Assembly (NCBI GenBank): GCA_012840535.1 | Contig: DULF01000171.1 | Coordinates: forward strand, 1 to 34,555 | DNA length: 34,555 nt | Reading direction: 5' to 3' | From: Clostridiaceae bacterium | Lineage (GTDB): Bacteria; Bacillota; Clostridia; Acetivibrionales; DUMB01 | Part shown: one piece after another, positions 1-34,555 of the stretch | How positions within the stretch are numbered: the stretch's first letter is position 1 | How the letters are laid out: every line of letters starts with the position of its first letter | Notes under the pieces: model-generated | Told to the model about the DNA's origin: nothing | Database searches by the model: none | What the model saw: the letters and a program-made list of their open reading frames with translations, nothing else | Made by a program: the position numbers and the translations under genes

Positions 1-399
1 CCGGGCGGCCGAGTCCCCGTTTCCTGCCCGCCCGGTTTCGAGGGCCGCTACACGGTGCAGCCGGGTGACAATACCATAGCTCTGGAGATAGCCGGTCTCA
101 GGCATATACCGCTTATAGTACAAGACGGCAATATTTTGAGTATGGACGATTACTACCGTTCTATTATACTGGACGTGGGAACCAAAGGTTCGGAAGCGGC
201 ACGAATAACAGAAAGCCAGACTACTCTGGTACACTCTGCCGATGCCAACAGGCAGTCTATTGCAGGTGTATCCCTGGATGAGGAAATGAATAATATGTTG
301 AAATATAAATTCGCATATGATGCATCTTCAAGAATGATAAACGTTATTGATGAGATGATTGAAACAATAATAAGCAGAATGGGAATAGTAGGTAGGTGA
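1..399 (+). CDS. flgK: Flagellar hook-associated protein FlgK, C-terminal fragment (5' end outside or lost)
   Basis: The reading frame is open from base 1 to the TGA at 397-399. FlgK (HAP1) forms the first junction ring between hook and filament. The last ~110 residues fit the FlgK C-terminus: a DDYYRSII segment, then GVSLDEEMNNMLKYKFAYDA and a closing SRMGIVGR. This end packs into the hook-filament coiled coil. The first ~23 codons are odd: 45 of the first 60 bases are G or C, and they read CPPGFEGRYTVQPGD, which looks like the start of a LysM domain rather than FlgK. The true FlgK sequence seems to begin near base 60-75. The stop lies 6 bases before the next flgK, so the two are probably co-transcribed. 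I am confident of the FlgK part and unsure of the first 70 bases. Confidence 0.85.
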   Translation, partial: PGGRVPVSCPPGFEGRYTVQPGDNTIALEIAGLRHIPLIVQDGNILSMDDYYRSIILDVGTKGSEAARITESQTTLVHSADANRQSIAGVSLDEEMNNMLKYKFAYDASSRMINVIDEMIETIISRMGIVGR

Positions 400-405
400 T
401 AATTC

Positions 406-2001
406 ATGAGGTCTGCATTTTTTGGCCTGAATGTTGCTGCAAGAGGCTTGTATTCGGCACAGAGAAATCTTGATATAATCAACCACAACATTAACAACGT
501 AAACACACCCGGTTATTCAAGGCAGCTGGGAGTGCAGACTGCATCGAGGCCAATGCCGCTGCTTAACGGTACCGGCATGCTAGGTACAGGCTCTGAGGTT
601 GTTGCCATAAACAGGGTAAGAGATGAATTCCTTGACTTCAAATATTGGAGTGAAAATGTTTCGTTCGGGGAATGGAACATAAAGGCAGAACTGCTGGCGG
701 ATATGGAGGTGACCTTTAACGAGCCTTCCGACAGTGGGTTTGCTACTATATTAAGCGATTTTTTCAATGCCCTTCAGGAGCTGGCAAAAGACCCAAGCAG
801 TGAAGCGGTAAGGGCATTGGTCAGGCAGCGCGGAGTGACAATGGCAAAGTATTTTAACAGCCTTGCAAGCCATTTTGAAAAATTGCAGGCTGATATAAAC
901 TATAACATAAAGACAAAAGTTGAGGAAATTAATTCTCTGGCAGTGCAGATACAGCAGTTGAACAGGCAGATATACATATCCGAGCTTGACGGAAATACCG
1001 CCAATGATTTAAGGGATCAGAGGACATTGCTTGTGGACAAGTTGTCAAGGATAATAAATATTGAAGCAAATGAAATTGTGGTCGGCAAACTGCCTGATGG
1101 CAGGGATGAAAAGCATTTTGTAATAACAATAAGCGGGAAAGCTCTCGTAAACCACTTTAATGTTAGCAAATTAGAAGTGTACCAGAGGGATGAGTCCCAA
1201 AGGCTTAATGAGGAAGATATTCCTAACCTCTACAATATTCGCTGGGAAGATGGAAACAGCATTGATATAAGAAGCGGGGAGCTCAGGGGTTACCTGGATA
1301 TCCGCGACGGCAATGACGGAATACTCGGAGTGGATGGAAAAACAAAGAGCCCGAAATACAAGGGCATCCCGTATTACCTCAGGATGTTGAATGAATTTGT
1401 AAGGACTTTTGCCATGGCCTTTAATGAAGGGCTGGACGGTACGCCCGGACACGCTGACGGTTACAGGCTCGATTCGGTTACGGGCGACCCTCCGTCAGAT
1501 GTCAGGTTTTTTACAATAATCGGAAGCGACGGAAATCCGATAAGCAGCAGTGATTTTATGAGCTTGGGCGCAGATATAAATGAAATATATAAAAATATAA
1601 CTGCTAAGAATTTTGCAGTAAGCCTTGACATAATGGAAGACCTGAATGCCATATCATGCTCCGGTGAAGCAGGTGAAGTCGGGAATATAGATAATCTTAA
1701 CTCGCTTCTTAAAATGAGACATAACCCGCATATGTTCAATGAAGGAGCGCCTGAAGATTTTATGAAATCCCTTGTCGCCACATTGGGAATTGATTCCCAG
1801 CAGGCGGTGAGATATAGAGACAATCAGGAGGTAATAGTTAAGCAAATTGAAAATCGCAGGCTTTCTGTCTCAGGTGTGTTAATAGATGAGGAAATGGCAA
1901 ACCTTGTAAGGTATCAACATACATATAATGCCTGTGCAAAAATGATTACTGTTTTGGCAGAGGTTTATGACACCCTGATAAACAGGATGGGAATTGGCTA
2001 A
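406..2001 (+). CDS. flgK: Flagellar hook-associated protein FlgK (second copy, complete)
   Basis: This 531-residue protein is a complete FlgK, the hook-filament junction protein exported by the flagellar type III apparatus. The N-terminus carries the rod/hook/HAP signature (FGLNVAARGLYSAQRNLDII, then NINNVNTPGYSRQ) and the C-terminus ends with VLIDEEMANLVRYQHTYNAC and INRMGIG. These are the two halves of the D0/D1 coiled coil. The middle (about residues 100-470) is the variable domain. An AGGTGA-like ribosome site lies just upstream and overlaps the end of the previous flgK. flgL follows after 15 bases, so this is one operon. Its C-terminus is clearly related to, but distinct from, the preceding FlgK fragment, so the locus holds two FlgK paralogues in tandem. 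Confidence 0.95.
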   Translation: MRSAFFGLNVAARGLYSAQRNLDIINHNINNVNTPGYSRQLGVQTASRPMPLLNGTGMLGTGSEVVAINRVRDEFLDFKYWSENVSFGEWNIKAELLADMEVTFNEPSDSGFATILSDFFNALQELAKDPSSEAVRALVRQRGVTMAKYFNSLASHFEKLQADINYNIKTKVEEINSLAVQIQQLNRQIYISELDGNTANDLRDQRTLLVDKLSRIINIEANEIVVGKLPDGRDEKHFVITISGKALVNHFNVSKLEVYQRDESQRLNEEDIPNLYNIRWEDGNSIDIRSGELRGYLDIRDGNDGILGVDGKTKSPKYKGIPYYLRMLNEFVRTFAMAFNEGLDGTPGHADGYRLDSVTGDPPSDVRFFTIIGSDGNPISSSDFMSLGADINEIYKNITAKNFAVSLDIMEDLNAISCSGEAGEVGNIDNLNSLLKMRHNPHMFNEGAPEDFMKSLVATLGIDSQQAVRYRDNQEVIVKQIENRRLSVSGVLIDEEMANLVRYQHTYNACAKMITVLAEVYDTLINRMGIG

Positions 2002-2016
2002 AGGGGGTAGAAAAGC

Positions 2017-2943
2017 ATGCGCATTACCAATAATATGCTCATTAATAACATGATAAATTATATAGGGAAGAACCTGGTCAGAATGGAGAAATACCAATAT
2101 CAGCTTGCAACAGGCAAAAAGATACAGGTGCCTTCAGACGACCCTGTAGTTGCTGCCAGGGCGTTGAAGCTGCGGACGGATGTGGCAGAAATAGAACAGT
2201 ATAAGAGAAACGCTGAGGACGCATTGTCCTGGCTGGAGATGACCGAAGACGCCCTTGCGAAAATCGGGGAGATTTTCCAAAGAGCCAGAGAACTTGCCAC
2301 TCAGGCTGCAAACGGCACCAACACGCCTGACGATTTAGAAAAGATTTCAGAGGAAATAAATCAGCTTAAGATACAGTTAGTGCATCTGTCAAACTCAACA
2401 TATGCCGGCAGGTATATTTTTTCAGGGTATAAAACAAACCAGAAACTCATAAATGACGATGAAAGCGACCCGAATTTCGGCCGGTTTTTAATTGATGTTG
2501 GAAACAGCGAAAACATCAAATATGAAATAGGGATTGGGGATGACATTGTAGTCAACGTTGCCGGCGGCGACTTGTTTAATAACGGCAGTGATGCCACTGC
2601 GATGGGGACAAGCAAATTTGTGCAGGATTTTGACGATTTCCTGTCCTATCTTCAGGCCGGAGATCACCAGGCAATAAGCGGTATGCTCTCAAAATTTGAC
2701 GAAAACATGAACAACCTTTTGCGTGTAAGAGCTGACGTAGGCGCAAGGATTAACAGGATTGAACTTACCCTCAACAGGCTTGAAAATGATGCCATAAATT
2801 TCATTAAACTGATGAGTATTAATGAAGACGTTGATCAGGCAGAAACCATTATGTACTTGAAAAACGAGGAAAATGTATACAGGGCTTCCCTCGCAGGCGG
2901 CGCAAGAATTATAATGCCGACACTGGTAGACTTTCTCAGATAG
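2017..2943 (+). CDS. flgL: Flagellar hook-associated protein FlgL
   Basis: FlgL (HAP3) forms the second junction ring, between FlgK and the flagellin filament. The 308-residue product starts MRITNNMLINNM and carries the flagellin-like N-terminal helix with QLATGKKIQVPSDDPVVAA. It then has RARELATQAANGT, matching flagellin D1, and the FlgL hallmark YIFSGYKT near residue 140. The C-terminus (NRLENDAINFIKLMSINEDV, then AETIMYLKNEENVY) is the partner helix. A strong AAGGGGG ribosome site precedes the ATG. It sits 15 bases after flgK and 13 bases before the DUF6470 gene, the order seen in the Bacillus flgK-flgL-yviE-fliW-csrA operon. Confidence 0.95.
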   Translation: MRITNNMLINNMINYIGKNLVRMEKYQYQLATGKKIQVPSDDPVVAARALKLRTDVAEIEQYKRNAEDALSWLEMTEDALAKIGEIFQRARELATQAANGTNTPDDLEKISEEINQLKIQLVHLSNSTYAGRYIFSGYKTNQKLINDDESDPNFGRFLIDVGNSENIKYEIGIGDDIVVNVAGGDLFNNGSDATAMGTSKFVQDFDDFLSYLQAGDHQAISGMLSKFDENMNNLLRVRADVGARINRIELTLNRLENDAINFIKLMSINEDVDQAETIMYLKNEENVYRASLAGGARIIMPTLVDFLR

Positions 2944-2956
2944 GTGAGATGGCCAC

Positions 2957-3532
2957 ATGGGAATTATTATAAACCAGGTGCATGCAAAAATCGGTATTGA
3001 AAGGATACCGTCAAAATTGGAGATGGAGTCCAGGATGGCAAGGTTGGAGCTGCGCCAGAATCATGCAAAGGTTAATATACGTACAGAATTGCCAAGAGTT
3101 GAGATTGACCAGTATGAATGCTTTGCCAGCGCAGGTCTTAAAAAACCAATTGACCTTATGCGGGAAGCGGCGCAAAGGGCTTATCAACACGTACTGGAAT
3201 ATATAGGGAAAGTGGCTGCGGATGGGGACAGGTTTGCGGCGATAGAATTAGGGGGCAACCCCATTGCTGAAACGGCGGTGAGGGACGCTTACCCGGAACA
3301 TGAGTTTAACATTGACTTTATTCCCAAAGCAAGGCCAAAGATAACAGTCAAAGGCAGTGTACAGATTGACCCCGAAAGGAACGCCGAGGGGGCGAACAAC
3401 GGGGTGGAAGGCAAGTTCATACCAGGAGAGTTGAAAATAAACTACATCCCTGCCAGGATAAGGATATACATAGAGCAGTATAACCAGATAAGGTTTGAAT
3501 ATAGAGGGAAAAATATAGATTTACCAGTTTAG
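2957..3532 (+). CDS. yviE: DUF6470 family protein (YviE-like), flagellar operon
   Basis: This 191-residue soluble protein begins MGIIINQVHAKIGIERIP and contains ARLELRQNHAKVNIRTELPR, followed by DLMREAAQRAYQHVLEYIG. That pattern and the position between flgL and fliW identify the DUF6470/YviE family, whose biochemical role is not established as far as I know. The C-terminal half is rich in short beta-like stretches (FIPKARPKITVKGSVQID, GELKINYIPARIRIYIEQY). There is no signal peptide or membrane segment. The ATG has a weak GGTGAGATGG-type ribosome site and lies 13 bases after flgL, so translation is probably coupled. The family call rests on pattern recognition and synteny. Confidence 0.85.
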   Translation: MGIIINQVHAKIGIERIPSKLEMESRMARLELRQNHAKVNIRTELPRVEIDQYECFASAGLKKPIDLMREAAQRAYQHVLEYIGKVAADGDRFAAIELGGNPIAETAVRDAYPEHEFNIDFIPKARPKITVKGSVQIDPERNAEGANNGVEGKFIPGELKINYIPARIRIYIEQYNQIRFEYRGKNIDLPV

Positions 3533-3533
3533 C

Positions 3534-3557
3534 AGGGGCGTGATTTATCGCGCCCTT
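3534..3557 (+). other. Hairpin directly after the DUF6470 stop codon
   Basis: AGGGGCGTGA (3534-3543) pairs with TCGCGCCCTT (3548-3557) around a four-base TTTA loop. This gives ten base pairs including two G-U pairs. No T-tract follows, so it is not a canonical intrinsic terminator. It could slow or partly stop transcription, or protect the 3' end of a processed upstream mRNA before fliW. Confidence 0.55.
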
Positions 3558-3591
3558 AACAAGTAAGACAATCAAAAGGGGACAACCCTGA

Positions 3592-3621
3592 CAGAGAACA
3601 GAGAACAGAAGTCAGAGAACA
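3592..3621 (+). repeat. Three copies of CAGAGAACA before fliW
   Basis: CAGAGAACA occurs at 3592-3600, 3599-3607 and 3613-3621, with starts 7 and 14 bases apart, so the copies are in helical-half-turn multiples. The block lies between the post-DUF6470 hairpin and the fliW ribosome site. An AAAAGGGGACA string precedes it at about 3575. No function is assigned. It may be a short tandem expansion or a protein- or RNA-binding leader. Confidence 0.5.
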
Positions 3622-3643
3622 GCAGATGGAGGAGGATGCTAAT

Positions 3644-4141
3644 ATGCAGCTCAACACCAAACACTTTGGCACTATAGAAATAGAAGAAAGCGGGATAATC
3701 GAATTCCCCAACGGGATACCTGGCTTTGAAAGTTCCAAAAACTTTATTATTCTTGGGGACGGCGACGAAAACTCCCCCTTTAAATGGCTTCAAAGCGTAG
3801 ACACCCCTGAACTTGCCTTTGCCGTAGTGGACCCTTTAGCCGTTAAAAAGGATTATGACATAGAAATCAGCGATGATGTGCTCGAGCAACTGGAAATAGA
3901 TTCTCTTGAGGAGGTGCTTGTCTATTCAATAGTTGTCGTACCTGAGGATTTGTCCAAAATAAGCATGAACCTCAAGGCTCCTGTCGTTATCAACACAAGA
4001 AAAAAGAAGGGTGCGCAGGTAGTCCTTGACACTGACAGATACGGTGTGAGACACTATATTTTAGAAGAGCTCCGCAGACAGGAGGAATTGGATAATGCTT
4101 GTTTTGACAAGAAAGAAGAACCAATCCATTGTTATAAATGA
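3644..4141 (+). CDS. fliW: Flagellar assembly factor FliW
   Basis: FliW binds flagellin and, when free, binds and inactivates the translational repressor CsrA, coupling flagellin synthesis to export. The 165-residue product shows the family pattern: [20 protein letters not shown] near the start, then [19 protein letters not shown], and [20 protein letters not shown], with [18 protein letters not shown] near the end. I chose the ATG at 3644 because GGAGGAGGA (3628-3636) lies seven bases upstream. An in-frame ATG at 3626 has no ribosome site in front of it. The C-terminus is longer than in Bacillus FliW (143 residues) and runs 47 bases into csrA in another frame. Function is well supported by sequence and by the csrA neighbour. 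Confidence 0.95.
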
Positions 4142-4337
4142 CAATATTGAAATAACCCTTCTGGATATACAGGGTGACCAGGTACGTATCGGAATAAATG
4201 CACCCAGAAGCGTTTCCGTCCACAGGAAGGAAGTATTTGAGGAAATACAGGCAGAGAACAGGAAAGCTGCAGAGGTAGGGAATGTTTCATTGGGCGAATT
4301 GTTGAAGAAAACGGCAAAAAAAGAAGACAATGAGTGA
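4095..4337 (+). CDS. csrA: Carbon storage/translation regulator CsrA
   Basis: CsrA is a small dimeric RNA-binding protein that recognises GGA in hairpin loops and blocks ribosome binding. The 80-residue product begins [20 protein letters not shown] and contains [20 protein letters not shown]. This holds the R/V/H residues that form the RNA-binding face in the family. The ATG lies inside the 3' end of fliW (47-base overlap), with CAGGAGGA as ribosome site, so its translation is probably coupled to that of its antagonist. The next gene is flagellin, the classical CsrA target in Bacillus, and its leader carries GGA loops. Confidence 0.97.
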
Positions 4338-4366
4338 TTTTTTTTACATATTTTTATATTTTCTTA

Positions 4367-4393
4367 TAAAGTTTTGAATAAAAATATCGATAT
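4367..4393 (+). promoter_or_regulatory. Sigma-D (sigma-28) promoter of flagellin
   Basis: TAAAGTTT at 4367-4374 matches the sigma-28 -35 element. ATCGATAT at 4386-4393 matches the -10 consensus GCCGATAT at six of eight positions. The spacing from TAAA to the -10 octamer is exactly 15 bases, as in Bacillus sigma-D promoters. Transcription would start near 4400 and give a leader of about 120 bases. Confidence 0.8.
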
Positions 4394-4410
4394 ATATAAC
4401 AAGAAGTCAA

Positions 4411-4455
4411 TTAAAGCGTTTCTTTCAGGCCGGCCGGATGAAGGAAATGCTTTAA
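4411..4455 (+). other. Flagellin leader hairpin 1 (17-bp stem, GGCCGGCCGGA loop)
   Basis: Bases 4411-4427 pair with 4439-4455 over 17 base pairs, two of them G-U. The 11-base loop is GGCCGGCCGGA, whose 3' end carries a GGA (4436-4438). It would be the first structure in the flagellin mRNA. It may stabilise the 5' end, or the loop may be an additional CsrA contact. There is no T-tract, so it is not a terminator. Confidence 0.7.
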
Positions 4456-4474
4456 AATACTTCAATATAATTAT

Positions 4475-4492
4475 ATGGGCATGGACGCCCGT
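4475..4492 (+). promoter_or_regulatory. Probable upstream CsrA-binding hairpin in the flagellin leader
   Basis: ATGGGC (4475-4480) pairs with GCCCGT (4487-4492), with one G-U pair. The six-base loop is ATGGAC, so GGA (4483-4485) is presented in a short hairpin loop. This is the known form of a high-affinity CsrA site. It lies about 20 bases 5' of the second GGA loop, compatible with one CsrA dimer bridging both. Assignment to CsrA is inferred from the motif and the adjacent csrA. Confidence 0.7.
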
Positions 4493-4493
4493 C

Positions 4494-4517
4494 AAAAAAA
4501 CATGGAGGTGTTTTTTT
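4494..4517 (+). promoter_or_regulatory. CsrA-type hairpin that holds the flagellin ribosome-binding site
   Basis: AAAAAAACA (4494-4502) pairs perfectly with TGTTTTTTT (4509-4517) over nine base pairs. The loop is TGGAGG, so the flagellin Shine-Dalgarno GGAGG (4504-4508), ten bases before the ATG at 4519, sits in the loop itself. The weak A-U stem could open for ribosomes, while CsrA bound to the GGA would hide the site. This mirrors the two-site repression known for Bacillus hag. Confidence 0.75.
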
Positions 4518-4518
4518 A

Positions 4519-6006
4519 ATGAGAATCAACAATAACATTATGGCAATGAACACTCACAGACAACTGGGAATCAACAACGCGGCCACATCAAAGTCACTTG
4601 AAAAACTGTCTTCAGGCTACAGGATCAACAGGGCGGGAGACGACGCAGCAGGCTTGTCCATCTCTGAAAAAATGAGGGCTCAGATCAGAGGCCTTAACAT
4701 GGCTTCCAGAAACGCTCAGGACGGTATTTCATTAATCCAGACGGCAGAAGGCGCGCTTCAGGAAACCCAGGCAATTCTCCAGAGAATGAGAGAGCTGGCG
4801 GTACAGGCTTCAAACGATACAAATGTGCAAATAGACAGAGAAGCTCTCCAGAGGGAAATCGAGCAGTTAAAGAGTGAAATTGACAGAATAGGAAATGATA
4901 CTGAGTTCAACACCCAGAAATTGCTTAAAGGCGGAAGCACAGGAAGGATTGAGGTAACAAATGTTACGCCTGGAGTAAGCCCTGGACCAACACCTGCAAA
5001 AGCTGCTACTGGAACTTTAGAAGGAATAACATTTACGGCAAAAACTGAAGGTTCCGCTGGTAACAGTATAATGATTGTATTTAGTGATCCAGGCAGCGGC
5101 GGCCAATCACTAAGTATATCGGTAGCTGGTAATACAATTACTGTTAACCTTGCTACAGATGGTAGTTCAAATGTTACCAGCACAGTTGATGATATTGTGT
5201 CAGCAATAAATGGTGATGGAGGAGCATCGGCTCTTGTAACAGCATCTGGATCGGGAACTAGTGCTGTAAATGCTGGAAATGTAACTTTATCAGGTGGTGA
5301 AGATGCTGGAACAACTACCGGAACAGTAGGAGAAATAACATTTAGTATTACAGAAAACTTTGTAGCCGGAGACAAAATAACAATTAACGGTATAACATAT
5401 ACAGCAATAGCGGAAGGTGAGACTGCGGGCGAACGTGAATTTGCTGTTGGAGCAACTGTGGATGCTACTGCAGCAAATCTGTTGGCAGCTATTGAGGATG
5501 CAGATGATGATGTAGATGATGCTGCATCTGATGTATCAGGTAGCGCTATAACTTTAGTACAAGCAGCAGCTACTACAGCGTCGGTTCCTTTTGAACCAGA
5601 AGTGAAAGCTGATTTCAGTGCTATTTTCCAGATTGGAGCAAATGAAAATCAAACAATGGAAATCGAAATCGGGGATATGAGAGTAGAAGCATTAGGCATC
5701 CAGGATATTAGCCTGGCAACAGGAGAAGATGCAAGGGCAGCGATTACTACAATTAATGATGCAATCAACAAAGTTTCCACACAGCGTTCTGAACTGGGTG
5801 CTTTCCAGAACAGGCTCGAGCATACCATCAGGAACCTTGACACATCTGCTGAGAACCTGCAGGCTTCTGAAAGCAGAATACGCGATGTAGATATGGCCAA
5901 GGAAATGATGGAGTTCACCAAGCAGAGTATACTTCAACAGGCTGCGACAGCAATGCTGGCACAGGCTAACCAGGCTCCTCAGGGAATACTTCAGTTATTG
6001 AGATAA
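4519..6006 (+). CDS. hag: Flagellin with an inserted variable domain
   Basis: This is the filament subunit, 495 residues. Residues 1-140 are the conserved D0/D1 half (MRINNNIMAMNTHRQLG, KLSSGYRINRAGDDAAGLSI, RMRELAVQASNDTN). Residues ~365-495 are the returning half, ending with SRIRDVDMAKEMMEFTKQSI and QAPQGILQLLR. Between them, about residues 150-363, lies an extra surface domain rich in Gly, Thr, Ser, Ala and Asp. It has two blocks that start alike, GTLEGITFTAK at ~161 and GTVGEITFSIT at ~268. They recall beta-rich repeats of phage tail and adhesin proteins, which is my impression only. A compact Bacillus flagellin of ~300 residues lacks this part. A sigma-D promoter, CsrA-type leader and terminator surround the gene, so it is a single-gene unit. 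Confidence 0.97.
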   Translation: MRINNNIMAMNTHRQLGINNAATSKSLEKLSSGYRINRAGDDAAGLSISEKMRAQIRGLNMASRNAQDGISLIQTAEGALQETQAILQRMRELAVQASNDTNVQIDREALQREIEQLKSEIDRIGNDTEFNTQKLLKGGSTGRIEVTNVTPGVSPGPTPAKAATGTLEGITFTAKTEGSAGNSIMIVFSDPGSGGQSLSISVAGNTITVNLATDGSSNVTSTVDDIVSAINGDGGASALVTASGSGTSAVNAGNVTLSGGEDAGTTTGTVGEITFSITENFVAGDKITINGITYTAIAEGETAGEREFAVGATVDATAANLLAAIEDADDDVDDAASDVSGSAITLVQAAATTASVPFEPEVKADFSAIFQIGANENQTMEIEIGDMRVEALGIQDISLATGEDARAAITTINDAINKVSTQRSELGAFQNRLEHTIRNLDTSAENLQASESRIRDVDMAKEMMEFTKQSILQQAATAMLAQANQAPQGILQLLR

Positions 6007-6043
6007 TTCAATCACTGGAAGTAAATATACCAACAAAAGAAAA

Positions 6044-6074
6044 GGTCAGGGGAAACTTCCCCTGACCATATTTT
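6044..6074 (+). terminator. Intrinsic terminator after flagellin
   Basis: GGTCAGGGGA (6044-6053) pairs with TCCCCTGACC (6058-6067) over ten perfect base pairs with an AACT loop. The tail ATATTTTG is T-rich. The strong stem just after the flagellin stop would end the abundant monocistronic flagellin transcript. Confidence 0.85.
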
Positions 6075-6124
6075 GTCAAAAATAATATATCCATAAAATT
6101 CAAAAATTGGAGAGGTGATTCCCA

Positions 6125-6673
6125 GTGAAAATAAACAATGTAACAAACGTGAATCTTTATACCGCAAGGGCACCGGAGGGTAAGAAAACTCTTAAGAACC
6201 AGGAAATAAAAGATGAGTATATTCCTTCCCAGCCTCTGGAGCCTGACAAAAAGGCCACATACCAAAAACCGTCTTCAGCTATTGACAGAGCTGCCATGCA
6301 GAGACTAATAGAAGAAAGTGAAAAAGCCTACAGCCAGTTGCGGGAGCTGGTCAGGCAGCTTTTGGAAAAGCAGGGATTGTCCTTTAAATATATAGAAGGC
6401 GGGGAAATAGAAATAGATGAAGAAACCCGTATAAAAGCCCAGCAGATGATAGATGAAGGAGGACCATTGAGCCCTGAGAAGGTCAGCGACAGGATTGTAG
6501 AATTTGCCAAAGCTATATCAGGAGGGGATAAGGAGAAAATAGAAATGTTAAGATCCGCTATAGACAAGGGTTTTAAAGAAGCTGCTGAAGCTTTGGGTGG
6601 AGAACTGCCTGAAATATCATGGGAAACCTATGAGCTTATCAACAAGAAACTTGATGCATGGCTAAATGAGTGA
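6125..6673 (+). CDS. Uncharacterised small protein in the flagellar cluster (DUF5610-like?)
   Basis: The 182-residue product is soluble and charged, with no signal peptide or membrane segment. It starts at a GTG with GGAGAGGTGA 6-7 bases upstream. The first ~55 residues are polar, lysine- and proline-rich and probably disordered. Residues ~58-90 look helical (AAMQRLIEESEKAYSQLREL). The C-terminal half has PEKVSDRIVEFAKAISGGD, then AIDKGFKEAAEALGGELPEI and a final YELINKKLDAW. That C-terminal pattern reminds me of DUF5610, a domain of unknown function, but I cannot verify it. It lies between the flagellin terminator and the sigma-D promoter of flaG, so a flagellar link is inferred from position only. 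Confidence 0.75.
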   Translation: MKINNVTNVNLYTARAPEGKKTLKNQEIKDEYIPSQPLEPDKKATYQKPSSAIDRAAMQRLIEESEKAYSQLRELVRQLLEKQGLSFKYIEGGEIEIDEETRIKAQQMIDEGGPLSPEKVSDRIVEFAKAISGGDKEKIEMLRSAIDKGFKEAAEALGGELPEISWETYELINKKLDAWLNE

Positions 6674-6699
6674 TTGACAGTAACGTTATCAAATTTTGC

Positions 6700-6727
6700 T
6701 AAATGTTTTTATTTATATTTCCGATAA
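6700..6727 (+). promoter_or_regulatory. Sigma-D promoter before flaG-fliD-fliS-flgN
   Basis: TAAATGTT begins at 6700 and TCCGATAA lies at 6720-6727, 16 bases after the TAAA. This matches the sigma-28 pattern TAAA-N15-GCCGATAA closely. It lies 35 bases before the flaG start, with the ribosome site GGAGGG in between. Confidence 0.75.
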
Positions 6728-6761
6728 ATAAATTGAGAAACACTTTCACGGAGGGATTAAT

Positions 6762-7148
6762 ATGCGAGTGGATAGCACGGATGCTATTAGTGTTGCAACT
6801 TTGAAATCTATTGATACCAGTATTTCTGCCTGCGATACAATAGGCGGCGGTACAAATGCAAAAAGTACGATTAATAAAAGTCCATCACAAATGACAGAGT
6901 ATGAAAAAAGGGAGCTCCCTATATCCGAAAGGGCTGTCATAGATGCCATTGAGCGTGCAAACAGGGCAATTTCAATAGCAAACAGGAAATTTGAATTTTC
7001 AATCCACGAAAAAACCAAGCAGATAATGGTCAAAGTTATTAATACGGACACAAATGAAGTGATAAGGGAAATTCCTCCGGAAAAGATACTTGATATAGTT
7101 GCTAGCTTGATGGAATTGGCAGGACTTATTGTTGATGAAAGAAGGTAG
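6762..7148 (+). CDS. flaG: FlaG family protein
   Basis: FlaG proteins are small products next to fliD that influence filament length; their molecular role is poorly defined. The 128-residue product has a disordered N-terminal ~60 residues and a conserved C-terminal FlaG domain: RKFEFSIHEKTKQIMVKVIN, then DTNEVIREIPPEKILDIVA. The EIPPEK motif is the family hallmark. Ribosome site GGAGGG lies seven bases before the ATG. fliD starts five bases after the stop, so the two are coupled. A sigma-D promoter lies directly upstream. Confidence 0.92.
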   Translation: MRVDSTDAISVATLKSIDTSISACDTIGGGTNAKSTINKSPSQMTEYEKRELPISERAVIDAIERANRAISIANRKFEFSIHEKTKQIMVKVINTDTNEVIREIPPEKILDIVASLMELAGLIVDERR

Positions 7149-7153
7149 GTAAT

Positions 7154-9076
7154 ATGAATATAAGCAGTATTTATAACTCAGCATATAGCACAAAAATGCG
7201 CATGTTCGGGTTAAGCGGAAGCGGTCTTGACCCTGATATGTTAGTGTCTCAGCTGATGCAAGCAGAGAGAGTTCCTCTTGACAGGCTTTATCAGAAGAGA
7301 CAGCTTGCGGAATGGAGAAGGGACGAATACAGGAATATCATAAACCTCTTAAGAGGGTTTAAAGACGAATTTTTCGATATTTTAAAACCAGCTACCTATA
7401 TGCTGTCCCAGTCTGCTTATAAAAAATTCACGTGCACTTCTTCTGACAGCGCGGTTGTAACAGCTACTGCCAATGCCGATGCCGTAGCGGGCAGCCATAC
7501 AATTTTTGTGCATGAGATAGCCACTGCAGCCATAAAAGTGAGCGAGGAAGGAATTACCAAACCTGTTGCCGGAACTTCTGCCCCCGATTTGGATAGGGTA
7601 AGAGGCAAGAGTTTTTCCATGAGCATTGACGGAGTTACAAAAACAATTGCTGTGAGCGATGATATAACCGATATGGCGGATTTGATTGAAGACATCCAGA
7701 AATCAATAGATGCAGCGTTTGGAAAGGTAAACGGAGAAAGCAAGGTTGTAGTAGGTCTGGAAGATGGAAAATTGTCTTTTATTTCCAATACCGCAAAGGG
7801 GGTTAATAAAATAATCATAAGTTCCGTTCCAGGTGAAACCGGAGATGCGCTCAACGGCCTGGGCTTTGAAACGGCCGTAAGCAACAGGCTTAACACATGG
7901 GATACACTTGAGACTGTGGCTCAAAAGATGAAAAACGGTTTTACCTTTAATGGTGAAGGGAAAATATTATTAACTATAAACGGTAAAGATTTCGAGTTTG
8001 ACAAAAGTGAAACCCTGAGCAGCATGATGAGCAGAATAAACAGTAATCCTGATGCCGGGGTAATCATGCAATATGATGAAATTTCCGACACAATAAAGTT
8101 TACTGCCAAACAGCCTGGAGCAGGTGTTACTATAGAACTGGAAGAGGAAGGCAGTACATTTATTGCTTCGCTTAATTTGTCCGAAACTGCCGGCAGAGAC
8201 GCGATAGTAACAATTGACGGTACTCAGACGGTTTTAAGAGGAAGTAATACTTTTACCATAAATGGAGTGACTTACAACATTTTAAAGAAAAGTGAAACTG
8301 AACAGACAATTACAATAAAGCAGGATACAGAGGCAGTCTTGGAGACTATCAAGAAATTTGTTGAAAAATACAACGAAGTTATCAAAGTAATAAACGATAA
8401 GCTGGCTGAAAAGTATGATAGAAAATATCCTCCTCTTACAGCAGCTCAAAAGAAGGAAATGAAGGAAGATGAAATAAAACTGTGGGAGGAAAAGGCAAAG
8501 ACAGGTCTTTTGAGGAATGACCCCCTGCTTGAAAACATTGTTTATGGTATGAGAAAAGCGCTTACTGACAGTATCAAGGGTGTGCCTGTAAATCTTTCAA
8601 GTATAGGAATTACGACCGGTTCTTATGAAGAAAAAGGAAAGCTCATTATTGATGAATTTAAATTAAGGGAAGCAATTGAAAATAATCCAGATGCAGTAAT
8701 GGATCTTTTCTGCAAAAGACCCAGTGTGGAGGATAATATCAACCTTACTAGTGAGCAGCGGGAAATCAGGTATAATGAGGGTGGCTTGGCATACAGGCTG
8801 TTTGATATTATTGAAGACAATATCAGGACAAGAAGGGATAACAATAACAAAAAAGGGCTTCTCCTGGAAAAGGCGGGTATGGCCGGAGACCTTTCAGAAA
8901 TTAAAAATTCCATATATGAAGAAATAGAAGGGTATAATGAAGAGATACGAAAGCTTGAAATGAAGCTTTATGAAAGAGAGACGTCCTATTATGCAAAGTT
9001 TGCGAAGCTTGAGACACTGCTTTCACGGATGATGACCCAATCAAGCTATCTTATGATGCAGTTTATGCAGGGATGA
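7154..9076 (+). CDS. fliD: Flagellar filament cap protein FliD
   Basis: FliD (HAP2) caps the growing filament and folds incoming flagellin. The 640-residue product has the FliD N-terminal domain (GSGLDPDMLVSQLMQAERVP, then RLYQKRQLAEWRRDEYRNII) at about residues 15-115. Variable middle domains contain FTINGVTYNI and ITIKQDTEAVLETIKKFVEK near residue 390. The C-terminal domain has LRNDPLLENIVYGMRKAL, SSIGITTGSYEEKGKL and a coiled-coil end with YYAKFAKLETLLSRMMTQSS. Length is at the upper end of the usual range. It follows flaG closely and precedes its export partner fliS. Confidence 0.96.
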   Translation: MNISSIYNSAYSTKMRMFGLSGSGLDPDMLVSQLMQAERVPLDRLYQKRQLAEWRRDEYRNIINLLRGFKDEFFDILKPATYMLSQSAYKKFTCTSSDSAVVTATANADAVAGSHTIFVHEIATAAIKVSEEGITKPVAGTSAPDLDRVRGKSFSMSIDGVTKTIAVSDDITDMADLIEDIQKSIDAAFGKVNGESKVVVGLEDGKLSFISNTAKGVNKIIISSVPGETGDALNGLGFETAVSNRLNTWDTLETVAQKMKNGFTFNGEGKILLTINGKDFEFDKSETLSSMMSRINSNPDAGVIMQYDEISDTIKFTAKQPGAGVTIELEEEGSTFIASLNLSETAGRDAIVTIDGTQTVLRGSNTFTINGVTYNILKKSETEQTITIKQDTEAVLETIKKFVEKYNEVIKVINDKLAEKYDRKYPPLTAAQKKEMKEDEIKLWEEKAKTGLLRNDPLLENIVYGMRKALTDSIKGVPVNLSSIGITTGSYEEKGKLIIDEFKLREAIENNPDAVMDLFCKRPSVEDNINLTSEQREIRYNEGGLAYRLFDIIEDNIRTRRDNNNKKGLLLEKAGMAGDLSEIKNSIYEEIEGYNEEIRKLEMKLYERETSYYAKFAKLETLLSRMMTQSSYLMMQFMQG

Positions 9077-9151
9077 TGAATTTATTGTAAATAAGTAAGT
9101 ATTAAATTGTAAAATAAAATATGCAGAAAAATATCAAATGGAGGAATGCAA

Positions 9152-9562
9152 ATGGCACTCAGCAAAGCATACGACCGGTATAAGGAAAACTCAGTTTACA
9201 CATCAACCCCTGAAGAGCTCACATTTATGCTCTACAACGGCATGGTAAGGTTTATACTGCAGGCTCAGCTCGCATTAGAAGAAAAGGATGTACAAAAGGC
9301 AAACGTCAGTATTATAAGGGCTCAGGATATTGTTTTATATCTACAAAACACTCTTGATATGAAGTATGATATTTCCAAAAATCTGGCTTCAATTTACGAT
9401 TACTTGTATAGACGGCTTATTGATGCGAATATCCACAAGGATAAGGAAATTCTCAATGAAGTGCTTGGCTTTGCGAAAGACCTTCGGGACACATGGTCAC
9501 AGGCAATGAAGCTGGCCAAGCAGCAGGGCAAGGCCCATCAAACTCCGGCGGATGGCCAGTAG
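9152..9562 (+). CDS. fliS: Flagellin export chaperone FliS
   Basis: FliS binds the C-terminus of newly made flagellin and prevents premature polymerisation; in Bacillus it also acts with FliW and CsrA. The 136-residue product starts MALSKAYDRYKENSVYTSTP and has ELTFMLYNGMVRFILQAQLA, the family core. IYDYLYRRLIDANIHKDKEI follows in the last helix. I chose the ATG at 9152, since GGAGG (9140-9144) lies seven bases upstream; the ATG at 9146 is only one base from it. It follows fliD by 75 bases. Confidence 0.95.
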   Translation: MALSKAYDRYKENSVYTSTPEELTFMLYNGMVRFILQAQLALEEKDVQKANVSIIRAQDIVLYLQNTLDMKYDISKNLASIYDYLYRRLIDANIHKDKEILNEVLGFAKDLRDTWSQAMKLAKQQGKAHQTPADGQ

Positions 9563-9600
9563 GTTTCATGGCCGGTAAATTTTTTATAAAGGAGCTAATC

Positions 9601-10080
9601 ATGGAACCGGAAGCGTATATAAAGAGACTGCAGGAAATATCGGCTGAAAAGTTCAATTTGGTTGAGAAAATTCTGAATTTAACAAAAGCCCAGACTCAGT
9701 CAATTGCGGCTGAAGACTTGAATGAACTTGAAAACCTGGTTTCTGGTAAGCAGAAGCTAATTGATGAAATCAGCAAGCTTGACGATGAATTCAGTGATTG
9801 TTTTGAGGAACTTAAACGCAAGCTTAACGTGAAAAACCTTGATGAATTGAAAGGCGTAAATATTCCTGGCGCAGACAGGCTCCAGGGTATAATCGGCAGC
9901 ATAATGGAAACTGTAAAAGAAATCTGCGAAATTGAAAAACAGAACGAGGCAGGAGTAAGAAAACTAATGAATGCGGTTGGAGAAGAAATCAGGAAAATTA
10001 ATCAGGCCAAAAAAGCAAATGCTGCATACATGTCAAAGCCTGTAATCTCTCCTTCGTATTTTATTGATAAGAAAAAATAA
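9601..10080 (+). CDS. flgN: FlgN-like flagellar export chaperone
   Basis: The 159-residue, almost fully helical product fits the FlgN family, which escorts FlgK and FlgL to the export gate. Visible features are an N-terminal coiled coil (LQEISAEKFNLVEKILNLTK), ENLVSGKQKLIDEISKLDDE, and a C-terminal helix VRKLMNAVGEEIRKINQAKK. It ends in a polar tail SPSYFIDKKK. The ATG at 9601 is preceded by AAGGAGCT. Longer in-frame starts inside fliS lack such a site. Helical proteins of this size are weakly conserved, so position after fliS strengthens the call. It is the last gene of the flagellar run here; the next gene is on the opposite strand. Confidence 0.78.
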   Translation: MEPEAYIKRLQEISAEKFNLVEKILNLTKAQTQSIAAEDLNELENLVSGKQKLIDEISKLDDEFSDCFEELKRKLNVKNLDELKGVNIPGADRLQGIIGSIMETVKEICEIEKQNEAGVRKLMNAVGEEIRKINQAKKANAAYMSKPVISPSYFIDKKK

Positions 10081-10133
10081 AAATTAATGAAGCACAAGAA
10101 CCATTCCCATGTTTTTTCATCAAACCGAAGCCG

Positions 10134-11084
10134 TTATTCGAATTTCAAAGTATCCAAAAACTCCAACACTTTGCTCAAATAGGCATCCGGATTGCAGGAG
10201 TATGCGTCCAGGTGTCCCGATCCTTCACATTCCCAAAATTCCGCATTTGCGTTGCCGGTGCTTGAATAAAGTGAAGCAAGCCGGCTGACCTCGCTGGATC
10301 TCACTATTGCATCTTTGCTTCCGTGAATAAAAAGTACCGGTTTTGGAGCTATTTTTTTAACCGCGCTTTCAATATCCAATTTTTCAATCTCAGTACCTGT
10401 AAACAGTTCAATGAAAAATGGAATGGTTACATTAAATGGAAATTCAGGAAGTTTCCATCTTATCAGCCTGTTTTTAAGATAGCTGTTGAAATCCGAAAAC
10501 GGGCTGTCAGCGATAACTGCATCAACATCACTGCTTTCAGCTGCTGTAAGCAAACTGGTTGAAGCCCCCATGGAGAAACCCATAAGCACTATATGCTTTG
10601 AACCACATGACTCTTTGGCATATTTTACAGCGCCGAGCAAGTCTTCTTTCTCAAGCATGGATATTGTTGTGACTGATCCCCCTGACTTCCCGGAATTTCT
10701 GAAATCAAAGGCAAGCACGTTATAGCCCTTGTTAAGGAGGCCTTTGACAATATCCAGAGTCTGCTCCCCGAATTGCAGCCTGTTTTTTCCATAGTCATGG
10801 GAGAGAATTACGGTTTTATTGCTGTCTTTTTTTTCAAAAAACCAACCGCTCAAAATTACGCTTCCATCATTGCTGGGAAACTTTGCATCCTTGTACTCAG
10901 GGGCAATGTTTAAACTGAACGGCATTATATCTTCTTTAGGCGGGTGAATAACTTTCCACGCGGTAAATGCCGAGATGCCCGCAATAACAATTGCTGATAA
11001 CAGAATTAAGATTAGCAGTACAACTAATATTTTTCTTAGCCTGTGGGTTCTTCTAGGTACGTAGACCATTCCGCTGATTCTCAT
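10134..11084 (-). CDS. Membrane-anchored alpha/beta hydrolase
   Basis: This 316-residue protein has a basic N-terminus, one membrane segment at about residues 18-42, and an extracytoplasmic alpha/beta hydrolase domain. The nucleophile elbow is GFSMG (169-173, Ser171). The probable acid is Asp258 in HGSKDAIV, and His291 in SGHLDAY completes a plausible triad. VILSHDYGKNR (92-102) would be the oxyanion region. Related proteins are annotated as alpha/beta hydrolases or YqkD/FrsA-like peptidases and esterases; the substrate cannot be told from sequence. AGGAGGA precedes the ATG. It converges on flgN and has its own sigma-A promoter, so it is probably a single-gene unit unrelated to its neighbours. 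Confidence 0.88.
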   Translation of the reverse strand: MRISGMVYVPRRTHRLRKILVVLLILILLSAIVIAGISAFTAWKVIHPPKEDIMPFSLNIAPEYKDAKFPSNDGSVILSGWFFEKKDSNKTVILSHDYGKNRLQFGEQTLDIVKGLLNKGYNVLAFDFRNSGKSGGSVTTISMLEKEDLLGAVKYAKESCGSKHIVLMGFSMGASTSLLTAAESSDVDAVIADSPFSDFNSYLKNRLIRWKLPEFPFNVTIPFFIELFTGTEIEKLDIESAVKKIAPKPVLFIHGSKDAIVRSSEVSRLASLYSSTGNANAEFWECEGSGHLDAYSCNPDAYLSKVLEFLDTLKFE

Positions 11085-11180
11085 ATGGCATCCTCCTGGT
11101 TAGTGCACCCAAAGGGGGCGGGAGTTTTGGCAATAAAAACTATGGACGTTTTTGATGCCTGGAACATGTCCTATACTGTT

Positions 11181-11209
11181 ATTATATTTTTATTTATACA
11201 TATTGTAAA
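11181..11209 (-). promoter_or_regulatory. Sigma-A promoter of the alpha/beta hydrolase
   Basis: On the - strand, TTTACA (11209-11204) and TATAAT (11186-11181) are separated by 17 bases. This is a near-consensus sigma-A promoter, five of six and six of six matches. It would give a leader of about 90 bases before the ATG at 11084. Confidence 0.72.
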
Positions 11210-11297
11210 GTGCTTTATATCCTTTATGTGAGAATCTGCAGCAATTTCCATCAATATACAAAATTATACAAATTTATTAAAAAAATATAAAAAAGTA

Positions 11298-11326
11298 TGG
11301 AATTTCATGGTGAATTATGGTAAAAT
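11298..11326 (+). promoter_or_regulatory. Candidate extended -10 promoter for the kinase-Tad operon
   Basis: TGGTAAAAT (11318-11326) is an extended -10 element: TG, one base, then TAAAAT. The -35 region 17 bases upstream (TGGAAT) is poor. It lies about 90 bases before the kinase ATG. It is only a candidate, because the surroundings are so AT-rich that chance matches are common. Confidence 0.4.
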
Positions 11327-11416
11327 GTCAATACAATTAATGATAATATTTACATAAAGAAGCAAATATGAAAAAATTACATAAATATAAATGTGTATGG
11401 CATGTTGGGGGGTAAA

Positions 11417-13201
11417 ATGGAAAAAGGCAGTTTACTGGAAGGCAAATACAGGATATTGGGTACGCTTGGCCAGGGTGGGATGGGAAAGGTATACCTGGCT
11501 GAAAATATTAAGCTGGGTACGTTGTGGGCTATAAAGCATTTGAAAAAAAAGCCCGGCTCGAGCTGCAATCTTTACATTGAGCCTAATATACTTAAAAAAC
11601 TGAATCACCCGGCCCTTCCTAGAATATTTGATATTTTTGAGGATGCTGAGAACGTTTATATAGTTGTTGACTACATTGAAGGGGTTTCATTAGACAAGAA
11701 GCTTGAAGAAGTCGGATGCTTTCCCGAAGAAGTCGTTCTTGAATGGGCTGCGCAGCTTTGTGATGTGTTAATGTATTTACATAGCATAAAGCCAAACCCC
11801 ATTATTTACCGTGATATGAAACCGGCAAATATAATTCTTACGGAGGGCGGGCGCCTTAAGTTAATTGATTTTGGCATTGCAAGGGAGTATAAAAGCGGCG
11901 CTGACAGTGATACGATTTGCATTGGCACAAGAGGCTATGCTGCTCCCGAACAGTACGGGGCAGGTCAGACCAGTTTTGCAAGTGATATTTACAGCCTGGG
12001 AGTAACACTATATCACCTCCTGACCGGAAAGAGCCCAAATGAAGCCCCTTACGAGATTAAGCCTGTGAGATGGTTTAACAGTAATTTATCAAGTGAAATT
12101 GAGGACGTTATTTTAAAATGCACAAGACTGGATCCTTCTGAGAGATATCAATCGGTTCAGGAACTGATAGTCGAAATTGAGCGCATCAAAAAAAGCCGGG
12201 CCAATGATGTTGGGCATGAAGATTTTATCCGCAAAGATGCCGGTGTTTACCGTCACAGGGAAAGAGACCTTTGTGCCAGCTTTAAGAAGCTTGTTCTGGC
12301 TGTATGGGACAATGCGGAGTTTGGATGCGAGCTTGCATATATGGCTGCAAAGTTAACCGGCTTGAGTGTTTTGCTGATTGACCTGGACCTTCTGTCACCT
12401 AAGGCGGATTTATATCTGAATATCAGAAAGTATCCTGACAGGATTATAAATGAAAGCATACTGGACAGTTCAGGGTTCAATTCCTCAGGCTTAAATATAG
12501 TTATGGATTCAATTGAAAAAAATTTTATCACGCATGAACTACTTTTAAAAGCATCCGTGAGGCGAAGGGAATTAAAAAACCTATATATCCTAACAGGCAA
12601 CTATAACCTGGAGAATTATGAGTACTACAGCAATGAAAGTCTCGTGAAACTTATAGAAAAGTGCTATCAGCAATTTGATGTTGTAATATTGCTGGTGAAT
12701 AAGTCAATATATGATTCGTATACGGTGATTTCACTGGCTAAATCTGACTATAATATCGTGCCTATTAGAGCGGATATTGACGTGTTGAGGGAGTTCAACA
12801 ACTATCTGGCTTTTTTGAAGGACAAGCAGAAGATACCTCTGGAGAAGACCAAGTTTGTAGCTTTTGAATATAACCCTGCTACTAACCTGGCTTTGGGGAC
12901 TTTAAGGGAAACAACAGAGAAAAACTTCATAGGGTGTATAAGTTACAGCGCAAAAAGAGCCAGGTGCAGAAATCTTAGAATCCCTTACGTGAAACGTATG
13001 GAAAGAAACATCGTTCTAAATTACATAAATATTCTAAACGCTTTTTGCATTGTTCCGAAACCAGGATTGTATGACAGGTTAAACAACATATTACGTGAAC
13101 TATATTTAATTTGGAGGTCTGTGAAAAAAGCAGCGGCTAAAATAACCCGGACCCGATTACGGGAATTTACGCGTCCTGAGGGGGAGAAAATATGCCCGTA
13201 G
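11417..13201 (+). CDS. Ser/Thr protein kinase fused to a TadZ/CpaE-like ATPase-fold domain
   Basis: The 594-residue product has two domains. Residues 1-255 are a Hanks-type kinase: glycine loop GQGGMGKVY (18-26), Lys40 in AIKHLKK, YRDMKPANI with Asp133, DFG at 151-153, APE at 176-178. All catalytic residues are present. No PASTA repeats or membrane segment follow. Residues ~290-550 resemble the MinD/ParA-like domain of TadZ/CpaE. VLLIDLDLLSPKADLYL (318-334) fits the motif after the P-loop, and DVVILLVNKS (421-430) fits Walker B. The P-loop itself is lost (WDNAEFGCELAYMAAK, no GKT), as in many TadZ proteins that act as polar localisers. Its stop overlaps tadA by 10 bases. I chose the ATG at 11417, four bases after GGGGGGT; a GTG at 11393 is possible. 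The TadZ call is by motif and context. Confidence 0.87.
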   Translation: MEKGSLLEGKYRILGTLGQGGMGKVYLAENIKLGTLWAIKHLKKKPGSSCNLYIEPNILKKLNHPALPRIFDIFEDAENVYIVVDYIEGVSLDKKLEEVGCFPEEVVLEWAAQLCDVLMYLHSIKPNPIIYRDMKPANIILTEGGRLKLIDFGIAREYKSGADSDTICIGTRGYAAPEQYGAGQTSFASDIYSLGVTLYHLLTGKSPNEAPYEIKPVRWFNSNLSSEIEDVILKCTRLDPSERYQSVQELIVEIERIKKSRANDVGHEDFIRKDAGVYRHRERDLCASFKKLVLAVWDNAEFGCELAYMAAKLTGLSVLLIDLDLLSPKADLYLNIRKYPDRIINESILDSSGFNSSGLNIVMDSIEKNFITHELLLKASVRRRELKNLYILTGNYNLENYEYYSNESLVKLIEKCYQQFDVVILLVNKSIYDSYTVISLAKSDYNIVPIRADIDVLREFNNYLAFLKDKQKIPLEKTKFVAFEYNPATNLALGTLRETTEKNFIGCISYSAKRARCRNLRIPYVKRMERNIVLNYINILNAFCIVPKPGLYDRLNNILRELYLIWRSVKKAAAKITRTRLREFTRPEGEKICP

Positions 13202-14484
13202 TAGCTTCCCATCATAAATTTTTGCTGAATGAGGATATAAACAGGGAATATGAGCGCAGCTTAAGCGATATAAATACACTTGTTTCGGATATTACCTTTG
13301 ATATACTTAAGGATTCTCCGGAACTGGTAGCTGACGTGGCATCCGGAATTACAGACCGTTCCGTACTTGAAACGGCAATAATGAAAGTTATTGACAGGTA
13401 TAAATACCATTTTGGTTTATACCGAGAAGAACTAATGAGAAAAGTATTTGATTTTATGTTCGGATACGGTGAGCTGCAAAAATACATAGAGGACGAAGAG
13501 ATTACCGATATTGACGGTACCAAGTTTAATGAGTTTGTAATAAAAAGAAAAGGAGTTCGCTATAAAATTCCTGTTAACTTTGGGAACGAGAAAATATTCG
13601 ATACCTACTGCAAGTTAATTGCTATACGAAACGGCGGTATTTTAAATGACAACGACAGCCATTGCAGGGTTACTGATGAAAAAAACAGGCTAAGGATAAA
13701 TGTTTCTGTTAAACCCAGGAATATATCAAGCCCTGCCATCAGTATCAGAAAACACAGAAAAGTAAGTTATACCCTCGAGGAGCTTGTGGAATTGGAAATG
13801 ATGGATGAAAATATTTATGCATTTATCAAGAAACTGGCGGCTACCGACGCAACAGTGCTTTTTTGCGGGAAAGGCGCTGCCGGAAAGACCACTCTCCTGA
13901 GGGCTTTTGTAAATTCACTTCCAGAGATGGAGAGGGTTTTGATTGTGGAGTCAGATGCTGAAATTTTCCCCGATAAGCCTTATTGCATAGAACAAAGGAT
14001 AAAGAAAGAAAACGAGGGGGGAAGGACGGTAACCTTGAGAGACCTTGTAAGGGATGGCTTGACCATGTCCCTTGACAGCTATTGTGTCGGGGAAATTGTA
14101 GGGGATGAAGCATGGGAATTTATAAAGGCTGCTTTTACAGGACACAGGGGAATGGCTACGACCCACGCTGAAAGCGCCGAGGACGCGTTTGCAAGGCTTC
14201 TTACCCTCAGCAAGGGCGCAAATACAGGAGAAAGTGAAAAGACTGTGAAGGAGATGATGGCAGGCAGTATCGATGTGATTTTCCACCTCGACAGTTTTAA
14301 AGTGGTGGATGTATTGGAGGTGATTGGCTACAGGGAGGACAGGGACCAATTTGAATATAACCGGCTGTTTTCATTTGAAATAATTAACGAAGACGAAAAC
14401 GGTTTCCTAGAGGGAAGATTTGTCAAGGTCGGGGATATTGGGAAAAGGCTAAGGAACAAGTTTTTAAGGAGGAGGCAGATCTGA
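13192..14484 (+). CDS. tadA: TadA/CpaF-type pilus assembly ATPase
   Basis: This 430-residue protein belongs to the type II/IV secretion ATPases that power Tad/Flp pilus assembly as hexamers on the cytoplasmic membrane. Walker A is GKGAAGKTT at 226-234. MSLDSYCVGEIVGDEA near 295-310 fits the Walker B region, and GHRGMATTHAES gives the conserved His box. The usual N-terminal domain is present, with helices to ~90 and YGELQKYIEDEEITDIDGT. The stretch at 111-190, which in CpaF reads VNGP..E...G, is more divergent. The ATG overlaps the kinase-TadZ stop by 10 bases, and GAGGGGG is the ribosome site. Translation is thus coupled to the kinase fusion. Confidence 0.93.
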   Translation: MPVVASHHKFLLNEDINREYERSLSDINTLVSDITFDILKDSPELVADVASGITDRSVLETAIMKVIDRYKYHFGLYREELMRKVFDFMFGYGELQKYIEDEEITDIDGTKFNEFVIKRKGVRYKIPVNFGNEKIFDTYCKLIAIRNGGILNDNDSHCRVTDEKNRLRINVSVKPRNISSPAISIRKHRKVSYTLEELVELEMMDENIYAFIKKLAATDATVLFCGKGAAGKTTLLRAFVNSLPEMERVLIVESDAEIFPDKPYCIEQRIKKENEGGRTVTLRDLVRDGLTMSLDSYCVGEIVGDEAWEFIKAAFTGHRGMATTHAESAEDAFARLLTLSKGANTGESEKTVKEMMAGSIDVIFHLDSFKVVDVLEVIGYREDRDQFEYNRLFSFEIINEDENGFLEGRFVKVGDIGKRLRNKFLRRRQI

Positions 14485-14490
14485 ATATAC

Positions 14491-15444
14491 ATGATATTGG
14501 TCATTAATTCAATACTTCTTGTAGGTGTTACAATTGCGCTTGCCTGTCTTATTGCAAATGAGATAAATCTTGAAAGAATTATCCACCTGGGCTTGAAAGG
14601 TATAAACCATGAACTTGACAGGAGGAGGCTGAGAAAAGAAATAAAAAAATATACAATGGCTGTGAAAGTAAAGATGAGCCTTCCTGAGAAAATTGAGCTG
14701 TATCTTATTGACAAATCAAACATCAGGCATTATTTACCGTTTTTTAACTTTTACTTTTTATGCTTCATTATTGTTTCAATCTTTGTATTGACATTTGGAT
14801 ATGTATTTAAAATATTGCTTTTTGTTCCTTCCGCCGCGGCCGTTTGTTTCCTGTTCTCACTTATCCCTGTATTTATCCTGGATATTATGGGGAGGTATAA
14901 TTCTGAAAAGATACGAAGGAAACTTGCCGATTTTATTTCGGTCCTTAACAGGTGGTGCGCAGTAAAAGAGGACATCTTTTATGCTTTTGAAAAGTCCGTC
15001 GAATCGGGAATCGGGGAGCCCTTAAGAACATTCATCAAAGACATGGTAATACAGGTAAATTGCGGAATAGAACCTTTAGAAGCGCTGGATATACTCCAGA
15101 TGAAAGTGGATAATGCGCAATTTAAAGATTTTCTTATTAATATTAAGCAGAACATTAAACACAGAGGGGATATCAGAAAGCTTTTGTCAAATCTGGAAGG
15201 GCAGTTTTACAAAATAGAGGAAGAGTACAACAGGAGGAAAATTTCCACATATAAGGACCGTTTGCTTATATATTTCATAATGTTCAGCGTCCTGTTTATC
15301 GGATATTTCTTCCTGAAGTCCACTCCAAAAATAGAAGATTTTTACCTTAATACCCTTGCAGGAAAATCGCTTTTAATGGTTTTTTGCTTTCTTTATGCTT
15401 GTGGATTTTATATGACGCTAAAGATTACAAGCTTTAAACATTAA
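14491..15444 (+). CDS. tadB: TadB-like pilus platform protein (type II secretion F family)
   Basis: TadB and TadC form the inner-membrane platform of Tad pili. The 317-residue product has membrane segments near residues 1-22, 85-130 (two helices), 258-276 and 287-308, with a cytoplasmic F-domain at about 145-255. That domain includes FYAFEKSVESGIGEPLRTFI, CGIEPLEALDILQMKV and DFLINIKQNIKHRGDIRKLL. The start follows the tadA stop by six bases. The nearest AGGAGGAGG is ~17 bases upstream, further than usual, so the start is somewhat uncertain, but a stop codon blocks any longer version. The order tadA-tadB-tadC is the standard Tad arrangement. Confidence 0.87.
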   Translation: MILVINSILLVGVTIALACLIANEINLERIIHLGLKGINHELDRRRLRKEIKKYTMAVKVKMSLPEKIELYLIDKSNIRHYLPFFNFYFLCFIIVSIFVLTFGYVFKILLFVPSAAAVCFLFSLIPVFILDIMGRYNSEKIRRKLADFISVLNRWCAVKEDIFYAFEKSVESGIGEPLRTFIKDMVIQVNCGIEPLEALDILQMKVDNAQFKDFLINIKQNIKHRGDIRKLLSNLEGQFYKIEEEYNRRKISTYKDRLLIYFIMFSVLFIGYFFLKSTPKIEDFYLNTLAGKSLLMVFCFLYACGFYMTLKITSFKH

Positions 15445-15496
15445 AGGGAGGATCAGTAATGGGATAATACAGGCTATAGGTATTCATACGTATTTT

Positions 15497-16360
15497 TTGC
15501 TGGTAGCTGCAGTCTTAAATTTTATTATTGCGGCGCAGATGGCGGGAAAAATCTTTGTCTACATGGACAGGCACCTGATTGAAGCCTTGGGGATGAGGGC
15601 TGCAGAGAAATCCGTTTATAAAAGGTGTAAAAACCTTGTGAAACAATCAATTGAGAGATATGAAAAAAAGGAAAAACTTCACGGCATTTATATTAAAGCC
15701 AAAGCTAAAATGAAAAAAACCGGTTACCGTGGACAATATGCGGCAGCCGTCTATTTATTCGTAAAGTACATAGTAACTGCAGCCTTGTTCCTTGTCGCCC
15801 TTGTCATAAATTTTCCGTCTTTTGCTCAGCCCTTGATAATTGCCGCGCTTAATGTGATTGTTGTTGAGCTGGTGCTGGCTTATAAAAAAAGAAAGTTTAA
15901 TCTGAAGTTTCAGAAGAATGCATACAAGATTTATAAGTACCTGCATAACCAGATATCATCCGGGGTGAAGGTTACCGATGCGATAAAAACCGTTTATGAA
16001 GTGATTGACGACAGGGACCTGCGGGGAGTCCTGGTTGAACTGGCGGCAAGGTACGGACTGACCCTTGATATAGATGCTTCTCTTGAAGAATTCAAGGCAA
16101 ATTTTGACAACCATGAAGCTGAGACCTTATGTGTAGCGTTGAAACAGGGGGTGATAACCGGGGATAACAAGGACCTTTTGGAACGCCAGGAGGATGTCAT
16201 GTTCAAAAAGTACTTCAATTACATTCAGGCGGAGACTGACAGCTGCAAGGCAAGAAGCGTTTTGGCGGCAGCAATGTTTGTTGCCATAATTGTCATAATG
16301 ATAACGGTTCCGCTTCTTAATGACGTTACGGATGCAATTCAAAGCATCTTTTCAAATTGA
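15497..16360 (+). CDS. tadC: TadC-like pilus platform protein (start uncertain)
   Basis: This is the second F-family platform protein. From the TTG at 15497 it has 287 residues, with membrane segments at about 1-15, 90-125 (two) and 262-280. The F-domain has KYLHNQISSGVKVTDAIKTV and ETLCVALKQGVITGDNKDLL. The start is odd. AGGGAGG (15445-15451) points to an ATG at 15459 with good spacing, but that ATG reads only Met-Gly-stop. The true frame is open upstream of 15497 without ATG or GTG. One extra base in the GGG at 15461-15463 would make that ATG open the gene as MGIIQAIGIHTYFLLVAAV. So there may be a one-base deletion here, real or technical, or use of an unusual start codon. Confidence 0.82.
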   Translation: MLVAAVLNFIIAAQMAGKIFVYMDRHLIEALGMRAAEKSVYKRCKNLVKQSIERYEKKEKLHGIYIKAKAKMKKTGYRGQYAAAVYLFVKYIVTAALFLVALVINFPSFAQPLIIAALNVIVVELVLAYKKRKFNLKFQKNAYKIYKYLHNQISSGVKVTDAIKTVYEVIDDRDLRGVLVELAARYGLTLDIDASLEEFKANFDNHEAETLCVALKQGVITGDNKDLLERQEDVMFKKYFNYIQAETDSCKARSVLAAAMFVAIIVIMITVPLLNDVTDAIQSIFSN

Positions 16361-16407
16361 TAGCTGAAAGACGAATACTAACGTAGGTTTAAGGAGGTAT
16401 TGTCCTT

Positions 16408-16641
16408 ATGAAAAAAAAGAAGAATTTCATTGGCACAATTCTTTTAAGAGGAAGAATATTGCTAAACAGGGAAGAAGGCTTTGGAATGAACGAACTGCTT
16501 GGTGTAGCTGCAGCATTGATTCTTGCTGCTTTTATAGTAATACCCGGCTTAAAGGAACTTGCACGAAGCGTTATGGATATGCTGGAAAGCTGGTGGGGAA
16601 AGATTGTTAATGAAGCATTCCAGTGGCCAGGCAGCCAATGA
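16408..16641 (+). CDS. flp: Flp-like type IVb prepilin
   Basis: The 77-residue product carries a type IV prepilin signal. A basic 24-residue leader ends EEG, followed by FGMNE, so cleavage after Gly24 would leave Phe at +1 and Glu at +5. A hydrophobic helix follows (LLGVAAALILAAFIVIPGL) and then a short amphipathic tail ending FQWPGSQ. The mature peptide would have 53 residues, typical of Flp pilins. AAGGAGGT lies ten bases before the ATG. It sits after the platform genes, consistent with being the main pilus subunit or a pseudopilin. No prepilin peptidase gene is in the window, so the processing enzyme must be elsewhere. Confidence 0.82.
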   Translation: MKKKKNFIGTILLRGRILLNREEGFGMNELLGVAAALILAAFIVIPGLKELARSVMDMLESWWGKIVNEAFQWPGSQ

Positions 16642-16669
16642 GAAATGAATATTACGGAGGTAGCCTTGC

Positions 16670-17047
16670 ATGCCGGCAAAAGCTGTTGTATCGGGAATTA
16701 TTCTTATCATGATAGTTGTTTTCCTTGTTTTTACCGTGGAATTCTTTATCCCCCTTTCCGTTAAATCAGACATGAATATGGTTTGCAGAAGCGCCTTGTT
16801 AAAAATGGAGATGGAAGGCGGACTGAGCAGCGGGAACAGGTCGGATTTAATAGAGAAATTGAGTGAAATAGGGCTGTCAAATATTACTGTTGAAGGGACT
16901 GAGCAGGCAAAGCAGGGTGAAAGGATAAGGCTCCGGGTTGAAGCGGATTTCGTATATAATAAGCTGACAGGTCTTTTTTCACGCACTGATGTGACTCAAC
17001 GGATGATTTATCAAAAGACTGCCATAGTAAGAAAGGTTGTAAACTGA
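16670..17047 (+). CDS. TadE-like minor pilin or pseudopilin (DUF4320-like?)
   Basis: The 125-residue protein has one N-terminal membrane helix (residues ~5-27, VVSGIILIMIVVFLVFTVEF) and a ~95-residue extracytoplasmic domain. That domain has a helix (RSALLKMEMEGGLSSGN) and a strand-rich end (ERIRLRVEADFVYNKLTG). Single-pass proteins of this layout next to flp are usually TadE/TadF-like. The sequence also recalls DUF4320 proteins of clostridial Tad loci, which I cannot verify. There is no clear G-x-x-x-x-E cleavage motif. CGGAGGT precedes the ATG. The stop overlaps the next start by one base (TGATG), so the two are coupled. Confidence 0.72.
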   Translation: MPAKAVVSGIILIMIVVFLVFTVEFFIPLSVKSDMNMVCRSALLKMEMEGGLSSGNRSDLIEKLSEIGLSNITVEGTEQAKQGERIRLRVEADFVYNKLTGLFSRTDVTQRMIYQKTAIVRKVVN

Positions 17048-17592
17048 TGAAATGTCCAGGAAGACTGAGCTTGAAAAACTGCTGTAAAGGGAGTTCAGTT
17101 GTAGATGTTGTAATATGGGCGGCTATAATTGTTTTTGTAATAATGCCGGTATTTGCAGCAGTCATTGAAAAATTCATCTTGCTTAATAAAATCCAGGTAA
17201 TTAAAGACGCCGTAGACATTACGAATATTTCGACTTATAATTCAATCGTAGCTGAATACCTTGGAAAAACAATAGTAGAATTCGACAGGGATAAGGTTTA
17301 CAACATATATAGAGAGCTGCTCTCAGAGAATTTGAACCTTAATTGGGATCTTTCGCCGAGGGATGGATCAATAGCGAAAGGTAATGTCAGGATAGAATCA
17401 ATAGTCTTATATACAAGCCAATTTCCCGCGGTATGTCCCGAAGGTTTGGAAATTAAGCGTCCTGCTGTGCACAGCGTAGTAACGGTGCCTATTAAGCCGG
17501 CACTGTTCAGTGAGATGATATTAAACATGTTGGGGAAACAAAATATAGAACTTAAGATACATGTGGATTCGGATATACCCCTGGACAAATGA
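17047..17592 (+). CDS. TadE-like pilus protein
   Basis: The 181-residue product has a short basic N-terminus with two Cys (NCCKGSS), then GSSVVDVVIWAAIIVFVIMP. This resembles the TadE start, where a Glu or Asp follows the glycine and one helix crosses the membrane (about 19-42). The rest is extracytoplasmic and includes IVAEYLGKTIVEFDRDKVYN and, near residue 130, PAVCPEGLEIKRPAVHSVVT. Its ATG shares an A with the previous stop. It is likely a minor pilus subunit or assembly factor. The call rests on topology and context more than on strong motif conservation. Confidence 0.72.
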   Translation: MKCPGRLSLKNCCKGSSVVDVVIWAAIIVFVIMPVFAAVIEKFILLNKIQVIKDAVDITNISTYNSIVAEYLGKTIVEFDRDKVYNIYRELLSENLNLNWDLSPRDGSIAKGNVRIESIVLYTSQFPAVCPEGLEIKRPAVHSVVTVPIKPALFSEMILNMLGKQNIELKIHVDSDIPLDK

Positions 17593-17633
17593 CAGCATGT
17601 TATGGATAAAAGCAATTGAAGGGGATGGTTTTA

Positions 17634-18290
17634 ATGAGGAAGCTGAGATTCATTTTTTTAACTATAATTATTGCTTTTGTACTTCTTGCAGCTGAAATCA
17701 TACTTATAAGGAGCGTGTCAGAATATGAGCCTAAGTTAAGCGTCGTGTTTGCCAGGACAAAAATACCCGAGGGAACGCTCATAAAATCCGGCATGCTTGA
17801 AGAGAAGAAAATTAGCGCCGGCGCGGTCCATAAACAGTCGGTGAGGAACCCGGACGAGATAATAGGAAAGGTAACAAGAGTAGAAATTGAAGAAGGGGAA
17901 ATGATATTAAATACAAAACTGATTGAATCAGGCGAGATGGAAGAACTAAGTTCCATAGATGAAAAAAGCCGGCTGTTTACCGTAGAATTCAACCCTGACC
18001 AGGCAAATGGCTGGAGGCTTAAAGCAGGCCAATATGTTGATATAATATATATACCTAAGGGTGTATATGAGCTGCCGGGAGGCACGGGCATGTCAGGCAT
18101 AAAGAGGATAAGAAATGTCAAAATAGCTGCAATTATCGACAATAACGGAAACCTGGTAAGGGACCTGAACAGGACATCTCTTCCCAGGTATATTTCATTC
18201 GAAGTCAACGACAGCCTGGATGAATTTCTGGCATATGCCAAAGATAATGGCAGGCTGGAAGTCTCAGTAATACCATTTAAAGATTACTAA
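17634..18290 (+). CDS. cpaB: CpaB/RcpC-like SAF-domain pilus assembly protein
   Basis: CpaB/RcpC proteins are membrane-anchored periplasmic or surface parts of Tad systems with a SAF domain related to antifreeze and sialic acid synthase folds. The 218-residue product has a membrane anchor at about 5-26. The SAF segment follows at ~35-95: VVFARTKIPEGTLIKSGML, then ARG-free EIIGKVTRVEIEEGEMIL. A beta-rich C-terminal half has KAGQYVDIIYIPKGVYELPG. I chose the ATG at 17634, since AAGGGGA lies eight bases upstream; nearer in-frame starts overlap that site. It closes the structural part of the Tad operon. Confidence 0.85.
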   Translation: MRKLRFIFLTIIIAFVLLAAEIILIRSVSEYEPKLSVVFARTKIPEGTLIKSGMLEEKKISAGAVHKQSVRNPDEIIGKVTRVEIEEGEMILNTKLIESGEMEELSSIDEKSRLFTVEFNPDQANGWRLKAGQYVDIIYIPKGVYELPGGTGMSGIKRIRNVKIAAIIDNNGNLVRDLNRTSLPRYISFEVNDSLDEFLAYAKDNGRLEVSVIPFKDY

Positions 18291-18306
18291 ACATGGAGGT
18301 AACGGT

Positions 18307-18540
18307 ATGGCGGATGTAAAGTTTGAAATCAAAAAGAGTTATGGAGTCATTGGCGAGGGAACAAAAGGATGGAAGAAGGAGGTGAATCTGGTAAGCTGGA
18401 ACGGCAGAAAGCCAAAGCTGGATATAAGAGACTGGGATGAAAACCACGAAAGGATGGGAAGAGGAATAACCCTGGACAGAGAGGAAGCGGAAGCGTTAAG
18501 GGAAGTGCTGCAGAATATTGACCTTAGTGAGATTGAATAA
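18307..18540 (+). CDS. ydbC: YdbC/PC4 family single-stranded DNA-binding protein
   Basis: This 77-residue protein matches the bacterial YdbC-like branch of the PC4 (p15) coactivator fold, which binds single-stranded DNA or RNA as a dimer. Nearly the whole length is diagnostic: KFEIKKSYGVIGEGTKGWKK, then EVNLVSWNGRKPKLDIRDWD and HERMGRGITLDREEAEALRE. ATGGAGGT precedes the start, 16 bases after cpaB, so it is read with the Tad operon or from its 3' end. Its role there is unknown; it may simply be a neighbouring housekeeping gene. Confidence 0.93.
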   Translation: MADVKFEIKKSYGVIGEGTKGWKKEVNLVSWNGRKPKLDIRDWDENHERMGRGITLDREEAEALREVLQNIDLSEIE

Positions 18541-18601
18541 TGTATTGGCTCATTCTCGTTAATTTTAGACACATGTAAGGCAAAAAGTCCATATTTTGTT
18601 T

Positions 18602-18620
18602 AAGGGGCTTAACGCCCCTT
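18602..18620 (+). terminator. Hairpin after ydbC, possible terminator
   Basis: AAGGGGC (18602-18608) pairs with GCCCCTT (18614-18620) over seven base pairs with a TTAAC loop. The tail is TAAAAATAT rather than a T-run, so termination would be weak or need a factor. It is the only candidate end for the Tad operon before the AraC gene. Confidence 0.45.
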
Positions 18621-18645
18621 TAAAAATATCCCATAACATGGATAC

Positions 18646-18675
18646 TTGACCGTTAAAAGAGGTATGATATAGAAT
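18646..18675 (+). promoter_or_regulatory. Candidate sigma-A promoter for the AraC regulator
   Basis: TTGACC (18646-18651) and TAGAAT (18670-18675) match five of six positions each, with an 18-base spacer. It lies ~75 bases before the AraC start and after the ydbC hairpin. Confidence 0.5.
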
Positions 18676-18749
18676 GGTAAGCAGGAAGTATTGTTTTTAT
18701 ATATGTACATCCTTTCAGAGGTAATAAATGGGAAGGGAGACTTGCTTCA

Positions 18750-19670
18750 ATGAAGGATGTTGTTTTGCCGAGAGCCTGGGAAAGCGTGCTTAGCTCTTCC
18801 GGCTTCATGCCTGTTATTGTTAAAACCATAGAGAGATATCATGACCCAAAATGGACCATGGAACCTAATATTCATGATTTTTTTGAAATGGTTTACATGA
18901 AAAGGGGAAAGATGATATTCGAAATATCCGGGCATCCTGTTGATATGGGACCTAATGATATAATAATAATAAAACCTAACCAGTACCATAAATTTATAGT
19001 GAAATCAGAACCGGGATGTGAGTTTATTGTACTGAGTTTTAAATTTGAGAATAAAATAAATGGAGAGTATTCCGAGGTTTCACTTGAGGATTTTCTTAAC
19101 TTCGTCAGCAACAAGGAGACTGGGCCTTTTATTACTCTTAAAGTATGCCAGAAAAACGAGATAATTACTTTGCTGGACAGGATATTGAAGGAAAGGGAGA
19201 GTAACGAAGTTGACAGCGAGTTCTTAAACTACCTTTTAATACTTGAGTTGTTTGTATATATCTCAAGAGCCCTTAAAATGGAATGGGAGAACAGTATAAA
19301 GGACCATAGCCCAAAGCTTAAAGAACTGATACAAATTGCTGTAAATTTTATAAACAACAATTATGAGAGGGATATTTCGCTAAAGGATATAGCAAAATTT
19401 GTATTTTTAAGTCCCAGTTATTTCACCAGGGCTTTTAAGGAGGAAATGAACATAAGCCCCATAAGCTATCTTTTAAAAGTTAGGATTGAAAGGGCTAAAG
19501 AGCTTCTTGCGGAAACAGACCACAAAGTAAGCGATATTGCCCTCAGTGTCGGATTTTCAAATCAGCAGCGGTTTAATGAAATTTTTAAAAAACACGTCAA
19601 GACAACACCTCTGCAGTACAGAAGACAGGTCACGGAAAAGAAAAGGCAAGGCTTTAATTCTTCTTTGTAA
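18750..19670 (+). CDS. AraC family transcriptional regulator
   Basis: The 306-residue product has an N-terminal cupin-like sensor (IHDFFEMVYMKRGKMIFEIS, then GPNDIIIIKPNQYHKF) at about 35-110. The C-terminal AraC double helix-turn-helix covers about 200-297. It has NNNYERDISLKDIAKFVFLS, PSYFTRAFKEEMNISPISYL, and the second helix with VSDIALSVGFSNQQRFNEIF. Such regulators usually respond to a sugar or related ligand. It stands between the Tad operon and leuCDB and points towards leuC, with ~217 bases between them. Its target is not evident. GAAGGGAG lies before the ATG. Confidence 0.9.
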   Translation: MKDVVLPRAWESVLSSSGFMPVIVKTIERYHDPKWTMEPNIHDFFEMVYMKRGKMIFEISGHPVDMGPNDIIIIKPNQYHKFIVKSEPGCEFIVLSFKFENKINGEYSEVSLEDFLNFVSNKETGPFITLKVCQKNEIITLLDRILKERESNEVDSEFLNYLLILELFVYISRALKMEWENSIKDHSPKLKELIQIAVNFINNNYERDISLKDIAKFVFLSPSYFTRAFKEEMNISPISYLLKVRIERAKELLAETDHKVSDIALSVGFSNQQRFNEIFKKHVKTTPLQYRRQVTEKKRQGFNSSL

Positions 19671-19757
19671 CCGGAAATTTTTAATGTACAGATAATCAAA
19701 ATAAATCAGCTTAGTCAAAAAACGTTAAAAAGTTGTTCAACATAAGTAAATAACAGG

Positions 19758-19850
19758 TAGAAGTGCCTCACCGAAAACTATATAATTTTGTATCGTAACC
19801 GCATTATATCCGCATTATAAATTATAGCGGCATTACAACAGCGGTATTGT
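19758..19850 (+). promoter_or_regulatory. leuC upstream region: possible promoter and repeated CCGCATTATA/AGCGG elements
   Basis: A consensus -10, TATAAT, lies at 19781-19786, with only a poor -35 (TAGAAG) at the right distance. Just downstream CCGCATTATA occurs twice (19799-19808, 19810-19819). Two related opposite-sense units follow, AGCGGCATTACAAC and AGCGGTATTGTAG (from 19826 to ~19852). They could be operator copies or alternative RNA pairings controlling leuCDB. I see no T-box or leader peptide. Confidence 0.4.
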
Positions 19851-19887
19851 AGTTTGTTGCGGTGCAATAGCTGGAGGTGAAGTTCGA

Positions 19888-21162
19888 ATGGGAATGACGA
19901 TGACTCAAAAAATACTGGCGGATCACGCAGGGATGGATAAGGTTGTAGCTGGACAATTGATAAAGGCCAGGCTTGATATGGTGCTTGGAAATGATATTAC
20001 AACACCTGTGGCTGTAAAGGAATTCAGGAAAATTGGCGCTAAAAAAGTATTTGATGTCAATAAAATCGCTATAGTGCCTGACCACTTTACACCGAATAAA
20101 GATATTAAGTCTGCAGAACAAGTTAAGTATATAAGAGAATTCGCAAGAGAAATGGGAATTGTCAATTTTTTTGAAGTAGGGCAGATGGGTGTGGAACATG
20201 CACTTCTTCCGGAAAAAGGACTGGTGGTACCTGGGGATGTTGTTATCGGCGCAGATTCACATACATGCACTTATGGAGCTTTGGGAGCTTTCTCAACAGG
20301 CGTCGGAAGTACAGACATGGCAGCAGGCATGGCTACCGGTGAAGCCTGGTTTAAAGTGCCTGAAGCCATAAAGTTTGTGCTCAAAGGCAAAAAGGGAAAA
20401 TGGGTAAGCGGCAAGGACATAATACTCCATATAATTGGAATGATAGGCGTTGACGGGGCGCTTTACAAATCAATGGAATTCAGCGGCGAGGGACTAAGCT
20501 GCCTCTCAATGGATGACAGATTTTCCATGGCCAACATGGCTATAGAAGCAGGCGGCAAGAACGGAATTTTTGATGTGGATGAAAAGACAATTGAATATGC
20601 CAAGGAGCATTCCACAAAGCCATATAAAATATACAAGGCCGATGATGACGCGGAATATGTGGAAACGTATGAAATAGACCTGGGAACTTTAAGGCCGACA
20701 GTGGCATTTCCGCATTTGCCTGAAAACACAAAGACCATAGATGAAGTAGGAGATATAAAAATTGACCAGGTGGTTATCGGGTCATGCACAAATGGCAGGA
20801 TTGAGGACCTCAGAATAGCTGCCGAGGTTTTAAAAGGCAGGAAGGTTCATCCGGATGTAAGATGTATCATAATTCCTGCGACACAGAAGATATGGAAGCA
20901 GGCTATGCTCGAAGGGCTCTTTGAAATTTTTATCGATGCCGGAGCGGCGGTAAGCACACCTACCTGTGGGCCATGTCTCGGAGGGCATATGGGAATTCTG
21001 GCAAAGGGCGAAAGAGCTGTAGCCACTACGAACAGAAACTTTATTGGCAGGATGGGGCACCCTGAAAGCGAAGTATACCTTGCAAGCCCTGCAGTGGCAG
21101 CGGCATCAGCGGTGATGGGGAAAATTGCCTCACCGGAGGAGGTTGTCGATTATGGAGATTAG
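19888..21162 (+). CDS. leuC: 3-isopropylmalate dehydratase large subunit (type 2)
   Basis: LeuC with LeuD isomerises 2-isopropylmalate to 3-isopropylmalate in leucine synthesis, using a [4Fe-4S] cluster. The 424-residue length and sequence fit the shorter LeuC2/HacA-like type. The cluster ligands are visible: Cys300 in GSCTNGR and Cys360/Cys363 in [30 protein letters not shown] (about residues 117-136) and [20 protein letters not shown] near the end are aconitase-family signatures. GGAGGTGA precedes the ATG. The last 11 bases overlap leuD. leuA is not in the window. Confidence 0.97.
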
Positions 21163-21649
21163 AGGAAAAGCAATTAAATACGGAGACAATGTGGACACAG
21201 ATGTTATTATACCTGCCAGGTACTTGAATACTTCAGACCCTGTAGAACTGGCCAGGCACTGCATGGAGGATCTGGACCCGGATTTTGCCAAAAAAGTTAG
21301 GCCGGGGGATATAATGGTTGCAGGCAAAAATTTTGGATGCGGCTCGTCAAGGGAGCACGCGCCAATTGCAATAAAGGCTTCAGGGATTTCCTGCGTCATT
21401 GCGGAAACCTTTGCACGCATTTTTTACAGGAATTCGATAAATATTGGCCTCCCCATTCTTGAATGCCCTGAAGCCGCAAAAGATATTTCTGACGGCGATG
21501 AAGTTGCTGTGGATTTGGGGACAGGGAAAATAACCAACCTTTCAAATGGCAGGACTTATGTCAGCATGCCGTTCCCCGATTTTATAAAAGAAATAATTGA
21601 ATCTGACGGTTTGATCGGTTATGTGAAAAAACAAACGGCAGGAAAATGA
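21152..21649 (+). CDS. leuD: 3-isopropylmalate dehydratase small subunit
   Basis: LeuD is the swivel domain that completes the LeuCD active site. The 165-residue product has [20 protein letters not shown], then [20 protein letters not shown], the conserved small-subunit signature. The length fits the short partner of LeuC2. I chose the ATG at 21152, 11 bases inside leuC, because GGAGGAGGT lies eight bases upstream at 21135-21143. An upstream in-frame start lacks such a site and would add a non-conserved arginine-rich leader. Confidence 0.97.
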
Positions 21650-21676
21650 TGATATGTGTGAGTGGAGGACTGTACT

Positions 21677-22765
21677 ATGAAGTTTGATATTGCTGTGCTG
21701 CCTGGTGATGGAATCGGACCGGAGATTATTAATCAGGCTGTCAATGTGCTGAAAAAAATAGCCGAAATATACGGGCATGAGTTTAACATGAGGGAAGGCT
21801 TAATGGGAGGTTGTTCCATTGATGAATGTGGTGAACCTCTGCCGGGGGAGACTTTAAAACTTTGCAAGTCCAGTGATGCCGTATTGCTGGGAGCGGTAGG
21901 CGGCCCAAAATGGGATTCGCTCCCAGGTGATAAGAGGCCTGAGGCAGGTCTTCTTGGTTTGCGTGCAGGCCTTGAACTCTTTGCAAATTTAAGACCTGCT
22001 GTCATATACACTGCCCTTAAGGATGCATCCCCGCTGAGGGCTGATATTGTGAAGGACGGAATAGATATTATGGTAGTTCGTGAGCTTACAGGGGGTATAT
22101 ATTTTGGAAAAAGAGGGCGGGTTAATGGCGGCCCGATGGGGGAATCCGCGTTCGATACCGAAGTGTACAGTGTTGCAGAGGTGGAGAGGATAGCAAGGGT
22201 TGCATTTGAAATTGCCATGAAGAGAAGAAAGGTTGTTACGTCGGTTGACAAAGCCAATGTGCTTGAAAGTTCAAGACTTTGGAGAGAAGTTGTTATAAGG
22301 GTTTCCGGGGAATACCCAGAGGTTTCCCTTAACCACATGTATGTGGACAATGCGGCAATGCAGCTAATAAGAAATCCCGAGCAGTTTGACGTTATTGTCA
22401 CCACAAATATATTCGGCGATATCCTTTCGGATGAGGCTTCCATGATTACCGGCTCCATAGGCATGCTTCCGTCTGCAAGTCTTGGAAAGGGCAAGCCTGG
22501 ACTGTATGAACCTATTCATGGCTCCGCGCCGGACATTGCAGGCCAGAATAAGGCAAATCCGATAGCTGCCATACTGTCAGCCGCAATGATGCTGAGATAC
22601 TCATTTGGCCTTGAAACTGAAGCCGCAAGTATTGAATCTGCAGTCGTTAACGTCCTGAATAAAGGATACAGGACAGCGGACATAGCTTCAAAAGGCGCAA
22701 AAGTTGTCGGAACTTATGAGATGGGGCAGCTTGTGGCAGATGAAGTGGAAAGCTTAAATTCATAA
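21677..22765 (+). CDS. leuB: 3-isopropylmalate dehydrogenase
   Basis: LeuB oxidises and decarboxylates 3-isopropylmalate with NAD. The 362-residue product begins [17 protein letters not shown] and shows [11 protein letters not shown], the substrate arginines in [32 protein letters not shown] and [38 protein letters not shown] follows, with the metal Asp residues, and [19 protein letters not shown] near the end. The ATG at 21677 has GGAGG eight bases upstream; a GTG at 21662 is less likely. It follows leuD by 27 bases and is followed by a clear terminator, so leuCDB is one unit. Confidence 0.98.
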
Positions 22766-22778
22766 CCGTTCTCCCGTT

Positions 22779-22816
22779 ACAGACTTCTGTTCTACGGAAG
22801 TCTGTTTTCTTGTTTT
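22779..22816 (+). terminator. Intrinsic terminator after leuB
   Basis: ACAGACTTC (22779-22787) pairs perfectly with GAAGTCTGT (22797-22805) around a nine-base loop. The tail TTTTCTTGTTTT follows at once. Position and form are classic for the end of leuCDB. Confidence 0.88.
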
Positions 22817-22846
22817 CAGTAGGAACGTCCTATTACCTATTGACTA

Positions 22847-22876
22847 TTGATAGCAGCTTCGTTTGGACTATATAAT
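22847..22876 (+). promoter_or_regulatory. Sigma-A promoter of the receiver/GGDEF-like gene
   Basis: TTGATA (22847-22852) and TATAAT (22871-22876) are 18 bases apart. It follows the leuB terminator and lies ~35 bases before the ATG at 22912. Confidence 0.65.
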
Positions 22877-22911
22877 AGAATTAATAGCCTATTATAAAGG
22901 AGAATAGCTTG

Positions 22912-23763
22912 ATGCAGTGTACTATTTTAACTGTTGACGAACTTGAGATAGTAAGGTCTGAACTTGTTGAAATATTAAAAGATCAGAATGTTGAAATAAT
23001 TAACGCTGTAAATGAAGCAGAAGCGTTAAAAATCATAGGGAAGGATGGACATTCTATTGATATCATAATTTGGGCGGTTAATACCGCGGATCTCAAGTCT
23101 TTTGAAGCTTTAAAGAGGGTTAAAGGAAATCATTTATGCAAGGATATTCCGATAATAGTTGTTTCAAGTTTAACTGATAAAAAATACGTTATAAAAGCTA
23201 TTGAGTCAGGCGCAGTAGAATATATTGCCAAACCATATGATGAAAATGCAGTTGTAAAAAAAATAAGCAGGGTTGCAGGGTTTCTAAACAAATTGTATAA
23301 CTTTGAAATCACAGAAGATATTATAACATTTAGCTTTAGTGAAATGTCCAATAGAGAAATTAAAGCCGCCAGCAGAGGGGGATACCCCCTGACGTTTATG
23401 CTTGTTTCAGTTATACCGAATGACGACTTAATCAAATCTGAATACCAAAAAGAAATCAGTTCTCTTACAAGCATAATAAACAGGGTTATCAGGTCTAATT
23501 TAAGGGAGACGGACACGTCTTTTCATAACGGTGTGAATAAGCTTATGCTGCTGCTTCCATTTGCTGACAGTAAAGGGGCAAAAGTTATTGAGAAAAGGAT
23601 ATATGAACTGTTTGAAAACCATACAATCATAAGGAAAAAGAATAATGGGCATAAGTTATTTATAACCAGCGTGTCATACCCGGAAGATGGAAAAGTAAAG
23701 GACAAACTCCTTCAAAAACTTGAAGAAAATTATAATAATTTTCTTAGGTCGAAGGGAGCATAG
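22912..23763 (+). CDS. Receiver domain plus degenerate GGDEF-like domain, probably inactive in both
   Basis: The 283-residue product begins with a response-regulator fold (1-122): ILTVDE (5-10) for the acidic pocket, VVSS (83-86) for the switch Ser/Thr, and AKP with Lys107. The phosphorylated Asp is missing, since the strand reads DIIIWAVNT (50-58) with Trp/Ala where Asp should be. Residues ~140-275 look like a diguanylate cyclase fold: NREIKAASRGGYPLTFMLVS at the start, SNLRETDTSFHNGVNKLMLL at the core, and AKVIEKRIYEL. The GGDEF signature is replaced by HNGVNKL. So it is probably a binding or scaffold protein, not an enzyme. A TTG three bases before the ATG is an alternative start. The receiver is clear; the GGDEF relation is my reading. 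Confidence 0.82.
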   Translation: MQCTILTVDELEIVRSELVEILKDQNVEIINAVNEAEALKIIGKDGHSIDIIIWAVNTADLKSFEALKRVKGNHLCKDIPIIVVSSLTDKKYVIKAIESGAVEYIAKPYDENAVVKKISRVAGFLNKLYNFEITEDIITFSFSEMSNREIKAASRGGYPLTFMLVSVIPNDDLIKSEYQKEISSLTSIINRVIRSNLRETDTSFHNGVNKLMLLLPFADSKGAKVIEKRIYELFENHTIIRKKNNGHKLFITSVSYPEDGKVKDKLLQKLEENYNNFLRSKGA

Positions 23764-23822
23764 GACAATATTAATTTACCTTCCTGACGACACGCCTCAA
23801 TATATAGCTTCAAAGTTTAGCT

Positions 23823-24461
23823 TCAAAATTTTTCGTATTTTCCTATAACTTTGCCTACTATATGCACTTCACTTTCGTTGAATTCCTCTCTGTCAAGGAG
23901 GTTGGTATCAGCTTTCAGTATAATGGACCCATCGGTTTTTCCCTTATAATAATACCTTAAAAGAACATGATCTTCAAAGAGGATAATTATAATATCACTG
24001 TCATTTATTTCACAGTCCATGCATACAACCAACAGATCGCCCTGGTTTATTCCGCTTTCTTCCAAGCTTATATCAGGGCATTTAATCATGAAGTACTGGT
24101 TGTCGCCAGGTAATAAAGACGGAGGGAAAGGCTGATATTTAATGATATTGTATATGTTTAACGGGTCATCTATGTTACGCCTGGTTATTTTCTTTATTTG
24201 AGGAATATATTTTGGTTCAGCGTAAAGCATGCTTTCCTGAGATACCAATTGAATAGAGCGCGCCATGCCAACTTGCCTTTTTATGACTCCTTTTTGCTCA
24301 AGACGATTTAAAATACCCTGGACTGCACCGGGGGTTTTTTCCCCTACAAGTTCACCGATTTCCCTTACGGTAGGAGGTATACCATGTGTTTTTATGTAGG
24401 TTTCAATAACGGCATAAACCTTTTTTTGCTTTGATGTTAAGTTACTTAAATGTATTGACAT
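23823..24461 (-). CDS. LexA-like repressor lacking the self-cleavage lysine
   Basis: The 212-residue product has the LexA winged-helix domain at 1-70: LTSKQKKVYAVIETYIKTHG, PPTVREIGELVGEKTPGAVQ and ILNRLEQKGVIKR. The C-terminal S24-like domain (~120-210) keeps the serine in SLEESGINQGDLLVV (Ser132) and DSDIIII. The position of the catalytic lysine, VKR in LexA, reads LLR (Leu167-Leu168-Arg169). No Ala-Gly cleavage site is visible in the linker (71-120). It therefore probably dimerises and binds DNA but does not cleave itself on DNA damage, unlike true LexA. I chose the ATG at 24461 with AAGGTGG just upstream; a GTG nine bases earlier is possible. It is divergent from the cyanophycin operon. 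Confidence 0.85.
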   Translation of the reverse strand: MSIHLSNLTSKQKKVYAVIETYIKTHGIPPTVREIGELVGEKTPGAVQGILNRLEQKGVIKRQVGMARSIQLVSQESMLYAEPKYIPQIKKITRRNIDDPLNIYNIIKYQPFPPSLLPGDNQYFMIKCPDISLEESGINQGDLLVVCMDCEINDSDIIIILFEDHVLLRYYYKGKTDGSIILKADTNLLDREEFNESEVHIVGKVIGKYEKF

Positions 24462-24598
24462 TTTAACCACCTTTCAGTTCTTTGTTGTTTAGCAAGACAA
24501 ATGCTACGTTATTTATATATCTTCCTTTTATATCGTACTTATTTACATCCTACTTAAATTTTTCGCAGTTTATGTTAATAATCAGTGTATAGTTTATC

Positions 24599-24629
24599 AG
24601 ACTTGTAAGTCTTTTTCAAATTATATAAT
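24599..24629 (+). promoter_or_regulatory. Promoter candidate of the cyanophycin operon with an overlapping palindrome
   Basis: TATAAT lies at 24624-24629, with TTGTAA (24603-24608) 15 bases upstream as a short-spaced -35. The -35 lies inside the palindrome AGACTTGTAAGTCT (24599-24612), two perfect six-base arms with a GT centre. A repressor bound there would block this promoter. The LexA-like protein encoded divergently is an obvious but untested candidate. No Bacillus-type SOS box is present. Confidence 0.5.
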
Positions 24630-24652
24630 GTCAATTATGTAAAATCGATACA

Positions 24653-24687
24653 AGGTATTTTTTTCTTTTATTAGGGTTAAAATACCT
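24653..24687 (+). other. Leader hairpin before iadA
   Basis: AGGTATTTT (24653-24661) pairs perfectly with AAAATACCT (24679-24687) over nine base pairs with a 17-base loop. It lies between the promoter candidate and the GTG start at 24719 and would be part of the 5' leader. The stem is A-T rich and may be weak. It could also be a DNA operator half-site pair. Confidence 0.45.
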
Positions 24688-24718
24688 AAGGAAAAATTAT
24701 GAAACTGTAGGAGGCGCT

Positions 24719-25861
24719 GTGTTTAAGCTGCTAAAGGGCGGATATTGCTACAGCCCTGATGATATTGGGATAAAGGATATTTTAGTTGTAGGTGGTAAAA
24801 TTTACATTATTGAAAAAAATATACCATATGACTTTGTAAAGGATTTGGAAATAATTGATTGCAATAGGAAGATTGTATGTCCTGGATTTATTGACCAGCA
24901 TGCCCATATTATCGGAGGAGGCGGGGAAGAAGGCGCTAAAAGCTACATACCCGAATTGACACTTGGCGATATAATAAGCGCAGGTGTTACAACGGTAGTA
25001 GGTCTGCTGGGGTTTGACGCAGTAGCAAGAAGCATGACGGCTCTTTTGTCAAAGGCCCGTTCATTGCAGTATGAGGGCCTGAACACCTACATTTATACAG
25101 GCAACTATTCGGTTCCTCCTGTTACTCTCACAGGTAGCATACTGTCAGATATCGTATTTGTGGATAAAATCATCGGCGTAGGCGAAATTGCCATAGCTGA
25201 TTACAGGTCATCATATCCCGGTGTGGATGATTTGAAAAAAATTGCCGCTGAAGCATTAAAGGGTGGTATGTTAAGCGGAAAAGCAGGGGTTGTCCATATA
25301 CACGTAGGAGAAGGTAAAGAAGGGCTGTCAGTTCTTTTTAACCTAATAGATAAAACTGACTTTCCTGTAAATATGTTTGTACCTACTCATATAAACAGAA
25401 ATAAAGCCCTCTTTAAGCAGGGAATGGAGTTTGCCAAAAAAGGTGGAAATATAGACCTTACGGCGGGGGAAAGCAGCGATAGCGGATTGAGTGTGCCGGA
25501 TGCAATTCATCTTTTGCTGCAAAACGGAATCAATATTGAAAAAATAACGGTTTCTTCCGACGGGAACGGCAGCAGGCCTGCACAGGGAGAAAACCGCGAA
25601 AACGCTGCAGGCAAGGTTTTGCAGTTGTTCAACGATATAAGAGAATGTGTGTTAAGCAAAAATATTGGTTTCGAAACAGCAATTAAGACTGTTACATCAA
25701 ATGTGGCAAAAGTGCTGAAAATATATCCTCAGAAGGGCGCCATACTAAGTGGAAGCGACGCTGATATTCTTGTTCTGGACAAAGGCGGCTTGAATGTGGA
25801 TAAAGTTTTAATAAATGGTTTTGTTATGGTCGACGGGGGAAAAGTATTGAAGGGAGGGTAG
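24719..25861 (+). CDS. iadA: Isoaspartyl (beta-aspartyl) dipeptidase
   Basis: IadA is a metal-dependent amidohydrolase that splits beta-aspartyl dipeptides. Here the natural substrate is probably beta-Asp-Arg released from cyanophycin. The 380-residue product shows GFIDQHAHIIGGGGEEG with the metal ligands His61 and His63. It also has GVVHIHVGEGKEG and PTHINRN for the second metal site, and SSDGNGSRP with the catalytic Asp. The C-terminal strand set (SGSDADILVLDKGGLNVDKV) is the usual composite domain. It starts at GTG with TAGGAGG four bases upstream. It heads a run with cyanophycinase and cyanophycin synthetase, which gives its role. Confidence 0.95.
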   Translation: MFKLLKGGYCYSPDDIGIKDILVVGGKIYIIEKNIPYDFVKDLEIIDCNRKIVCPGFIDQHAHIIGGGGEEGAKSYIPELTLGDIISAGVTTVVGLLGFDAVARSMTALLSKARSLQYEGLNTYIYTGNYSVPPVTLTGSILSDIVFVDKIIGVGEIAIADYRSSYPGVDDLKKIAAEALKGGMLSGKAGVVHIHVGEGKEGLSVLFNLIDKTDFPVNMFVPTHINRNKALFKQGMEFAKKGGNIDLTAGESSDSGLSVPDAIHLLLQNGINIEKITVSSDGNGSRPAQGENRENAAGKVLQLFNDIRECVLSKNIGFETAIKTVTSNVAKVLKIYPQKGAILSGSDADILVLDKGGLNVDKVLINGFVMVDGGKVLKGG

Positions 25862-25943
25862 AACTATCTTGAATAATAAATAATTGAATACCCCAATACA
25901 AATATGACAATAATAAAATAATAAAACATGGTGGTGATTGATT

Positions 25944-26216
25944 ATGGATGAGGAAAACAGAACAGGCAGCAATGAAGTGGCATTGAAAAGAAATAATACA
26001 ATTCTTCTTGTAATAGGATGGATTTCAGCAATAATATCCTTATTTATTTATCCTTTCATTTTCGGAGTAATCGGAGTAATTGCAGGAATCCTTTCAACCA
26101 AAGGAGGAAGCAAAGCAGGACTTTCACTGATTGTCGCCAGCATTATTCTGATGGGTATAGGCATGATATTCGGCGGAGTGATTTTAAATTATACAAGACA
26201 TTTGCTTGGTATATAA
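25944..26216 (+). CDS. Small two-helix membrane protein of the cyanophycin locus
   Basis: The 90-residue product has a charged cytoplasmic start (MDEENRTGSNEVALKR) and two or three hydrophobic stretches. ILLVIGWISAIISLFIYPFI and FGVIGVIAGILS may form one bent or two helices, a GGSKAG turn follows, then LIVASIILMGIGMIFGGVIL. This layout is DUF4190-like, but the domain call is unverified. I chose the ATG at 25944 with GGTGGTGAT just upstream; a TTG at 25938 is unlikely. It lies 82 bases after iadA and is followed by a terminator-like hairpin before cphB. No function is known to me. Confidence 0.75.
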   Translation: MDEENRTGSNEVALKRNNTILLVIGWISAIISLFIYPFIFGVIGVIAGILSTKGGSKAGLSLIVASIILMGIGMIFGGVILNYTRHLLGI

Positions 26217-26227
26217 TTTTTGACAAT

Positions 26228-26259
26228 GCAAGGGGAAGAAGGTTACTCCTTGCTTTTTT
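26228..26259 (+). terminator. Intrinsic terminator inside the cyanophycin locus
   Basis: GCAAGG (26228-26233) pairs with CCTTGC (26248-26253), and two more pairs can form inside, one of them G-U. TTTTTT follows directly. It would partly or fully end transcription after the small membrane protein and before cphB. cphB may then depend on read-through or on a promoter I cannot see. Confidence 0.65.
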
Positions 26260-26301
26260 GCTGCCAAAGAAATTAATTCATATTGGACATGGAGGTTATT
26301 C

Positions 26302-27111
26302 ATGACGCAAGAAGTAAAAGGCAGCCTTATAATTATTGGCGGGGCAGAGGACAAATACGGGGAAAGCAAGATTTTAAAGCACATTGTAAATGTCACCGGC
26401 GGAAAGGAAGCAAGGCTGGTTGTGCTTACTACAGCTACGGAAAAGCCGGAAAGCGTAGGCAGCGAATACAAAAAGATATTCGAAAAACTGGGAGCAAAAC
26501 AGACTGAAATATTAAATGTAAATACCAGGGATGATGCTAATAATGAAGATAACGCCGAGAAGATAAGGAATTCTACGGGCATTTTTTTTACAGGCGGAGA
26601 TCAGCTTAGAATAACAAGCATTTTAGGGGGAACCAAGGTTTACGCGGCCATGCAGGCGGCATATAACGAGGGCACTGTTATTGCCGGTACAAGCGCAGGA
26701 GCGTCGGCTATGAGCAACAACATGATAGTTGACGGAAACAGCTATGATTCTGCAAGGAAATGTACGCTTAAAATGGCGCCCGGCCTGGGTCTGCTCCAGG
26801 ATGCCATTATTGATCAGCATTTTGCCCAAAGAGGCAGAATAGGAAGACTTCTATGCGGAGTAGCAGAAAACCCGTATATGCTTGGTATAGGAATTGACGA
26901 GGATACTGCTATACAGGTCCATCCTGATGCACATTTTGAAGTAATCGGAACAAATGCGGTTACAGTTATTGACGGCACGTCAATAATAAGTTCCAATGTA
27001 TCAGAATCAAAGCCCGATGAGATTCTGGCTATAAACAATGTAACAGTTCACATTCTTCCTGAGGGCTATGGATTTGATATGAAAAGCAGAAAGGTTATGC
27101 GTTTGCATTAG
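26302..27111 (+). CDS. cphB: Cyanophycinase
   Basis: Cyanophycinase is a serine peptidase (S51 family) that cuts the Asp-Arg polymer cyanophycin to beta-Asp-Arg dipeptides. The 269-residue length is typical. Signatures are IIGGAEDK (10-17), GIFFTGGDQLRI (93-104), the nucleophile elbow GTSAGASAMS (129-138, Ser131), DQHFAQRGRIGRL (171-183) and GIGIDEDTAI. No signal peptide is present, so it acts in the cytoplasm on stored polymer. ATGGAGGT precedes the ATG. The stop is 15 bases before cphA, so synthesis and breakdown enzymes are made together. Confidence 0.97.
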   Translation: MTQEVKGSLIIIGGAEDKYGESKILKHIVNVTGGKEARLVVLTTATEKPESVGSEYKKIFEKLGAKQTEILNVNTRDDANNEDNAEKIRNSTGIFFTGGDQLRITSILGGTKVYAAMQAAYNEGTVIAGTSAGASAMSNNMIVDGNSYDSARKCTLKMAPGLGLLQDAIIDQHFAQRGRIGRLLCGVAENPYMLGIGIDEDTAIQVHPDAHFEVIGTNAVTVIDGTSIISSNVSESKPDEILAINNVTVHILPEGYGFDMKSRKVMRLH

Positions 27112-27126
27112 ACTGGAGGGTAATGT

Positions 27127-29778
27127 GTGCAAATATATAGTATACAAAGCTTTACAGGTAAGAACATATATAGTCACAAACCTGTAATAAAAATGATAAT
27201 TGACGTTGAGGATATGCATAATACACCAACAAAAGATATTGACGGATTTAACGGCAAACTTGTCAATATGTTTCCAGGGCTGAAAAAACATTATTGCTCG
27301 CTTGGAGTTGAAGGCGGTTTTGCAAAGAGGCTTGAAGAAGGCACTTACGCCGCTCATGTAATTGAACACCTTGTTCTTGAGCTTCAAAGCATAATTGGTT
27401 ATGATGTATATTTCGGTAGGACACGTTTATTAAAAGAGCCGTCCACTTATTATATCGTATATGAATATATGAACGAAAAGGTCGGTATTGAATGTGGAAG
27501 AGCGGCGGCAAATATAATTGACAGCCTTATCAGGGGAAAAGAAATTGATGTTGGTACTGTAATTAATGATTTGAAAAAGACTGCGGTTGAATCAGAAATG
27601 GGACCTAGCACCAGGGCAATATACGAAGAAGCGAAGAAAAGGGGAATTCCGGTTGTACGTCTCGGTAATGACAGCTTAATACAACTTGGCTATGGAAAAT
27701 ATTCAAGGCTAATAGAAGCGTCTCTGACTGATGCGGCACGCTGTATTTCCGTGGATATTGCGGGAAACAAGCAACTGACAAAGCAGATTCTTATGGACAA
27801 CGATATACCGGTCCCATATGGGGATATTGCTTACACTGAGCAATCAGCAATCGCTCTTGCGGAATATATAGGATACCCTGTAGTAGTAAAGCCGTATGAC
27901 GGGAACCAGGGGAAAGGGGTAGCATTAAACCTTTCAACCAGGGAACAGGTCAGGGAGGCTTTTACTGAAGCCATAAAGTTCAGTAAGGCCGTTATTGTTG
28001 AAAAATACATAAAGGGAAGGGATTATAGGGTTCTGGTTGTTGGAGATAAGGTGTCCGCGGTTTCCGAGAGAAGACCCCCGTGTGTTATAGGTGACGGTAT
28101 CCATACAATTAAGGAACTGGTGGAAGCGGAAAATAATAATGACTTGCGTGGAGAAGACCATGAAAAGCCTCTTACAAAGATCCATCTGGATAGCGTAGCA
28201 AGGCTTTCGCTTTCGCGCAGGGGAATTGATGAAAACTATATTCCAGCACCGAATGAGGAAGTTTACCTGAGAGATAACGGAAACTTAAGCACAGGAGGGA
28301 CCGCAAGGGATTGCAGCAGGGACATTCATCCATATAACGCTTACCTTGCAGTAAAGGCTGCAAAATTAATAGGCCTTGATATAGCAGGAGTTGACATAAC
28401 GGCGGAAGATATATCAGTGCCTATTTGCGGCGGAAGCGGGGCTGTAATCGAAGTCAATGCCGCGCCGGGGTTGAGAATGCATCTTTATCCTACGGAGGGC
28501 CAGGCCAATAATGTTGCCGCTAATATACTCGACATGATGTTCCCGGAGGGCAGTCCTTGCAGCATACCAATAGTTTCAATAACGGGCACAAACGGAAAAA
28601 CCACCACTGCCAGGCTGGTACGGCATGTCCTTATGCTGACCGGCAAAAAAGTGGGAATGACTTCAACAAGTGGCATTTATATAGGAAATGAATGTATACA
28701 AAAGGGTGATTGTACAGGACCGGTAAGCGCAAGGTTGGTGCTTTCAAATAAAGAAGTTGAAGCAGCTGTTCTTGAGACTGCACGCGGGGGAATTATAAGA
28801 AAGGGGCTGGGTTATGAAGAGGCGGATGTTGGCGTAATAACCAACATAACCGAGGATCATCTGGGTATTGATGGTATAAACACGCTTGAGGATCTGGCTT
28901 TTGTGAAATCCCTGGTTATTGAAGCTGTCAAGCCGGATGGATATGCTGTCCTGAATGCTGATGATGAAATGACCAACTGGGTTATCAGAAGAGCCTCGTG
29001 CAATATTATTTTGTTCTCAAAAAACAGGAACAACCTTTTAGTTCTGGAACACATTAGAAGGGGAGGAAAAGCTGTTTATATTGACAAGAATACAATATTC
29101 ATACATGAAAACGGGAATGACATCCCTCTAATTGCTGTAGGTGATATACCAATTACAGCCAGAGGTATTTTAAAATGCAATGTGGAGAACTCGTTAGCTG
29201 CCATATCGGCTTTGTATTCTTTGAATGTGCCTGTTGAAATAATACGGAAGGGCCTGAAAACATTTAAGCCTGATTTGCGGACAAACCCCGGCAGGTTTAA
29301 TATTTTTGACATGGGAGATTTCAAAGTAATGCTCGATTACGGACATAACCCTGCAGGATACAGGGCTGTTGTGGACTACGTAAAAAAGATAAAAGCCTCA
29401 AGACTCGTTGGCATCATTGGGATACCAGGGGACAGGATGGACAAACATATAGAGGAAGTGGGCGAATTATGCGGCAAGGTATTTTCCAAAGTATATATAA
29501 AAGAAGATGATGACCTAAGGGGCAGGAGTTCTGGTGAAGTAGCTGGTATTTTATACAACGCGCTTATAAGGGGAGGAATGGGAAAGGAATGTATAGAGAT
29601 CATTTATTCCGAACAGAAAGCTCTTGAAACGGCTTTACATGATGCCCAGCCCGGCGATTTGGTGGTTATGTTCTACGAGAAATTCGAGCCCGCACTTGAA
29701 ATAGTGGAAAGATTTAAGGAGGAGATTGAAAAAAATCCCCCGCACAGCCGCGTTAAATTAAAGGAGACAGCGGGGTGA
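27127..29778 (+). CDS. cphA: Cyanophycin synthetase
   Basis: CphA builds cyanophycin, a poly-aspartate chain with arginine on the side chains, using ATP for each addition. The 883-residue product has the family N-terminal domain to ~160. An ATP-grasp domain follows at about 215-470 (PVVVKPYDGNQGKGVALN; GSGAVIEVNAAPGLRMHLYP). A Mur-ligase-like domain from ~480 has GTNGKTT at 487-493, TNITEDHLGIDG and DYGHNPAGYRAV. The length matches typical CphA (~870-900). The start is GTG with GGAGGGT seven bases upstream; a nearby ATG is out of frame. It ends the locus and is followed by a long inverted-repeat element. Confidence 0.97.
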   Translation: MQIYSIQSFTGKNIYSHKPVIKMIIDVEDMHNTPTKDIDGFNGKLVNMFPGLKKHYCSLGVEGGFAKRLEEGTYAAHVIEHLVLELQSIIGYDVYFGRTRLLKEPSTYYIVYEYMNEKVGIECGRAAANIIDSLIRGKEIDVGTVINDLKKTAVESEMGPSTRAIYEEAKKRGIPVVRLGNDSLIQLGYGKYSRLIEASLTDAARCISVDIAGNKQLTKQILMDNDIPVPYGDIAYTEQSAIALAEYIGYPVVVKPYDGNQGKGVALNLSTREQVREAFTEAIKFSKAVIVEKYIKGRDYRVLVVGDKVSAVSERRPPCVIGDGIHTIKELVEAENNNDLRGEDHEKPLTKIHLDSVARLSLSRRGIDENYIPAPNEEVYLRDNGNLSTGGTARDCSRDIHPYNAYLAVKAAKLIGLDIAGVDITAEDISVPICGGSGAVIEVNAAPGLRMHLYPTEGQANNVAANILDMMFPEGSPCSIPIVSITGTNGKTTTARLVRHVLMLTGKKVGMTSTSGIYIGNECIQKGDCTGPVSARLVLSNKEVEAAVLETARGGIIRKGLGYEEADVGVITNITEDHLGIDGINTLEDLAFVKSLVIEAVKPDGYAVLNADDEMTNWVIRRASCNIILFSKNRNNLLVLEHIRRGGKAVYIDKNTIFIHENGNDIPLIAVGDIPITARGILKCNVENSLAAISALYSLNVPVEIIRKGLKTFKPDLRTNPGRFNIFDMGDFKVMLDYGHNPAGYRAVVDYVKKIKASRLVGIIGIPGDRMDKHIEEVGELCGKVFSKVYIKEDDDLRGRSSGEVAGILYNALIRGGMGKECIEIIYSEQKALETALHDAQPGDLVVMFYEKFEPALEIVERFKEEIEKNPPHSRVKLKETAG

Positions 29779-29780
29779 AA

Positions 29781-29878
29781 GGAAGGGGACAGAAACAAAG
29801 GCAGGGGGGCAGTCCTGCTATTATATTAAAATTTTGCAGTGCTGTCCCCCTATACACAACAGAGACTGTTTCCTTTCC
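29781..29878. repeat. Nested inverted-repeat element after cphA (MITE- or REP-like)
   Basis: Outer arms GGAAGGGGACAG (29781-29792) and CTGTTTCCTTTCC (29866-29878) pair over 12 bases with one bulge and two G-U pairs. Inner arms GGGGGGCAG (29804-29812) and CTGTCCCCC (29842-29850) pair over nine bases. CTGC/GCAG extends the stem further inside. The ~98-base unit is G-rich on one side and C-rich on the other, unlike the AT-rich surroundings. It starts two bases after the cphA stop. It may be a mobile intergenic repeat that also serves as a terminator for cphA and for the converging AraC gene. Confidence 0.6.
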
Positions 29879-29923
29879 TGGTTTTTACTCCACTATGGAA
29901 AGACTATAAATGTTAAAACAACG

Positions 29924-30796
29924 CTAAGAATGGCCTAAATCTACTGGTGTCAATTTTTGAAAACGGTATTCTTTTGGAGTAACACCATACGCGGATTTAA
30001 AACTTTGATAGAAATAACTTAGATTACCAAAGCCTGAATCATAACATATATCAACAATTTTCCTGTTTGTGTTTGCTAACTGGTTAGCAGCATAATTCAG
30101 ACGAAGACGGTTGATATACTGTGTTGGCGTAGTTCCCAGATACTTTTTAAAAGAACGGCTTAAATGTTCCCGTGATACGGGTGACAGATCAAAAAGCCTC
30201 TCAAGTCCAAGTACAAAATTATCTTTTAGTGATATTTGCCTGCATAGTTCTGTAAGCCAGGGAGGAAGGTTTTCGCCCTGGACCGGATTCATAATTCCGA
30301 TGAAATGAAATACAAGTTCAATTAAAAGTTGCTTTAAAGTTGCGACCCTACGGCTTTCTTCTTCCTGATGCAAGGAAAAAACAGCCTCGAAACGTTTTAC
30401 GAAACTCTGCATTTCCGTCTGTTGGATTGATGCAATGGGTGGGAGTTTATCTTCCAATAGCCGTTTAACACCAGAACTGTTCCCGAGAAATCTCAAGAGA
30501 TCTTCCATTATTTGCGTGGAAACCCACAGACGTACAAGACCGCAATTTTCCTCACCCAACTGCCTATACTGGTGAAAGTCATCCGGCCGGATAAAAATAA
30601 TAGTGTTGCTGGGAATTTCTATTACTTTATTGTTTACTTCGTGCAAAAGCCTTCCTGAATATATAAGAAAAATTTCATAGTAGGTATGTCTATGCAAAAC
30701 CACTTTATAGTTAATTCTGCTGATGACAGAGTGCAGTATAGCATCTGATGGATCTTCATAATCTGTAATACGGTATCTTTCATAACAATCCTGCAT
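29924..30796 (-). CDS. AraC family transcriptional regulator of the adjacent sugar genes
   Basis: The 290-residue product has a cupin-type sensor domain (LHRHTYYEIFLIYSGRLLHE, then IEIPSNTIIFIRPDDFHQY) and a C-terminal AraC helix-turn-helix pair. The DNA-binding half has SPVSREHLSRSFKKYLGTTP, QYINRLRLNYAANQLANTN and DICYDSGFGNLSYFYQSFKS. The sensor pattern recalls ChbR/MelR-like sugar regulators. I chose the ATG at 30796, because GGAGAAAG lies nine bases upstream. The ATG at 30811 has no ribosome site and itself overlaps that GGAG. It is divergent from the isomerase/dehydrogenase genes and shares a 138-base control region with them. Confidence 0.9.
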   Translation of the reverse strand: MQDCYERYRITDYEDPSDAILHSVISRINYKVVLHRHTYYEIFLIYSGRLLHEVNNKVIEIPSNTIIFIRPDDFHQYRQLGEENCGLVRLWVSTQIMEDLLRFLGNSSGVKRLLEDKLPPIASIQQTEMQSFVKRFEAVFSLHQEEESRRVATLKQLLIELVFHFIGIMNPVQGENLPPWLTELCRQISLKDNFVLGLERLFDLSPVSREHLSRSFKKYLGTTPTQYINRLRLNYAANQLANTNRKIVDICYDSGFGNLSYFYQSFKSAYGVTPKEYRFQKLTPVDLGHS

Positions 30797-30821
30797 AGTA
30801 ACTTTCTCCATTTCCGATATG

Positions 30822-30849
30822 TATTAAGATATAATTATTAAGATACAAT
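30822..30849. promoter_or_regulatory. Tandem 14-base direct repeat, probable AraC operator
   Basis: TATTAAGATATAAT (30822-30835) and TATTAAGATACAAT (30836-30849) are adjacent and identical at 13 of 14 positions. AraC-family proteins typically bind such direct repeats. It lies just upstream of the AraC gene and ~70 bases before a -10-like TATAAA (30919-30924) of the divergent operon. That -10 has no -35, as expected for an activator-dependent promoter. Confidence 0.6.
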
Positions 30850-30949
30850 ATCACTGTAGCATAAAAATAGAATCATTACAACAGAAGAAAAGCAAAGCAA
30901 CTAAAGGTAAAATAGAGATATAAAATTAATTCAAAAGGAGAAATGGAAA

Positions 30950-31861
30950 ATGAACGAACCAATTTACAAATATATGAAACCAGGGCTGATTCATTTCATG
31001 GCATATCCGGCAACAATGAAAGGAGAAGGCCCGATTGTTGAAACGGTGCGAAAAATAGTTACCGATGAGTATTTTAGTGCAATTGAAATTACCTGGATCA
31101 AGGATCCTGAAGTGAGAGCGCAGGTAAAAAAGATGCTTGATTCCTCACATATGACAGTAGCTTACGGAGGACAGCCCCGTTTGCTGACTACAGGCCTCAA
31201 TATCAATGACTTGAACGAAGAAGGCAGGTTAAAAGCTCTGCAGACCTTGAAGGACGGAATTGATGAAGCTTATGAGATGGGTGCTGTAGGCTTTGCATTT
31301 CTCAGTGGGAAATATGAAGAGAACAGGAAAGAAGAAGCGTATCATGCTTTGTTAAAATCTACCAAAGAGCTTTGTGGATATGCCAAATCCAAGGGGAATA
31401 TGAGAGTTGTTTTGGAAATATTTGACTATGACATTGACAAAAAAAGCCTTATAGGTCCCGCTACATTGGCTAAAAGGTTTGCTGAGGACGTCAGGTCAGA
31501 ATATGATAATTTCGGCTTAATGGTGGACTTAAGCCATATTCCCATGATTCGTGAAACCTGCGAAGAAGCCATCCTGCCTATTAAAGACTATCTGGTTCAC
31601 GCACACATGGGAAACACCGTTATTAAAGATCCCAGCTGTGTAGCTTATGGGGATACCCACCCCCGCTTCGGCTTCCCGAATGGGGAAAATGATGTGGATG
31701 AGCTGGTAGAGTTTCTGCGTGTACTGTTGAAGGTTGGTTACCTTAACACGGAAAATCCTCCAGTCCTGAGCTTTGAAGTAAAGCCTTGGGGAGACGAGGA
31801 TCCTGATATTGTAATAGCTAATGCTAAAAGGGTTTTGAATTTGGCATGGAGTAGAGTTTAG
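30950..31861 (+). CDS. Xylose isomerase-like TIM-barrel sugar isomerase/epimerase
   Basis: The 303-residue product fits the AP endonuclease family 2/xylose isomerase-like TIM-barrel group, which contains sugar and sugar-acid isomerases and epimerases. Probable metal ligands stand at the strand ends: Glu156 in VVLEIFDYD, Asp193 in LMVDLSHIP, His219 in VHAHMGN and Glu276 in SFEVKPW. There is no signal peptide. AAAGGAGA precedes the ATG. A 2-hydroxyacid dehydrogenase gene follows after 24 bases and an ABC sugar-binding gene comes next, so it probably acts early in catabolism of an imported sugar or sugar acid. The substrate is unknown. Confidence 0.87.
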   Translation: MNEPIYKYMKPGLIHFMAYPATMKGEGPIVETVRKIVTDEYFSAIEITWIKDPEVRAQVKKMLDSSHMTVAYGGQPRLLTTGLNINDLNEEGRLKALQTLKDGIDEAYEMGAVGFAFLSGKYEENRKEEAYHALLKSTKELCGYAKSKGNMRVVLEIFDYDIDKKSLIGPATLAKRFAEDVRSEYDNFGLMVDLSHIPMIRETCEEAILPIKDYLVHAHMGNTVIKDPSCVAYGDTHPRFGFPNGENDVDELVEFLRVLLKVGYLNTENPPVLSFEVKPWGDEDPDIVIANAKRVLNLAWSRV

Positions 31862-31885
31862 TTAAATAGAAGGAGGGGTTATAAG

Positions 31886-32845
31886 ATGAAAATAGTAGTT
31901 TTGGATGGATACACATTAAATCCCGGGGATTTATCATGGGAGAATCTGAACAAGTTGGGGGATGTAACGATTTACGAGCATACTCCTTTTGAAATGACGG
32001 TAGAACGTGCAAAGGGCGCAGAGATAGTGCTAACAAACAAGACTCCGCTGGGTGAAAATGAATTAAACCAGTTACCGGAATTAAAGTATATTGGTGTTCT
32101 GGCTACAGGTTATAATGTTGTGGATGTAGAAACTGCCAAGAAAAAAGGTATTATTGTGACCAACATACCAACCTATGGAACAAAATCTGTTGCACAGATG
32201 ACTTTTGCGCTTCTGTTGGAAATGACGCAACATGTACAGCATCATAGCGATGCAGTACATAATGGAGAATGGACGAATTGCAGGGATTTCTGCTTTTGGA
32301 AATATCCCTTGATTGAGCTGGATGGTAAAACAATGGGGATTATAGGTTTTGGACGCATTGGACAGGCCGTAGCGGATATTGCTTCAGCCTTTGGTATGAA
32401 GGTTCTGGGCTACGACATATATAGAAGCGATCAATCCAACAGGAAGAATTTTAAGTGGGCAGAGTTGGATGAGCTTCTTTCAGAATCCGACGTTGTAAGC
32501 CTTCATTGTCCTCTGTTTCCTGAAACTAAAGGAATAATTAATGCAGAGAATCTCAGGAAAATGAAAAAAACTGCTTTTTTGATTAATACAGCAAGAGGTC
32601 AACTTGTAATAGATGAAGACCTGGCGGATGCCTTGAATAAGGGACTGATTGCGGGGGCAGCTTTAGATGTTCTGTCCGTTGAGCCGCCTAAGGCGGATAA
32701 TCCCTTGTTGTCCGCTAAGAATTGCATTATTACTCCTCATATATCCTGGGCTACAAAGGAAGCAAGGGCAAGGCTTATGGATATTGCAGTTGATAATATC
32801 GTTATGTTTTTGAAGGGAAGCCCGGTAAATGTAGTGAATAAATAA
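31886..32845 (+). CDS. D-2-hydroxyacid dehydrogenase (glycerate dehydrogenase-like)
   Basis: The 319-residue enzyme belongs to the NAD-dependent D-isomer 2-hydroxyacid dehydrogenases. The nucleotide fold has GFGRIG (154-159) and Asp177 after the second strand (GYDIYR), which suggests NAD over NADP. The catalytic set is Arg237 in NTARGQLV, Glu266 in LSVEPP and His285 in TPHISW. The N-terminal substrate domain contains VLATGYNVVDV and TYGTKSVAQMTFALLLEM. The sequence looks closest to glycerate/hydroxypyruvate reductases, but the substrate cannot be fixed. AAGGAGGGG precedes the ATG. It is co-transcribed with the isomerase-like gene and followed by a terminator. Confidence 0.93.
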   Translation: MKIVVLDGYTLNPGDLSWENLNKLGDVTIYEHTPFEMTVERAKGAEIVLTNKTPLGENELNQLPELKYIGVLATGYNVVDVETAKKKGIIVTNIPTYGTKSVAQMTFALLLEMTQHVQHHSDAVHNGEWTNCRDFCFWKYPLIELDGKTMGIIGFGRIGQAVADIASAFGMKVLGYDIYRSDQSNRKNFKWAELDELLSESDVVSLHCPLFPETKGIINAENLRKMKKTAFLINTARGQLVIDEDLADALNKGLIAGAALDVLSVEPPKADNPLLSAKNCIITPHISWATKEARARLMDIAVDNIVMFLKGSPVNVVNK

Positions 32846-32925
32846 GTAGACCATAAAAAGCAGAGTGCACTGAATCCTGACTTTGATATCAGACATTAAT
32901 AAACGGTGCTAATTGGTAATATATG

Positions 32926-32956
32926 AAAGGCTATTGCAGCAATGCAGTAGCCTTTT
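32926..32956 (+). terminator. Terminator hairpin after the dehydrogenase gene
   Basis: Bases 32926-32938 pair with 32943-32955 over 13 base pairs (one G-U) around a GCAA tetraloop of the stable GNRA type. The 3' arm ends in TTTT. A tail of TTTTATGTATT follows, so termination is likely although the T-tract is short. Confidence 0.72.
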
Positions 32957-33007
32957 ATGTATTCATGTAATATATTAGGGAGATTGAGTATTAAAGAGTG
33001 TGTATTT

Positions 33008-33032
33008 TTGCAAAAATCGTTGATTTTTACAA
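33008..33032. promoter_or_regulatory. Operator-like inverted repeat upstream of the ABC binding protein
   Basis: TTGCAAAAATC (33008-33018) and GATTTTTACAA (33022-33032) are inverted copies with a single mismatch around GTT. A 25-base near-perfect palindrome suits a dimeric repressor or activator. It lies ~150 bases before the start at 33184. The regulator is unknown. Confidence 0.45.
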
Positions 33033-33183
33033 AGGTTTTATACAAGAAAAACAATTTTACCATAATTTTATGTGAATTGATTAGTGAATAATCCACAAAA
33101 ATGTTGGTAAGATTGCTTATTTTTTTATTGCCCCTTTTGTAGAATGAGAGTGCAAAAAAATAAAATGTAAGGAGGCTGTTTAA

Positions 33184-34548
33184 ATGAAAATGAAGAAGTA
33201 TCTGAGCATTTTGCTGGCATTGCTGCTGGTAGCGACAATTTTTGCAGGCTGTGGAAGTTCGACAAAAGATTCAAAAGACTCATCAAATCAGCCTGGCCAG
33301 TCTCAGACTGAGCAGACTGGTGAGAGCACTGAAGAAGCAAAGAAGGACATCCCCAAGAATCTCAAGATGGCAACCTATTACAACATGGGGGACAAGAATG
33401 ACGCGCGTGCAGTTGCTCTTGAGGAAATAGTGCAGGATTTCACACAGAAAACAGGCATAAAAGTTGAGTATGAGTCAATACCATGGGACCAGATTGAATC
33501 CAAGCTTGTAATAACCAACCAGGCTGGAAATCCTGTTGATATTTCCTGGGCATCTTCACAGAAGCTGGCATCTGTTATGAATGCAGGGGCATTGCTTCCA
33601 CTTGATGATTATGTAAAGGAAACGTATACCCAGGAAGAGCTGGATGACTTCCTGCCGGTAGAAAAGATGGCCACAACTTACGCACTGGACGGAAAGAAGT
33701 ATATGTTCCTTGCGACAGTGCACGGCCGTCTGTTGTGGTATAACAAGGACTTAGTACCTGAGCCTCCGAAGAATCTTGAAGAAATGATAGAAATAGGCAA
33801 GAAAATAACCAACAAGGAAAAAGGGATATATGGACTTGGGTTTAACGGGACCAAGCATTATGGTACGCCGGAAGTTTCCATAGCTCCGTATTTGTGGGAG
33901 TTAGGGGGCAAGATGGCCAACAGTGACGGATCGGCTGCATGGAACAGCCCTGAAGTAGCGCAAGCGGTAAGGATATTTGGAGATTTTGTGCATAAGCATG
34001 GTATTTCACCTGAGAGTGTATTTACGGGAAGTTTTGACGATACACGTGAAGCATTCAAAAACGGAAAGCTTGGTATGCTTCTGGACGGGACATACTTCCT
34101 GCCGAGGTTAAAAGGCAACAAGCTGCTTGAGGAAGGTAAGGTAGGAGTAACATATATTCCTGGTATAAATGGTCCGGCGCCTCACTTTGTAAACGGATGG
34201 GCGCTTTGCATACCTTCGAAATCCAAGAATCCGGATGGAGCATGGGAATTCATAAAGTTCTTTGAGTCAACAGAAAACCAGATCAAGTACTCAAAGGTAG
34301 AAGGAGGAGCGCCGGTACGCAAGTCGGCATGGAAGGATCCTGCATTCTCATCGGAAATGTTTGCATTGTTCCTTGACAATCTTGAGAAGCACGGAAGGCC
34401 GACGGACCCGTTTGTATATTATCAGGAAGGACTTGAAAGCCTTATAACAGCAGCGATGGGATACTTCCTTGATCCGAATGCGGATGTAGAGAAGCTGTTG
34501 GATGAAAGTGCGAAAGCATTTAACGAAAAATACGGATACAGCAAATAA
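33184..34548 (+). CDS. ABC transporter solute-binding lipoprotein (sugar type, family 1)
   Basis: The 454-residue product starts with a lipoprotein signal (MKMKKYLSILLALLLVATIF, then AGC), so Cys23 would be lipidated after cleavage. A Ser/Thr/Gln-rich linker follows to ~55. The rest fits family 1 extracellular binding proteins for sugars: VEYESIPWDQIESKLV, LWYNKDLVPEPPKNLEEMIE, AFKNGKLGMLLDGTY and NPDGAWEFIKFFESTENQIK. The protein would deliver an oligosaccharide or sugar to membrane permeases, presumably encoded just past the window end. AAGGAGG precedes the ATG. Together with the AraC, isomerase and dehydrogenase genes it suggests a sugar-uptake and catabolism unit. Confidence 0.94.
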   Translation: MKMKKYLSILLALLLVATIFAGCGSSTKDSKDSSNQPGQSQTEQTGESTEEAKKDIPKNLKMATYYNMGDKNDARAVALEEIVQDFTQKTGIKVEYESIPWDQIESKLVITNQAGNPVDISWASSQKLASVMNAGALLPLDDYVKETYTQEELDDFLPVEKMATTYALDGKKYMFLATVHGRLLWYNKDLVPEPPKNLEEMIEIGKKITNKEKGIYGLGFNGTKHYGTPEVSIAPYLWELGGKMANSDGSAAWNSPEVAQAVRIFGDFVHKHGISPESVFTGSFDDTREAFKNGKLGMLLDGTYFLPRLKGNKLLEEGKVGVTYIPGINGPAPHFVNGWALCIPSKSKNPDGAWEFIKFFESTENQIKYSKVEGGAPVRKSAWKDPAFSSEMFALFLDNLEKHGRPTDPFVYYQEGLESLITAAMGYFLDPNADVEKLLDESAKAFNEKYGYSK

Positions 34549-34555
34549 TCAATAA

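Follow-up and report, generated by a model that had tools for sequence, protein, structure and literature searches.

A Hanks-type kinase fused to a TadZ-derived domain heads a Tad pilus operon in Clostridia

We analyzed a stretch of 34,555 nucleotides from a Clostridiaceae bacterium (contig DULF01000171.1), hereafter the window, in which a Tad (type IVc) pilus operon is headed by a gene joining a Hanks-type Ser/Thr kinase to a TadZ-derived domain. TadZ/CpaE normally carries an atypical receiver domain at its N terminus (PMC13170226, after the E. rectale TadZ structure), and what appears to be new here is a recurrent exchange of this receiver for a kinase. The position of the fusion directly 5' of the pilus motor gene suggests that phosphorylation may act at the base of the pilus machine. 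We give an even chance to the reading that this is a TadZ-type motor-hub protein with a kinase in place of the receiver, phosphorylation governing the timing or the site of motor assembly or activity. An earlier note on this DNA had proposed that the fusion was novel; indeed, no description of a kinase-TadZ fusion was found in the literature searched, subscription papers lying outside its reach.

The fusion gene and its operon

The fusion open reading frame (11417-13201, forward strand) encodes 594 amino acids, and the G-rich stretch ggggggtaaaATG lies just 5' of its start ATG. Residues 1 to 262 (11417..12202, forward strand; core 11 to 246) form a Hanks-type Ser/Thr kinase domain (Pfam Pkinase, E 8e-51) with the motifs LGQGGMGKV, WAIK (K40), YRDMKPAN (D133), DFG (D151), and APE (176 to 178). 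YRD stands where HRD is expected, and the lysine, the catalytic aspartate, DFG, and APE are all in place, as the earlier note had read them; judged by these motifs, the kinase is apparently active. Its top NCBIfam match was the Stk1-family model (193 bits). The kinase domain is common to this protein and the Bacillota Hanks kinases of the PrkC/Stk1 type, but the window protein has neither their PASTA domains nor their transmembrane anchor and carries the TadZ-derived domain instead. PADLOC matches of the kinase (PD-T4-6 and mad6) reflected generic kinase similarity and were not taken as a sign of a defence role.

The end of the fusion gene overlaps the ATG of tadA (13192) by exactly 10 bases (ATGCCCGTAG), and the operon runs, on the forward strand throughout, in the order kinase-TadZ, tadA, tadB, tadC, pilin, pseudopilins, and cpaB. 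The overlap and the headship of a Tad-type operon, both put forward in the earlier note, were thus recovered from sequence and synteny. The TadA/CpaF-like motor ATPase (13192..14484) scored 139 bits with TIGR03819, under the model's cut-off, matched T2SSE at 3e-25, and was 57 to 74% identical to its relatives in the order. It is followed by TadB-like (14491..15444; PF00482, 1e-5) and TadC-like (15497..16360; PF00482, 1e-6) platform proteins of the T2SSF type, both in conserved synteny. The pilin-like protein of 77 amino acids (16408..16641) has a class III-type signal, EEG/FGMNELLGVAAALILAAFIVIP, as read from the sequence; several relatives have the same prepilin-like motif (EEG/FGMNELLGVAAALI in the window) here, among them L073, L075-L078, L081, L083, and L137. 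Two pseudopilin-like proteins come next, one (16670..17047) with a sub-threshold match to DUF4320 (E 0.0018) and 43 to 55% identity in relatives, the other (17047..17592) with a hydrophobic N-terminal helix, no Pfam match, and 43 to 57% identity in relatives. A syntenic CpaB/RcpC-like SAF-domain protein (17616..18290; SAF, 9e-7; TIGR03177, 63 bits against a cut-off of 71) precedes a small PC4-like protein of 77 amino acids that closes the operon (18307..18540; PF02229, 3e-12), which is 60 to 75% identical to proteins encoded beside cpaB in relatives. An AraC-type regulator gene (18750-19670) also tends to come after the PC4-like gene. The locus therefore holds tadA, two platform genes, a pilin, and cpaB, several of which score under curated cut-offs.

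No prepilin peptidase was found among the open reading frames of the operon, and three Peptidase_A24 genes lie on other contigs of the genome. An outer-membrane secretin is not expected in a monoderm. Neither an FHA gene nor a phosphatase gene is among the identified operon genes, and the fusion thus has no evident phospho-reader next to it.

Identity of the C-terminal domain

Residues 285 to 594 (12269..13198, forward strand) form a domain with a MinD fold (about 285 to 560) and a basic tail; the C terminus has a strong amphipathic stretch and a net charge of +6, variable among relatives. Scanned alone against Pfam, this part gave only a sub-threshold AAA_31 match (E 9e-4). The P-loop position reads VWDNAEFGCELAY, the same as in relatives, and the domain thus has no GKT or GKS; across an alignment of 18 orthologous domains the position is WDNAEFGCELAY, and the strand after it keeps a MinD-like LIDLDLLSPKAD. 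The Walker A' strand IDLDLLSPKAD is retained in the window. At the sequence level, the deviant Walker A P-loop of TadZ is absent from the domain.

The profile of the 18 domains was compared by hhalign with receiver-TadZ proteins that have an intact P-loop, a receiver-like N terminus, and genes beside tadA, and was related to them at 99.1% (E 1e-18) over residues 20 to 281 of 315. AlphaFold (AF2) gave an unusable model from the whole protein as a single sequence (pLDDT 38) and a model with pLDDT 68 and pTM 0.67 from the window sequence and five relatives (six rows). The latter matched PDB 3fkq, the TadZ of Eubacterium rectale, with Z 19.3 and an rmsd of 3.0 over 220 aligned residues; 3fkq was found by this fold comparison and not by PDB sequence searches with the TadZ domain alone. 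MinD structures scored Z 20 to 21, the ParA-family structure 3ea0 22.8, and FleN 18.8, and with scores this close to that of TadZ, structure alone cannot single out TadZ. Hence the fold identifies the domain as MinD-like, and its assignment to TadZ comes from sequence kinship and its place beside tadA.

Taking profile kinship, predicted structure, and tadA adjacency together, we conclude that the C-terminal domain is TadZ-derived. The MinD/ParA-like, TadZ-like domain with a lost P-loop described in the earlier note was thereby borne out, the profile search that it had called for returning TadZ and the structure prediction matching TadZ along with other MinD-like proteins. The domain shares with TadZ/CpaE the MinD fold, a gene beside tadA, and the Walker A' strand, and its amphipathic or basic C-terminal tail, which varies among relatives, may be a further common feature. 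It differs in that an ATP-binding, deviant Walker A is retained in the TadZ of E. rectale (3fkq; PMC13170226), whereas the P-loop in the window is eroded, and in that the N-terminal partner is a kinase where TadZ/CpaE has an atypical receiver.

Recurrence and exchange of the N-terminal domain

TadZ-domain matches were found in 30 of 60 near genomes. The operon order of the window is repeated at 16 further loci of the order (L073-L088), and 14 of these, from seven families, carry intact kinase-TadZ fusions; in L077 the TadZ part is interrupted by a stop, and the contig of L082 ends before the kinase. Within the class, 43 of 391 genomes matched, and kinase fusions occur beyond the order in f28, f29, f32, f38, f40, f55, f81, and f96, several directly 5' of tadA. 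Among 398 genomes spread over the phylum, only two matches at E 1e-8 were found besides the window's own. The genome survey proposed in the earlier note thus located kinase-TadZ beside tadA in many genera, and neither of the findings that the note had named against itself, a C-terminal domain of another family or a single copy away from Tad genes, came true.

The catalytic lysine and aspartate are kept in every fusion inspected apart from truncated sequences, and about 35 fusions, like that of the window, have intact kinase motifs. In related, non-saturated pairs, dN/dS was about 0.06 to 0.09 for the kinase domain and about 0.05 to 0.12 for the TadZ domain; purifying selection acts on both. 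A weakened glycine loop or an altered DFG (DFE, DFD, DFA) was noted in L110 and L111 (f81), L112-L116 (f55), and L106 and L108 (f96), and these fusions are possibly heading towards pseudokinases.

The earlier note had held that TadZ/CpaE stands alone. This did not stand: a receiver is usual at the N terminus (PMC13170226), and f37 relatives keep a receiver-like domain there. In the window protein the atypical receiver is missing and Pkinase is found instead. In f37 and f93, an eroded-P-loop TadZ directly 5' of tadA has a receiver-like N terminus of about 130 to 180 residues; f63 and f16 have the receiver-like form with an intact P-loop, and in f37, f63, and f16 the receiver-like domain sits at the gene position of the fusion. 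The f37 N terminus is receiver-like in our judgement, from its sequence pattern and from a profile comparison that related it moderately to other TadZ receivers (90.9%, E 1e-6); it had no Pfam match and no profile kinship to a canonical CpaE receiver. On the tree, eroded-P-loop rows, both kinase and receiver, split from intact-P-loop rows with support of 97/97, which indicates that P-loop loss does not depend on the presence of the kinase. The kinase or receiver label requires about four changes (3 to 5 over bootstraps), a single change being found in 0% of bootstrap trees, and the kinase form as a single clade is not rejected by the AU test (p 0.069). Elsewhere in the window genome, contig C143 holds a second Tad-like locus (L131, 1-7990), which encodes TadA, a TadZ bearing a receiver (PF21194), and a DUF6382-FHA protein.

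Two operon types share this kind of head gene. Type A is the arrangement of the window, in which adjacency of head gene and tadA is conserved. Type B joins the head gene to a CpaB-like protein, a stand-alone MinD-like protein whose loop is of the KGMGQT type, a longer T2SE ATPase, two platform proteins, and pilins; the pseudo-ATPase TadZ and a distinct MinD-like protein thus occur together. Type B is kinase-headed in f5, f7, f11, f32, f38, and f81 and on MAG contigs L038 and L047, and in f4 its head gene is receiver-like; L089, L090, L091, L138, L139, and L141, like L038 and L047, are loci of this type headed by kinase-TadZ. On L038 (5028-17459), the kinase-headed type B operon lies back to back with a TadA-TadB-TadC set that has a canonical CpaE, made up of a receiver and a P-loop MinD domain. 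Between the two types, the kinases are about 64% identical, compared with 34 to 38% for TadZ and about 24% for TadA.

The region 5' of the window locus (406-10080) contains flgK, a flagellin-family gene, fliW, flagellin, flaG, fliD, fliS, and flgN. Across many genera of the order, at least 13 loci have the head gene just 3' of fliD-fliS-flgN, or of contig-end remnants of them, and both operon types are represented; fliD, fliS, or flgN stands just 5' of it in most order loci whose contig extends that far. Flagellar neighbors were seen in the window and in L073-L077, L080, L081, L083-L085, L088, L091, and L141, and none was seen outside the order. It is as if one genomic site alternated between two pilus machines.

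Possible roles of the kinase

In Caulobacter, CpaE dimers have been modelled as a ring round the CpaF hexamer, with REC domains possibly linking the dimers; CpaE has a C-terminal amphipathic membrane helix and relocates to the base of CpaF once a pilus is present (PMC13170226). By analogy, docking through the TadZ part may place the fusion at the membrane next to the TadA hexamer, in the way modelled for CpaE around CpaF, which would hold the kinase in a ring at the motor and raise its concentration at the base of the pilus. Neighboring kinases could then activate each other in trans by proximity, and their targets could be TadA, TadZ, or the kinases themselves. In place of contact between receivers, phosphorylation would time or place the assembly or running of the motor, and since the P-loop is lost, it may also replace TadZ ATP binding as the control. 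For the same reason, the ATP-dependent dimerization of TadZ may not apply, and docking may differ. This motor-hub reading draws support from the intact kinase motifs, the TadZ profile and fold match, the f37 receiver homologs, the operon synteny, and the low dN/dS, and the missing phospho-reader beside the fusion speaks against it.

The kinase could instead serve as an output, reporting to the cell, e.g., to flagellar genes, whether the pilus is assembled, loaded, or retracting, and thereby switch cells between motility and attachment upon surface contact. We consider this unlikely. The position 3' of fliD-fliS-flgN speaks for it, as does the higher identity of the kinase between operon types, as if its partners lay outside the pilus machine; however, synteny alone does not demonstrate regulation, the flagellar link was not seen outside the order, and the kinase and TadZ trees, although they differ between operon types in the expected direction, are not significantly incongruent (AU p 0.204). 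A mainly structural kinase domain, a dimerizing scaffold in the receiver's place with incidental catalysis, seems improbable as well. The receiver-like domains that it replaces are themselves degenerate and of the non-phosphorylated type, so the N-terminal slot may need only a protein contact surface, and the weakened glycine loops or DFG motifs of f96, f81, and f55 would fit. Against this, the lysine, the catalytic and metal-binding aspartates, and APE persist in essentially all fusions at low dN/dS, and pure scaffolds usually lose the catalytic residues of the kinase.

A FleN/FlhG-like flagellar regulator in the place of TadZ, with pilus genes as chance neighbors, is very improbable as the identity of the C-terminal domain: FleN fits the model nearly as well as TadZ and flagellar genes adjoin the locus, but the domain has profile kinship to receiver-TadZ beside tadA, the fusion gene overlaps tadA and accompanies it well beyond flagellar surroundings, and the P-loop of the domain is lost, whereas FleN/FlhG is a MinD-like ATPase with an intact one. 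The likelihood of an artefact or chance fusion in a single genome is negligible: in the order, 14 more loci with this operon hold an intact fusion, others are found across the class, and recurrence at more than 30 loci excludes both coincidence and a join made in assembly.

Related arrangements are known. In Gram-positive bacteria, T7SS subtypes c to j bring kinases, phosphatases, and FHA parts into secretion or filament clusters, T7SSg and T7SSh adjoin Tad loci, and TsfV joins a TadZ-like receiver to an AAA+ protein (PMC11217815). The kinases of those loci are separate proteins, whereas that of the window is fused to TadZ, and a kinase-TadZ fusion was not found in the passages of that work consulted; the word kinase is absent from the main text of PMC6668835, on type IV filaments. 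Closer to the window, L045 (585-10894) combines a tadA-B-C locus with a kinase of similar general kind and a DUF6382-FHA protein, but its kinase of 307 amino acids stands alone at the far end of the locus, as an unfused counterpart of the window arrangement.

A broader reading, possible though doubtful, is that the N-terminal slot of TadZ would be a swappable signaling port, taking, in Clostridia, a receiver-like domain or an active Hanks kinase in two operon types, and that the kinase beside late flagellar genes would couple pilus state to motility by phosphorylation. REC and kinase could also be unrelated solutions rather than functional equivalents. Control of the Tad pilus motor in Gram-positive bacteria is poorly understood, and a kinase within the putative motor-contacting hub protein would offer a direct handle on it, as one point mutation would test the role of phosphorylation in pilus assembly. 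Furthermore, receiver or kinase on one TadZ scaffold would provide a natural domain-swap series for the function of the TadZ N terminus.
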